Shown here in pieces: positions 1 through 64,000 of a DNA stretch of 64,000 bases; the first letter of the stretch is position 1; each line of letters begins with the position of its first letter. This stretch comes from Lineus longissimus (taxonomy: Eukaryota > Nemertea > Pilidiophora > Heteronemertea > Lineidae), in contig NC_088308.1 in assembly GCF_910592395.1 (NCBI RefSeq), positions 8,635,001-8,699,000 of the forward strand. Reading direction: 5' to 3'. A program made the position numbers and the translations under genes. The notes under the pieces were generated by a model. That model searched no databases. It was not told the origin of the DNA and worked only from the letters and a program-made list of their open reading frames with translations.

Positions 1-1
1 A

Positions 2-205
2 CTAGGTTTAGGTGCAATTATTTTAGCATCATTTATCATGTTTAAGAAACGTCCTAAAAAAGTAAGTAAAGAGCAGCGATCAGGCTTGAATCGAACTTTG
101 TTCTCTGGACAAAGTCCGAATGAAGCAGTCATGAAGGGATCAATTAACCCTCTTGTTAAACCTGTAGTTAAAGAGAAGAAATGTACTATTCCTTTAATGG
201 AATGA
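2..205 (+). CDS. C-terminal part of a membrane protein of the Polinton
   Basis: The reading frame is open from the window edge to TGA at 203-205, giving about 67 residues. It starts with a hydrophobic stretch (roughly residues 1-13, rich in L, G, A, I) followed by a very basic segment (KKRPKKVSK), as in a single-pass membrane protein with a short cytoplasmic tail. A mini-hairpin module at 93-117 is read in frame within the tail. I do not recognise the family. The N-terminus is missing. Confidence 0.6.
   Translation, partial: LGLGAIILASFIMFKKRPKKVSKEQRSGLNRTLFSGQSPNEAVMKGSINPLVKPVVKEKKCTIPLME
93..117. repeat. Mini-hairpin module pair
   Basis: GAAC-TTT-GTTC (93-103) is followed after three bases by GGAC-AAA-GTCC (107-117). 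Each is an 11-nt perfect mini-hairpin with a 3-nt loop. It lies in frame inside the partial membrane protein gene. Confidence 0.85.
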
Positions 206-220
206 TCTCATCAGGTGGTC

Positions 221-340
221 AAGCTTTGCTCTCGGGACTTTGTCCTAGTCAGACTTCGTCCTGAGAGCTCTGCTCGAGTCGAACTTTGTTCTCTGGACCT
301 TGTCTCAGTCAGACTTCGTCTTGAGAGCAAAGCTCGATTC
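221..340. repeat. Array of about eight mini-hairpin modules
   Basis: This intergenic array alternates GAGC/GCTC-type and GGAC/GTCC-type mini-hairpins in both orientations. Perfect ones include GGAC-TTT-GTCC (234-244), GAGC-TCT-GCTC (265-275), GAAC-TTT-GTTC (281-291) and GAGC-AAA-GCTC (325-335); shorter GAC-TTC-GTC forms lie between them. The right end of the array codes for the last residues (ELCSQDEV) of the minus-strand gene that ends at 309. Confidence 0.88.
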
Positions 341-1259
341 TTAACTCTAAAGAAACCTCTGTTCCTCTGAAATTAACTAGCTTACCATTCTCATCAGTGA
401 TTTCGAATTTTATGTGATTAGTACACTTATTTATCGTTTTCTTACAATTCGGTTCGTATCGCTGCATTTTTATTTGGTCACCATCTTCTACAGGTATGAT
501 GCAGAAAATGTTAGATGGTTTATTGTTGTAGAGGGTCTTAGCTTTGTCAACCAAATTAGCTTGCAGGAATAGATATTTCCTGTAAAAGTTGAGTGGTCTT
601 GTGGAGTAGTATTTTCCTTTCTTGGTGAATTTAGTTTGCTTAAAGCCAAACCACTCATTCACCACTGTGAGCTGTTTTTCTATCACCTCTCTTATGGTTT
701 TGCTTATTTGAAAACCTTCTGTGTTTCTCTCAATCTTGATTTTTTCATTTTTATCTAACTTGTCTACTTTCAGAGGGTACTCTTTATCCTCTGTAAGTTC
801 AAGGGTTATGTAATTATTGTTATCACAGTAAATTTTCACATGGCTTATTCCAATTTCTTTTATGTATTTTTGCCATACCTCACAAAACTCACTTAAACTA
901 AAATGTCGAGAGTATGGAAATGTGTATTGAGTAATGGTGTCTTTAGTTGTGGTAGAATCATTTTCCAAATGCCGTTCGCAAATTTTCATGACTTCCTTTT
1001 CAAGTGTATCTGTTTCAAGTCCAGGAGCAAATAATGTCCTACACCATAATTTTTTATCTAAGGGCTCATGTTTTGTAATTCTGGTTATTTCGACTAGAAA
1101 TGAGAAAATCCTTACTCCCTCTGGTAGAAAATCACCTGTCCACCATGAATTGTAAAAGGTTATCGATTTCAAAGTAATGGATTTTATGTCTAATTGGTCT
1201 GTTAAGTAGTACTCAAATTTGGCTTCATTACATTCTTGTTCATTGATTATGAAGTCCAT
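309..1259 (-). CDS. Polinton protein with penton-like C-terminal motif
   Basis: This is a 316-residue protein of unknown role. Near its C-terminus it has a beta-rich pattern (KFEITDENGKLVNFRG followed by alternating hydrophobics) that closely resembles the end of the penton-like protein at 9817-10584. It may therefore be a second minor-capsid or spike-base protein. This rests on visual similarity of one motif only. The last eight residues come from a mini-hairpin array, so the original stop codon was probably displaced. The start is preceded, on the coding strand, by TAAATAGAAATG, the same context as at the polymerase and the major capsid genes. Confidence 0.6.
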   Translation of the reverse strand: MDFIINEQECNEAKFEYYLTDQLDIKSITLKSITFYNSWWTGDFLPEGVRIFSFLVEITRITKHEPLDKKLWCRTLFAPGLETDTLEKEVMKICERHLENDSTTTKDTITQYTFPYSRHFSLSEFCEVWQKYIKEIGISHVKIYCDNNNYITLELTEDKEYPLKVDKLDKNEKIKIERNTEGFQISKTIREVIEKQLTVVNEWFGFKQTKFTKKGKYYSTRPLNFYRKYLFLQANLVDKAKTLYNNKPSNIFCIIPVEDGDQIKMQRYEPNCKKTINKCTNHIKFEITDENGKLVNFRGTEVSLELRIELCSQDEV

Positions 1260-1315
1260 TTCTATTTAATTCAAGAGATTTATTGAATTTAATAAATTTT
1301 AATCTAATAAATAGA

Positions 1316-4300
1316 ATGACTGATAAGAATCAGAAAATACTTTGCACTACATGTGACAAGTACATATCCTACAATAATATGGCTATTCACAGGAGAACCA
1401 AAGGTCACTTAAGTAAATTAAATCCGGATTATGTCCCTATTGCTCAACCCCGAGCCCAATCACTGATCCCTAAAACTATGGATAAGAAACTTGCATTTGA
1501 GGAAAATGAGCTAGATGGCATAAAGAAAGTGAGTGGAATAGAAATAGTAAAACAATTTGGCAAGCCTGTAGTCACCATTAGTTTGAAGATTGACAGAGAA
1601 GCTAAACAAGTGTATGAATACAGAGATAAATTAGAGGAGGTATTATTTCAACTCAATGATTACCATCACAAAATTAGCATATCAGTATTTGCTCAGTTTG
1701 ATCGTCAGGGTGAAAGTGTAACACACCCCATACAGTCTCCAATGGAAAGCATAATTTCAAGGAACCAGGCAATTTATGCCATAACCAACCAGTTAAACTA
1801 CATTAAGACACAGATTGAGGAAAGGTACTTTCAAGGTTCTGGACTTACTTTAAATAAAATAGAGTCTTGTAACATGACCATCTGTTCTTACAAGAGGTGT
1901 AAAGGTGGTCATTACACTAAATTACCATTTAAAACAAAAGCAGTAATAAATGTGGAATCAAATGACAATAAATGTTTTCTCTGGTCTTTATTGGCCGCTA
2001 AATATCTGAAAGAAAATCCAGAGACGGACTTTGTCCTGAGAGCAGAGCTCGAGAGTACATTCAATATCACTACCGATATGCTACAAATGACTTCGTCACG
2101 AGAACAGAGTTCGAAAACTACTGATATCAAAATCGAGCTCTGCTCTCAGTACGGAGTACAAATCAAATCATTTCCTGTATGTATTCAAAAGGATATCCCT
2201 AAGATAGAGAGTGATAATAATCTCAAAACTAATGTGTTCAAGTTAGAGAACGAATCGGCTAAGAGCACCTGTGAGGCAAAACTAGAACCTCTCTACCTGT
2301 CCAAGAATTATGATGATGATGATGTCATCGATCTGTTGTATTTCAAGGACCATTTCATGTACATAAGAGACATCAATCTTTTCTTCAGGACACTAGCTCA
2401 TAGAGTGTATCTTTGCAGGAGATGCATGAATTACTTTTACAGGAAGTCAACACTAGATAAACATAAAAAGAAATGTGGAGAACACGATTACTGTAAGATT
2501 ACTTTGCCTCCACCTAACAGTAAATGGTCACAAATTAAATTTGAAAAACACTCATTCAAAAATAGAGTTCCGTTTGTGATATATGCTGATTTCGAAGCGA
2601 TAAGCACAACAGTCAATGATAACTCGAGCTCTGCTCTCACAACTCAGACAGATACCACTGTTACCACTAAAAAACTTTTTAAACAAAATGCATCAGCTGT
2701 TGGTGTTTATGTTCACTCAGACTACACACACCTTTACAGTAGCCAGTATGTGTCTCACAGGGGTGCTGATGTTGTAGATGTGTTCTGTAATTGGTTAATC
2801 AGGATGGAAGAACAATTCTCTAATTTATTGAACTGTAACTTTCCTCTAACAATGACAGATGAAGACTCGAGCTCTGCTCTCAGGACGAAGTCCGACTGGC
2901 ATAAATATCAATTAGAAACACATTGTTACTATTGTAATCAACCTTTGGGATATGACAAGGTCAAGGATCATGATCACTACTGTGGTAGATATCGAGGTGC
3001 TGCTCACAACTCGTGTAATTTGAATGAAAAGAAAGCTATGTTTGTTCCAGTGTTTTTTCACAATCTCAGTAATTACGATTCTCACTTATTTATTAAAGAA
3101 TTAATGAATAAGCTACCAAAGTACAAGAAACTGAAAATACTTGCCAAAACATCAGAGGAATACATTTCATTTCAGTTCGGTTGTTTCAGGTTTTTGGACT
3201 CGTACAGATTCCTGCAGTCCAGTTTAGACAACATAACCAAATCAATGTTGGATGATGATTTTAAAATTACCAGACAGCTGTTCCCAAATACCACTGACTT
3301 TAAGATATTGAGGAAGAAGGGTTCAGTACCTTACTCTTTTTACACATCACATGAAAGCTACAATGTTACTTACCTAGAAAAGTCTATGTTTTTTGACGAA
3401 TTGAAAAATGAAATGGCACCTGATTCTGCCTATGATGAGGCTAAGGTAATATGGGATCATTTCAAGATCAGTAATCACGGTGAGTTCATTGACCTCTACC
3501 TCAAAACTGATGTGATCCTTTTAGCTGATTTATTTGAGAAATTCAGGGATGTCAATTTGAACTACTTTCAGATAGATCCCTGTCACTGTTACTCGGCACC
3601 AGGCCTAACCTGGCAAGCTGGTTTGAAGTACACAGGAATAAATCTAGAACTACTGACTGATACCAACATCTTACTTACTTTTGAGAAAGCAATACGAGGT
3701 GGAATTTCGGGTGTTATGGGAACAAGACATGTCAAGGCAGATGAACACCACAAACTACTCTACATAGACGCAAATAATCTCTACGGCTGGTCCATGATGG
3801 AACCTCAACCCTATGGTAGTTTTGAAATGATAGATATTGATCCACTCGAGCTATGCTCTCAGGACAAAGTCCGACTAGGACAAAGTCCCGAGAGCAAAGC
3901 TCGACTTAACATGAATGTTATCAGTAAAGAGCTGATTATGGCAATTCCAAGTGATAGTGAAGTAGGCTACTTCTTAGAGGTTGATTTGGAGTATCCAGGA
4001 AATATTAAATTTAAGTCAAGGAACTTTCCATTCTGTCCCGAATCTCTCTTTATTGAAGATGATGAATTAAGTCCTTACCAGAGAGAGTTACTGGGTGATG
4101 ATAAAAGATCAAATGTAGAGAAACTAATACTAACACAAAAGGATAAAACTAATTACATAGTGCATTACAGAATGCTACAATTTTACCTAAAGCACGGAAT
4201 GGTACTTAAGAGGGTTCATTCAGTGATAAGCTTTAAACAATCAAAGTGGTTAGCACCATACATTGATTTTAACACTAAAAGACGTATGGATTCTAAGACT

Positions 4301-5155
4301 GATTTTGAGAAAGACTATTTTAAGCTCATGAATAATGCGTTCTACGGAAAGACTTGTGAGAATGTAAGGAACAGGGTTGAAATTGAATTTGTATCGGACG
4401 GGGAGAGAGCCAGGAATGTAATGGCCAATCCCAGGTTTTCATCGATATGCGTATTTGACGAACATAATGCTGCTATTAGCATGAGGAAAACATCAATGAA
4501 ATTCAACAAACCAATCTACATAGGAGCTTCAGTACTTGAATTGTCTAAATTATTAATGTATGAATTCTATTATGAAGTTCTTCAACCGTACTTTGGTGAG
4601 AAAAATATTGAACTGCTGTATCTAGATACAGATTCCTTTGTACTTAACATTAATACTGATGACTTAAATAAAGACTTAAAGGAGTTGAGACACTATTTTG
4701 ACTTCAGTAATTATCCAAAAGATCATACACTCTATGATACCAGTAAGAAGAAGGTACCAGGCTACTTTAAGGATGAGCTAGGAGGAGTAGAGATGACTGA
4801 ATTCATTGCCCTGAGAAGTAAGATGTACGCTTACAGGACCAAGACTATGTCTGGAGAGCAAGGCTCGACAAAAGATTACGATTCTAAGAAATTGAAGGGT
4901 ATTGCCAAGAATGTAGTAAGGAGAAATATCTCATTTGATGACTATGTTGATTGTCTTGAAAAGAGTAGGTCATTTTACCACAAGATGAGACACTTAAGAT
5001 CAGATAAACACCAAATCTATTTGGAAGAAGTTGGCAAAAAAAGCCTCAGTCCTTTTGATGACAAGAGGTTCATACTTGAAGATGGAATAAGCACCTTACC
5101 ATTTGGAATGTATTACGAAGGCTACATAGATTACAGCGATTCAAACTTCGCTTGA
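1316..5155 (+). CDS. polB: Protein-primed family B DNA polymerase
   Basis: This enzyme would replicate the element from a protein primer bound at the terminal repeats. The ATG at 1316 is chosen because the longer frame opens with a TTG. The product has 1,279 residues. There is a C2H2 finger near residues 10-31 (CTTC...HRRTKGH) and another cysteine/histidine cluster around 360-390. Exonuclease motifs are YADFEA (D425), NLSNYDSHLF (D588) and YLKTDVILLADLF. Polymerase motifs are DANNLYGW (D818), NNAFYGK (Y1010) and LDTDS (D1104, D1106). The family-typical DHDH...RGAAHNSCN zinc site precedes the second exonuclease motif. All catalytic residues are present. Seven mini-hairpin insertions lie in frame, between conserved blocks rather than inside them. 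The stop codon abuts another array. Confidence 0.96.
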   Translation: MTDKNQKILCTTCDKYISYNNMAIHRRTKGHLSKLNPDYVPIAQPRAQSLIPKTMDKKLAFEENELDGIKKVSGIEIVKQFGKPVVTISLKIDREAKQVYEYRDKLEEVLFQLNDYHHKISISVFAQFDRQGESVTHPIQSPMESIISRNQAIYAITNQLNYIKTQIEERYFQGSGLTLNKIESCNMTICSYKRCKGGHYTKLPFKTKAVINVESNDNKCFLWSLLAAKYLKENPETDFVLRAELESTFNITTDMLQMTSSREQSSKTTDIKIELCSQYGVQIKSFPVCIQKDIPKIESDNNLKTNVFKLENESAKSTCEAKLEPLYLSKNYDDDDVIDLLYFKDHFMYIRDINLFFRTLAHRVYLCRRCMNYFYRKSTLDKHKKKCGEHDYCKITLPPPNSKWSQIKFEKHSFKNRVPFVIYADFEAISTTVNDNSSSALTTQTDTTVTTKKLFKQNASAVGVYVHSDYTHLYSSQYVSHRGADVVDVFCNWLIRMEEQFSNLLNCNFPLTMTDEDSSSALRTKSDWHKYQLETHCYYCNQPLGYDKVKDHDHYCGRYRGAAHNSCNLNEKKAMFVPVFFHNLSNYDSHLFIKELMNKLPKYKKLKILAKTSEEYISFQFGCFRFLDSYRFLQSSLDNITKSMLDDDFKITRQLFPNTTDFKILRKKGSVPYSFYTSHESYNVTYLEKSMFFDELKNEMAPDSAYDEAKVIWDHFKISNHGEFIDLYLKTDVILLADLFEKFRDVNLNYFQIDPCHCYSAPGLTWQAGLKYTGINLELLTDTNILLTFEKAIRGGISGVMGTRHVKADEHHKLLYIDANNLYGWSMMEPQPYGSFEMIDIDPLELCSQDKVRLGQSPESKARLNMNVISKELIMAIPSDSEVGYFLEVDLEYPGNIKFKSRNFPFCPESLFIEDDELSPYQRELLGDDKRSNVEKLILTQKDKTNYIVHYRMLQFYLKHGMVLKRVHSVISFKQSKWLAPYIDFNTKRRMDSKTDFEKDYFKLMNNAFYGKTCENVRNRVEIEFVSDGERARNVMANPRFSSICVFDEHNAAISMRKTSMKFNKPIYIGASVLELSKLLMYEFYYEVLQPYFGEKNIELLYLDTDSFVLNINTDDLNKDLKELRHYFDFSNYPKDHTLYDTSKKKVPGYFKDELGGVEMTEFIALRSKMYAYRTKTMSGEQGSTKDYDSKKLKGIAKNVVRRNISFDDYVDCLEKSRSFYHKMRHLRSDKHQIYLEEVGKKSLSPFDDKRFILEDGISTLPFGMYYEGYIDYSDSNFA
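2026..2159. repeat. Three in-frame hairpin insertions in the polymerase
   Basis: Site one has GGAC-TTT-GTCC (2026-2036) plus GAGC-AGA-GCTC (2039-2049). Site two has GAC-TTC-GTC (2089-2097) plus GAAC-AGA-GTTC (2102-2112). Site three has GAGC-TCT-GCTC (2135-2145) plus GTAC-GGA-GTAC (2149-2159). They are read as protein in three different frames and orientations without breaking the polymerase frame. Confidence 0.88.
2626..2636. repeat. In-frame mini-hairpin, single module
   Basis: GAGC-TCT-GCTC lies inside the polymerase gene just after the first exonuclease motif and is read as SSSAL. The expected GGAC/GTCC partner is not recognisable downstream. Confidence 0.8.
2869..2893. repeat. In-frame double mini-hairpin
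   Basis: GAGC-TCT-GCTC (2869-2879) and GGAC-GAA-GTCC (2883-2893) are separated by TCA and read in the polymerase as SSSALRTKS. This is the clearest copy of the basic double unit. Confidence 0.9.
3848..3902. repeat. Four-hairpin mirror array inside the polymerase
   Basis: The order is GAGC-TAT-GCTC, GGAC-AAA-GTCC, GGAC-AAA-GTCC, GAGC-AAA-GCTC, i.e. two double units head to head. It is read in frame (ELCSQDKV then GQSPESKAR) between the DANNLYGW and NNAFYGK polymerase motifs. It adds about 20 residues to the palm/fingers region. Confidence 0.9.
4856..4866. repeat. In-frame mini-hairpin near polymerase C-terminus
   Basis: GAGC-AAG-GCTC is read as EQGS after the DTDS motif. No second module is visible next to it. 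Confidence 0.65.
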
Positions 5156-5158
5156 GTC

Positions 5159-5332
5159 GGACTACGTCCAGAGAACAAAGTTAGATTAAACTAATGAATA
5201 GGGTGGTGCTGATGGTAGTGTTACTTGGTGAAATTCATCCCTAACACCGAAGTCATGATAATAGTGATAGTGATACACCACATTAGGATTAGGACGTAGT
5301 CCGGTTCCGACTTCGTCTTGAGAGCATAGCTC
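5159..5332. repeat. Hairpin modules between polymerase and next gene
   Basis: GGAC-TAC-GTCC (5159-5169) with an eroded GAAC-AAA-GTTA follows the polymerase stop by three bases. GGAC-GTA-GTCC (5292-5302), GAC-TTC-GTC (5309-5317) and GAGC-ATA-GCTC (5322-5332) form a second group just beyond the 3' end of the convergent minus-strand gene. Confidence 0.85.
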
Positions 5333-5346
5333 GAGTCCTGTTTGAT
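5186..5346 (-). other. Possible small ORF or frameshifted tail carrying PSAP
   Basis: On the minus strand a frame stays open from a hairpin module (read ELCSQDEV) to TAA at 5186-5188 and ends in LPSAPPYSLV. It overlaps, in another frame, the end of the gene that stops at 5347, and it has no clear ATG. It could be a lost C-terminal extension of that gene or chance. PSAP is the core of some late-domain budding motifs; the link is only suggestive. Confidence 0.25.
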
Positions 5347-6006
5347 TTACTGAACTTTTAGTTTTTCTAGCATCTCTGTCTGTGCTAGTTTTTTTCCTTC
5401 TTCTAAAAAAGTCTTCTTTAAAGACTCTACATCAACAGCTGAACTTGCCTCCCTTTGTTTTTTCCTAATGGCATTTTTCATCGAAATGTATTTCTCCTTC
5501 TCCTTGAGAATCAAAGTAAACTCATCTGTAGATATGTGAGAATCGGTTAAGGCTTTACTAACCAAATCATTGATTGTGTTCAGTTTTGAAATTGCCAACA
5601 TTCTGATATTCTCATGCTTTTCAATTTTCCTTAGAATATTCTTTTTCTCCCAGCCTAAGGCTGATGAAATAATGGCACTACCTATTGTTACGCCACCCAA
5701 AGCTAAGCCTATCGGTGCCGTGATGACACCAGCTAGAGCGGAAACACCAACAGATCCGGCTGCTACGCTAGTTAAATTAAGGAAGTGGCTAATGCCAGTA
5801 ATTACGCTAAATGCTTTTTTGTACTTTGAAAATATCTTTCTTCTAAATTCAATCTCGCTTTCTAAGAAACTCTTAACCTCACATATTTGTTGTAGTCTGA
5901 AAGCCTGAGGGTTACTTTCTGTATGCTTTTCAGACCTTTCATAGTTTAATTTACTTTCAGAGTTTAAATTACTTAAATCTGGATAAACCTTATTGTCTCC
6001 ATCCAT
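5347..6006 (-). CDS. Polinton membrane protein with glycine-rich hydrophobic core
   Basis: The 219-residue product has a charged N-terminal third. Residues about 68-117 form a long hydrophobic stretch with many small residues (SVAAGSVGVSALAG, LALGGVTIGSAIISSALG). After that comes a basic, helical C-terminal half (EKKNILRKIEKHENI...). One or two membrane passes or a membrane-inserting hairpin are plausible. I know of no assigned function. The ATG directly follows TAATTA, and the TAA stop of the upstream minus-strand gene lies only four bases before it, so the two are probably co-expressed. Confidence 0.8.
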   Translation of the reverse strand: MDGDNKVYPDLSNLNSESKLNYERSEKHTESNPQAFRLQQICEVKSFLESEIEFRRKIFSKYKKAFSVITGISHFLNLTSVAAGSVGVSALAGVITAPIGLALGGVTIGSAIISSALGWEKKNILRKIEKHENIRMLAISKLNTINDLVSKALTDSHISTDEFTLILKEKEKYISMKNAIRKKQREASSAVDVESLKKTFLEEGKKLAQTEMLEKLKVQ

Positions 6007-6010
6007 TTAA

Positions 6011-6280
6011 TTAGTGGGAATAACTAGAATCAGTTGTTCTGTCATTTCTAGTGTTTAGTGTTGATCCTACAGACACTACAGGTTTTTGAAGTACATTAAA
6101 TTTTAAAGGTTTTTCTGTCCCAACAGGTTTTTCTGTCCCAGCAGGCACAGCAGGTTTTAAAGGTTTTTCGGGACCAGACTCCAACTTTGACTCTACTTCT
6201 GCCTCTAATTCTCTATGAAATCGTTCTAATCTTTCTTTCCAATTACGTGGTCGTTTTGTGTAACCCCAAGTTCTATTCAT
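6011..6280 (-). CDS. Small basic protein with PEKPLKP-type repeats
   Basis: This 89-residue protein starts MNRTWGYTKRPRNWKERL and contains a proline/lysine/glutamate repeat region (EKPLKP, TEKPVG, TEKPLK). It is likely disordered. The start context is AATTAAATG and it sits head-to-tail between two other minus-strand Polinton genes, which supports it being real. Function unknown; a virion core or scaffold role would be a guess. Confidence 0.65.
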   Translation of the reverse strand: MNRTWGYTKRPRNWKERLERFHRELEAEVESKLESGPEKPLKPAVPAGTEKPVGTEKPLKFNVLQKPVVSVGSTLNTRNDRTTDSSYSH

Positions 6281-6299
6281 TTAATTAGGTAAAATAAAA

Positions 6300-7445
6300 T
6301 CAATTCACTGCAAAGAGTAAATTTCTTTCAAGTCTATTATTAAACTTAATCATCTCGTTTATGATTTCTGTCTGACTACATATGTTAATGTTCTGGTTCA
6401 TTCTCATGTTATTATTTAAATTCGATAATCTATCAAGCAGAATCATATTTTCATCACGAAGATAATCCCCGAAATGCTGTGATATCACTATTTTCCAATT
6501 TGGTATTACATCCTGGTCTCGAAAGACAAACCAGTTTTCACTTCTCATTTTTACCATGAAATCCATTGACCTATCCAATTGATCCTTAAATAGTGTGTAG
6601 TCTACTTTAGCACTCTTCTGTCTGTTTTGTGTTTTAGACATTGGTCTAATGTTAAACCAAGCAAAGCACAGTTCAGGTTTATCTTTGAATTCCTTGATTG
6701 GTAAGACATGATCCAACTCTTCTTCTACTATTCGAACTCTGTTCTCGGGACTTTGTCCTATTGGAGATAGACTCCTCTGGTACTCTAACAACTGTGAGAA
6801 GAAACTGTCTGTACATCCTAGATTGAATGATGAATTACCGGTACACTCTCCCTTAGAAATGCGGTTTAGACCAACTCTAATTTTGTGTCTGTCTCTATTA
6901 CCATTTTGGTCAAGGTAATCCTTTTTGTAATATGAATTAAAACATGATCTGCAATTACCTCTATTTCCGTCTTTACCAAATTCACCATCACTTAGTAATT
7001 TAACTTCTCCACATTTACCACATTTCTTGGTTTTACTTGAACCACATTCTTTACAGTAATCAAGTAGTTTATTACGCCTGTTCTTTCCAAATTCACTTTC
7101 AAGTTTTGTTACATCGCACTTAACACAATAAATTGTAGGTTGATTTTCCATGTTTTGATTCATCATATTATTCTGATTTATCATATTTTGATTTTCCATG
7201 TTTTGATTTTCCATGTTTTGATTTAAGATAAACTGATTTATCATATTTTGATTTAACATGATCTGATTTATCAGATTTTGATTTAACATATTATTTTGAT
7301 GCAAATAATACAAAAACTTCTGAATATTCTGATTCATCATATTATCATGATTCATCATATTATTCTGATTCATCATATTATTCTGATTCATCATACCATT
7401 TTGATTCATCATACCATTTTGATTATCAAATATTGCTCCATCCAT
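6300..7445 (-). CDS. HNH nuclease-like protein with zinc ribbons and MNQN repeats
   Basis: The 381-residue product has three parts. Residues about 10-100 are a low-complexity tract of MMNQN, MENQN and MINQN repeats. Residues about 105-170 contain paired CxxC motifs (CVKC, CKEC, CGKC, CRSC), as in zinc ribbons that accompany recombination or restriction nucleases. From about residue 243 the pattern ELDHVLPI, then CFAWFNIRPM and NRQKSAK, fits an HNH nuclease core with His at about 247 and a distal Asn/Lys. A double hairpin (6734-6758) lies in frame just before the HNH motif. A nuclease is not a core Polinton gene. It may aid integration, recombination or exclusion of rivals; this is inference. 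Confidence 0.72.
   Translation of the reverse strand: MDGAIFDNQNGMMNQNGMMNQNNMMNQNNMMNHDNMMNQNIQKFLYYLHQNNMLNQNLINQIMLNQNMINQFILNQNMENQNMENQNMINQNNMMNQNMENQPTIYCVKCDVTKLESEFGKNRRNKLLDYCKECGSSKTKKCGKCGEVKLLSDGEFGKDGNRGNCRSCFNSYYKKDYLDQNGNRDRHKIRVGLNRISKGECTGNSSFNLGCTDSFFSQLLEYQRSLSPIGQSPENRVRIVEEELDHVLPIKEFKDKPELCFAWFNIRPMSKTQNRQKSAKVDYTLFKDQLDRSMDFMVKMRSENWFVFRDQDVIPNWKIVISQHFGDYLRDENMILLDRLSNLNNNMRMNQNINICSQTEIINEMIKFNNRLERNLLFAVN
6734..6758. repeat. In-frame double mini-hairpin in the HNH gene
   Basis: GAAC-TCT-GTTC (6734-6744) and GGAC-TTT-GTCC (6748-6758). The first stem differs from the usual GAGC/GCTC at both pairing positions, so pairing is kept. Read on the gene strand as IGQSPENRVR. 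Confidence 0.87.
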
Positions 7446-7533
7446 TTCTTTCTTTATTTAGTAGGACATTTTTTTTTTAAATTACGTTTTTCGAACTTGT
7501 TCTTGTGACTTAAGTCACTTTAGAGACTTTATT

Positions 7534-8685
7534 TCATTTCAATGATTTGATATCAGAAACTGGTAACCATTCATTGAACTTATCACTGTAACCCTTCCAC
7601 TTCACTAATCCGTATTTCTTGCCTTTACTGGTCTTGTACCTTAGGATTTTCTCGATCTTGTACTCTAGCTGGTCAGGATTAGGAACATAGCTCAATTCCT
7701 CTTCATAGAAATATCCTTGAATTTCTTCTTTGTGGTAATCCTCAAGCTTGTAGACGATAGGGTGAGTAAATATGATCTGTTTGATTTGGAACACCTCCTC
7801 AGTGTAGTTGGGCATGTAACCTTTACCGAAAATGGACTTGTACTTTGAAATTCTTACACTGTCACCTACTTTGTACTTTGGATCACCAAATGTCTCTTTG
7901 AGGTGAAGACCGTAAAGATTGTACCACACTGTTCCTTCGTTTTCCATCTTTCTGGCGTCTACAGGTTTCATACCTATTGATGAGTGAAATGTGTTATTGT
8001 AGCCGCTGACCAGGTCATCCAGAACGTCAATCCACTTGTCAGTCTCCTTAGCGGTGAAATAACGCCACATTTTTTCTTTAAGGGTTCTATTGAATCTCTC
8101 TACTACTGCTGCCTTCTTATCAGATTTTGTGGAGAACCATTCTATGTCATTTTCTGTTAAGAGTTCCTTGAAGTGTTTGTTGTAAAATTCTTTACCGTCA
8201 TCAAACTGGATTTTCGTTGGTTTTGCTTCTCTGAAAATCAATTTGAATGCATCTCTGATTTCTTCTCCCCTCTTACTCTTAACTGCTAGAGCCCAAGAAA
8301 AACGACTAAATAGATCTATGACTGTTAAAATGAATCTTAAACCCTTATTCTGTTTCTCAAATTTTTGCATGTCAACCAGATCTGCTTGCCACTGTTGATC
8401 GATGTACGATACCATTGTCTTCCTGAAGGTGAATTTCTTAATGGCCGGTTTGTGTAGTTGGTGAGTTGGTAGTGTTTCTAGAAATTCTTTCACTTCTTTT
8501 TTTTTAATAAGTTTTCCTGAGCGGGACTTTGTCCCTAACAACGAAGTTGTGCTCTGCTCTCGTGACGAAGTCATATCTTCCTTGACCTGTTTCCAGATTT
8601 TACTCAAAGAACTGTAAGCCACGGGACTCTTGGGGTTGTAGTACAAATCCCTTAGATACTGCTGTGTGTCATCCTTTACATTCAT
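7534..8685 (-). CDS. int: Retrovirus-type DDE integrase with chromodomain
   Basis: This enzyme would insert the element DNA into chromosomes. The 383-residue product has the catalytic triad D102 (WQADLVD), D162 (FDDGKEF) and E196 (VVERFNR), and a C-terminal chromodomain at about 342-383 (KYGLVKWKGYSDKFNEWLP) that would read histone marks. An N-terminal HHCC finger is not obvious. Residues about 38-58 derive from a mini-hairpin array in frame. The start codon is the mirror image of that of the ATPase, only four bases apart. Confidence 0.95.
   Translation of the reverse strand: MNVKDDTQQYLRDLYYNPKSPVAYSSLSKIWKQVKEDMTSSREQSTTSLLGTKSRSGKLIKKKEVKEFLETLPTHQLHKPAIKKFTFRKTMVSYIDQQWQADLVDMQKFEKQNKGLRFILTVIDLFSRFSWALAVKSKRGEEIRDAFKLIFREAKPTKIQFDDGKEFYNKHFKELLTENDIEWFSTKSDKKAAVVERFNRTLKEKMWRYFTAKETDKWIDVLDDLVSGYNNTFHSSIGMKPVDARKMENEGTVWYNLYGLHLKETFGDPKYKVGDSVRISKYKSIFGKGYMPNYTEEVFQIKQIIFTHPIVYKLEDYHKEEIQGYFYEEELSYVPNPDQLEYKIEKILRYKTSKGKKYGLVKWKGYSDKFNEWLPVSDIKSLK
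8524..8573. repeat. In-frame hairpin array in the integrase N-terminus
   Basis: GGAC-TTT-GTCC (8524-8534), CAAC-GAA-GTTG (8539-8549), an eroded GCTC module, and TGAC-GAA-GTCA (8563-8573). The CAAC/GTTG and TGAC/GTCA stems differ from the common forms on both arms yet still pair. Confidence 0.87.
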
Positions 8686-8692
8686 TTAAATG
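8683..8692. promoter_or_regulatory. Palindromic bidirectional start CATTTAAATG
   Basis: The integrase ATG (minus) and the ATPase ATG (plus) are the two arms of one 10-bp palindrome with TTAA between. Each gene thus has TTAAATG at its start. Similar AATTAAATG or TAAATAGAAATG contexts occur at the starts ending at 1259, 6006, 6280, 9794, 10,878 and 12,248, and at 1316. The pattern recalls the TAAATG of poxvirus late promoters. Confidence 0.55.
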
Positions 8693-9310
8693 AGTGAAGT
8701 ATTTATTTACGAGCCACACAATATGTTAATTTCTGGTGTTACCAATTGTGGTAAGACATATTTTGCCCTTGACCTCTTAGAAAAGGAGTATCGGCACAAG
8801 TTCCAGAACATAGTCATTTTCTGTCCAACATATTTCAACAATAAGACATATGAAAGGAAATGGATTTACCAAGACAAGAACGTCTACATAGTTAATCCCG
8901 AAGCTGTGGCCAGTAATTTGGACCTTGTGCTTCAGTTTGCTACTCTGACCTTTGCTGGTTCTAACACATTATTCCTCATTGATGACTGTGCTAATTTGAG
9001 AGACACAAAAAAGAAGGTGTCCGAGTTATGTAATCTTGCCTTTTCCGGCAGGCACTACAATCTCACTGTTTGGTTACTAGTTCAGAAGTACAATTCAGTT
9101 GTTAAGGACTACAGAGAGAACATAAGAATTTTAGTATTATTTTTTAATAAGGATGAATCAGCCATGAAAGATGCCTTAGAAGAAAACAGTGTTATTCCTA
9201 AGGAGAAAAGACAGTACTACATAGAAGAACTTAAGATGAAAAAAGGATCAAAACTGATCATTAGACTACAACATCCATTTGGATTTACTCTTTCACATCA
9301 AAAATCTTAG
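8690..9310 (+). CDS. A32/FtsK-type genome-packaging ATPase
   Basis: This 206-residue P-loop ATPase would drive DNA into the capsid. Walker A is GVTNCGKT (residues 16-23) and Walker B is LFLIDD (94-99). The length and the short N-terminal lead before the P-loop are typical for the Polinton/adenovirus-like packaging family. The frame ends just before a hairpin module pair. Confidence 0.92.
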   Translation: MSEVFIYEPHNMLISGVTNCGKTYFALDLLEKEYRHKFQNIVIFCPTYFNNKTYERKWIYQDKNVYIVNPEAVASNLDLVLQFATLTFAGSNTLFLIDDCANLRDTKKKVSELCNLAFSGRHYNLTVWLLVQKYNSVVKDYRENIRILVLFFNKDESAMKDALEENSVIPKEKRQYYIEELKMKKGSKLIIRLQHPFGFTLSHQKS

Positions 9311-9324
9311 TCCCGCTTCTCATC

Positions 9325-9349
9325 GAGCTATGCTCTCAGGACTGTGTCC
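9325..9349. repeat. Double mini-hairpin after the ATPase
   Basis: GAGC-TAT-GCTC (9325-9335) and GGAC-TGT-GTCC (9339-9349). It sits between the convergent 3' ends of the ATPase and the next minus-strand gene and overlaps the last codons of the latter. Confidence 0.87.
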
Positions 9350-9794
9350 GATCAGTTGTCTTAGTCTTTCTAACCCTAGTAAAATAATAAATTATTAACC
9401 CTAAACCACTAAGTCCTAGGATAATCCATAGGTACTCGTATTTCTTCATTTCATCACTAGGTTGGTAGTAATCACTTAATTGTGGTCGCTGAGGTAGTAC
9501 AATAGTTCTTTCTGGATGTAAATGATTGTAAACAGTAAGTGCTGAATCAGTATTGTTAAAATCAATAGAAGCGTCTCTTTCTCTCTTTAATTCAAGATTA
9601 ACGAAGTCAATGGTACTTTTCCTATGCTCATCCCATTCTGTGGAGGCCTTCTGTAATTGCTCCTGAGCCAAATCATGTCTTTTCACTTCAGTCTCATAGC
9701 CATTCTTGTCTAGTTTTTTAAAAAGGTAACCGGATCCAGTGAATGCTAATCCATTGATTATTGCAGATCCAAATAACATGCCAATGCCAGCCAT
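9336..9794 (-). CDS. Polinton protein with two terminal hydrophobic segments
   Basis: This 152-residue protein has a glycine-rich hydrophobic N-terminus (residues 1-24, MAGIGMLFGSAIINGLAF) and a clear membrane segment near residues 121-140 (LWIILGLSGLGLIIYYF), followed by a basic tail. The middle is charged and helical. It may be a virion membrane protein or membrane-active capsid component. Family not recognised. The start context is AATTAAATG. Confidence 0.75.
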   Translation of the reverse strand: MAGIGMLFGSAIINGLAFTGSGYLFKKLDKNGYETEVKRHDLAQEQLQKASTEWDEHRKSTIDFVNLELKRERDASIDFNNTDSALTVYNHLHPERTIVLPQRPQLSDYYQPSDEMKKYEYLWIILGLSGLGLIIYYFTRVRKTKTTDRTQS

Positions 9795-9816
9795 TTAATT
9801 CCAATGAATTTTAATT

Positions 9817-10584
9817 TCAATGATGTGTCCCTGAGAGCATAGCTCGAGTTAATACCAATTGGTACTGTACATTATGACCATTAAGATCGATGATTTCACC
9901 TTTTTCATCAGTTAAGCGAATATTCAGCTTATTGAATCTTGGTTTACAGGGAATTGCTATTGGTTTCTCAAATGTGTATGCTATTAAATCCCCAAAATTA
10001 GCTTCCTTTATTGGTCTTGTGGTTAGCACATCAGATGCTTCACCATTACTTAATACACTATTAGATTCGATTATGTCACAGTGAAAAACAAAATGGTTAA
10101 TTGGTCTAAAATTGATGGGTTTCTCGCTTACAACATCATCCTTACTTTTATTGTCTAAAGGGTAAGGCCATTCTGATTTCATGCCAAATAATTCATTACT
10201 TTTACCAATAAAATAGATCTGATAATGCGCCTCATTTTTTCTCTTTAGGAAATGTAAGATGGCCTTACCTGTTGGTTCTTCAAGGTCAAATCTGACAGCA
10301 CCTCTACTCATACTATTTTCTTTCAACTTATCCGCAAATACTTTTGAAAAGCTCTGTAGGTCATAGAGACCATCTGGTAGCGTAATCTCTGCCACATCAA
10401 ACCCCTTAACTTTGATTCGGTTATTCTCCCTGGCTGCACTTATGTTGTAGAATGTACAAGGTATTACTGCAAAAGTTAAAGTGATGCTACATGCATCCTG
10501 AATTTCAGTCTTGAGATTGACTGTTAAATCACTTGAACTCTGATCTGGATAGTCACTTGAATCTATGTTCATTACAGTAACCAT
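9817..10584 (-). CDS. Penton-like minor capsid protein
   Basis: This 255-residue, beta-rich protein lies two genes from the major capsid candidate. It has the G-x-Y segment (LPDGLYDLQSFSKVF) and the C-terminal pattern LNIRLTDEKGEIIDLNG seen in single-jelly-roll penton proteins of Polintons and adintoviruses, which would cap the capsid five-fold vertices. The assignment rests on these patterns plus position. A hairpin module lies just past the stop codon. Confidence 0.7.
   Translation of the reverse strand: MVTVMNIDSSDYPDQSSSDLTVNLKTEIQDACSITLTFAVIPCTFYNISAARENNRIKVKGFDVAEITLPDGLYDLQSFSKVFADKLKENSMSRGAVRFDLEEPTGKAILHFLKRKNEAHYQIYFIGKSNELFGMKSEWPYPLDNKSKDDVVSEKPINFRPINHFVFHCDIIESNSVLSNGEASDVLTTRPIKEANFGDLIAYTFEKPIAIPCKPRFNKLNIRLTDEKGEIIDLNGHNVQYQLVLTRAMLSGTHH
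9835..9845. repeat. Mini-hairpin next to the penton-like stop
   Basis: GAGC-ATA-GCTC near the 3' end of the penton-like gene. It is preceded by TGTCCC, a remnant of a second module. Confidence 0.75.
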
Positions 10585-10641
10585 TTACTTAAGCAAATTT
10601 TCGTTTTCAAATTTACCTTTTATCAAATAAGTAAATTATTC

Positions 10642-10878
10642 TTACTTCATAATATTTCTGGGTAGGATTCCTTGATCGTAAAGGTACTCTAATGTTCCAT
10701 TACTAATAGCTACAGTTCCTCCCAGTTTAAGAATTTCCTCTAGGTTGGCCTGACTTGGGGGACCAATATTGATTCTCAAGAACCTTTTCAGTAACATAGA
10801 GTAACCAATTGTTGTTGATGCCAACAGTAAACTTTGATACAGTGTATTTATGATATCTTTCTTTCCTGGTGTATCCAT
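10642..10878 (-). CDS. Small membrane protein between capsid genes
   Basis: This 78-residue product starts MDTPGKKDI and has a hydrophobic stretch around residues 14-32 (LYQSLLLASTTIGYSMLL), then a basic turn and a second weakly hydrophobic half. It sits head-to-tail between major capsid and penton-like genes, with AATTAAATG at the start. Function unknown. Confidence 0.65.
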   Translation of the reverse strand: MDTPGKKDIINTLYQSLLLASTTIGYSMLLKRFLRINIGPPSQANLEEILKLGGTVAISNGTLEYLYDQGILPRNIMK

Positions 10879-10924
10879 TTAATTACTTAGAAAATCACTA
10901 GTAAAACTCATTTATCTAGTATTC

Positions 10925-11007
10925 AGTGCTGGAGTGAACTTTTGTTCTTGCAACACCTCAGTGTTGGAGCGAACATTGTTCTTGCAGCACCTCAGTGCTG
11001 GAGTGAA
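10925..11007. repeat. Two and a half tandem 52-bp hairpin repeats at the capsid gene end
   Basis: The unit has an outer stem (GTGCTG or GTGTTG paired with CAGCAC or CAACAC) around an inner GAAC/GTTC stem with a 3- to 4-nt loop. The third, partial copy supplies the last codons (SLQH) and stop of the capsid gene. It differs from the usual modules but shares the GAAC-NNN-GTTC core. Confidence 0.8.
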
Positions 11008-12248
11008 GCAATCTGAGAATTCTGGATGTTAACCTGGGCGTCAGAAACCACGAATATGTGCATTTTGTATGGTCCCTTTCCAGATTTCTTTGTAATAGAT
11101 AATTGAATACCATCTTTTGTGTTCTGGAGCTTCTTTCCTGATCCGTGAAGACGATTATCCTCAGAAGTTCTCAGGTCCAACCATAAATCATAGTGATTAG
11201 AATCACCATAGTATTTTTCCATGGTCATGTTACAGTCATGAGTTTTCTTCAAATCTTCAGACATAAATTGTTTCTTGATCTCCTCCCATTGATCCATCAT
11301 TCTCATTCCTTCTGGGAACACCTGATTGGCAACACCCTCTATTGTGATCTGCACTTTACTTATGTTAGGGTTTTCAAACTTCTCTGAATCTCTAGCTCCA
11401 TCTACATAGTCAGACACAAATAGTAATAATAATCCTTTAATAGACATTCTTGGAAAGTTGATGTTCTCATTAATTAGTGTTTCATTAGCAGTAACATTGA
11501 CTGTCTTAAAATGGTCTACCCAATCATAAAATATTGAGAATCCAGAGTTGTACTTGTTACTCAATTGACTAGCAATCATTTTGTTGGCTACGGTATCATA
11601 TTCAAAACAAATATTCTCTAGTTTGTAGCCCATACTTGCTGTGGTTGCGGTAACTATGATCTCTTCCTTTGGTGCTAAAGTTATTTCAATAATCACATCT
11701 TCTTGAATTGGAAACTTGTAAAATGGAGCATGATGATGGAATAGTTCAAAATCTAATGGTATTTTGTACTTCTTGTCAAACACTTTCTTTAAAGTCTTTT
11801 CATTAGCTGTTTCTCCAGTGACATCAGCTTCAGCGACTCCTGATCTTAATTCTCTAAGATTTTTTGACTGAATACCCTGAAAAACTCTATCATTTCTTTC
11901 TTCTTCTGTAAACCACAGATCTTTAAATGTAGAATAATGACTGTATTCGTCAAGGTCAAATATCTGCTCTGTTCCCCACTTAACCACCATCTTTGAGATT
12001 AGGTTTCTACCAAGATTATTTACAACACTATTTTTAGAATTACCAGAAATGGTTACATCAGCAGACAGATAAAGAGATTTAGGTACAAAGAATGTATTCT
12101 CTCGCAATGCCGGTATTCTAACATACAGTGTTTCTTTGGGGTTAGCAGATGATGGGTTATGAGTAATGATATGATGCTGCCTCTCAGCTTTTAAACCAAG
12201 TGGAATCTTATGTGCCCTTTCGGTATTTAATAAATATCCTGTTGCCAT
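10992..12248 (-). CDS. mcp: Candidate double-jelly-roll major capsid protein
   Basis: At 418 residues this is the largest structural gene and has the size and beta-rich make-up of Polinton/adintovirus hexon-type proteins. Features include VRIPALRENTFFVPKSLYL near residue 55, an IPLDFELFHHHAPFYKFP segment near 165 and KMHIFVVSDAQVNIQ near the end. The family is known to form a hexagonal capsid of trimers; here that is inferred from size, position next to the penton-like gene and overall pattern. The start context is TAAATAGAAAATG. The C-terminus is coded by a repeat. Confidence 0.75.
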   Translation of the reverse strand: MATGYLLNTERAHKIPLGLKAERQHHIITHNPSSANPKETLYVRIPALRENTFFVPKSLYLSADVTISGNSKNSVVNNLGRNLISKMVVKWGTEQIFDLDEYSHYSTFKDLWFTEEERNDRVFQGIQSKNLRELRSGVAEADVTGETANEKTLKKVFDKKYKIPLDFELFHHHAPFYKFPIQEDVIIEITLAPKEEIIVTATTASMGYKLENICFEYDTVANKMIASQLSNKYNSGFSIFYDWVDHFKTVNVTANETLINENINFPRMSIKGLLLLFVSDYVDGARDSEKFENPNISKVQITIEGVANQVFPEGMRMMDQWEEIKKQFMSEDLKKTHDCNMTMEKYYGDSNHYDLWLDLRTSEDNRLHGSGKKLQNTKDGIQLSITKKSGKGPYKMHIFVVSDAQVNIQNSQIASLQH

Positions 12249-12472
12249 TTTCTATTTATTTACTAGTAAAATTATGTACATGCAGTGAACAGTGCCAACA
12301 TCATATATCAGGTAAAATGCACGGAAAAAAGCTATTGACGTGTACTTTCTGTTGGAATACAGTAAGTCATGATTACATTAACCCATTGAACTCTAGTATT
12401 CCCTTACCATTTCACTGCAACGCTTCACTGACCATTTCATTGCAACGCTTCACTGGGAATCTAATGAATGAT
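12249..12472. other. Non-coding flank with a 25-bp tandem repeat
   Basis: No convincing gene lies here. Two copies of a 25-bp unit (12,406-12,430 and 12,431-12,455) differ at one base. The segment could be the inner part of the Polinton terminal repeat, but that cannot be tested without the left end. Confidence 0.6.
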
Positions 12473-12602
12473 AGAATATATGTATTGTGGTGTCTGGTTC
12501 TTAGGGGTTTCTAAGCTAATTTGAGACAAAAAGGCCTGTAAGGGCTTTTGTTAAAATAGCTTAGAATTACCTAGATTCCTACCATCACAATACATATATT
12601 CT
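12473..12602. mobile_element. 130-bp palindromic MITE-like element
   Basis: The ends are perfect 17-bp inverted copies (12,473-12,489 and 12,586-12,602). The arms continue as an imperfect inverted repeat to a centre near 12,537 (AGGCCTGTAAGGGC region). No clear target duplication is seen. It sits exactly between Polinton flank and DIRS fragment. Confidence 0.7.
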
Positions 12603-14735
12603 CAGGATGACAGCCTGCATCTCGAGGATATTGATCTAGAGACGCGCATCCTCCTCTGACCACGTGCCCTTGGTGGTCAGGTCCCCTTCGTTCAAATGGG
12701 CGCCCCAACCATAAAGGGAGGTGTCCGTGAACAGGGACCCCTGTAGTCCCCTGCCCGCGGCCTGTGCATAGGAACGCGGGCGGGGGGCGGCCTGGGGAGT
12801 CGAAACTGACTCCATCAGGCGATCCGACTGTGCCTGAGCACCCATGGTGTCAGGCAGGGAGTCGTGGAACAAAAAAGGGCCATTCAATGGAGCGGTCCTT
12901 AATGCCCCACGCAGAAACTGGGATCTGACCGTGCTCAACCCCTCGATGAGCAGGTCACGGCGTTTTAGCACGCGTTAGCCGCCTGCTTAGCAGCCAGATC
13001 ACTGGCATGCTGCATGGATTGCTGGAGAGACATCGCGAGAACGCGCTGTTCCTCCGAGGCATCTGCGGCTAAGGACCTGGTAAGAGCACACAGAGTCAGG
13101 TCGGCGTAAGATAACACCGCCTGGGTCTCTTTAGCCAGGGCCTCATCATTCTTCGCATCCTTTAAGGCCGAAGAAGAGAGGACTTTAGGGGGTACCAAAC
13201 CGGAAACTTGGATGTCGTCCTTGAGGGGCGACAGTGAAACCGGGTCGGTTCCCGACGGTGAGACCCGATAATAATCGGGTCTGTAGGAAAGACTTGGAGG
13301 GGAAGCGGTTGTGAATCGCTTCCCAGCCTGAGTCCAGGCACCCGGTCCCGTAGACGGGAGCGTCGAGACCAGGGCGCGCTGGTGACCCCCGCAAGAAGGC
13401 GCTATATCCCTGAGAGCCGTATCCAACCATGTGGAGGTTCTAATTAGGGCAGGAGACGAGGGCTATTCATGAAAAGCCCGGCAATTCTTGAAAAGCCCTC
13501 ATCCGACTCCTGCTCGGAGGCGTCGCCGAACAAGTCGAACGGCACCTTACCGAGGGCGGGGTTGACCGTCGGGAGAGGACAAGTGTCTTGCGCACACAAA
13601 TTGCCGAACAAGAGCGCGCAAGTCGCGCATACCCGCGACAATGGCGGAGTCCTCACCCCCGGAGGGGTAATCAGCCTGAGAGGCTGAAAAAGACTGTGAG
13701 TCGCTAAACTCACAGTCCATTGGCTGATGACCTAAGTCAAAAGCCACCGGCCTTTCGGCCGGGCGAGTCCAGGACCTGTCATGGAAGTTAGAAGCCTCCA
13801 TACGGTCCGTCAGACTCCTGAGCAACTGCCTTTGCTCCTCCGTGAGAGAGGAAGCAAGAGGCTGAGGCTCAGAGCTCAAATCAGAGCTCAAACAGAGCAG
13901 GGTGGGGTCGGACCGGGGAAATGGACGGTCTGACGGCACCCAAAAAAGGGGGGCACCAGGGCCCCTCGCCCCTGAATAGTGCTCGATCACCAACCCCCTG
14001 CCCACACCGGGCAGGACCTCCGGGTGCGGTGAACGGCGGCAAAGACGGGAAAGTGAAAACCGGTCTTGCCCCGCCAGGGGACGTCCGAAGAGATGACCGA
14101 CTCACAGAGTGAGGGTCGGACGGACGAGCCCGCCCCAAAGCGAAGGGGTGGCGGATCCTCGGAGTGGCCGCGGACTCAACCGTGGCGCTGACAGTGCCAG
14201 TTGCCGCCGGCGAGGACAGCGGCCGCAACCCCGTCACAAACCCCGGAGGGGGACGGGGAGCACGCCTTAAAAAACAGGCGGCTCACCGGGGAAGACGCTG
14301 CTCACCAACCCATGACAGGTGGGGGCGTCGGCGGGGGATCGGGACGTAAAACGTCCAGAGTCCCACCCGGCGCCGTGCCCCTTGGAAAGGGGGCAGGGCT
14401 AGCCCTGGGGAGTGTCCCTGAACCAGGGTCACCAGCACTCAAACCCAAGGCCTCCCTAGGGGGCACACCCCCAAAAGGGGTGCCCGAAACCCCCCAGAGC
14501 CCCGTGGACCTCGCCGCTTAGCGGGGGTCCGTGAGGAGGGCGAGGGAGAGGGGGTCAAAGACCCTCTTCCCTTTAAGGGCCGCGCCCCTCTCCTCACCTT
14601 CTTCGTCTTCTTGCCGGCAGTGCCGGGAGAAGAGGAAGGCATCCCGGCGGCGGAAGGGCCCGGCCCAATGGGGCGGAACTACCCGCACCCCTACACGTGG
14701 AAGAACCGGGCCGGGGACTATGAATCTCTTATAGT
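12603..14735 (-). mobile_element. DIRS-like retrotransposon fragment, degenerate
   Basis: This block is strikingly GC-rich against its surroundings. On the minus strand, broken gag-like frames run from about 14,642 down to 12,730. They include an alanine-rich segment ending AAKQAANAC, a frameshift near 12,968, then LKRRDLLIEGLSTVRS and LRTAPLNGPFLF. The frame then jumps directly to a DIRS-type RNase H start (LFTDTSLYGWGAHL, GTWSEEDAR); after an in-frame TAG it continues INILEMQAVIL. The reverse transcriptase that should lie between gag and RNase H is absent, so the copy carries an internal deletion. No tyrosine recombinase is present. Confidence 0.72.
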
Positions 14736-14744
14736 CTTATAAAG

Positions 14745-14946
14745 TCGGGCTATGTTGCACTGTCGATGATTTTGGTCAACTTTAGATGAATTTTTCGGAT
14801 TTGTTTTGTGTTTTTTCTAATATCTTTTCAGCCGGAGCAGCGCACGTAATAGGGTATATGTGATAAAAAGATACACTTGGACGATTCGAAAGTCTTTCGA
14901 AAACTGTCTTTCCGAAGATTTCTTCTGACGTCCAACGGTTCGTATC
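14745..14946 (+). other. Receptor-gene 5' flank cut off by a solo LTR
   Basis: This stretch matches 59,975-60,180, the region just upstream of the receptor pseudogene at 60,189. The match includes the strong acceptor-like TTCTAATATCTTTTCAG. It ends in GTATC (14,942-14,946), the left target duplication of the LTR that follows, so it is the displaced leader of the receptor copy at 15,831. Confidence 0.8.
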
Positions 14947-15816
14947 TGTACCATAGCTACATGAAAAAACACTACTAAATTACCAGAAGAAACACAAACC
15001 CTGAAGCTGTTTTACACAAATACACAAACACACTTTATTCACAATAACAGGAACAAGCTAGGTAAACATAAACATATTATAAGTGTCAACACCACCAGAG
15101 CTCATTGAATGCTAGGAGAAGTTCGCTCCGTCTGTAACTGAAGACACATCCGCCAGTAGAAACACAGTCATGTACATGTAGAGATGACGTCACAAAAAGA
15201 ACAGGATGAGTGCAAGTCCGGTAACGGAAGTGAGTGACAAAGAGAAGTCACGGTTTACGAAGGCCTTGAATGACAAACAGGAAGTACACATCCAACAGGA
15301 AGTACATATATCTAACAGGAAGTACGACAACACGTACACGTACACGTAAACGTAAAGTGCCCCTCCTTGCGGCCGCCACAGAGACTTGTTTTAAACGACT
15401 TTACGAAATAGCTGTATCACATGTGCACGAGTCTATGTCGGTCTGTGCCAATACATAGTTTGAAATATCCCTCGAGACACACAGCCCGACACACAGTTAG
15501 AAAAGCATTCTTTCCATTTATAGGCTTGGAAAGAATTAATCACAAACGTCGAACCTTGGAGTAAATTGTCCAAGAAGGAGAAACAGGAGCAAACGTTCTT
15601 CTGGTCTCCACACCACAGAGCTCTGCACACGAATGGGGCGAGTATAAGAAAACTGATAGAAAATGAACCTATGCACTTACGTAAGAAGGTAAGTGCATAG
15701 GCCTAAAATAAACTGTGTTTGTAAACAAGTCTCTTGATGGCGTCCACCACAAGCCAGCACCATACATGTTGTAACAAAATAATTAACTCAGGTCCTATTT
15801 GACCAACAACCGAACA
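14947..15816. mobile_element. Solo LTR with 5-bp target duplication
   Basis: The 870-bp block begins TG and ends CA and is flanked by GTATC on both sides (14,942-14,946 and 15,817-15,821). The empty site can be read at 60,160-60,190, where the same leader runs straight into the start codon. Inside, a TATA-like TATAAG (15,653-15,658) and AATAAA (15,707-15,712) bracket a perfect 13-bp stem-loop (15,668-15,680 with 15,689-15,701), as expected for an R region on the plus strand. No internal retroviral genes remain. Confidence 0.85.
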
Positions 15817-15830
15817 GTATCAACGTACAG

Positions 15831-16250
15831 ATGGCCCAAACTGGCATCCCTGATAATCTCAGCGAGTCGAGAGGAAGTGCATCATCTCTCCTCAAAGAGG
15901 GTTTTGGATTTTACTTACCTCCTGTGCAGATATCTGTTGGATGGGTGGAAAATGCTTTCATCCTGATAGTGCTTTCAAATCGGCGGTACAGAGGCAGCCC
16001 AAGTTGCTTATCACTAAAGTTCTTAGCATGGTGGCGCTGTTTAGCTCAATTTATCACATTTCAAATGTACTTTTCAATGAGATTTCGCAGTGCCGCATAT
16101 CATCTCGGTGACTTCTTTTGTAAATAGTTTACCTTCATCGGCTATGGAGGTATGAACTTACCTAGTTGGACCATCGTTCTTATGACGTTTTCACGATTTG
16201 TTGCTGTTGTTTTCCCGTTGCATGCATCGACGATTTGCACCACAGCCATA
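15831..16250 (+). pseudogene. Receptor pseudogene 1, 3' truncated
   Basis: It starts MAQTGI like the copy at 43,909. The frame is hit by GAG to TAG at the start of TM3 (stop at 16,125-16,127), remains alignable to about the second intracellular loop and then stops abruptly at an acyltransferase-exon stump. The copy therefore lost TM4-TM7 by a deletion. Its leader is split by the solo LTR only 14 bp before the ATG. Confidence 0.9.
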
Positions 16251-16252
16251 GC

Positions 16253-16368
16253 CACAGTCGCAATAAAAGGGTATGATTAATGGAAAAAGTAACTTACGAG
16301 CACTATTTTCCAAGCTACTCGCCGTTAGAGACGGAGACAGCTTCTCCGAGCATTGCCCCAGTTCAGGA
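16253..16368 (-). pseudogene. Stump of acyltransferase exon
   Basis: It matches the 5' end of the minus-strand exon at 21,380-21,497, including the acceptor-side CCACAG, and is joined directly to receptor pseudogene 1. The rest of the exon was removed by the same deletion. Confidence 0.75.
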
Positions 16369-16748
16369 CTGTGGATGTTGTTAATTTGTGGTTATATTTT
16401 TCATTGGATTTTTGTTAAAGGGTTGGATGAAATGTTAGCGAGAGAACTGTGTGCATTCATGTGCTTGTTTTCGCATAGTGTAATTAACAAATAATGTTAA
16501 CGGTATCAAATGCATGCAAACAAAACCAGCGGAAGTGGATTATTTCGACTAATCGATAAGGTACATGTATTAATGAAGTAGTTTGTGTTTTCCATTGCCT
16601 TTGTTTGACAAAACACTTGATACGAAATCTGTTGTAACATATCAAGCTCCTTTGGAAGTCATCGAATTCAAAAGGTTGATACTTGATATTGGTAAATGTA
16701 TCGTGTTATCAAAGGCTATTCGGTAGATTATAACTGGATTATTAAATG

Positions 16749-16900
16749 TATAAGGGAGAGGACAGACGTAGTACAAACTTCATACTACTGTAACAACATA
16801 CATGTACATGTATCAGGCTTATAGACATGACCACCTAACAGGGGCAGTTTGTGACATCCATATCATCTTCAAATACCGTCCTGCGATACAAACATTTGAG
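16749..16900 (+). promoter_or_regulatory. Receptor promoter and first exon (for 18,286)
   Basis: TATA-like TATAAGGGAGAG (16,749) is followed about 35 bases later by a conserved initiator-like CTGTAACAACATAC. The leader ends at a consensus splice donor, TTGAG|GTAAGCAGG (GT at 16,901). The same arrangement precedes most receptor copies. No long reading frame is conserved in it. Confidence 0.65.
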
Positions 16901-17885
16901 GTAAGCAGGTCACCTTATCATCTGCTGTTTGATCACCATTGATTGAAGTGAGCATATGCCTTGCATTTTAAAACTGGTATTATGGTTCTTAGCACTAGGA
17001 GAAACCTGACTTCTTGTCGAACAGCACTGAAAGTCGGCATATCAGGAACCGCGAGATGAGAAACTGCGAAATGGCGAGATGAGTAATCAGTGTTTTCTGA
17101 CTCGGGTGCATTTAAGCATTTGCAGGCTATCCTCTTGCATACCAGGTGCGGGTAGAATTTCGAAGAGGCCACATTGAACATGAACTTGTTTCACTTCAAA
17201 TTTTGCCGCAAGGAGTCTAGCTGGTCCAAGAGCCAAATGTGTGGATGAATGACGCAGTGGGGTTATTTTCATTTTATCGTTTGCACATTAGCCTAAAGAC
17301 GTTTGTAATCTACGCTCGCGCGCGGGGATTTCAAATGATTTATGAATCAATAGGTTTAACTTTTTGTGCTGATGATGCCACATCTAGACACCTGATTAAG
17401 AAATGAGCTCCACGACAACTATATATATAGAATCTGAAATGTTTGCAGGAAGAAAATTGTGACAGAGGGATTTGTTTGTAACAGTTTTCCATGAATGAAA
17501 CAAATAATCACATTCAATTGGAAATCACAATCAAGACAGCTTCCTAATGTAGCCTCGATCTAATGAATCGTCGCATTTTGAGATTCGACATACATATAAT
17601 GTATTAGCTTTACAAACACAATAACTGATTAGCGTTTCAGCAAATTACTAAAAGGCTTTCGCCAGACCTCCAGAATTTTTTTACCGCGTTTTCATAAATA
17701 ATCATGAAGGCTAAGTATCAACAAGTTCGGCTCTCCTTCAAAAGTAGATTTAACCGGTTGCTGAAATGGAATCCCGGGCTTGCCAGATACTTCCCTCAAA
17801 AATACACGCCGGTGCAGTTTGGGTGTTTTGTGATCATACGTTCACTTTCATCATCTGCACTTCAGCACGTTAAAATAAAGGCCGG

Positions 17886-18013
17886 ATTTACATAGAGCGA
17901 CGCGGTATACGAAGACGGCAGCGAAAAAAGCCTTCTTCGTCATGAAACTTTTATGAAGCCATTGTTCGCCGGCTTGTCCGTATACCGTGCTGCTCTACGT
18001 CATGGAGGTAAAC
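17886..18013. mobile_element. Palindromic MITE type B
   Basis: An imperfect inverted repeat of about 128 bp whose arms share CGGTATACG-type sequence (CGCGGTATACGAAGACGGC against the inverse of CCGTATACCGTGCTGC). It lies in the intron before the 18,286 receptor. Related copies are at 23,137; 48,486; 49,568 and 54,841. Confidence 0.65.
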
Positions 18014-18285
18014 CCGACATTAGAAAAGTGAACGCGGGAAATTGCTATTTAGTGGAATGGATTATTTACTCGAAAATTAACTAGAAAGAAAGTGTCATCG
18101 AGTAATCACTAGTCTTGGCTGCCGCAGGAGACGTTTAAAAATGATGGAATGATGTATTCATTCAGAATATTTCAAGCAGTGGTGATCTAACGATACATCT
18201 GGACGATTCGTAAGTCTTTCGAAAAGTGTCCTTCCAAAGACTTCTACTGACGTCTAACTGATATAGAGTTCGTATCAACGTACCG

Positions 18286-19283
18286 ATGGCCCAAGCTAGC
18301 ATCACTGATAATCTCATTGCGTCCAGAGTGGAAAGTTCACCATCTCTCGTCGAAGAAGTTCTTGGATTTTACTTACCTCCTGTGCAGATATCTGTTGGAT
18401 GGGTGGAAAATGCTTTCATCCTGATAGTGCTCTCAAATCGGCGGTACAGTGGCAACCCAAGTTGCCTGTTGCTAAAGTTTTTAGCATGGTGGAGCTGTTT
18501 AGCTCACTTTGTCAAATTTCAGGTTTATTTTTCAATACGCTTTCGCAGTGCCGCAGATTATCTCGGTGACTTCTTTTGTATACCTTCATCGCCTACGGAG
18601 GTTTAAACTTACCTAGTTGGACCATCGTTCTTATGACGTTCTCACGATTTGTTGCTGTTGTTTTCCCGTTGCATGCACCGACGATTTGTACCGCAGGTGC
18701 CGTTAAACGATTTCAGCTAGTCATTGTAATCGCATTCTGTGTCTGGGGTTTACCGTGTGCTATTTTTCAAAGGATGGCTGAGGGCGATGAAATTGCGAGA
18801 CTAGGTTGTTATTTTGACGTCCCTTCTCTCATAGCTTGGCTTTATGAAATAACACACGTGTTCCTTTTAGTAATAATACCATTTGCCATCATTGCTGTCC
18901 TAAACCTCATCATCATTGCTAAAATAAAGACCAAAGGTTCTGAGAGGGGAAAGATGGGAGCAATTGTAACCAAAGAACAGAGAGCTGGCGAAAGGACAGC
19001 AATGACTTTAGTAGCTTTGGTAACAGCTATCTTTATCATTACTGCCAACCCCTATGCCATTCATGTCGTGGTGTGGGATTTTGCGTTCGTGTCTACGGAA
19101 ATTACTCCAACACAGTTAGAACAATCTCGTATGTCTCACACGGTGGCAATGTTTACATTCCAAATTCGTCACAATATGTATTTCTTCACTTTTTTCGTAG
19201 CATGCAAGCAATTCAGAGGTGATTTTATTCGATTGTTCTCTGTTTGCCATTGCACGAAATCAAAGGAAACGTCTCGAACATAG
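18286..19283 (+). pseudogene. Receptor pseudogene 2, frameshifted
   Basis: Close to the intact copy at 49,966. A 7-bp deletion at about 18,578 (TTTTGTA joined to TACC) just after the TM3 cysteine shifts the frame. The rest, from the TM3 GGLNLPSWT segment to the C-terminus SKETSRT, is intact in the new frame. AATAAA lies downstream at about 19,324. Confidence 0.9.
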
Positions 19284-20602
19284 AAGCTCATGTCATTTCA
19301 AGTCGTGCATGCTTATTTTCCTAAATAAACGCAATTTTCATAAGGTTTCCCCTGTAAATTGTCGTCAAGGCCAGTGTCAGAGCATAGATGGAACACTGAC
19401 TACGCCAAGTGTACAGCCTCATCAAGCCATATAAACAACGCAATTAAAACAATATGTACAATTAAACTTGTTCACGACGCGTTTTCAATGTATTCCTTCA
19501 ATGAATTTGCTCTTCTCTTGTTGCATTAGTAAACTATTTTTCTGAAGGTGCTCGATGTGTGACGTGCCAAAACTGCAGAATTGTTAAAACTTATAATTGC
19601 CGTTGAGAAACCTTCAGTTGATCGAGTTGCTAAAACTCGGGCGTTTTCTTGTTGCAAAACTTTCGTTGGAGTTTTTAAACATTCGGTGGATACTTTCCCG
19701 TGTATGACTAGACAAATGACAAAGTCACGCTGGACCACTCGCGACGTGTTGGTCGATTTATTTACACCGGCAAAGCTATAGTTAAGCCGACAAATCATTG
19801 GAAAAATTTGGCGGCGTTTGCGGAGGGACCAATGCGCCCATTCATACACAGATGTGAGCGTGCTAACTCTTTTATACCTTATAGTGGATAGAGTGTCCCG
19901 GGACAAATATTATGAAATTCCTGTTCGCTTTTATCTCTCGGGTATTGAATGTTATGGCTGTAGAATCAAACCATAACCGGTCACAAAAGGGAAAGACACA
20001 TTTTGAGTGGGACATTTAAGACTGCTACACCGAGTAGTAACATTTCGGCGCCTTCAAGGAGAATACGTACAAGCTGCTAGATCCGTCAGAATATGAGAAA
20101 AAATAAATATGCAATAGGGCTGGTCATTTTTCAAGGGAAACATGTTTTACTCGTACACCGACAAACGAAAGGAGACAAACGACAGACACAAAATACTATG
20201 CTCGAAAGAATAGGACGTAGCTATTCCATAACGGATATTTGTCACATCCCCAGGAAAGAGGAGATGGGTGACTCGACAGAAAAGTATCCTACTTCAAAAT
20301 CATAGCCCAAAAATCAAATTGCTGGAAAATGTCAACTTGGGTCATCTTCAGACACACATCGAGTGGCATAACATCACACTTAGGTATCCTAGTATGCAAC
20401 GTACTCATTTACATTCCGATGAACAGGAATATATTCATACATCAAATATATTTGCAAGACTGGTGTATCTTGCCATAAAATATATTACGCAACTGTTGCT
20501 ACACACTCATTGTATATAGTGCAGTTAATTTGTACAATGTATATTATACACAGGAGATCAGTTAAGGAGATTTAATTTCACCTAACTATAGGATTGGAAC
20601 AT
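19284..20602. other. Receptor 3' flank shared with the 49,966 unit
   Basis: This intergenic sequence is nearly collinear with 50,971-52,286. A 126-codon minus-strand frame at 19,526-19,906 is broken in both other copies (about 40,378-40,760 and 51,210-51,560), so I treat it as non-coding. No other feature is evident. Confidence 0.6.
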
Positions 20603-21497
20603 CTATTCCGCCATCTTGATAAGAATGGACTGAATGTCATCTAGGTATTCACTTGCAATTTCGCCAGGACATGTATCCTTCCTGTAGGTCGTCGTCCAAG
20701 ATAATCTGCCATTTAGTGTCACAGGATAATGACAAAAAATTCGATAATCATCGTTGTTGTTGTTGCAACAATATGTTGAAACAACATGACATGCGAATTG
20801 TCTCCCTGTTGAGCAATCTGGTTTTATTTCACAGTTTCCAAGGTTGGATACAAAGAATGAACTGATGAAAGGTATGCTTCCTTGATTGAAGTTTCGAAAT
20901 CTGTCAAGGTCTTCATTCTGAATAAGGCAACAATAATCTTTCTTGTCGTGAAGGAATGTTCTATTCTTCAACACATTTTTTACCAAGCTGTGGCATTTCT
21001 CAGCGACTCGCCAGAAGCGATCCTCGTGCTTCTCATTTTTTACGGTGGGCACAGTGATATTTATGAATGACATCGCGCTATTACCAGCCTGTTCTAGCGG
21101 TATCAGCGGATTTCCACAGCGCCAGATGTTGACCATAAAGCAAGTCCTGAGGGAGATGGCACCACGCAAACTTGTGTATTTCGTCACTAATTTTGCCATA
21201 GCAATGGCTGCTGCAGCTTTGATGTACCCGTTGACCGTTACCCAATGTTGCTTAGACTTGGTAACTATTCGTGTCGTCTTTTGGCTTGTTAAGTACAAGA
21301 TAGCAATATCGGACCCCTCGAAACTTGATGCCTCTTCATTCAGATAGTTTGGTAGAACAGATTTGATGAATTCATTAGCCACATTGTCGCAATAAAAGGG
21401 TATGATTAATGGAACAAGTAACTTACGAGCCTTATTTTCCAAGCTACTCGCCGTTAGAGATGGAGACAGCTTCTCCGAGCATTGCCCCAGTTCAGGA
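20603..21497 (-). CDS. Terminal exon of a condensation/acyltransferase-like enzyme
   Basis: The exon is open from a likely acceptor (CCTCCACAG, cut at 21,498) to the stop at 20,603. It codes for about 297 residues. Recognisable pieces of the C-terminal half of the condensation/PapA/alcohol-acyltransferase fold are VTVNGYIKAAAAIAMAKL, the strand CFMVNIWRCGNP, the bridging segment FFVSNLGNCEI and a final amphipathic helix. The catalytic HHxxxD lies in the N-terminal half in this family and is not found in this window, so upstream exons are missing or distant. It runs antisense to the receptors. It is the only one of five copies without a visible lesion. It may be a passenger of the receptor duplications. 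Confidence 0.6.
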
Positions 21498-21874
21498 CTG
21501 TGGAGGTTGTTAATTTGTGGGTATAAATTTCATTGGATTTTTGTTAAATGGTTGAATAAAATGTCTGCGAGAGAACTGTGTGCATTCAAGTGCTTGTTTT
21601 CGCATAGTCTAGTTAACAAATAATGTTAACGGTATCAAATGCATGCAAACAAAACCAGCGGAAGTGGATTATTTCGACAAATCGAGAAGGTATTAATAAA
21701 GTGGTTTGTGTTTTCCACTGCCTTTGTTTGACAAAACACTTGATACGAAATCTGTTGAATCATAACAAGCTACTTTTTGGGAAGTCATCGAATTCAAAAG
21801 GTTGATACTTGAGATTTATTAATGTATCGTGTGATCGAAGGCTATTCGGTAGATTATAACTGGATTATAAAATG

Positions 21875-22017
21875 TATAAGAGAGAGGACAGACGTAGTAC
21901 AAACTTCATACTGTAACAACATACATGTACATGTATCAGGCTTATAGGCATGACCACCTGACAGGGGCAGTTTGTGACATCATCTTCAAATATCGACCTG
22001 CGATATAAAAATTTGAG
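21875..22017 (+). promoter_or_regulatory. Receptor promoter and first exon (for 23,702)
   Basis: TATAAGAGAGAGG at 21,875; leader ends ATTTGAG with donor GT at 22,018. The intron to the 23,702 receptor is about 1.65 kb and holds MITEs of types A and B. Confidence 0.65.
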
Positions 22018-22985
22018 GTAAGCAGGTCATTTTATCATTTGCTGTTTGAGCACCACTGATTGTAGTGAGCATATGCCATGCATTGTAAAACTTGTATTAT
22101 GGTACTATGCACTAGGAGTAACCTAACTGCCTGTCGAACAGCACTGAAAATCGGCATATCACGAACCGCGAGATGAGAAACTGCGAAATGGCGAGACGAG
22201 TAATCAGTATTTTCTGACTCGGGTGCATTTAAGCATCTGCAGGCTGTCCTCTTGCATACCAGGTGCGGGTAGAATTTCGAAGAGGCCACATTGAATATGA
22301 ACTTGTTTCACTTCAAATTTTGCCGCAAGGAGTCTAGCTCTGCAAGAGCATTATTTGTGGGTGAATGATGCAGTGGGGTTATTTTCATTTTATTAGCCAA
22401 AATACGTTTGTAAAGTTACGCTCGCGCGCGGGGATTTCCAATGATTTATGAATCATTAGGTTCAAGTTTTTCTGCTGATAATGCCACATCTTGACACCTG
22501 ATTAAGAGATGAGCTTCACGGCAACTATATATATAGAATCTGAAATGTTTGCAGGGAGAAAATAGTGCCAGAGGGATTTGTTTGCAACAGTTTACCATGA
22601 ATGAAAAAAATATCCACATCAAATTGGTCAGACAGTTTCCTAATGTTGCCTCGATCTGACGAATTTTTGCATTTTCAGATTCTATATACATGTAATTTAT
22701 TAGCTTTACAACTGCATTAACTGATTAGCGTTTCAGCAATTTACTAAAATGCCTTCGCTAGACCTCCAGACGTGTTTGACTGCGTTTTGAATAATCAATA
22801 ATTATGAAAGCTAAGTATCAACTAGTTTGGCTCTCCTTCAAAAGTAGATTTAACCGGTTGCTGAAGTGGGTAAGCAGGTCTTGCCAGATACTGCCTTCAA
22901 AAATACAAGCCGGCACAGTTTGGGTGTTTTGTGATCATACGTTCACTTTCATCATCTGCACTTCAGCACGTTAAACTAAAGGTCG

Positions 22986-23134
22986 GTGCCTGGTTGTTCA
23001 AAACAACTTTTGTCACTAACGTTGACGTTAACTTAACATAGCGTTATCTCCTTCAGTTAGGCCCTTAAACTTAACGCCAAGTTAGATTAAAGCCAATGCT
23101 AGTGACAAAACTTGTTTTTGAACAACCGGGCGCT
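22986..23134. mobile_element. Palindromic MITE type A
   Basis: Terminal inverted repeat built on CCTGGTTGTTCAAAACAA, total about 149 bp. It adjoins a type B palindrome. It is absent from the equivalent place at 17,886 and 49,568, which gives a filled/empty comparison. Confidence 0.75.
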
Positions 23135-23136
23135 GG

Positions 23137-23272
23137 TAGAGCCACAGAGCTACACGGTATACAAAGACGGCAGCAAACAAACGCGTCATGGTCATGAACC
23201 CTTTTTGAAGCCAGTGTTCGCCGGCGTGGACGTATACCGTGCAGCTCCATGTCAATGTAAACCGACATTAGA
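23137..23272. mobile_element. Palindromic MITE type B
   Basis: Diverged copy of the element at 17,886, directly right of the type A palindrome; the inner part matches up to the GTAAAC-like right end. Confidence 0.6.
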
Positions 23273-23701
23273 AAAGTGAAAGCGGGAAACTACTATTAGT
23301 GGAATGGATTATTTTCGCTGTTGCAACCCCTTTAGACTTTTGGACTGCTCAGCTAAATAGTGCCAGTGACAAATAAGGAAGCATAATCTGTTTTTACAGC
23401 ACATTTCGTTCGATTTTGCCTGCGTTTGTGAGGAAGGAAATTTCTATAAGAAATGCAAATATATTGTTCACTAAACAAAACAGTTGAAAATACACTAGAA
23501 AAAGAGAGTGTCATCGAGTAATCACTAGTCTTGTTTTCCGCAGGAGACGTTTGAAAATGATGGAATGAGGTATTCATTCAGAATATTTCATGCATTGGTG
23601 ATCTAACGATACATTTGGACGATTCGTAAGTCTTTCGAAAACTGTCCTTCCAAAGACTTCTTCTGACGTCAAACTGGTATAGAGTTCGTATCAACGTACG
23701 G

Positions 23702-24742
23702 ATGGACCAAACTAGCATCACAGATAATCTCAATGAGTCCAAAGGAGAAAGTGCACCATCTCTCCTCGAAGAGGTTCTTGGATTTTACTTACCTCCAGTG
23801 CAGATATCTGTTGGATGGGTGGAAAATGCTTTCATCCTGATAGTGCTTTCAAATCGGCGATACAGAAGCAGCCCAAGTTGTCTATCACTAAAATTCTTAG
23901 CATGGTGGAGCTGTTTAGCTCACTTCATCAATTTTCAAATTTACTTTTCATTGCGATTTCGCAGTGCCGCAGATTATCTCGGTGATTTCTTTTGTAAAGA
24001 GTTTACGTTCATCGGCTATGCAGGCATAAACTTACCTAGTTGGACCATCGTTCTTATGACGGTCGCACGATTTGTTGCTGTTGTTTTCCCGTTGCATGCA
24101 CCGACGATTTGTACCACAGGTACCGTTAAACGATTTCAGGTAGTCATTGTAATCGCACTCTGTGCCTGGGGTTTACCGTCAGCTATTTTTCAAAGGATGG
24201 CTAAGGATGATGAAATTGCGAGACTAGGTTGTTATTTTGACGTCCCTTCTTTTATAGCCTGGCTTTATGAAATAACACATGTGTTTCTTTTAGTAATAAT
24301 ACCATTTGCCATCATTGCTATCCTGAACCTCATCATTATTGCTAAAATAAAGACAAAAGGTTCCGAGAGGGGAAAGATGGGAGCAATTGTAACAAAAGAA
24401 CAGAGAGCTGGCGAAAGTACAGCAATGACGTTAGTAGCGTTGGTAACAGCTATATTTATCATTACTGCCATCCCCTACACCATTCATGTCGTGGTGTGGG
24501 ATTTTGCCTTCGCCTCTACAGAACTTACTCCAACACAGTTTGATCAATCCCGTATGTCTCACACGGTGGCAATGTTTACATTCCAAATTCGTGACAATAT
24601 GTATTTCTTCACTTTTTTCGTAGCATGTAAGCAATTCAGAAATGATTTTATTCGATTGTTCTCCGTTTGCTTTTGCACGAAATCGAAGGAAACGTCGCGA
24701 TCATATTTACTCTTGGCATTCCAAGTCCCGCTAATTTCCTAA
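23702..24742 (+). CDS. Rhodopsin-like seven-transmembrane receptor (copy 3), extended C-terminus
   Basis: Intact at 346 residues. It starts MDQTSITDNL and belongs to the subgroup with INFQIYFSLRF at the end of TM2 and LPSAIFQRMAKDDE before the second extracellular loop. The stop codon TAA used by sister copies after SKETSRTY has become TTA here, so the protein gains eleven hydrophobic residues (LLLAFQVPLIS). This might change trafficking by masking the normal tail. Family features match those given for the copy at 49,966. Confidence 0.9.
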   Translation: MDQTSITDNLNESKGESAPSLLEEVLGFYLPPVQISVGWVENAFILIVLSNRRYRSSPSCLSLKFLAWWSCLAHFINFQIYFSLRFRSAADYLGDFFCKEFTFIGYAGINLPSWTIVLMTVARFVAVVFPLHAPTICTTGTVKRFQVVIVIALCAWGLPSAIFQRMAKDDEIARLGCYFDVPSFIAWLYEITHVFLLVIIPFAIIAILNLIIIAKIKTKGSERGKMGAIVTKEQRAGESTAMTLVALVTAIFIITAIPYTIHVVVWDFAFASTELTPTQFDQSRMSHTVAMFTFQIRDNMYFFTFFVACKQFRNDFIRLFSVCFCTKSKETSRSYLLLAFQVPLIS

Positions 24743-25089
24743 ACGTACTTTTCATAACGTTTCCCCTGTACATTGTATCATTGTATCATATAGCATGCCC
24801 AATGTCAGCAAAGGATTATTTTAAATCTTTGCCATAAAACACTGACTATGATCAATCTAAGAAAAATGGAAATTACTGCATGATTGGATAGCTATTGGGT
24901 ATGAATTTAATTTGGAATTTTGATTAAATGGTGGAATAAAAACTGTGTGCATTCATGTGCTTGCTTTTCGCAATGCCTTGTTATATAACGTATTTTAATT
25001 ATATCAAATGCATGTAAATGAAACCAGCGGAAGTGGATTATTTCGCCTAATCGATGAGGTATCGATAAGTATTCTGTAAATGAATTTTC

Positions 25090-25860
25090 AATTGTCATTG
25101 TCTGAAAAATTGAATTGAATTGAAATTTACATTTATATACCGCAAAATCCAAATTTTGCTCTAATGCAGTGTTTCAAAATATCGCCTAAACAGATGGGTT
25201 TTTAGCCCGCCCCTGAAAAAGCAACAGTCTTAGCCTTTTTAATCTCAATGCTGAGCTCATTCCAAAGTCTGGCCGCCTGCACGGAAGCTCCTGCCACCGT
25301 ACGTCTCCAGGCGATACCTGGGGATCCTCAGGAGACATTTGTCTTCGGACCACAGGGATCGCCCGGAGTCACAGGATGGGAGGAGCTCGGATATGCAAGC
25401 AGGGGCAAGTCCGTGTCTTGCTTTGTATACGAGGAGCATTGTCTTGAACTCTATACGTTCACGGATTGGTAGCCAATGTAGACTTCTCAGCACGGGGGTA
25501 ATATGTTCACGTTTACGCGTCCCTGTGATTACTCGCGCTGCGTGATTCTGAACCTTTTGTAGCTTATCAAGTACATTTTCATCGGCACCAATGAGCAGGC
25601 TATTACAAGAATCCAGTCTGGATATGACAGTTGATTGAACTAGAAGTTTCGTAGCTTCTTGCGTAAGGAGCTTTCGCATGCGGCCAATGTTTCGGATTTG
25701 AAATGTTGCACACTGGGCCCATTGACAGCGTTTGATCAAACAAAACGCCAAGATTTCTGACTGGGTCAGGTGACACATTGACCTTTATGTCAGCGATCAT
25801 CAGGGCATGGATATTGAGTGAGTTTACGACTCTCTGAGACCCAAACAACTCGATTTCCGT
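25090..25860 (-). mobile_element. CR1/L2-like non-LTR retrotransposon 3' fragment
   Basis: The minus strand codes for the end of a non-LTR reverse transcriptase: LVQSTVISRLDSCNSLLIG, LQKVQNHAARVITG, SLHWLPIRERIEFKTMLLVY. The 3' tail is a short CAATT-type microsatellite at 25,100-25,120. It is 5'-truncated and frameshifted near 25,780. A second copy at 61,590-62,480 lies in the same position relative to its receptor neighbours, so insertion came before that duplication. Confidence 0.88.
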
Positions 25861-26025
25861 CTAGGTATACATGGTATAAAAACTTTGTAGAACAGTATAA
25901 CTATATCATGATCCTTCTTGGGAAGTCGTCGAATTCAGAAGGTTGATACTTGATATTAGTTAATGGATCGTGTTATCAAAGGCTCATTCATTTCGTTAAC
26001 TATGTGATAACTGGCTGGTTCTAGG

Positions 26026-26169
26026 TATTTAATAGAGAGGACGGAACAAGTACATACTACAGTCTGTAACAACATACTTTTGCATCAGTCTGATATGCAT
26101 GACCACCGAAAAGCGGCAAGTTTTGATCACTTCGTCTTCAAATATCCACCTGGGATTTATAATTTCGAG
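26026..26169 (+). promoter_or_regulatory. Receptor promoter and first exon (for 26,928)
   Basis: TATTTAATAGAGAGG at 26,026, then CAGTCTGTAACAACATAC; donor TTCGAG|GTAAGCAGG with GT at 26,170. The leader contains ATGCATGACCACCG, which opens a short upstream reading frame that reaches the donor. Confidence 0.65.
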
Positions 26170-26927
26170 GTAAGCAGGTAACCTTATCAGTTGCTGTTAG
26201 AGCACCACTGACCGTAGTGATAGGTTCTCATAGTGCATATGCCATGCATTTTAAAACTGGTACTATGGTACAATGCATTAGGAGTAATCTAACTGCTTGT
26301 CGAACGGCAATGAAAATCGGCATTTCATGAACCGCAAGATGAGAAATGGCGAAATAAAGCAAGATGAGTAATCATTGTTACCTGACCCTTGATTTTCTGC
26401 TTCACTGGATTATGGCAGTTACCACTTCCGATGCTGCCGTCAACATCTCCATTTCACGCAAATGAGGCCGAAAACAATACAAAGGCCACTGTAAGCAACT
26501 GCATGTCCAAGCAGAAAGAAAAAAACAAAAATCCTGAAATGTTCTTTGAAACAATAATTTTGCCCGAGATCGGGTTGGAAAAGGAGTCGAACTGCATCAG
26601 TCACCTTTAGCTCGGGTGCATTTAAGCACTCTTGCAAACCAGGTACAGGTGGCATTTTGAAGAAGCCACGTTGAACATCAACTTATTTCACTTCAGATTC
26701 TGGTCTGGTCTGGTCGGGTTTGGTTTGGTCCCGTGTAAATGGCCCTATCGTGTAATCACTGGTTTGGTTGCAACACGAGAAAATGATTGAACGAGGTTTT
26801 CGTTCAGAAGATTACATGCAGTGGTGATCTAACGATACAATTGGACGATTCGTAAGTCTTTCGAAAACCGTCCATCCGAAGATTTCTTCTCACGTCTAAC
26901 TGATAAAGAGTTCGTATCAACGTAACA

Positions 26928-27935
26928 ATGGCCCAAACTAGCATCACTGGTAATCTCAATACGTCCAGAGTAGAAAGTTCACCATCTCTCCTCGAAGAAG
27001 TTCTTGGATTTTACTTACCTCCAGTGCAGATATCTGTTGGATGGGTGGAAAATGCTTTCATCCTGATAGTGCTTTCAAATCGGCGATACAGAGGCAGCCC
27101 AAGTTGCCTATTACTAAAGTTTTTTGCATGGTGGAGCTGTTTAGCTCACTTTCTCTTATTGCAAGTTTATTTTTCAATGCGCTTTCGCCGTGCTGCAGAT
27201 TATCTCGGTGACTTCTTTTGTAAAGAGTTAACCTTCATCGCCTATGGAGGTATAAACTTACCTAGTTGGACCATTGTTCTTATGACGTTCTCACGATTTG
27301 TTGCTGTTGTTTTCCCGTTGCATGCATCGGCGATTTGTACCACAGGTGCCGTTAAACGATTTCAACTAGTCATTGTTATCGCATTCTCTGTCTGGGGTTT
27401 ACCGTGTGCTATTTTTCAAAGGATGGCTGAGGGCGATGAAATTGCCAGACTAGGATGTTATTTTGACGTTCCATCTTTCATCGCCTGGCTTTATGAAATA
27501 ACACACGTGTTCCTTTTAGTGATAATACCACTTGGCATCATAGCTTTCCTGAACATCATCATTATTGCTAAAATAAAGACCAAAGGTTCCGAGAGGGGAA
27601 AGATGGGAGCAATTGTAACAAATGATCAGAGAGCTGGTGAAAGGACAGCCATGACCTTAGTAGCGTTGGTAACAGCTGCCTTTATCATTACTACCATCCC
27701 CTACGCCATTCATGTCGTGGTGTGGGATTTTGCGTTCGCTTCTACAGAACTTACTCCAACACAGGTAGAACAATCTCGTATGTCTCACACGGTAGCAATT
27801 TTCACATTCCAAATTCGTGACAATATGTATTTCTTCACTTTTTTCGTAGCATGCAAGCAATTCAGAAATGATTTTTTTCGATTGTTCTCTGTTTGCCTTT
27901 GCACGAAATCGAAGGAAACGTCGCGAACATATTAA
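26928..27935 (+). CDS. Rhodopsin-like seven-transmembrane receptor (copy 4)
   Basis: Intact, 335 residues, identical in protein sequence to the copy at 29,398. It is distinguished by LLLQVYFSMRFRRAADYLG around the first extracellular loop, TNDQRAGE in the third intracellular loop and AAFIITTIPYAIH in TM6. The start context is ACAATGG and the stop follows SRTY. Probably surface-exposed and chemosensory, by analogy with other lineage-specific receptor arrays. Confidence 0.92.
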   Translation: MAQTSITGNLNTSRVESSPSLLEEVLGFYLPPVQISVGWVENAFILIVLSNRRYRGSPSCLLLKFFAWWSCLAHFLLLQVYFSMRFRRAADYLGDFFCKELTFIAYGGINLPSWTIVLMTFSRFVAVVFPLHASAICTTGAVKRFQLVIVIAFSVWGLPCAIFQRMAEGDEIARLGCYFDVPSFIAWLYEITHVFLLVIIPLGIIAFLNIIIIAKIKTKGSERGKMGAIVTNDQRAGERTAMTLVALVTAAFIITTIPYAIHVVVWDFAFASTELTPTQVEQSRMSHTVAIFTFQIRDNMYFFTFFVACKQFRNDFFRLFSVCLCTKSKETSRTY

Positions 27936-28497
27936 CTTATGTCATTCCAAGTCCTGCTAATTTCCTAAACGTACTTTTCATAAGGTTTCCCCTGTACATT
28001 GTATCATTATATCATATAGCATGCCCAATGACAGAAAAGGACTACATTGTGTATTTTAAATCTTCGCCATAAAACATTGATTATGATCAATCTAGGAGAA
28101 TTGGAAATTACTGCATGATTGGATGGATAGCTATTGGCTATAAATTAAATTTGGAATTTGGTGGAAGGAAAACTGTGTGCATTCATATGCTTGCTTTTCG
28201 CAATACCTTGTTAAATAACGAATTTTAATGATATCAAATGCATGCAAACGAAACCATCGGAAGTGGATTATTTCCCCTAATCGATGAGGTATCGATAGGT
28301 ATTGTGTAAATGAATTTTCAATTGCCATTGTCTTAGAAATACATGGTATACAAACTTTGTAGTACAGTACAACTATATCATGATCCTTCTTGGGAAGTCG
28401 TCGAATTCAGAAGGTTGATACTTGATATTAGTTAATGGATCGTGTTATCAAAGGCTCATTCATTTCGTTAACTATGTGATAACTTGCTGGTTCTAGG

Positions 28498-28639
28498 TAT
28501 TTAATAGAGAGGACGGAACAAGTACATACTACAGTCTGTAACAACATACTTGTATCAGTCTGATATGCATGACCACCGAAAAGCGGCAGGTTTTGATCAC
28601 TTCGTCTTCAAATATCCACCTGGGATTTATAATTTCGAG
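28498..28639 (+). promoter_or_regulatory. Receptor promoter and first exon (for 29,398)
   Basis: TATTTAAT at 28,498; donor GT at 28,640. It differs from the copy at 26,026 by a 2-bp length change and a few substitutions, which marks it as lying left of the duplication breakpoint. Confidence 0.65.
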
Positions 28640-29397
28640 GTAAGCAGGTAACCTTATCAGTTGCTGTTAGAGCACCACTGACTGTAGTGATAGGTTCTCA
28701 TAGTGCATATGCCATGCATTTTAAAACTGGTACTATGGTACAATGCATTAGGAGTAATCTAACTGCTTGTCGAACGGCAATGAAAATCGGCATTTCATGA
28801 ACCGCAAGATGAGAAATGGCGAAATAAAGCAAGATGAGTAATCATTGTTACCTGACCCTTGATTTTCTGCTTCACTGGATTATGGCAGTTACCACTTCCG
28901 ATGCTGCCGTCAACATCTCCATTTCACGCAAATGAGGCCGAAAACAATACAAAGGCCACTGTAAGCAACTGCATGTCCAAGCAGAAAGAAAAAAACAAAA
29001 ATCCTGAAATGTTCTTTGAAACAATAATTTTGCCCGAGATCGGGTTGGAAAAGGAGTCGAACTGCATCAGTCACCTTTAGCTCGGGTGCATTTAAGCACT
29101 CTTGCAAACCAGGTACAGGTGGCATTTTGAAGAAGCCACGTTGAACATCAACTTATTTCACTTCAGATTCTGGTCTGGTCTGGTCGGGTTTGGTTTGGTC
29201 CCGTGTAAATGGCCCTATCGTGTAATCACTGGTTTGGTTGCAACACGAGAAAATGATTGAACGAGGTTTTCGTTCAGAAGATTACATGCAGTGGTGATCT
29301 AACGATACAATTGGACGATTCGTAAGTCTTTCGAAAACCGTCCATCCGAAGATTTCTTCTCACGTCTAACTGATAAAGAGTTCGTATCAACGTAACA

Positions 29398-30405
29398 ATG
29401 GCCCAAACTAGCATCACTGGTAATCTCAATACGTCCAGAGTAGAAAGTTCACCATCTCTCCTCGAAGAAGTTCTTGGATTTTACTTACCTCCAGTGCAGA
29501 TATCTGTTGGATGGGTGGAAAATGCTTTCATCCTGATAGTGCTTTCAAATCGGCGATACAGAGGCAGCCCAAGTTGCCTATTACTAAAGTTTTTTGCATG
29601 GTGGAGCTGTTTAGCTCACTTTCTCTTATTGCAAGTTTATTTTTCAATGCGCTTTCGCCGTGCTGCAGATTATCTCGGTGACTTCTTTTGTAAAGAGTTA
29701 ACCTTCATCGCCTATGGAGGTATAAACTTACCTAGTTGGACCATTGTTCTTATGACGTTCTCACGATTTGTTGCTGTTGTTTTCCCGTTGCATGCATCGG
29801 CGATTTGTACCACAGGTGCCGTTAAACGATTTCAACTAGTCATTGTTATCGCATTCTCTGTCTGGGGTTTACCGTGTGCTATTTTTCAAAGGATGGCTGA
29901 GGGCGATGAAATTGCCAGACTAGGATGTTATTTTGACGTTCCATCTTTCATCGCCTGGCTTTATGAAATAACACACGTGTTCCTTTTAGTGATAATACCA
30001 CTTGGCATCATAGCTTTCCTGAACATCATCATTATTGCTAAAATAAAGACCAAAGGTTCCGAGAGGGGAAAGATGGGAGCAATTGTAACAAATGATCAGA
30101 GAGCTGGTGAAAGGACAGCCATGACCTTAGTAGCGTTGGTAACAGCTGCCTTTATCATTACTACCATCCCCTACGCCATTCATGTCGTGGTGTGGGATTT
30201 TGCGTTCGCTTCTACAGAACTTACTCCAACACAGGTAGAACAATCTCGTATGTCTCACACGGTAGCAATTTTCACATTCCAAATTCGTGACAATATGTAT
30301 TTCTTCACTTTTTTCGTAGCATGCAAGCAATTCAGAAATGATTTTTTTCGATTGTTCTCTGTTTGCCTTTGCACGAAATCGAAGGAAACGTCGCGAACAT
30401 ATTAA
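29398..30405 (+). CDS. Rhodopsin-like seven-transmembrane receptor (copy 5)
   Basis: Intact, 335 residues, same protein as the copy at 26,928, with the same flanks over the whole 2,470-bp unit. If real, the two genes double the dose of one receptor. Confidence 0.92.
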   Translation: MAQTSITGNLNTSRVESSPSLLEEVLGFYLPPVQISVGWVENAFILIVLSNRRYRGSPSCLLLKFFAWWSCLAHFLLLQVYFSMRFRRAADYLGDFFCKELTFIAYGGINLPSWTIVLMTFSRFVAVVFPLHASAICTTGAVKRFQLVIVIAFSVWGLPCAIFQRMAEGDEIARLGCYFDVPSFIAWLYEITHVFLLVIIPLGIIAFLNIIIIAKIKTKGSERGKMGAIVTNDQRAGERTAMTLVALVTAAFIITTIPYAIHVVVWDFAFASTELTPTQVEQSRMSHTVAIFTFQIRDNMYFFTFFVACKQFRNDFFRLFSVCLCTKSKETSRTY

Positions 30406-30967
30406 CTTATGTCATTCCAAGTCCTGCTAATTTCCTAAACGTACTTTTCATAAGGTTTCCCCTGTACATTGTATCATTATATCATATAGCATGCCCAATG
30501 ACAGAAAAGGACTACATTGTGTATTTTAAATCTTCGCCATAAAACATTGATTATGATCAATCTAGGAGAATTGGAAATTACTGCATGATTGGATGGATAG
30601 CTATTGGCTATAAATTAAATTTGGAATTTGGTGGAAGGAAAACTGTGTGCATTCATATGCTTGCTTTTCGCAATACCTTGTTAAATAACGAATTTTAATG
30701 ATATCAAATGCATGCAAACGAAACCATCGGAAGTGGATTATTTCCCCTAATCGATGAGGTATCGATAGGTATTGTGTAAATGAATTTTCAATTGCCATTG
30801 TCTTAGAAATACATGGTATACAAACTTTGTAGTACAGTACAACTATATCATGATCCTTCTTGGGAAGTCGTCGAATTCAGAAGGTTGATACTTGATATTA
30901 GTTAATGGATCGTGTTATCAAAGGCTCATTCATTTCGTTAACTATGTGATAACTTGCTGGTTCTAGG

Positions 30968-31109
30968 TATTTAATAGAGAGGACGGAACAAGTACATACT
31001 ACAGTCTGTAACAACATACTTGTATCAGTCTGATATGCATGACCACCGAAAAGCGGCAGGTTTTGATCACTTCGTCTTCAAATATCCACCTGGGATTTAT
31101 AATTTCGAG
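30968..31109 (+). promoter_or_regulatory. Receptor promoter and first exon (for 31,758)
   Basis: TATTTAAT at 30,968; donor GT at 31,110. The matching acceptor region before 31,758 has been deleted, so this first exon no longer has a proper partner. Confidence 0.6.
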
Positions 31110-31757
31110 GTAAGCAGGTAACCTTATCATTTGCTGTTAGAGCACCACTGACTGTAGTGATAGGTTCTCATAGTGCATATGCCATGCATTTTAAAACTGG
31201 TACTATGGTACAATGCATTAGGAGTAATCTAACTGCTTGTCGAACGGCAATGAAAATCGGCATTTCATGAACCGCAAGGTGAGAAATGGCGAAATATAGC
31301 AAGATGAGTAATCATTGTTACCTGACCCTTGATTTTCCGCTTCACTGGATTATGGCAGTTACCACTTCCGATGCTGCCGTCAACATCTCCGTTTAACGCA
31401 AGTGAGGCCGAAAACAATACAAAGGCTACTGTAAGCAACTGCATGTCCAAGCAGAGAGAACAAAACAAAAATCCTGAAATGTTCTTTGAAACAATAATTT
31501 TGCCCGAGATCGGGTTGGAAAAGGAGTCGAACTGCATCAGTCACCTTTAGCTCGGGTGCATTTAAGCACTCTTGCAAACCAGGTACAGGTGGCATTTTGA
31601 AGAAGCCACGTTGAACATCAACTTATTTCACTTCAGAGTCTGGTCTGGTCAGGTCGGGTTTGGTTTGGTCCCGTGTAAATGGCCCTATCGTGTAATCACT
31701 GGTTTGGTTGCCACACGAGACGTTTGAAAATGATTGAACGAGGTTTTCGTTCAGAAG

Positions 31758-32369
31758 ATGGCCCAAACTAGCATCACTGGTAATCTCAATACGTCCAGAG
31801 TAAAAAGTTCACCATCTCTCCTCGAAGAGGTTCTTGGATTTTACTTACCTCCAGTGCAGATATCTGTTGGATGGATGGAAAATGCTTTCATCCTGATAGT
31901 GCTTTCAAATCGGCGGTACAGAGGCAGCCCAAGTTGTCTATTATTAAAGTTATTTCCATGGTGGAGTTGTTTAGCTCACTTTGTCATATTTCAAGCTTAC
32001 TTTTTAATGCGATTTCGCAGTGCCGCAGATTATCTCGGTGACTTCTTTTGTAAAGCGTTAACCTTCATCGGCTATGGAGGTATAAACTTACCTAGTTGGA
32101 CCATCGTTCTTATGACGTTCTCACGATTTGTTGCTGTTGTTTTCCCGTTGCATGCATCGACGATTTGTACCACTGCAAAACGATTTCAGCTAGTCATTGT
32201 AATCGCATTCTGTGCCTGGGGTTTACCGTGTGCTATTTTTCAAAGGATGGCTAAGAGTGATGAAAATGCGAGACTAGGTTGTTATTTTGACGTCCCTTCT
32301 TTCATCGCCTCGCTTTATGAAATAACACACGTGTTTCTTTTAGTAATAATACCATTTGCCATCATTGCT
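31758..32369 (+). pseudogene. Receptor pseudogene 6, 5' half (split gene)
   Basis: It starts at the ATG 31,758; about 130 bases of leader with the acceptor are deleted immediately upstream. A 6-bp in-frame deletion removes two residues in the second intracellular loop. The frame is intact through TM5 and ends at ATTGCT (32,364-32,369), where foreign DNA begins. The missing second half resumes with the same ATTGCT at 39,717. Confidence 0.92.
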
Positions 32370-32470
32370 CTACTCATTTTGGAATCATCGGCAAAAAGAT
32401 CCATGGGTGTACCATCACTAACAACATCAGCAATATCATTTACAAGCCCTTCGGCGATAATGGCTCACTG
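32370..32470 (-). pseudogene. Inverted reverse transcriptase fragment
   Basis: The minus strand reads LVNDIADVVSDGTPMDLFADDSKM, broken here only to stay brief as NDIADVV and MDLFADDSKM. This fits the ND-to-FADD segment of a CR1/jockey-type reverse transcriptase. It lies right at the left edge of the composite insert. Confidence 0.6.
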
Positions 32471-33226
32471 TGAGAAATGATTGCTATAATGTTGTCAATG
32501 TGTACAGGGACTGGACCAATTGGTTCACTTACTGAATCCAAGATGGCGGACCACTAGACTAAAATGCGAGTACTAATTGAAGAGCTTAGAAGTATAATCA
32601 GGCTAAGGCACATTTTAAACCCTATATTTGGAGAAAAATGCAAAAATATGAAAAAAATCTTCACATTCCCTGGAAACACGCAAGTGATGATTTCTAGATA
32701 TCGCTGAATCATTAAGAGGCACAGATTATATGTGTTGAAAGCATTTGCTTCTTTAAGGGTATGAATACTGCAAAATGTGCATAAACCAAGAAGGATTGTT
32801 ACAACTAGTTACACTACGGACTTAGTGATAAGGCCTCGTCCCATCGCCCTTACCGGCCACTACGACAAGTCAATACTCTTGCTGATGATTCGTCATTATT
32901 GGTCGTCGCAAAACAACGAATTGACACAGATATCAACTAGGTCAACCAATCACGCGGTAGTCTGGCGGACACACCTCCACGACACACTTTATGTGACTTA
33001 GCATGGTGTCCCTGATGCGGCCACTAAAGACATGATGACGTAGATTGCCACAACAAACTTGTGGTGTGAAGCTGTGTACTCCTCCTACTATAATATTACG
33101 TCTGGAGGCAAAGTCGTTAGGTGTACAGTTAGCCGACGACGTTTGGTGTGCAGGTTTCTAATGTCTTCGGCATTCCGCGGGCGATGTGGAATTAGTCCGC
33201 CGAGGTTATGGAAGAAAAAAACCAAA

Positions 33227-33528
33227 ATGGCGGGAGTGTCGGAGAACGAGAAGCGTACTGCAATTTTTTCCGCATCAATTTTGAAGTACGTGGATAATGA
33301 GGCGTTGGGGAGTTCGTTCAAGAGCCATATAACTTTTGCATACCAGGGTTATGATACTGCCGGCTTGTTAGAAAAATGTCGGCGGATTAGATGGTCCTCG
33401 TTTTCGGACATTTTTTTGTTGGTTGGCACGAACGATTGTTGTAGTCGTTCCAGTGCAAGTGGACATGGTGGAGCCAGTGCTAGTGGGCCAGGTTACTCTA
33501 CCAGTGAAATATGCAGGCGTATTGATGT
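33227..33528 (+). other. Possible orphan coding exon
   Basis: A good start context (AAAATGGCG) opens a frame of about 101 codons (MAGVSENEKRTAIF...) up to a consensus-like donor GAT|GTAAGTTTT at 33,529. The product is not recognised and no following exon is seen. It may be the first exon of a gene or transposon protein carried by the insert. Confidence 0.3.
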
Positions 33529-33910
33529 AAGTTTTATCTGTTATAGTGGTGACTTCTCGCTACGTTAATTGCAAAATACATGTACATGATAAGAATGAGT
33601 TTACATAAGCAATCTAATCTTTGTTTAAAAAGAGTGAAATACATTGAAAAGACTTCACCACGAACACGAAGGAGTGCAGGGAGTTTTCATATCCATCGCT
33701 GTTGGGAAGAGAAGGCAAATAAGCCTGGCCAAAGCCTGGGGCCAAATTGGTTGCCTTGGATGAGCCGTCATCAGTGAATTCACCTTTTTCATTACAGATT
33801 GTTAAATTATTCACAGACATACTTGTGGGTAGGCCTAATCCAGAAGAAACATACCGCCAGCCTTTCCTCCGGGTTTTTCCTACAGCCTGTTCATAATCTT
33901 CTACATGTTC
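33529..33910. other. Spacer, nothing recognised
   Basis: Short frames only, with no similarity to other parts of the window that I can see. Confidence 0.5.
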
Positions 33911-35019
33911 TAGGCTGGTAGTTGATAAAGCTTGGAATCGGTGAAACCTTGGAACCTGTGATTAACCTTGGAATAGTCAGTACTAAACCGTGGAATCACT
34001 GTGCAAGTGCCGCGTGAAATCGGGTGCGTTCCTTCCACGATTTATACCCTTCCAACTGCCAATCTCGTCCCAGCTGACTTTATTGATAGCAATTTGCCAG
34101 TAGTTCCAGAAACCACCTTTTTGTGGAGGATGACGTCATCATGGAATGCATTTGAAATGCGTTGTTTACGTTAAAAAATAAACTTATATTCATGACGGGC
34201 CGCAATTGCAAATATCTAATGAGTTCTTTTCAATGAAAGCAAAAGAAAGGTTTTGCGATTGTTTTGTATTCCATATACTAAAATAAAACGTTTTTATTAG
34301 GAGAATCATTTTGTATATATAATGCTCTGATTAAGCTTGGTAGATAGGACAAACATGCACACGGGAATCTAAAAAATGTGTCCGCTTAGAACTGGTGACA
34401 TCACGAAAAGATATCTACATCCCTCGATGTGTACATGAAGATGCACGAAATCGCTCACAGCGAAGGAATTTGTTCACATTTTTCATCCCCAAACCCGGCT
34501 AAAACCTTCGGTAATAAACCTTCATCTACGTTTCTTGTCATGTTGAAGATGATGTACGGATAAGTGCCAGCCGGTACTGCATGATGTAGTCAATCTTCTC
34601 TGTATCACCCTGTATGATCACACCGCTCCGTAGTCCCCGTGTGGTGGCGTAGTAAGCGGAGCGCTGATTGGTCCATATTATGGAAGTGTGGTAGGCGTGT
34701 GGTAGGCGTTTCGTGCATGCCCATTATTTGGGAGATCAGTTATGAACACTGGAGGCGAGGTATGACTTGGTTGTTCTAAAATATAGATTGTTGAATCGGA
34801 TATGCGACTGATTTCTAAACTACCGTCAAATTCCGATCTGATCATGTAAAAATAATCTCCAAATATTGATTCGTAACCACCTTAGGTTCCAATCACATTA
34901 TTTCATGTTTTTATGCATTTTTTAGGACTGATTCCAAGGTTTATCACTGGTTCCAAGGTTTCACTGATTCCAAGCTTTATCAACTACCTTCTAGGTAGCT
35001 TTATCAACTACCTTCTAGG
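33911..35019. mobile_element. 1.1-kb element with inverted terminal arms
   Basis: 33,911-33,974 and 34,931-34,993 are inverted copies with few mismatches (GGTAGTTGATAAAGCTTGGA at the outer side). The right arm has an extra tandem piece (34,998-35,019). No coding sequence lies inside, so this is probably a non-autonomous DNA transposon. Target duplication is not clear. Confidence 0.65.
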
Positions 35020-37248
35020 CCTAGTATTAGCAATGACATGAATGATTAGCATGATGATTGAAGTGGTCGTTTATGCCATGCTACTTGCTCTGGTGCAGTA
35101 GGAGTATAGTCTGCTGTATACTTTTTAGCGAGTTTAGGATGACGTTGACACTTGGCAGGGGTGATAAGATGCACTGGCCGAGTATTACTTACTTTATTTG
35201 GACTGACTTTTTCCGAGTTTGCTATAGTAAGACCCACGGCCGCCGACCGGGTGTGAAAAGCTGGCGGTGCCTCTGCCGCTCTGGCTTCTTTGCTACAAAC
35301 TCGCCTACCCCTAGGCCTAGGCTACCTCTCATGCAAACAGCAACTGCATAACTATATGAATAATGAATTGTTCATTGACCTGCCTGGTTACAATACATTA
35401 CAGGGTCAGTGTGAGCAGGTGTGTGACTGTTAGCGATTCGACTATGGCTAGGCCAATAGCCTTGCGCTTATTGCTTGACCATGTCCATGTCGTCATGATA
35501 AGCGCGCAGCAGAAAAGCCGAAGCGCTACTATGGTTAACGTGCATACGACGTATCCAATGTAAACAATGTTTCTCAAGTCCATGGATTCGTTTCAAATGG
35601 CTTAAATTTGACTTAAAATGGCCGCCAGAAGAGATAAACGCGCGAATGAAGCAACTCGACTATTCTGAGCTCGAGAGAGAACCACATGAATATTCACACT
35701 GTTTTTTAATCACACTTCAATTTCAGGGGGTTTACCCCCCGACATATGTGTTTTGATTTTTGATACTTTAGTAATGATATCCAAAAGATGCTTAAAATGG
35801 ATATAATCCCGAAATAATGAAGCAAAAGACGGGCAGGCGTTTCGGAAAAAAAATTTTATTTCGAGATTTCAAAAAACCTTTTGAACGAATTCCTCATGGG
35901 CCGTGGTGGGATCCGAAGACACCTTAAGGAGGAATGTACGTTTTTATGGAGTACCATTGGTTTTGCAGATCTTCTGGTTTTTTTCTAAAGAATAATCAAT
36001 ATTCGCTAGCAGGCTTTTTATGCTCCCAGGTATCATGCCAGTGAAAAGGAAGGGTAATGATGGTTGAGGGTTGCAGTTAGGGTACCATCGAAGGAGTACC
36101 TCTTCCTCGCTCTGGGTTAAACGTGTCAAAGGACTGCACCATCATGAAGGTTTGAGGTTCGCCCCAGGGTAAGCAGCTCAGAAGGACTTATTGAGAGGCC
36201 AATAGGGGGGTTGAGGGGCCTTTCCCCCAATGCACTAGCTAAAATATGTCAGAAGGACGGGGGTGGGGGCTCTCCATGTCGACAGTTGCGTGAGTTCAAT
36301 AGAGCTTGCACTTTACATTAGAATCTGCCAGAGTGCCAGACTATCTAGTCCGGACACCTTTCGGGGGGGGGGACATTTTCCATTTCTTTGCCGGCTATTA
36401 ATGATGATGGAGTTGAGTTACTGCTAAAGAGATACACAAAGAAAACTGCCTATCAAAACAAAAAAATTGGCGGAAGGAACTACAGCAGGTTCCCAACCGT
36501 ACCAGGGGGTTTGGGGGGTTTCCCCCCAACCTAAAGGCGCTGCGCGCTTACTAGGGCACTGCACTGATAATATTACCTGTAGGCCTGTACGTATACGTTG
36601 ACTTCAGAATTCACCGGCCATCCGCATCAGGCTGCAAGTGCAACTCTGTCAGTCAGTGTCACCCAAACCAGGTCATACCAATGCTGCCAGCGATTCACAG
36701 ACAACTAATTGACACTTCGATGAGTATTTCCATCACCTCGACATCTGAAAACTTACTGATTTTGTACGGAAAGCAAGCAGTGAACGATGTAAACATTAAT
36801 GGATGACGGGGTGTAATGAAGAAGCGTGATTACCTCGTTCCGAATGCTTACCATAAGCTTAGTTGCATACAGTCATACACCTGCAATACTTCATCGATCC
36901 CAGGTTGATTATCGGCTAATGTAGCATATCATTATCACACCCCCGGATCAAACCTTACTAATCAAACCTGAAACTATCGAACTGGTACGATATTCGTTCT
37001 TTTCTTTATTTGTCGATGGAATCAAATGGAATCAAATGTAATAAATTGTTTGTGGCCGATTAGCACTACTCACACGCTTCCAAAAAATCAACATTTTGCG
37101 AATGTACTCGATTTGTTGGAACATAGTAAGCTCGTCCCCTTGTACGATTGTACGTACATATGACCATAATAAATCAATATGAAGAACACCCTGGAAAAGG
37201 GGCGTGGCAAAATTACATGGAAAAACGAAAAAAACAGATATATACGAT
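35020..37248. other. Insert filler without recognisable genes
   Basis: Only short frames. Several G-run/C-run hairpins are present, such as GGGGGGTTTCCCCCC near 36,515 and a similar stretch near 36,205-36,230. Nothing else supported. Confidence 0.5.
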
Positions 37249-39244
37249 GGTTTAAGGAATTGAACCCGAGGCGGAGGACCTTGGTTGAGTTACCAAGACA
37301 CTCGAGGGTGGAGCTAAAATACAGTCCAAACCCGAGCCGATAGGCGAGGGTTTGGACGAAATTTTAGCTCCACCCGAGAGTGTCTTGGTAACTCAACCAA
37401 GGTCCGAAGCCGAGGGTTCAATTTCTATTCTAAAATACCTCAAACTTAAAAAGATAGGCCACGAAAATAACTTGAATATGTGCGAATTTGGCAAATTCCA
37501 TCCATCGCCGGCCCGGAGCACCGGTAGCGCCGTTGTTTACATTATGTTACGGCAACGTTACAGAAAATGAGACATGTACATTTTGTACAGCGCGCATAGG
37601 AAGTCCGCATCGGCTCGCTCGATCAGGTGATGCTAAAATCCGCGCAAATGGGCTATTTGGAGCGTTTTTCTCGGCAAATATGTGTAGTGCTCATTAAAAA
37701 ACTTAGGGTGGTTGATGCTTCCTTGGCTGATTTGTGTTTGAAGCAGTGTTTTGAGAGCCTCAAACTTCTGAAGTGAGCTGAAATTCCCTCCGGGTGACGT
37801 GTGCATGGTTTCCACATTTTAGTGCAACCCGAGGGAACTTTGGTAGAGCATCTTGGTTGCGTGTCCAAAACACTCCACTCTCAGAACGAGGCTTATGCAT
37901 TTTCCATTTAAAAGTTGACTTTACGGTACCAAGGTAATTAGAATTGTTGTCCAAAATCACTTCACGAGACACACCTATGATGCCAAACACAGCCAATGAT
38001 GCCGATTGCGCCCGAATCGGTCAGCCCTTATGGACAGGTTATCGCAAAATGAGGTTAAATTATCGCAAAATGAGGTTAAAAAACCCATGCAACTTTTAAC
38101 TGGTCACTATAGACAGTGAGCCAATATACAATAAGAACAGTAGTGAGCCCAAAATGGACCCCCGAGGCACACCTGACAATACATCTAGGAGTGACGACTC
38201 CGAGCCATTGACTATAACTCTTTGCTTTCTGTTAGTAAGGTAAGATGTTAACCAAGTCAGGAGACGTCCGCATATTCCAAATGAACGAATCTTATGCAAT
38301 AAGAGGCAGTGGGGACGGAATCGAACGCCTTGGCGAAATCTAGGTAAATAACATCAGTTTGACCCCCACTGTCTAAAACCTGGCCCAGTCTATGCTGAAA
38401 TTGAACTAGTTGAGTGGTGGTGGAACGCCTGTTACAAAAACCATGCTGACCTGTATAGATTAATGGACTTAGATCTGGATAAATACTGTTATAAATGCAA
38501 CGCTCCATTACTTTAGAAACCACAGATGAGAGAGACACAGGTCTATAATTTGAATTCTAAAATACCTTGGTACCGTAAAGTCAACTTTTAAATGGAAAAT
38601 GCATAAGCCTCGTTCTGAGAGCGGAGTGTTTTGGACACGCAACCAAGATGCTCTACCAAAGTTCCCTCGGGTTGCACTAAAATGTGGAACCATCCACACG
38701 TCACGTCAATGGAATTTCAGCTTACTTCAGAAGTTTGAGGCTCTCAAAACACTGCTTCAAACACAAATCAGTCAAGGAAGCATCAACCACCCTAAGTTTT
38801 TTAATGAGCACTACACATATTTGCCGAGAAAAACGCTCCAATTAGCCCATTTGCGCGGATTTTAGCATCACTTGAGCGAGCTGATGCGGACTTCCTATGC
38901 GCGCTGTACAAAATGTACATGTCTCATTTTCTGTAACGTTGCCGTAACATAATGTAAACAATGGCGCTACCGGCGCTCCGGCCGTGCCGGCGATGGATGG
39001 AATTTGCCAAATTCGCACATATTCAAGTTATTTTCGTGGCCTTTTTAAGTTTGAGGTATTTTAGAATAGAAATTGAACCCTCGGCTTCGGACCTTGGTTG
39101 AGTTACCAAGACACTCTCGGGTGGAGCTAAAATTTCGTCCAAACCCTCGCCTATCGGCTCGGGTTTGGACTGTATTTTAGCTCCACCCTCGAGTGTCTTG
39201 GTAACTCAACCAAGGTCCGAAGCCGAGGGTTCAATTCCTTAAAC
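37249..39244. mobile_element. Foldback element with about 680-bp inverted repeats
   Basis: 37,249-37,931 and 38,562-39,244 are long inverted copies with scattered mismatches. The outermost about 165 bp of each arm are themselves near-perfect palindromes (37,258-37,425 and 39,075-39,238), so the element is a palindrome of palindromes. The 630-bp core holds a reverse transcriptase fragment. No transposase is coded. Confidence 0.85.
38096..38545 (-). pseudogene. Non-LTR reverse transcriptase fragment in foldback core
   Basis: Minus-strand motifs are SLSSVVSKVMERCIYN, GFCNRRSTTTQL, YLDFAKAFDSVP (active-site Asp), LTSYLTNRKQRVIVNG and SGVPRGSILGSLLFLLYI. A frameshift near 38,280 breaks the frame. 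The FADD motif is not in this piece. Confidence 0.88.
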
Positions 39245-39716
39245 CAAGTGCTTGTTTTTATAACCCCGGCTCTTAAAAAGGGTGACGGTTTACGACTGGG
39301 GCAGCCGAGATTCCACTCGGAAGCGTTCGGTCCGTCTTTCTGTGTTCGGACACCCAAACTTTGGAACAGTCTCCCGGCTCAAATACGTATTTTAAAAAAG
39401 AACACTTTTAAACCTTATATATACCCAATAAATGTTTTATATGTCAACAGGTTGGATCGTCTGGATGTTGATGACATGTGCACCTTCGTCACTTTCTGCC
39501 GCTGTGCAAAATGTCGGCCTACCTAGTTGGTGCGCATGCCGCCTGCATCCCGACGATCCCTGCTTTTCTCCAGGTGCCATATAATAGGTCTCGACCTACA
39601 TGGTTACCACAATCATGGTGTAGTACATGTACATTTTACCAAGTTGTATATTGGTTGTAAATGTCTTGTTATGTTAATTTTAATATTGTACATGTATTTT
39701 ACACGAATAAATAAAT
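39245..39716 (+). mobile_element. CR1-like 3' end with AATA-type tail
   Basis: The plus strand codes for a typical C-terminal end of a non-LTR polyprotein (FCVRTPKLWNSLPAQIR, then KKNTFKPYIYP). It is followed by an untranslated region and the tail GAATAAATAAAT that abuts the right ATTGCT. Confidence 0.72.
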
Positions 39717-40095
39717 ATTGCTGTCCTGAACCTCATCATTATTGCTAGAATAAAGACCAAAGGTTCCGAGAGGGGAAAGATGGGAGCAATTGCAACAAAA
39801 AAAATAGAGAGCTGGCGAAAGGACAGCAATGACCTTAGTAGCTTTGGTAACAGCTATCTTTATCATTACTACCATCCCCTACGCCATTCATGTCGTGGTG
39901 TGGGATTTTGCGTTCGCCTCTACAGAACTTACTCCAACACAGTTAGAACAGTCTCGTATGTCTCACACGGTGGCAATGTTTACATTCCAAATTCGTGACA
40001 ATATATATTTCTTCACTTTTTTCGTAGCATGCAAGTAATTCAGGGGTGATTTCATTTGATTGTTTGCTATGGCACGAAATCGAAGGAAATGTTCC
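39717..40095 (+). pseudogene. Receptor pseudogene 6, 3' half (split gene)
   Basis: It resumes with codons for the end of TM5 (AVLNLIIIARIKTKG), suffers a frameshift at an A-run (about 39,797) and a stop in the tail (AAG TAA at 40,036-40,038). TM6 and TM7 remain readable. Confidence 0.92.
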
Positions 40096-40754
40096 GAACA
40101 TAGGAACTCATGTCATTCAAAGTCGTGCCTGCTTATTTCCTGAATACACGTTATTTTCATAAGTTTTCCCCTGTACATTGTCGTCAAGGGCAGTGTCAGA
40201 GCATACCCTATTAACTGAAAAGGACATTTTAAATCTTTGCCATGGAGCACCGACTACGCCAAGTGTACAGATTCGATCAAGCCATATAAACAACGCAATT
40301 AAAACGATATGTACAATTAAACTTGTTCTCGCGTTTTCAATGTATTCCTTCAATAAAATTGCACTTCTCTTGTTTCATTAGTAACCTATTTTTCTGAAGG
40401 TGCTCGATGTGTGACGTGCCAAAACTGCAGAATTGCTAAAACTTCTAATTGCCGTTGAGAAACCTTCGGTTGATCGAGTTGCTAAAACTTGGGCGTTTTC
40501 TTGCTGCAAAACTTTCGGTGGAGTTTTTAAACCTTTGGTGGATACCTTTTTTTCCCGTGTGTAACTTGACAAATGACAAAGCCACGCTGGAATACTCGCG
40601 ACGTATTGGTTGATTTATTTACACCAGCAAAGCTATAGTTAAGCCGACAAATCAACGGACAAATTTGGCGGTGTTTGCGGAGGGACCAATGCGCCCATTC
40701 ATACACAGATGTAAGTGTGTTAACTCTTCTATACCGTATGGTGGATAGAGTGTA

Positions 40755-42460
40755 TGGCAAGCCGTATGTCTAATAATTCAGAAAATCAGGTTTTATTGAA
40801 AAAAAACTGGTTTTCTTCTTAAAAAATTTAGTTTCATAGAAGAAAACCATGTTTTCTTCCATCAAACTAGGTTTACTTGCAAGAAGCATAAGTTGATTAA
40901 AAAAACCTAGTTTTCTTTTAAAAAAACCTGTTTTTCCGGAGTGATACTGAATTTGATGTTTTAGTGGAGTTCTACTCGGAACTCAATTGCAAGCTGGCGA
41001 ATTTGATTGCCGTTCACATCCATGTCTCGAGGAGGAAAGTCATCATCCCCTGCGTCATCATCAGAGTCCTCGTCATCATCGCCATCGTCATCTGAATCCT
41101 CCACTAAGGGCAATCTATCCCGGACAGCAATGTTGTGGAGCAGGCAGCAGGACTGAATAATAATGCTTGCCTTTTGTGGTGTGTATTGAATCTCCTTGCG
41201 GAGGCATCTGAACCGTTGCTTTAGGAGATCGTTGCAACGTTCTATGATGCATCTGGCTCTTATTTGCATCCGCTGGAATGCCCTTTCCTGTCTGATTTGG
41301 GCATTGGCAAGAGGTGTCAGAAGCCACCTCTTGCAAGGATACCCCGAGTCTCCCAACATCCAACTATTCGGTGGATTGTTTTCAAATGCCTGGCCGAAGG
41401 CTGAACTGTGCAGAACGAAGGCGTCATGAGACCCTCCTGGAAAACGTGCCACACAGTAATTTATGATCATATCCCAATCACAAACTAGCATGACATTAAT
41501 GCTGTGGTATCCTTTCCGATTGATATACACGTTTTCGTTGATGTGAGGCTTGCGTATACGACAATGGGTGCCATCGATCGATCCAATTACTCTTGGAAAA
41601 CCCGTGTTATCAAAAAATTTGGTTTTGACCTTCTGGAGGTCCCTCTCGAAGTGAACGTGTTGGTCAATGCGTGCTGCAAACGCGGATGACACAGCGCCAA
41701 TACACCTCGATATTGTCGCAGTGCTCCCATGGTGAATATCACCGATACTAGATTGTTCATGCCCGGTTGCGAAATATCGTAATGCTATACACACTTGCAA
41801 TGATGCTGGCCGGAGGGCGTCATTTCTCTGAGTAGGATGCTCCAACTCCTCCGACAGCTGACGACAAAACCGAAACATATGTACTTCGGGAAACGATATC
41901 TCTTGATGAATAAATCATCTCTCATGGAATCCAGCGGATTGAATCGATCCCTGAATACCCGTTCTCGTCGAAAATTTCGCCTATTCCGTTCCTGAATCAA
42001 GCGCAACGTGATTCTGCGTCTACCCTGGACGAAGTCCTCGCGACTGAAGGAACTCTAGACTACCTTCAGGTTTAAAGGAACCAAATAAAAAAAAGACAGG
42101 ATAAAACCACTACCTGAAACACTCTTAATGGTAACATTAACCTAGATATTTTAAAGTCACGTTTATGAAACGCGTTCTTCCTTTAAGGAGTGACTTTATC
42201 CTAGCATTAGGGCAAAAGGTACTTTATTAGGCTTTATGAAACAGGTCCCTATTATGGCACATGGGCCTACTCGTGGACTTTTTTATAGTCATTTGGATGA
42301 AATGCCAATGCCAATATCAATCATATAGCCTAGGGCCTACTACTGTGCAGTGTACATGATGTACATTGCATGCACATGAACGGTGTAACATCAATCAGTG
42401 TTCCCCATGTGTCAGTGTCTCTCAATGGTATTAGGGGGCCTAATGGTATAAAATAAAATA
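40755..42460. mobile_element. PIF/Harbinger-type DNA transposon region
   Basis: The block interrupts receptor flank (left neighbour matches 19,870-19,890) and ends at the 5'-truncated receptor at 42,464. It contains a transposase gene. The left part (40,790-40,945) is an AT-rich cluster of repeated and inverted AAAACCTAGTTTTCTT-like words. Terminal repeats could not be fixed. Confidence 0.65.
40961..42006 (-). pseudogene. HARBI1-like transposase, one frameshift
   Basis: DDE-type endonuclease of the Harbinger family. Visible motifs are IGSIDGTHCRI (first Asp), LGDSGYPCKRWLLTPLAN (second Asp), QIRARCIIERCNDLLKQRF and an acidic C-terminal run (DDDGDDDEDSDDD). The N-terminal part (RERVFRDRFNPLDSMRDD...RYRFP) is in another frame because one base is missing around 41,888. 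Otherwise it looks complete, so the lesion is young or a sequencing error. Confidence 0.88.
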
Positions 42461-42463
42461 TAT

Positions 42464-43170
42464 AAAGAGTTTACCTTCATCGGCTATGGAGGTATGAACT
42501 TACCTAGTTGGACAATCGTTCTTATGACGTTCTCACGATTTGTTGCTGTTGTTTTCCCGTTGCATGCACCGACGATTTGTACCACAGGTGCTGTTAAACG
42601 ATTTCAGCTAGTCATTGTAATCGCACTCTGTGCCTGGGGTTTTACCGTCAGCTATTTTTCAAAGGATGATGAAATTGCCAGACTAGGTTGTTATTTTGAC
42701 GTCCCTTCTTTCATCGCTTGGCTTTATGAAATAACACACGTGTTTCTTTTAGTAATAATACCATTTGCCATCATTGCTGTCCTGAACCTCATCATTATTG
42801 CTAGACTAAACACCAAAGGTTCCGAGAGGGGAAAGATGGGAGCAATTGTAACAAATGAACAGAGAGCTGGCGAAAGGACAGCCATGACCTTAGTAGCTTT
42901 GGTAACAGCTATCTTTATCATTACTGCCATCCCCTACACCATTCATGTCGTGGTCTGGGATTGTGCCTTCGCCTCTACAGAACTCACTCCAACACAGATT
43001 GATTAATCCCGTATGTCTCACACCGTGGCAATGTTTACATTCCAAATTCGTGACAATATGTATTTCTTTACTTTTTTCGTAGCATGTAAATAATTCAGAA
43101 ATGATTTTATTCGATTGTTCTCTGTTTGCTTTTGCACGAAATCGAAGGAAACGTCGCGAACATTTTAACT
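42464..43170 (+). pseudogene. Receptor pseudogene 8, 5' truncated
   Basis: It begins abruptly at codons for the start of TM3. A +1 base and a nearby 10-base deletion compensate, altering the TM4-loop segment. Stops occur at GAT TAA (about 43,004) and AAA TAA in the tail. The missing first half was lost at the Harbinger boundary. Confidence 0.9.
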
Positions 43171-43740
43171 CCTTGCATTCCAAGTCCTGCTAATTTCCTG
43201 AACATTATTTTCATAAGGTTTTCCCTGTTCATTGTATCATTGTATCATATAGCAGCTCAATGACAGAAAAGGACCATTTGAAATCTTTGCCATGAAAAAT
43301 TGATTATGATCAATCCAGGAAAATTGGAAGTTACTGCATGATTGGATGGCTATTGGGTATAAATTAAATTTCGAATTTTGGTTAAATGGTGGAATAAAAC
43401 TTGTCAGCGAGAGGACTGTGTGCATTCATTTGCTTGCTTTTTGTGATGACTTGTTAAATAACGAATTTTAATGATATCAATTGCATGCAAACGAAACCAG
43501 CGGAAATGGATTATTTCGCCTAATCGATGAGGTATCGATAAGTATTGTGTAAATGAATTTTCAATTGCTGTTGTCTTAGAAATGCATGGTATACAAACAT
43601 TGTAGTATAGTACAACTATTTCATGATCCTTCTTGGAAAGTCGTTGAATTCAAAAGGTTGATACTTGAGATTAGTTAATGGATCGTGTTATCAAAGGCTC
43701 ATTCATTTCGTTAACTATGTGATAACTGGCTGGTTACAGA

Positions 43741-43908
43741 TATTTAAGAGAGAGGACGGAAAAAGTACATACTACAGTCTGTAACAACATACTTGTATCA
43801 GTCTGATATGCATGACCACCGAAAAGCGGCAGTTTGTGATCACTTCGTCTTCAAATATCCACCTGGGATTTATAATTTCGAGGTCCAACGGTTTGTATCA
43901 ACGTACAG
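43741..43908 (+). promoter_or_regulatory. Promoter and leader fused to the receptor, intron lost
   Basis: TATTTAAGAGAGAGG at 43,741 and the usual leader up to TTCGAG at about 43,881. The next bases are GTCCAACGGTTTGTATCAACG, i.e. the sequence that in other copies lies just before the ATG. The donor and about 0.7 kb of intron are gone. Confidence 0.8.
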
Positions 43909-44913
43909 ATGGCCCAAACTGGCATCACTGATAATCTCAATGAGTCGAGAGGAGAAAGTGCATCAACTCTCCTCGAAGAGGTTTTTGGATTTTACTTACC
44001 TCCTGTGCAGATATCTGTTGGATGGGTGGAAAATGCTTTCATCCTGATAGTGCTTTCAAGTCGGCGGTACAAAGGCAGCCCAAGTTGCTTATCACTAAAG
44101 TTCTTAGCATGGTGGAGCTGTTTAGCTCAATTTATCACATTTCAAATGTACTTTTCAATGCGATTTCGCAGTGCCGCAGATCATCTCGGTGACTTCTTTT
44201 GTAAAGAGTTTACCTTCATCGGCTATGGAGGTATAAACTTACCTAGTTGGACCATCGTTCTTATGACGTTTTCACGATTTGTTGCTGTTGTTTTCCCATT
44301 GCATGCATCGACGATTTGTACCACAGGTGCCGTTAAACGATTTCAGCTAGTCGTTGTAATCGCACTCTGTGTCTGGGGTTTACCGTCAGCTATTTTTCAA
44401 AGAATGGCTAAGGATGATGAAATTGCGAGACTAGGTTGTTATTTTGACGTCCCTTCTTTCATCGCTTGGCTTTATGAAATAACACACGTGTTTCTTTTAG
44501 TAATAATACCATTTGCCATCATTGCTGTCCTGAACCTCATCATTATTGCTAAAATAAAGACCAAAGGTTCCGAGAGGGGAAAGATGGGAGCAATTGTAAC
44601 AAAAGAACAGAGAGCTGGCGAAAGGACAGCAATGACCTTAGTAGCTTCGGTAACAGCTATCTTTATCATTACTGCCATCCCCTACACCATTCATGTCGTG
44701 GTCTGGGATTTTGCCTTCGCCTCTACAGAACTTACCCCAACACAATTAGAACAATCTCGTATGTCTCACACGGTAGCAATTTTTACATTCCAAATTCGTG
44801 ACAATATGTATTTCTTCACTTTTTTCGTAGCATGCAAGCAATTCAGAAATGATTTTATTCGATTGTTCTCTGTTTGCCTATGCACGAAGTCGGGGAAAAC
44901 GTCGCGAACATAG
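43909..44913 (+). CDS. Rhodopsin-like seven-transmembrane receptor (copy 9), intronless
   Basis: Intact, 334 residues. It starts MAQTGITDNL and belongs to the subgroup with ITFQMYFSMRF and LPSAIFQRMAKDDE. The C-terminal tail differs slightly (CLCTKSGKTSRT). The only copy with promoter, leader and coding region in one continuous piece. An upstream ATG in the leader opens a frame that overlaps the receptor start, which may lower translation. Confidence 0.92.
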   Translation: MAQTGITDNLNESRGESASTLLEEVFGFYLPPVQISVGWVENAFILIVLSSRRYKGSPSCLSLKFLAWWSCLAQFITFQMYFSMRFRSAADHLGDFFCKEFTFIGYGGINLPSWTIVLMTFSRFVAVVFPLHASTICTTGAVKRFQLVVVIALCVWGLPSAIFQRMAKDDEIARLGCYFDVPSFIAWLYEITHVFLLVIIPFAIIAVLNLIIIAKIKTKGSERGKMGAIVTKEQRAGERTAMTLVASVTAIFIITAIPYTIHVVVWDFAFASTELTPTQLEQSRMSHTVAIFTFQIRDNMYFFTFFVACKQFRNDFIRLFSVCLCTKSGKTSRT

Positions 44914-45551
44914 TAACTCATGTCATTCCAAGTCCTACTAATTTCCCAAACGTACTTTTCATAAGGTTTCCCCTGTACATTGTATCATTTTATCATATAG
45001 CATGCCCAATGACATAAAAGGACTTTTTTAAATCTTTGCAATAAAACATTGATCATGATCAATCTCCATTTCACGCAAGTGAGGCCGAAGACAATACAAA
45101 GACTACAGTAAGCAACTGCATGTCCAAGCAGAAAGAACAAAACAAAAATCCTGAATTGTTCTTTGAAACAATAATTTGACCCGAGATCGGGATGGAGAAG
45201 GACCAAAACTGGATCAGTCTCTTTTAACTCGGATACATTTAAGCACTCTTGCATACCTGGCACAGGTGGCATTTTGAAGAAGCCACGTTGAACATCAACT
45301 TATTTCACTTCAGAGTCTGGTCTGTTCTGGTCGAGTTCGGTTTGGTCCCGTGTAAACGGCCCTATTGTGTAATCACTGGTTTGGTTGCCACAGGAGACGT
45401 TTGAAAATGATTGAACGAGGTTTTTGTTCAGAAGATTACATGCAGTGGCAATCTAACGATACATTTCGACGAGTCGTAAGTCTTTCGAAAACCGTCCTTC
45501 CGAAGATTTCTTCTGACGTCCAACTGATGAAGAGTTCGTATCAACGTACCG
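44914..45551. other. Receptor flank, first exon missing
   Basis: The 3' flank of copy 9 is joined at about 45,065 to the intron part that precedes other receptors. Promoter and first exon of the next copy are therefore deleted. Confidence 0.65.
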
Positions 45552-46556
45552 ATGGACCAAACTAGCTTCACCTGTAATCTCAATACGTCCGGAGTAGAAA
45601 GTGCACCATCTCTCCTCGAAGAGGGTCTTGCATTTTACTTACCTCAAGTGCAGATATCTGTTGGATGGGTGGAAAATTCCTTCATCCTGATAGTGCTTTG
45701 AAATTAGCGGAACAGAGGCAGCCCAAGTTGCCTATTACTAAAATTATTTGCATGGTGGAGCTGTTTAGCACACGTTGTCATATTTCAAACTTACTTTTCA
45801 ATACACTTTTGCAGTGCCGCAGATTATCTCGGTGACTTCTTTTATAAACAGTTTACCTTCATCGGCTATGGAGGTATAAACTTACCTAGTTGGACCATCG
45901 TTCTGATGATGTTCTCACGATTTTTTGCTGTTGTTTTCCCGTTGCATGCATCGATGATTTGTACCACAGGTGCCGTAAAGCGATTTCAACTAATCATTGT
46001 AATCGCATTTTGTGCCTGGGGTTTACCGTGTGCTATATATCAAAGGATGGCTGAGGGTGATGAAATTGCAAGACTAGGGTGTTATTTTGACGTCCCTTCT
46101 TTCATAGCCTGGCTTTATGAAATAACACACGTGTGCCTTTTAGTAATAATACCACTTGGCATCATAGCTGTCCTGAACATCATCATTATTGCTAAAATAA
46201 AGACCAAAGGTTCCGAGAGGGGGAAAATGGGAGCAATTGCAACAAAAGAACAGTGTGCTGGCGAAAGGACAGCAATGACCTTAGTAGCTTTGGTAACAGC
46301 TATCTTTATCATTACTGCCATCCCCTACGCCATTCATGTCGTGGTGTGGGATTTTGCATTCGCCTCCACTGAACTTACTCCAACACAGTTGGAACAATCT
46401 CGTATGTCTCACACGGTGGCAATGTTTACATTTCAAATTCGTGACAATATGTATTTCTTTACTTTTTTCGTAGCATGCAAGCAATTCAGAGGTGATTTTA
46501 TTCGATTGTTCTCTGTTTGCCATTGCACGATATCGAAGGAAACGTCTCGAACATAG
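45552..46556 (+). pseudogene. Receptor pseudogene 10, two early stops
   Basis: It aligns over its full 334 codons from ATG 45,552 with no net frameshift. Two codons in the first intracellular loop are stops (TCA AAT CGG became TGA AAT TAG near 45,699). The second half is intact, including IIPLGIIAVLNIII in TM5. With no promoter upstream it is a dead copy. Confidence 0.9.
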
Positions 46557-46657
46557 AAGCTCATGTCATTCAGTCATGCATGCTAATTTCCTAAATAAAC
46601 CGAATATTCATAAGGTTTCCCCTGTACATTGTCGTCAAGGACAGTGTCAGAGCATGC

Positions 46658-46837
46658 GGACCCCTTGATACCTCTTCATTCAGATAGTTTGGTCGAACAG
46701 ATTTGATGAATTCATTAGCCACATTGTCGCCATAAAAGGGTATGATTAATAGAAAAAGTAACTTACGAGCATTATTTTCCAAGCTACTCGCCGTTAGAGA
46801 CGGAGACAGCTTCTCCGAGCATTGCCCCAGTTCAGGA
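46658..46837 (-). pseudogene. Stump of acyltransferase exon
   Basis: Only the 5' end of the exon remains (LLIIPFYGDNVANEFIKSV), joined to the 3' flank of receptor pseudogene 10. Matches the exon at 20,603-21,497. Confidence 0.75.
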
Positions 46838-47224
46838 CTGTGGATGTTGTTAACTTTTGGGTATAAATTTCATTGGATTTTGGTTAAATGGTTGAATAAA
46901 ACGTCAGCGAGAGAACTGTGTGCATTCATGTGCTTAGTTTTCGCATAGTCTAGTTAACAAATAATTTTAACGTTATCAAATGCATGCAAACGAAACCAGC
47001 AAGAGTGAATTATTTCGAATGAGCGATAAGGTGTAGATAAAGTAGTTGTGTTTTCCATTGCCTTTGTTTGACAAAACACTTGATACGAAATCAGTTTTAT
47101 TATATGAAGCTCCTTTTTGGGAAGTCATCGAATTTAAAAGGTTGATACTTGAGATTGGTAAATGTATCGTGTTATCGAAGGGTTATTTCTTCGGTAGATT
47201 GTGTACTAACTGGATTATTAAATG

Positions 47225-47354
47225 TATAAGAGAGAGGACAGACGTAGTACAAACAACATACATGTACATGTATCAGGCTTATAGGCATGACCACCTAACA
47301 GGGGCAGTTCGTGACATCATCTTCAAATACCGACCTGTGATACAAAAATTTGAG
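47225..47354 (+). promoter_or_regulatory. Receptor promoter and first exon (for 49,966)
   Basis: TATAAGAGAGAGG at 47,225; donor TTGAG|GTAAGCAAG with GT at 47,355. The intron is about 2.6 kb, the longest in the array, because part of it is duplicated. Confidence 0.65.
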
Positions 47355-48340
47355 GTAAGCAAGTCACCTTATCATTTGCTGTTTGAGCACCACTGATTGT
47401 AGTGAGCATATGCCATGTATTGTAAAACTGGTATTATGGTTCTAAGCACTAGGATGAACCTAACTTCCTGTCGAACAGCACTGAAAATCGGCATATCACG
47501 AACCGCGGGATGAGAAACTGCGAAATGGCGAGATGAGTAATCAGTATTTTCTGACTCGGGTGCATTCAAGCATCTGCAGGCTATCCTCTTGCATACCAGG
47601 TGCGGGTAGAATTTCGAAGAGGCCACATTGAACATGAACTTCTTTTGCTTCAAATTTTGCCGCAAGTAGTCTAGCTAGTGCAAGACCCTAATTGGTGGAT
47701 GAATGACGACGCAGTGGGGTTATTTTCATTTTATTGTTTGCACATTAGCCAAAAGACGTTTGTAAAGCTACGCTGGCGCGCGGGGATTTCCAATGATTTA
47801 TGACTCTATAGGTTCAACTTTTCTGCTGAAAATGCCACATCTAGACACCTGATTAATAGATTAGCTTCACGGCAACTATATAGAAAGTGAAATGTTTGCA
47901 GGAAGAAAATTGTGACAGATTGATTTGTTTGTGACAGTTTACCATGAACGAAAAACATTTCCACATTAAATCGGAAATCGCAATCCAGACAGCTTCCTAA
48001 TGTAGCCTCGATCTCATGAATTTTCGCATTTTCAGATTCTATATACATGTAATTTATTAGCTTTACAAATGCATGATTAGCGTTTTCGCAATTTACTAAA
48101 AGACCTTCGCTAGACCTCTAGACCTTTTTGACCGCGTTTTCATGAATAGTTATGAAGGCTAATTATATAAGTATCAACGAGTTCGTCTCTCCTTCAGAAG
48201 TAGATAACCGGTTGCTGAAATGGGTAAGCCAGGCTCGCCAGAAACGTCCTTCGAAAATAAAAGCCGGCGCAGTTTGGGTGTTTTGTGATCATACGTTCAC
48301 TTTCATCATCTGCACTTCAGCACGTTAAAATAAAGGCCTC

Positions 48341-48485
48341 AGCCTGGTTGTTCAAAACAACTTTTGTCGCTAACGTTGCAGTTAACTTGACATAGCGTTA
48401 TTTCCTTCAGTTAAACCCTTAGACTTAACACCAAGTTAAATTAAAGCCAATGCTAGTGACAATCTTGTTTTGAACAACCGAACGC
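48341..48485. mobile_element. Palindromic MITE type A
   Basis: Copy of the element at 22,986, with GGTTGTTCAAAACAA at both inverted ends. The tandem sister site at 49,567 lacks it. Confidence 0.75.
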
Positions 48486-48613
48486 ATTTACATAGAGCGA
48501 CGCGGTATACGAAGACGGCAGCGAACAAAGGCTTCATGGTCATGAACCCTTTATGAAGCCATTGTTCGCTGACGTGTCCGTATACCGTGCAGCACTATGC
48601 CATGTAAGTAAAC
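48486..48613. mobile_element. Palindromic MITE type B
   Basis: Copy of the element at 17,886, from ATTTACATAG to GTAAAC. Confidence 0.65.
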
Positions 48614-49567
48614 CCGACATTAGAAATATCCGCTTGACCCAAGTGAAAGCGGGAAACTGTTATAAGTGGAATGGATGATTTACTCTGTTGCAACCCTTAT
48701 AGACTTTTGGACTGCTCAGCAAAGTAGCGCCAGTGACAAATAAGGAAGCATAATCTGTTTTTGCAGCAGATTTCGATCGATTTTGAGTAATCGGTATTTT
48801 CTGACTAGGCTGCATTTAAGCATCTGCAGGCTATTCTCTTGCATACCAGGTGCGGGTAGAATTTCGAAGAGGCCATATTGAACATAGGGTTGTTTCACTT
48901 CAAATTTTGCCACAAGGAGTCTAGCTGTGCAAAAGCCTAATTTGTGGATGAATGATGCAGTGGGGTTATTTTCATTTTATCGTTTGCACATTAGCCAAAA
49001 GACGTTTGAAAGGCTACGATCGCGCGCGGGGATTTCCAATGATTTATGACTCAATAGGTTCAAATTTTTCTGGTGATAATGCCACATATAGACACCTGAT
49101 TAAGATATTATCTTCACGGCAACTATATATATAGAATCTGAAATGTTTGCAGGGAGAAAATTGTGCCAGAGGGATTTGTTTGTAACAGTTTACCATGAAT
49201 GAAAAAAATAATCACATTCAATTGGAAATCACAATTAAGACAGCTTCCTAATGTAGCCTCGATCTAATGAATCGTCGCATTTTGAGATTCGATATACATA
49301 TAATGTATTAGCTTTACAAACACTATAACTGATTAGCGTTTCAGCAAATTACTAAAAGGCCTTCGCCAGACCTCCAGAAATAATTTACCGCGTTTTCATG
49401 AATAATCATGAAGGCTAAGTATTAACAAGTTCGGCTCTCCTTCAAAAGTAGATAACCGGTTGCTGAAATGGGAAGCCGGGCTTGCCAGATACTTCCCTCA
49501 AAAATACACGCCGGTGCAGTTTGGGTGTTTTGTGATAATAAGTTCGGCACGTTGAAATAAAGGCCGG

Positions 49568-49693
49568 ATTTACATAGAGCGACGCGGTATACGAAGACGG
49601 CAGCGAAAAAAGGCTTCTTCGTCATGAAACTTTTATGAAGCCATTGTTCGCCGGCTTGTCCGTATACCGTGCTGCTACGTCATGTAGGTAAAC
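49568..49693. mobile_element. Palindromic MITE type B without neighbour
   Basis: Very close to the copy at 17,886; the left junction AGGCCGG shows the state before type A insertion. Confidence 0.65.
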
Positions 49694-49965
49694 CCGACAT
49701 TAGAAAAGTGAACGCGGGAAAATGCTATTTAGTGGAATGGATGATTTACTCGAAAATTAACTAGAAAGAAAGTGTCATCGAGTAATCATTAGTCTTGGCT
49801 GCCGCAGGAGACGTTTAAAAATGATGGAATGAGGTATTCATTCAGAATATTTCAAGCAGTGGTGATCTAACGATACATTTGGACAATTCGTAAGTCTTTC
49901 GAAAAGTGTCCTTTCAAAGACTTCTACTGACGTCGAACTGATATAGAGTTCGTATCAACGTACCG

Positions 49966-50970
49966 ATGGCCCAAGCTAGCATCACAGATAATCTAAATGC
50001 GTCCAGAGTGGAAAGTTCACCATCTCTCCTCGAAGAGGTTCTTGGATTTTACTTACCTCCAGTGCAGATATCTGTTGGATGGGTGGAAAATGCTTTCATC
50101 CTGATAGTGCTCTCAAATCTGCGGTACAAAGGCAGCCCAAGTTGCCTGTTGCTAAAGTTATTAGCATGGTGGAGCTGTTTAGCTCACTTTGTCATATTTC
50201 AGGTTTATTTTTCAATGCGATTTCGCAGTGCCGCAGATTATCTCGGTGACTTCTTTTGTAAAGAGTTTACCTTCATCGCCTACGGAGGTATAAACTTACC
50301 TAGTTGGACCATCGTTCTTATGACGTTCTCACGATTTGTTGCTGTTGTTTTCCCGTTGCATGCATCGACGATTTGTACCACAGGTGCCGTTAAACGATTT
50401 CAGCTAGTCATTGTAATCGCATTCTGTGCCTGGGGTTTACCGTGTGCTATTTTTCAAAGGATGGCTGAGGGTGATGAAATTGCGAGACTAGGTTGTTATT
50501 TTGACGTCCCTTCTTTGATAGCTTGGCTTTATGAAATAACGCACGTGTTCCTTTTAGTAATAATACCATTTGCCATCATTGCTGTCCTAAACCTCATCAT
50601 TATTGCTAAAATAAAGACCAAAGGTTCTGAGAGGGGAAAGATGGGAGCAATTGTAACCAAAGAACAGAGAGCTGGCGAAAGGACAGCAATGACTTTAGTA
50701 GCTTTGGTAACAGCTATCTTTATCATTACTGCCATCCCCTACACCATTCATGTCGTGGTGTGGGATTTTGCGTTCGCGTCTACGGAACTTACTCCAACAC
50801 AATTAGAACAATCTCGTATGTCTCACACGGTGGCAATGTTTACATTCCAAATTCGTGACAATATGTATTTCTTCACTTTTTTCGTAGCATGCAAGCAATT
50901 CAGAGGTGATTTTATTCGATTGTTCTCTGTTTGCCATTGCACGAAATCAAAGGAAACGTCTCGAACATAG
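49966..50970 (+). CDS. Rhodopsin-like seven-transmembrane receptor (copy 11)
   Basis: Intact, 334 residues; reference copy for the array. TM1 is about 31-51 with Asn42 at the conserved position, but Glu41 in place of the usual Gly. In TM2 (60-83) the usual Leu-Ala-x-x-Asp is LAWWS, so the sodium-site Asp is missing. Cys98 at the start of TM3 and Cys177 in the second loop can form the standard disulfide. DRY is SRF (122-124). TM5 has Pro201, TM6 Pro258 in ITAIPY, and TM7 ends YFFTF instead of NPxxY. The tail is short with CHC. The family is class A-like, with weak resemblance to invertebrate peptide receptors; ligand unknown. Confidence 0.93.
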   Translation: MAQASITDNLNASRVESSPSLLEEVLGFYLPPVQISVGWVENAFILIVLSNLRYKGSPSCLLLKLLAWWSCLAHFVIFQVYFSMRFRSAADYLGDFFCKEFTFIAYGGINLPSWTIVLMTFSRFVAVVFPLHASTICTTGAVKRFQLVIVIAFCAWGLPCAIFQRMAEGDEIARLGCYFDVPSLIAWLYEITHVFLLVIIPFAIIAVLNLIIIAKIKTKGSERGKMGAIVTKEQRAGERTAMTLVALVTAIFIITAIPYTIHVVVWDFAFASTELTPTQLEQSRMSHTVAMFTFQIRDNMYFFTFFVACKQFRGDFIRLFSVCHCTKSKETSRT

Positions 50971-52286
50971 AAGCTCATGTCATTTCAAGTCGTGCATGCT
51001 AATTTTCCTAAATAAACGCAATTTTCATAAGGTTTCCCCTGTACATTGTCGTCAAGGGCAGTGTCAGAGCAAAGATGGAACACTGACTACGCCAAGTGTA
51101 CAGCCTCATCAAGCCATATAAACAACGCAATTAAAACAATATGTACAATTAAACTTGTTCACGACGCGTTTTTTAATGTATTCCTTCAATGAATTTGCTC
51201 TTCACTTGTTTCATTAGTAACCTATTTTTCTGAAGGTGCTCGATGTGTGACGTGCCAAAACTGCAGAATTGCTAAAACTTCCAATTGCCGTTGAGAAACC
51301 TTCGGTGGATCGAGTTGCTAAAACTCGGGCGTTTTCTTGTTGCAAAACTTTCGTTGGAGTTTTTAAACCTTCGGTGGATACTTTCCCGTGTATGACTAGA
51401 CAAATGACAAAGCCACGCTAGACCACTCGCAACGTGCTTGTCGATTTATTTACACCGGCAAAGCTATAGTTAAGCCGACAAGTCATTGGACAAATTTGGC
51501 GGCGTTTGCGGAGGGACCAATGCGCCTATTCATACACAGATGTAAGCGTGCTAACTCTTCTATACCTTATAGTGGATAGAGTGTCCCAGGGCAAATATTA
51601 TGGAATTTCTGTTCGCTTTTATCTCTCGGGTATTGACTATTATGGCTGAAGAATCAAACCATAACCGGTCACAAAAGGGAAAGACACATTTTGAGTGGGA
51701 CATTTAAGACTGCTACACCGATTAGTAACATTTCGGCGCCTTCAAGGAGAATACGTATAAGCTGCTAGATTCGTCAGAATATGAGAAAAAATGAATATGC
51801 AATAGGGCTGGTCATTTTTCAAGGGAATCATGTTTTACTCGTACACCGACAAACGAAAGGAGACAAACGACAGACACAAAATACTATGCTCGAAAGAATA
51901 GGACGTAGCTATTCCATAACGGATATTTGTCACATCCCCAGGAAAGAGGAGATGGGTGACTCGACAGAAAAATATCCTACTTCAAAATCATAGCCCAAAA
52001 ATCAAATTGCTCAAAAATGTCAACTTTGGTCATCTTCAGACACACATGAGTGTCATAACATCACACTTAGGTATCCTAGTATGCAACGTACTCATTTACA
52101 TTCCGATGAACAGGAATATATTCATAGATCGAATTTTGCAAGACTGGTGTATCTTGCAATAAAATATATTACGCAATTGTTGCTACACACTCATGGTATA
52201 TAGTGCAGTTAATTTGTACAATGTATATTATACACAGGAGATCAGTTAAGGAGATTTAATTTCACCTAACTATAGGATTGGAACAT
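50971..52286. other. Receptor 3' flank, no gene
   Basis: Collinear with 19,284-20,602. AATAAA at about 51,010 is a likely polyadenylation signal for the 49,966 receptor. Confidence 0.6.
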
Positions 52287-53183
52287 CTATTCCGCCATCT
52301 TGATAAGAATGGACTGAATGTCATCTAGGTATTCACTTGCAATTTCGCCAGGACATCTATACTTCCTGTAGGTCGTCGTCCAAGATAATCTGCCATTTAG
52401 TGTCACAGGATAATGACAAAAAATTCGATAATCATCGTTGTTGTTGTTGCAACAATATATTGAAACAACATGACATGCAAATTGTCTCCCTGTTGAGCAA
52501 TCTGGTTTTATTTCACAGTTTCCAAGGTTGGATACAAAGAATGAACTGATGAAAGGTATGCTTCCTTGATTGAAGTTTCGAAATCTGTCAAGGTCTTCAT
52601 TCTGAATAAGGCAACAATAATCTTTCTTGTCGTGAAGGAATGTTCTATTCTTCAACACATTTTTTACCAAGCTGTGGCATTTCTCAGCGACTCGCCAGAA
52701 GCGATCCTCGTGCTTCTCATTTTTTACAGTGGGCACAGTGATATTCATGAATGACATCGCGTTAAGATAACCAACCTGTTCTAGCGGTATCGGCGGATTT
52801 CCAAAGCGCCGGATGTTGACCATCAAGCAAATCCTGAGGGAGATGGCGCCACGCAAACTTGTGTATTATGTCACTAATTTTGCCATAGCTATTGCTGCGG
52901 CAGCTTCGATGTACCCGTTGACCGTTACCCCATGTTGCTTAGACTTGGTAACTATCCGTGTCGTCTGTTGGCTTGTTAAGTCCAAGATAGCAATATCGGT
53001 CGCTTCGAAACTTGATGCCTCTTCATTCAGATAATTTGTTCGAACAGATTTGATAAATTCATTAGCCACATTGTCGCAATAAAAGGGTATGATTAATGGA
53101 ACAAGTAACTTACGAGCATTATTTTCCAAGCTACTCGCCGTTAGAGACGGCGACAGCTTCTCCGAGCATTCCCCAGTTCAGGA
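52287..53183 (-). pseudogene. Acyltransferase exon, broken copy 2
   Basis: Full-length copy of the exon at 20,603. An AAA to TAA nonsense change (52,866-52,868) follows MAKLVT, and one G is missing near 53,170 in the first codons. The rest (SFMNITVPTVKNEKHED to the end) is intact. Confidence 0.85.
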
Positions 53184-53563
53184 CTGTGGGTGGATGTTGT
53201 TAATTTGTGGGTATAAATTTCATTGGATTTTTGTTAAATGGTTCAATAAATGTCTGCGAGAGAACTGTGTGTATTATTGTGCTTGTTTTCGCATAGTCTA
53301 GTTGACAAACAATTTTAATGGTATCAAATGCATGCAAACAAAACCTGCGGAAGTTGATTATTTCGACTAATCGAGAAGGTATTAATAAAGTGGTTTGTGT
53401 TTTCCATTGCCTTTGTTTGACAAAACACTTGATACGAAATCTGTTGAATCATAACAAGCTACGTTTTGGGAAGTCATCGAATTCAAAAGGTTGATACTTG
53501 AGACTTATTAATGTATCGTGTGATCGAAGGCTATTCGGTAGATTATAACTGGATTATAAAATG

Positions 53564-53706
53564 TATAAGAGAGAGGACAGACGTAGTACAAACTTCATAC
53601 TGTAACAACATACATGTACATGTATCAAGCTTATAGGCATGACCACCTAACAGGGGCAGTTTGTGACATCATCTTCAAATATCGACCTGCGATATAAAAA
53701 TTTGAG
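53564..53706 (+). promoter_or_regulatory. Receptor promoter and first exon (for 55,404)
   Basis: TATAAGAGAGAGG at 53,564; donor GT at 53,707. Closely matches the module at 21,875. Confidence 0.65.
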
Positions 53707-54691
53707 GTAAGCAGGTCATTTTATCATTTGATGTTTGAGCACCACTGATTGTAGTGAGCATATGCCATGCATTGTAAAACTGGTATTACGGTACTATGCA
53801 CTATAGGAGTAACCTAACTGCCTGTCGAACAGCACTGAAAATCGGCATATCACGAACCGCAAGATGAGAAACTGCGAAATGGCGAGATAAGTAATCAGTA
53901 TTTTCTGACTCGGCTGCATTTAAGCATCTGCAGGCTATCCTCTTGCATACCAGGTGCGGGTAGAATTTCGAAGAGGCCACATTGAACATGAACTTGTTTC
54001 ACTTCAAATTTTGCCGCAAGGAGTCTAGCTCTGCAAGAGCCTTATTTGTGGGTGAATGATGCAGTGGGGTTATTTTCATTTTATTAGCCAAAATACGTTT
54101 GTAAAGCTACGCTTGCGCGCGGGGACTTCCAATAATTTATGACTCAATAAGTTCAAGTTTTTCTGCTGATAATGCCACATCTTGACACCTGATTAAGAGA
54201 TGAGCTTCACGGCAACTATATATATAGAATCTGAAATGTTTGCAGGGAAAAAATAGTGACAGTGACAGAGGGATTTGTTTTTAACAGTTCACCATGAATG
54301 AAAAAAATATCCACATCAAATTGGAAATCACAATCAAGACAGCTTCCTAATGTAGCCTCGATCTGATGAATTTTTGCATTTTCAGATTCTATATACATGT
54401 AATTATTAGCTTTACAACTGCATTAACTGATTAGCGTTTCAGCAATTTACTAAAAGGCCTTCGCTAGACTTCCAGACGTGTTTGACCGCGTTTTGAATAA
54501 TTAATACTTATGAAGGCTAAGTATCAACTAGTTTGGCTCTCCTTCAAAAGTAGATTTAACCGGTTGCTGAAGTGGGTAAGCAGGGCTTGCCAGATACTGC
54601 CTTCAAAAATACACACCGGTGCAGTTTGGGTGTTTTGTGATCATACGTTCACTTTCATCATCTGCACTTCAGCACGTTAAACTAAAGGCCT

Positions 54692-54840
54692 GTGCCTGGT
54701 TGTTCAAAAAAACTTTTGTCACTAACGTTGACGTTAACTTAACATAGCGTTATCTCCTTCAGTTAAGCCCTTACACTTAACGCCAAGTTAGATTAAAGCC
54801 AATGCTAGTGACAATCTTGTTTTGAACAACTGGGCGCTGG
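54692..54840. mobile_element. Palindromic MITE type A
   Basis: Copy of the element at 22,986 at the same place in the intron, so the insertion predates duplication of these two units. Confidence 0.75.
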
Positions 54841-54964
54841 TTTACATAGAGCTACACGGCATACAAAGACGGCAGCAAACAAACGCGTCATGGTCATGAA
54901 CCCTTTATGAAGCCATTGTTCGCAGGAGTGTCCGTATACCGTGCAGCTCTATGTCAATGTAAAC
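54841..54964. mobile_element. Palindromic MITE type B
   Basis: Diverged copy next to type A, as at 23,137. Confidence 0.6.
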
Positions 54965-55403
54965 CGACATTAGAAAAGTGAAAGCGGGAAACTGATATTA
55001 GTGGAATGGATTATTTACGCTGTTGCAACCCTTTAGACTTTAGGACTGCTCAGCTAAGTAGCGCCAGTGACAAATAAGGAAGCATAATCTGTTTTTGGAG
55101 CAGATTTCGTTCGATTTTGCCTGCGTTTGTGAGGAAGGAAATTTCTATAAGAAATGCAATATTTTGTGTTCACTAAACAAAACAGTTGAAAATACACTAG
55201 AAAGAGAGAGTGTCATCGAGTAATCACTAGTCTTGTTTTCCACAGGAAACGTTTGAAAATGATGGAATGAGGTATTCATTCAGAATATTTCATGCATTAG
55301 TGATCTAACGATACATTTGGACGATTCGTAAGTCTTTCGAAAACCGTCCTTCCAAAGACTTCTTCTGACGTCAAACTGATATAGAGTTTGTATCAACGTA
55401 CGG

Positions 55404-56408
55404 ATGGACCAAACTAGCATCACAGATAATCTCAATGAGTCCAAAGGAGAAAGTGCACCATCTCTCCTCGAGGAGGTTCTAGGATTTTACTTACCTCCAG
55501 TGCAGATATCGGTTGGATGGGTGGAAAATGCTTTCATCCTGATAGTGCTTTCAAATCGGCGATACAGAGGCAGCCCAAGTTGCCTATTACTGAAGTTTTT
55601 TGCATGGTGGAGCTGTTTAGCTCACTTTCTCATATTTCAAGCGTACTTTTCAATGCGATTTCGCAGTGCCGCAGATTATCTCGGTGACTTCTTTTGTAAA
55701 GCGTTAACCTTCATCGGCTATGGAGGTATAAACTTACCTAGTTGGACCATCGTTTTTATGACGTTCTCACGATTTGTTGCTGTTGTTTTCCCGTTGCATG
55801 CATCGGGGATTTGTACCACAGGTGCCGTTAAACGATTTCAACTGGTCATTGTAATCGCATTCTCTGCCTGGGGTTTACCGTGTGCTATTTTTCAAAGGAT
55901 GGCTGAGGGCGATGAAATTGCCAGACTAGGTTGTTATTTTGACATCCCATCTTTCATCGCCTGGCTTTATGAAATAACACACGTGTGCCTTGTAACAATA
56001 ATACCACTTAGCATCATAGCTTTCCTGAACATCATCATTATTGCTAGAATAAAGACAAAAGGTTCCGAGAGGGGAAAGATGGGAGCAATTGTAACAAATG
56101 ATCAGAGAGCTGGTGAAAGGACAGCCATGACCTTAGTAGCGTTGGTAACAGCTGCCTTTATCATTACTACCATCCCCTACGCCATTCATGTCGTGGTGTG
56201 GGATTTTGCCTTCGCCTCTACAGAACTTACTCCAACACAGTTAGAACAATCTCGTATATCTCACACGGTGGCAATTTTTACATTCCAAATTCGTGACAAT
56301 ATGTATTTCTTCACTTTTTTCGTAGCATGCAAGCAATTCAGAGGTGATTTTATTCGATTGTTCTCTGTTTGCCATTGCACGAAATCGAAGGAAACGTCGC
56401 GAACATAG
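55404..56408 (+). CDS. Rhodopsin-like seven-transmembrane receptor (copy 12), mosaic
   Basis: Intact, 334 residues. The first about 57 residues (MDQTSITDNLNESKGESAP...) and the 5' flank match copy 3 (23,702). From CLLLKFFAWW through TTIPYAIH it follows the 26,928/29,398 pair. The last segment (RGDFIRLFSVCHC) is that of copy 11. TM5 is unusual (LVTIIPLSIIAF). Confidence 0.92.
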   Translation: MDQTSITDNLNESKGESAPSLLEEVLGFYLPPVQISVGWVENAFILIVLSNRRYRGSPSCLLLKFFAWWSCLAHFLIFQAYFSMRFRSAADYLGDFFCKALTFIGYGGINLPSWTIVFMTFSRFVAVVFPLHASGICTTGAVKRFQLVIVIAFSAWGLPCAIFQRMAEGDEIARLGCYFDIPSFIAWLYEITHVCLVTIIPLSIIAFLNIIIIARIKTKGSERGKMGAIVTNDQRAGERTAMTLVALVTAAFIITTIPYAIHVVVWDFAFASTELTPTQLEQSRISHTVAIFTFQIRDNMYFFTFFVACKQFRGDFIRLFSVCHCTKSKETSRT

Positions 56409-56987
56409 TAACTCATGTCATGCCTTGTCCTGCTAATTTCCTAAACGTACTTTTCATAAGGTTTCCCCTGTACATTGTATCATTGTATGATATAGCATGA
56501 CCAATGACAGAAAAGGACTATTTAAAATCTTTGCCATTAAATATTCACTGTGATCAGTCCAGGAAAATTGGAAACACTGCATGATTGGATGGCTATTGGA
56601 TATAAATTAAATTTGGAATTTTGGTTAAATGGTGGAATAAAACTTGTCAGCGAGAGGACTGTGTGCATTCACGTGCTTACTTTTTGCAATGCCTTGTTAA
56701 ATGACGAATTTTGATGATATCAAATGCATGCAAATGAAACCAGCGGAAGTGGATTATTTCGTCTAATCGATGAGGTATCGATAAGTATCGTGTAAATGAA
56801 TTTTTAATTGCCGTTGTCTGAGGAATACATGGGATACGAACTTTGTAGTACAGTACAACTATATCATCATCCTTCTTGCGAAGTTATCGAATTAAGAAGG
56901 TTGATACTTGAGATTAGTTAATGGATCGTGTTATCAAAGGCTCATTCATTTCGTTAATAATTAATGTGCTAACTGGCTGCTTATAGA

Positions 56988-57132
56988 TATTTAAGAGAGA
57001 GGACGGACCAAGTATACTACCTCCTGTAACAACATACATGTGTACTTGTTTCAGGCTTATAGGCATGACCACCTAACAGGGTTAGTTCGTGACCTCATCT
57101 TCAAATAGTAATCTGGGATATAAAAGTTTGAG
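56988..57132 (+). promoter_or_regulatory. Receptor promoter and first exon without its receptor
   Basis: TATTTAAGAGAGAGG at 56,988; donor GT at 57,133. No receptor exon follows before the acyltransferase copy and the next promoter, so this module is orphaned. Confidence 0.6.
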
Positions 57133-57710
57133 GTAAGCAGGTCATCTTATCATTTGCTGTTTGAGCGCCACTGACTGTAGTGATAGGTTCTCATAGTGCA
57201 TATGCCATGCTTTGTAAAACTGGTGCATGTACTATGGTACACTTCACTAGAGTTAACCTAAGTGCTTCCGAAGAGCAATGAAAATCCGCATATCATATAC
57301 CGCGAAATGAGAAATTGCGAAATAGCGAGATGAGTAATCATTGTTTTCTGACCCTTGATTTTCTGCTTCAGTGAATTCGCCTCTGTTTGTGAGGAAGGAA
57401 ATTTTCATGAAAAATGCAAATATATTGTTCACCAAACAAAACAGTTGCAACAAAACTAGAAAAAGCGAGTGCCATCGAGTAATCACAAATGTCGACATCG
57501 AGTGGCGTAACATCAGACGAAGGTATCCGAGTATGCAACGTCCTAATAGTTACATTCCGATGAACAGGAATATATTCATACATCAAATATATTTGCAAGA
57601 CTGGTGTATCTTAGCATAAAGACTATTACGCAACTGTTGTTACTCCCTGATGGTATTTAGTGCAGTTAATTCGTACAATGTAATTTCACCTAACTATAGG
57701 ATTGGAGCAT

Positions 57711-58609
57711 CTATTCCGCCATCTTGATAAGAATGCCCTGAATGTCATCCAGGTATTCTCTTGCAATTTCCGAAGAGCATCTATCCTTCCTGTAGGTCAT
57801 CGTCCAAGATAATCTGCCATTTAGTGTCACAAGATAATGAAAAAAAAACACCATTTTCATCGTTGTTGTGGTTGCAACAATATATTGAAACAACATGACA
57901 TGCGAATTCTCTCCCTGTTGAGCAATCTGGTTTTATTTCACAATTTCCAAGGTTGGATACAAAGATTGAACAGATGAAAGGTGCGCTTCCTTGATTGAAG
58001 TTTCGAAATCTGTCAAGGTCTTCATTCTGAAGAAGCCAACAATAATCTTTCTTGTCGTGAAGGAATGCTCTATTCTTCAACACATTTTTTACTAAGCTGT
58101 GGCATTTCTCAGCGACTCGCCAGAAGCGATCCTCGTGCTTCTCATTTTTTACGGTGGGCACAGAGATATTCATGAATGACATCGCGCTAAGATAACCAGC
58201 CTGTTCTAGCGGTATCGGCGGATTTCCAAAGCGCCGGATGTTGACCATAAAGCAAGACCTGAGGGAGATGGCGCCACGCAAACTTGTGTATTTCGTCACT
58301 AATTTTGCCATAGCAATGGCTGCTGCAGCTTCGATGTACCCGTTGACCGTCACCCCATGTTGCTTAGACTTGGTAACTATTCGTGTCGTCTGTTGGCTTG
58401 TTAAATCCAAGATAGCAATATCGGACCCCTCGAAACTTGATGCCTCTTCATTTAGATAGTTTGGTCGAACAGATTTGATGAATTCATTAGCCAAATTGTC
58501 GCAATAATAGGGTATGATTAATGGAACAAGTAACTTACGAGCATTTTTTTCCAAGCTACTCGCCGTTAGAGACGGAGACAGCTTCTCCGAGCATTGCCCC
58601 AGTTCAGGA
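57711..58609 (-). pseudogene. Acyltransferase exon, broken copy 3
   Basis: Near-complete copy of the exon at 20,603. One frameshift occurs in an A-run at about 57,840-57,848, before the final strand and helix. Upstream part intact from the acceptor side. Confidence 0.85.
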
Positions 58610-58988
58610 CTGTGGATGTTGTTAATTTGTGGGTATAAATTTCATTGGATTTTTGTTAAACGGTTGAATAAATGTCAGCGAGAGATTTGTGTGCATTCAT
58701 GTGCTTGCTTTTCGCATATAGTTTAATTAACAAATAATTTCAACGGTATCAAATGCATGCAAACGAAACCAGCGGAAGTGGATTATTTCGACTAATCGAT
58801 AAGGTATCAACCAAGTAAGTTGTGTTTTCCATCGCCTTTTTTCGGTCAAAACACTTGATACGAAATCTGTTGTATAATATCAAGCTCCTTTTTGGGTCAA
58901 CGAATTCAAAAGGTTTATTAACTTGAGATTGATAAATGTATCGTGTTATCAAAGGCTATTCGGTAGATTATAACTGGATTATTAAATG

Positions 58989-59131
58989 TATAAGAGAGAG
59001 TACATACGTAGTACAAACTTCATACTGTAACAAGATACATGTACATCTGTCAGGCTTATAGGCATGACCACCTGACAGGGGCAGTTTGTGACATCATCTT
59101 CAGATACCGACCTGTGATACAAAAATTTGAG
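58989..59131 (+). promoter_or_regulatory. Receptor promoter and first exon (for 60,189)
   Basis: TATAAGAGAGAG at 58,989; donor TTGAG|GTAAGCAGG with GT at 59,132. Confidence 0.65.
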
Positions 59132-60029
59132 GTAAGCAGGTCACCTTATCATTTGCTGTTGAGCACCACTGATTGTAGTGAGCATATGCCATGCATTGTA
59201 AAACTGGTATTATCGTTGGAAGTACTAGGAGTAACCTAACTTCCTGTCGAACAGCACTGAAAATCGGCATATCACGAACCGCGAGATGAGAAACTGCGAC
59301 ATATAGCGAGATGAGTAATCCTTGATTTTCTGCTTCACTAGATTATGACAGTTGACATATCCGTTGCTGCCGTCAACATCTCAATTTAACGCCAGTGAGG
59401 CCGAAGACAATACAAAGGCTCCTGTATGAAACTGCATGTCCAAGCACAAAGAACAAAACAAATGGCCTAAAATGTTCTAATTGAAACAATAATTTGATCC
59501 GAGATCGGGTTGGAAAATGAGCCAAACTGGATCAGTCGCTTTTAACTCGGATGCATTTAAGCAACTGCAGGCTGTCCTCATGCAGTAGTGATCTAATTAA
59601 TAAGAAAACCGACTGAGAGACCGGTCCGAGTCGCCGGATCAGAATATCATCGAAAGTTAACGTTTTTTGACGTGAAGACGTCAATTATGACGTAACTTTT
59701 TAATAAGTTGACGGCGATGTCACACAAAATTAACGACTAAAGGGTCAGAACTAGCAACCATTGCAATGTTGCAAAAGAGAAAAGGATTTTCACCGTTGCA
59801 GGGTCCGAACCGAACGAGAAAAAATCTCGTGCAGTCTGGCTATCATTACTGCCTGGGCGGACTGCACTCTCAGCCATGCGATACTTTTTTTCGTGCATCT
59901 TTTACAAATCTTTCTCAAAATCCATTCTGCAATCTTATCAGGTCAGGCGAGTAGACCTACGATGTTATCTTATGTAGTCGGGCTCTGTTGCACTGTCGAT
60001 GAATTTGGTCAACTTTAGATGAATTTTTC

Positions 60030-60064
60030 GGATTTGTTTTGCGTTTTTTCTAATATCTTTTCAG
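60030..60064 (+). promoter_or_regulatory. Strong splice acceptor candidate before 60,189
   Basis: A T-rich tract, a branch-like CTAAT and TATCTTTTCAG end at 60,064. The same sequence is at about 14,810-14,842, ahead of receptor pseudogene 1. Other copies have only weaker acceptor candidates, such as CTGATAAAG or CTGATATAG just before AGTTCGTATC. Confidence 0.55.
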
Positions 60065-60188
60065 CCGGACCAGCGCACGTAATAGGGTATATGTGACAAA
60101 ACGATACACTTGGACGATTCGCAAGTCTTTCGAAAACTGTCTTTCCGAAGATTTCTTCTGACGTCCAACGGTTCTTATCAACGTACAG

Positions 60189-61197
60189 ATGGCCCAAACT
60201 GGCATCACTGGTTATCACAATGAGTCGAGAGGAGAAAGTGCACCATCTCTCCTCGAAGAGGTTCTAGGATTTTACTTACCTCCAGTGCAGATATCTGTTG
60301 GATGGGTGGAAAATGCTTTCATCCTGATAGTGCTTTCAAATCGGCGGTACAGAGGCAGCCCAAGTTGCCTATCACTAAAGTTCTTAGCATGGTGGAGCTG
60401 TTTAGCTCACTTTAGCAATTTTCAAATTTACTTTTCATTGCAATTTCGCAGTGCCGCAGATTATCTCGGTGATTTCTTTTGTAAAGAGTTTACCTTCATC
60501 GGCTACGCAGGCATAAACTTACCTAGTTGGACCATCGTTCTTATGACGGTCTCGCGATTTGTTGCTGTTGTTTTCCCGTTGCATGCACCGACAATTTGTA
60601 CCACAGGTGCCGTTAAACGATTTCAGCTAGTCATTGTAATCGCACTCTGTGCCTGGGGTTTACCGTCAGCTATTTTTCAAAGGATGGATAAGGATGATGA
60701 AATTGCGAGACTAGGTTGTTATTTTGACGTCCCTTCTTTCATAGCCTGGCTTTATGAAATAACACACGTGTTTCTTTTAGTAATAATACCATTTGCCATC
60801 ATTGCTGTCCTGAACCTCATCATTATTGCTAAAATAAAGACCAAAGGTTCCGAGAGGGGAAAGATGGGAGCAAATTGTAACAAAAGAACAGAGAGCTGGC
60901 GAAAGGACAGCAATGACCTTAGTAGCTTCGGTAACAGCTATCTTTATCATTACTGCCATCCCCTACACCATTCATGTCGCGGTGTGGGATTTTGCCTTCG
61001 CCTCTACAGAACTTACTCCAACACAGTTAGAACAATCTCGTATGTCTCACACGGTGGCAATGTTTACATTCCAAATTCGTGACAATATGTATTTCTTTAC
61101 TTTTTTCGTAGCATGCAAGCAATTCAGAAATGATTTTATTCGATTGTTCTCCGTTTGCTTTTGCGTGAAATCGAAGGAAACGTCTCGAACATATTAA
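60189..61197 (+). pseudogene. Receptor pseudogene 13, single-base frameshift
   Basis: Close to copy 3. One extra A at about 60,872 in the third intracellular loop (GGAGCAAATTG against GGAGCAATTG) shifts the frame; both halves are otherwise perfect, up to SKETSRTY. This may be a fresh mutation or a sequence error, in which case the gene is functional. Confidence 0.85.
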
Positions 61198-61589
61198 CTC
61201 TTGGCATTCCAAGTCCTGCTAATTTCCTAAACGTACTTTTCATAAGGTTTCCCCTGTACATTGTATCATTGTATCATATAGCATGCCCAATGACAGAAAA
61301 GGACTATTTTAAATCTTTGCCATAAAACATTGACTATGATCAATCTCAGAAAATTGGAAACTACTGAATTATTCGATAGCAATTGGGTATAAATTAAATT
61401 GGGAATTTTGGTTAAATGGTGGAATATAAAATGTGTGCATTCATGTGCTTGCTTTTCGCAATGCCTTGTTATATAACGTATTTTAATTATATCTAATGCA
61501 TGCAAATGAAACCAGCGGAAGTGGATTATTTCGCCTAATTGATGAGGTATCGATAAGTATTCTGTAAATGAATTTTCAATTACCGTTGT

Positions 61590-62480
61590 CTGAAAAATTG
61601 AATTGAATTGAAATTTACATTTATATACCACAAAATCCAAATTTTGCTCTAATGCGGTGTTTCAAAATATCGTCTAAACAGATGGGTTTTTAGTCCACAC
61701 CTGAAAATAGCAACAGTCTTAGCCTTTTTAATCTCAATGCTGAGCTCATTCCAAAGTCTGGCCGCCTGTACAAGGAAGCTCCTGCCACCGTACGTCTCCA
61801 GGCGATACCTGGGGATCCTCAGGATACATTTTTGTCTTCGGACCTCAGGGATCGCCCGGAGTCACAGGATGGGAGGAGCTCGGATATGTAAGCAGGGGCA
61901 AGTCCGTTTCTTGCTTTGTATATTAGGAGCATTGTCTTGAACTCGTTCACGGATTGGTAGCAAATGTAGACTTCTCAGCACGGGGGTAATATGTTCATGT
62001 TTACGCGTCCCTGTGATTACTCGCGCTGCGTGATTTTGAACCTTTTGTAGCTTATCAAGTACATTTTCATCGGCACCAACGAGCAGGCTATTACAATAAT
62101 CTAGTCTGGATATGACAGTTGATTGCGCTAGAAGTTTCGTAGCTCCTTGCGTAAGGAGCTTTCACATGCGGCCAATGTTTCGGATTTGAAATGTTGCACA
62201 CTGTACTAGCTTGTTCACATGTGGGCCCATTGACAGCGTTTGATCAAACATAACATTAAGATTTCTGACTGGGTCAGATGACACATTGGGTGATATGAAT
62301 AAAGACTAGCAAATGCTTTTATCTAAATCTCCATGTACATTTACACTAGGCCTTCTTGTACAAAACCGGAGTAAAAGCATTTGCTAGTCTTTATTCATAT
62401 CACCCATTGACCTTTATGCCAGCGACCATGTGGGCATGGATATTGAGTGAGTTTACGACTCTCTGAGACCAAAACAACTC
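61590..62480 (-). mobile_element. CR1/L2-like fragment, second copy
   Basis: Paralogue of 25,090-25,860, with more frame damage and with a MITE at 62,288-62,405. Confidence 0.85.
62288..62405. mobile_element. 118-bp MITE with perfect 34-bp terminal inverted repeats
   Basis: 62,288-62,321 and 62,372-62,405 are exact inverted copies, starting GGGTGATATG. ATT is duplicated at both sides (62,285-62,287; 62,406-62,408). The empty site is in the sister CR1 copy at about 25,776. A 3-bp target duplication fits Harbinger-like or CACTA-like families. Confidence 0.92.
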
Positions 62481-62651
62481 GATCTCCGTCTTGGTATACA
62501 TGGTATAAAAACTTTGTAGAACAGTATAACTATATCATGATCCTTCTTGGGAAGTCGTCGAATTCAGAAGGTTGATACTTGAGATTTATAGTTAATGGAT
62601 CGTGTTAGCAAAGGCTCATTCATTCCGTTACCTTAACTGGCTGGTTATAGA

Positions 62652-62788
62652 TATTTAAGAGAGAGGACGGAACATGTACATACTACAGTCTGTAACAACA
62701 TACTTGTATCAGTCTGATATGCATGACCACCGAAAAGCGGCAGTTTGTGATCACTTTGTTTTCAAATATCCACCTGGAATTTATAATT
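62652..62788 (+). promoter_or_regulatory. Receptor promoter and first exon, donor deleted (for 63,679)
   Basis: TATTTAAGAGAGAGG at 62,652 and the usual leader, but it passes from TTATAATT straight into GCTGTTAGAGC. The 26 bases with TTCGAG|GTAAGCAGG are missing, so normal splicing is unlikely. Confidence 0.65.
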
Positions 62789-63678
62789 GCTGTTAGAGCA
62801 CCACTGACTGTAGTGATAGGTTCTCATAGTGCTTATGCCATGCATTTTAAAACTGGTACTATGGTACAATGCATTAGGAGTAATCTAACTGCTTGTCGAA
62901 CGGCAAAGAAAGTCGGCATTTCATGAACCGCAAGGTGAGAAATGGCGAAATATAGCAAGATGAGTAATCATTGTTATCTGACCCTTGATCTGCTTCACTG
63001 GATTATGGCAGTTACCATTTCCGATGCTGCCGTCAATATCTCCATTTCACGCTAGGCCGAAGACAATACAAAGGCTGATGTAAGCAACTGCATATATCCA
63101 AGCAGAAAGAACTTAACAAAAATCCTGAAATGTTCTTTGAAACAATAATTTGACCCGAGATCGGGAGGGAGAAGGACCCAAACTGGATCCGTCTCTTTTA
63201 ACTCGGGTGCATTTTTAAAGTACTCTTGCATACCAGGCACAGGTGGCATTTCGAAAAAGCCACCTTGAACATCAACTTATTTCACTTCAGATTCTGGTCT
63301 TGTCTGCTCGGGTTTGGTTTGGTCCCGTTCAAACGGCCCGATCGTGTAATCGCTGGTTTGGTTGCCACATGAGACCTTTGAAAATGATTGAACGATTTTT
63401 TCGTTCAGAAGATTACATGCAGTGGTGATCTAACGATACATTCATTAAACAAAACAGTTGAAAATACACTAGAAAATGAGAGTGTCATCGAGTAATCACT
63501 AGTCTTGGTTGCCGCAGGAGACGTTTGAAAATGATGGAATGAGGTATTCATTCAGAATATTTCATGCAGTGGTGATCTGACGATACATTTGGACAATTCG
63601 TAAGTCTTTCGAAAACTGTCCTTCCGAAGATTTCTTCTGACGTAAAAAAACTGATAAAGAGTTCGTATCAACGTACCA

Positions 63679-64000
63679 ATGGCCCAAACTAGCATCACTG
63701 GTAATCTCAATACGTCCAGAGTAGAAAGTTCACCGTCTCTCCTCGAAGAGGTTCTTGGATTTTACTTACCTCCAGTGTTGATATCTGTTGGATGGATGGA
63801 AAATGCCTTCATCTTGATAGTGCTTTCGAATCGGCGGTACAGAGGCAGCCCAAGTTGCCTATTACTAAAGTTATTTGCATGGTGGAGCTGTTTAGCTCAC
63901 TTTGTCATATTTCAAACTTACTTTTCAATGCGCTTTCGCAGTGCCGCAGATTATCACGGTGACTTCTTTTGTAAAAAGTTAACTATCATCGGCTATGGAG
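63679..64000 (+). CDS. Rhodopsin-like seven-transmembrane receptor (copy 14), cut by window end
   Basis: Open from ATG 63,679 to the window edge, 107 codons, through TM1, TM2 and the start of TM3. Small differences from the group are VLISVGWMEN before and in TM1, and ADYHGDFFCKK with His for Leu before the TM3 cysteine. The copy lies in a unit equivalent to that of 26,928. Confidence 0.88.
   Translation, partial: MAQTSITGNLNTSRVESSPSLLEEVLGFYLPPVLISVGWMENAFILIVLSNRRYRGSPSCLLLKLFAWWSCLAHFVIFQTYFSMRFRSAADYHGDFFCKKLTIIGYG

What the first reader, a model, noticed from the sequence alone, without database searches (positions are those of the whole stretch)
93..9845. Short double-hairpin modules inserted in frame across a Polinton
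At least 15 sites in this element carry 11-nt mini-hairpins of two kinds, GAGC-NNN-GCTC and GGAC-NNN-GTCC, usually paired with a 3-nt spacer and in either orientation. They lie inside the polymerase (seven sites), integrase, HNH gene and a membrane protein gene, and never break the frame. The same module is read as SSSAL, ELCSQ or SREQS depending on frame and strand. None was seen in the host part of the window. Known parallels are Rickettsia palindromic elements and the double-hairpin elements of fungal mitochondria; I know of none described for Polintons. They could be a tiny parasite of the transposon, or a structure the element uses.
Basis: partly seen in the sequence, partly recalled or inferred. 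Interest (0 to 1): 0.92.

Follow-up and report, generated by a model that had tools for sequence, protein, structure and literature searches.

The report
Thirty-base hairpin hitchhikers in a Polinton
A virus-like jumping gene in an animal genome, probably a ribbon worm, is itself peppered with 30-base hairpin inserts that appear to duplicate three bases of their landing site and, being ten codons long, sit inside its protein genes without breaking them.

Summary
The Polinton (window 1 to about 12250) carries 17 copies of one 25-nt double hairpin, GAGC-NNN-GCTC, TCN, GGAC-NNN-GTCC, plus five weaker or partial copies. The other 52 kb give nothing better than E 0.2. Each copy reads as a 27-nt body with a 3-nt direct repeat NNT, 30 bp in all. 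The two variable repeat letters match at 26 of 34 places versus 14.6 by permutation (p 2e-5); T precedes the body at 17 of 17 sites. Against eight polymerase relatives, the window protein is longer by 31, 10, 24 and 10 residues where 3, 1, 2 and 1 modules lie; 209 control segments are longer by at most 2. So these are insertions, and ten codons explains the intact frames. Of 240 listed homologues only a Lineus longissimus integrase has module peptides, so the host is probably a nemertean.

Best explanation: a non-autonomous micro-mobile element copying itself within Polinton DNA at staggered breaks. The Polinton's endonuclease VII-like protein is a candidate mobiliser. Modules also crowd at gene 3' ends. 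Closest kind: mitochondrial hairpin elements. The host genome could not be searched.

The parts
92..121 (+). double-hairpin module, direct repeat AAT/AAT, in frame in small membrane-protein-like ORF (2..205 +, cut by the window start)
220..249 (+). module, repeat GGT/AGT, intergenic, first of four alternating units
247..276 (-). module, repeat ACT/ACT, intergenic
280..309 (+). module, repeat AGT/AGT, intergenic
307..336 (-). module, repeat AAT/ACT, encodes C-terminus and stop of the ORF 309..1265 (-)
1316..5155 (+). DNA polymerase B gene (PF03175) carrying 7 double modules and an endonuclease VII-like motif (residues 534-581)
2022..2051 (-). module in pol, repeat TCT/TCT
2084..2113 (-). module in pol, repeat TTT/TTG
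2134..2163 (+). module in pol, repeat AAT/AAT
2625..2647 (+). partial module (first hairpin) in pol
   Evidence: 18.1 bits; no clean length excess
2868..2897 (+). module in pol, repeat ACT/ACT; 10 residues longer than each of 8 relatives
3847..3876 (+). module in pol, repeat ACT/ACT, first of an inverted pair
3874..3903 (-). module in pol, repeat AGT/AGT, second of an inverted pair
4838..4867 (-). module in pol, repeat TGT/GGT; 9-10 residues longer than 8 relatives
5155..5184 (-). module abutting the pol stop codon, repeat AAT/ACT
5291..5302 (+). partial module (GGAC hairpin only), intergenic
   Evidence: 9.7 bits, E 0.98; exact hairpin
5304..5333 (-). module, intergenic between pol and ORF 5347..6006 (-), repeat ACT/AAC
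6300..7445 (-). endonuclease VII-like (HNH) gene, candidate mobiliser
   Evidence: phrog_1035 endonuclease VII, E 3.9e-13; protein search found no homologue at E 0.001
6733..6762 (+). module in the endonuclease VII-like gene, repeat ATT/ATT
7492..7521 (+). degenerate module between HNH and integrase genes (model match 7492-7517), repeat TTT/TTT at period 30 read by eye
   Evidence: 15.0 bits, E 0.043; repeat read
7534..8685 (-). integrase (rve + chromodomain)
8522..8534 (+). partial module (GGAC hairpin) in integrase
   Evidence: 8.5 bits, E 2; exact hairpin
8548..8577 (+). module in integrase N-terminal linker, repeat AGT/ATC
8690..9310 (+). A32-type packaging ATPase
9324..9353 (+). module supplying the stop codon of ORF 9336..9794 (-), 14 nt after the ATPase gene; repeat CAT/ATC (no match in register)
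9827..9846 (-). partial module (GAGC hairpin) encoding part of the C-terminus of ORF 9817..10584 (-)
   Evidence: 19.4 bits, E 0.0033
10936..11007 (+). second hairpin family: tandem units about 34 nt apart, [GAAC-loop-GTTC] TTG [CARCAC-CTCA-GTGYTG], covering the stop codon of the capsid gene
   Evidence: structure read by eye
10992..12248 (-). major capsid protein candidate (Capsid_N E 0.0022, below Pfam cut-off)

Best explanation
The modules are copies of a non-autonomous micro-mobile element about 27 nt long. Each copy entered Polinton DNA at a staggered break, duplicating three bases of form NNT, for a total of 30 bp or ten codons. In this window it is found in the Polinton and not in the surrounding genome, so copying probably happens while the element's DNA replicates as a separate, virus-like molecule. 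Inferred mechanism: the double hairpin folds in single strands exposed during strand-displacement replication, a structure-cutting nuclease acts on it, and the folded fragment or its copy is joined and filled in at a staggered nick elsewhere on the element. The Polinton's own endonuclease VII-like protein is the first candidate for the cutting. Shown here: insertion relative to relatives, direct repeats, a 30-bp period, confinement in this window, maintained pairing. Inferred: mobility, the copy route, and the enzyme.
For: Direct repeats: 26 of 34 variable letters match within sites versus permutation mean 14.6, p 2e-5 (50,000 permutations); T precedes the body at 17 of 17 sites (element T 0.342). 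For the 11 isolated sites it is 16 of 22 versus 8.5, p 0.0007. At period 30 the four flank letters match 49 of 68 times versus 33.2; at the other 13 periods from 24 to 37 the excess is at most 4.7 letters. Empty sites: excesses of 31, 10, 24 and 10 residues at module clusters against at most 2 in 209 control segments, over 8 relatives. Subfamilies defined by spacer and base 27 (Fisher p 0.00097) have members in different genes, such as 2088 in pol and 8549 in integrase. Pairing kept: 97.1% of 136 cells versus 89.3% shuffled, covariation 0.250 versus 0.092, both 0 of 500. Nothing better than E 0.2 in the flanking 52 kb. Related peptides in a Lineus longissimus integrase. Endonuclease VII-like gene, E 3.9e-13.
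Against: No second copy of this Polinton and no host genome could be read, so presence/absence polymorphism is untested. Repeats are imperfect: 10 of 17 sites match at both variable letters, six at one (221, 311, 4842, 5159, 5308, 8549) and 9325 at none. The 17 modules were picked by a fixed geometry, so their uniform core length is partly selected; four partial copies exist (2625, 5291, 8522, 9827). Two of five covariation measures are weak: pairs changed on both sides 3 versus 1.7 (23 of 500 shuffles) and further pair types 5 versus 3.8 (98 of 500), and changes are shared within subfamilies. The 3848/3878 excess is 24, not 20, and the 2625 region is uninformative. A single module (2864-2897) is no more stable as DNA than shuffles, z 0.11 and 0.20 on the two strands. 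The link to endonuclease VII is by co-occurrence only.
Confidence: 0.66

Rival explanations
1. Templated repair insertions: broken Polinton DNA is rejoined by an error-prone polymerase that copies a hairpin-rich filler from elsewhere in the element, and the short direct repeats come from microhomology or fill-in, without any dedicated mobile unit.
For: Short direct repeats and copies in both orientations are also expected of templated repair. Arms 218-282 and 3841-3905 are 89% complementary over 65 nt, so a two-module piece may have been copied as one. Partial copies with only one hairpin exist at 2625, 5291, 8522 and 9827.
Against: The direct repeats sit at one period, 30, and T stands before the body in 17 of 17; random fillers should vary in length and end points. 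The 17 were however picked by core geometry, so uniform core length alone proves little.
Confidence: 0.16
2. The hairpins are 3'-end signals of the element's transcripts, as in the hairpin rule of Mimiviridae, and spread because genes need them; copies inside genes are side products.
For: Nine of 12 gene 3' ends lie within 20 nt of a module or second-family hairpin versus 1.47 expected under random placement (20,000 trials), and 0 of 11 gene 5' ends; at 40 nt it is 9 of 12 versus 2.26 and 1 of 11. Hairpin-forming palindromes end Mimiviridae transcripts (PMC4402537, passages).
Against: Seven double modules sit inside the polymerase, including an inverted pair folding at -20.5 kcal/mol as DNA, which would be expected to cut its own transcript. 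Stems are 4 bp. Three 3' ends (6011, 6300, 10642) have none near. Tolerance of insertions at gene ends explains the pattern equally well. One of the nine rests on the second hairpin family.
Confidence: 0.12
3. Ordinary conserved coding sequence or repeat peptides.
For: Ten modules lie in frame inside ORFs.
Against: The eight relatives counted lack the residues at the four informative places; modules are read in both orientations and all three phases; the same modules are also intergenic.
Confidence: 0.02
4. Recognition or packaging sites that arose by point mutation and selection, like uptake sequences, not by insertion.
For: Both orientations, spread over 10 kb, maintained pairing.
Against: Ten-residue length excesses and direct repeats show insertion.
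Confidence: 0.04

Closest known systems
Double-hairpin elements (DHEs) of fungal mitochondria and repetitive hairpin-forming elements of sponge mitochondria
   Same: Tiny units of adjacent hairpins, dispersed in copies, in a few cases inside genes (PMC2800124, sections 20 and 23; PMC10085805, passages)
   Different: Here nuclear DNA of a Polinton; flanking direct repeats present, whereas PMC2800124 reports their lack for Allomyces; 30-bp period. No sequence comparison with DHEs was made
GC clusters of yeast mitochondria (GC42 and kin)
   Same: Short palindromic mobile-looking units with short flanking direct repeats, AG or ACT, and constrained hairpin structure (PMC4478555, passages)
   Different: GC42 is 42 nt, GC-rich and mitochondrial with repeats of fixed sequence; here the repeat is variable NNT and the unit is 27 nt in a nuclear virus-like element
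Rickettsia palindromic elements
   Same: Palindromic repeats inserted in frame in many unrelated protein genes
   Different: About 150 bp with an encoded conserved peptide (PMC10969869, passages); here 27 nt, consensus open in five of six frames
MITEs
   Same: Non-autonomous, target-site duplications
   Different: No terminal inverted repeats seen by eye, much shorter, no donor transposon found
Hairpin-rule 3' ends of Mimiviridae and Pithovirus transcripts
   Same: Hairpins at gene 3' ends of an AT-rich virus-like genome (PMC4402537, passages)
   Different: Those are not conserved in sequence and lie at transcript ends; here one sequence family, ten of 17 double copies inside ORFs

Membership tests
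Polinton/Maverick | PolB of organellar/viral type, rve integrase, A32-like ATPase, capsid proteins | tested here: met
   DNA_pol_B_2 3.9e-19, rve 3.6e-11 plus Chromo 1.2e-7, Pox_A32 6.8e-15; the capsid protein is only a sub-threshold Capsid_N match (0.0022)
Polinton/Maverick | terminal inverted repeats and short target duplication of the whole element | not tested
   left end lies outside the window; right end not located
Mitochondrial double-hairpin elements | two adjacent hairpins per unit | tested here: met
Mitochondrial double-hairpin elements | no flanking duplications (Allomyces) | tested here: not met
   one search finds NNT repeats; for Allomyces
Mitochondrial double-hairpin elements | mitochondrial location | tested here: not met
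   Polinton next to receptor ORFs (7tm_1) and a DDE_Tnp_4 transposase
Yeast GC clusters | flanked by AG or ACT | tested here: not met
   repeats are variable NNT, ACT among them
Rickettsia palindromic elements | about 150 bp, encoded conserved peptide | tested here: not met
   unit 30 bp, read in both orientations and all phases
MITE / DNA transposon | target-site duplication | tested here: met
   10 of 17 sites match at both variable letters
MITE / DNA transposon | terminal inverted repeats matching an autonomous partner | tested here: inconclusive
   no such ends in the 27-nt body by eye; host genome not searchable

The most novel reading that the evidence does not exclude
A 27-nt, double-hairpin, frame-neutral mobile element lives only in a virus-like transposon of nemerteans and is moved by that transposon's own endonuclease VII-like nuclease, with a 3-nt NNT target duplication. 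It would be a parasite of a parasite near the lower size limit for a mobile element, and its ten-codon length lets it colonise essential replication and integration genes.
Probability: 0.3. Interest if true: 0.92.

Novelty: new variant of a known kind. Interest (0 to 1): 0.8.

Why it matters
Hairpin mini-elements of mitochondria have long been argued to be mobile, with the route still debated in the papers seen. Here a nuclear, virus-like element shows a target duplication, sites empty in relatives and a resident gene resembling a structure-cutting nuclease, which makes the route testable. It also shows how an insert can be tolerated inside genes: it adds ten codons and its consensus is open in five of six frames.

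Tried and rejected
Searches of viral contigs for the module: pattern 1 gave 7 hits, all one identical sequence in contigs of GC 0.53-0.57, taken as chance. A looser pattern gave 63 loci with one match each; of the 76 loci then held, 16 had two or more windows scoring at least 16 of 23 and none more than three, against 19 such windows in this element. The GAAC variant gave 0. Polymerase relatives with DNA: a single-sequence scan found none, an alignment scan gave L008-L009 and genome contigs gave L010-L013, all 28-34% identical; none has the module family (best 10.5 bits, E 0.59, default filters). Integrase alignment in viral contigs: none. Protein search with the HNH gene: none at E 0.001 of 1194 candidates. 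Rfam at E up to 1: two sub-threshold matches, SNORD29 at 11156 and mir-8 at 2089-2158 across two modules, taken as chance. Solved structures for the HNH gene: weak matches only, best E 0.073 to ribosomal protein eL37, also KDM6B. Considered and rejected: conserved coding sequence; point-mutation origin; a 4-nt duplication (base 27 follows the spacer subfamily, Fisher p 0.00097, which favours 27 + 3, although the fourth letter also matches in 10 of 17 against 5.6 expected). Integrase as a clean empty site: rejected, the linker is length-variable. Literature: one search found no paper with its four terms; none of the titles and abstract starts listed (20 of 43; 12 of 17; 12 of 144; 15 of 16) mentions hairpin modules in Polintons or nemertean elements. 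The library holds open-licence papers only, so absence in print is not shown.
Full report
What is there. Window 1 to about 12250 is part of a Polinton with GC 0.33-0.38 per 2 kb: PolB 1316..5155 (+), endonuclease VII-like HNH gene 6300..7445 (-), integrase 7534..8685 (-), A32-type ATPase 8690..9310 (+), candidate penton 9817..10584 (-) and capsid gene 10992..12248 (-), with several unknown ORFs. The name penton is my reading; that ORF has no Pfam or PHROG match. The rest of the window includes 11 receptor-like ORFs, one of which was scanned (7tm_1, 3.4e-20), a DDE_Tnp_4 transposase and an acyltransferase-like ORF.

Counts and chance. GAGC-NNN-GCTC occurs 12 times and GGAC-NNN-GTCC 11 times before 9900, against 0.027 and 0.032 per shuffle in 1000 dinucleotide shuffles. 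A scan for the geometry 11 + 3 + 11 with at least 7 of 8 pairs, keeping rows alike to the consensus, gives 17 double modules. A covariance model of the 17 cores, run over all 64 kb with filters off, finds the same 17 (33.1 to 43.4 bits, high by construction), then 9827- (19.4), 2625+ (18.1) and 7492+ (15.0). The first match outside the element is 42017 with 12.4 bits and E 0.2.

The unit is a 30-bp insertion. Sites were aligned on the core and the flanks compared. At period 30 the four bases left of the body match those to the right at 49 of 68 letters against 33.2 by permutation; at the other 13 periods from 24 to 37 the excess over expectation is at most 4.7 letters. For the 11 modules outside arrays it is 30 of 44 against 19.1, p 5e-5. 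Base 27 of the body follows the spacer subfamily (T in five of five TCG modules and in 1 of 12 others; Fisher 0.00097), so the body is best read as 27 nt and the repeat as 3 nt. Its last letter is T on the left in 17 of 17 and on the right in 13 of 17. The two other letters match 26 of 34 times against 14.6, p 2e-5, and 16 of 22 against 8.5 for the isolated sites, p 0.0007. Ten of 17 sites match at both letters; 221, 311, 4842, 5159, 5308 and 8549 at one; 9325 at none in register. Intergenic copies 251 and 281 show the same period, so the length is probably intrinsic and not merely what the reading frame let survive.

Empty sites. The polymerase search listed the best 120 of 5467 hits; the top-scoring full-length relative is 55% identical. 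Fifteen were aligned with the window protein, and residues between conserved anchors were counted for the eight most similar of them. The window exceeds their median by 31 residues at the three-module cluster 2022-2163, 10 at 2868, 24 at the pair 3847-3903 (18 over the longest relative) and 10 at 4838. The single hairpin at 2625 gives 3 in a region where relatives range from 6 to 50. Among 209 control segments the largest excess is 2. In the integrase the linker between the ED and EVKEFL residues has 26 residues in the window; 15 of 26 aligned relatives have 7 and the other 11 have 8 to 24, so this site is consistent with insertion but not clean. The closest relative, P0121 (94% identical, filed under Bartonella sp. 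CL29QHWL, longest contig 1226 bases, probably contamination), begins with DGKLIK inside this linker and so looks empty but is truncated there.

A second carrier. Of 240 listed proteins (120 from each of two searches) only P0129, an uncharacterised protein of the nemertean Lineus longissimus (79% identical in the alignment), matches the module-peptide patterns: GHSPESIA, a reading of a module in this window, in the same N-terminal linker, and ELCDKVRL at its C-terminus. Only the protein was seen, not its DNA. It suggests a nemertean host and a module family older than this one copy.

Structure. Stems are kept: 97.1% of 136 cells pair against 89.3% in shuffles and covariation is 0.250 against 0.092, both 0 of 500; ten cells are changed on both sides against 2.5 (0 of 500). 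Weaker measures: three pairs changed on both sides against 1.7 (23 of 500) and five further pair types against 3.8 (98 of 500). Changes are shared within subfamilies (TCT: 93, 281, 5159; TCG with TTT loop: 221, 3878, 6734; TCG with TGAC: 2088, 8549; grouping by eye), so independent events are fewer than ten. As single-stranded DNA the module at 2864-2897 is not unusually stable (z 0.11 and 0.20 on the two strands); 6730-6762 has z -1.77; 89-121 has z -3.07 but as one different hairpin; the inverted pair 3843-3905 folds at -20.5 kcal/mol, z -8.15, and the array 215-341 at z -3.60. The modules adjoining one another (221/251/281/311 and 3848/3878) alternate in orientation and are separated by AGT(C) or ACT, as expected if new copies enter the NNT beside an old one, or if an inverted pair can move as one (218-282 and 3841-3905 are 89% complementary).

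Genes and frames. Ten double modules lie inside ORFs, in both orientations and all three phases; three overlap ORF ends; four are intergenic. The consensus is open in five of six frames. Nine of 12 gene 3' ends lie within 20 nt of a module, counting partial copies and, for the capsid gene, the second-family array, against 1.47 for random placement in 20,000 trials, and 0 of 11 gene 5' ends; collapsing arrays leaves 9 against 1.26. This may be tolerance at gene ends or a 3'-end function.

Mechanism. A target duplication, dispersal of subfamilies and confinement to the element fit a micro-mobile element acting on Polinton DNA. Absence from the 52 kb beside it is hard to put down to selection alone, though recent arrival of a Polinton already loaded with modules would also explain it. 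The Polinton encodes an endonuclease VII-like protein (phrog_1035, 3.9e-13), and its polymerase carries a second such motif (PF02945 2.8e-4, below cut-off; phrog_423 4.2e-5). From memory, phage T4 endonuclease VII cuts branched and hairpin DNA with staggered nicks; that makes it a candidate, nothing more. The copying step, by DNA or RNA, is unknown.

Comparison. Fungal and sponge mitochondrial hairpin elements are the nearest kind; for Allomyces the lack of flanking duplications led to an RNA-route proposal (PMC2800124, abstract and sections 20 and 23 read), whereas yeast GC clusters have AG or ACT repeats (PMC4478555, passages). Rickettsia palindromic elements share in-frame insertion but are about 150 bp (PMC10969869, passages). 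No listed title or abstract start reports such modules in Polintons (listings only; one search found no paper).

Limits. The host genome was never searchable, so polymorphism, copy number and confinement rest on one 64-kb window.

Noticed in passing
window 10936-11007: A second hairpin family in tandem units about 34 nt apart, [GAAC-loop-GTTC] TTG [CARCAC-CTCA-GTGYTG], with a compensated C/T change between units; it covers the stop codon of the capsid gene.
   Followed up: partly
window 6006, 6280, 8685, 8690, 9794, 10584, 10878: Seven of 11 Polinton start codons lie in TAAATG, which recalls the late-promoter motif of poxviruses (from memory); the hexamer occurs 17 times in 1..12251 on both strands together.
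   Followed up: partly
window 2915-3058 (pol residues 534-581): The polymerase carries an endonuclease VII-like motif shortly after module 2868-2897; PF02945 is also precomputed for many listed relatives.
   Followed up: partly
window 7135-7454: N-terminus of the endonuclease VII-like gene is a 15/18-nt repeat array encoding MMNQN-type repeats.
   Followed up: no
P0121: A 94% identical Polinton integrase is filed under Bartonella sp. CL29QHWL, probably contamination by animal DNA.
   Followed up: partly
window 18570-61082: Array of 11 similar receptor-like ORFs (one scanned, 7tm_1); the copies 26907-27935 and 29377-30405 are identical in DNA, a recent duplication or an assembly artefact.
   Followed up: partly
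   Followed up: no
window 12636-14282: Segment of GC about 0.51 whose translation resembles the RNase H of a tyrosine-recombinase retroelement by eye; two of its ORFs scanned, no Pfam match.
   Followed up: no
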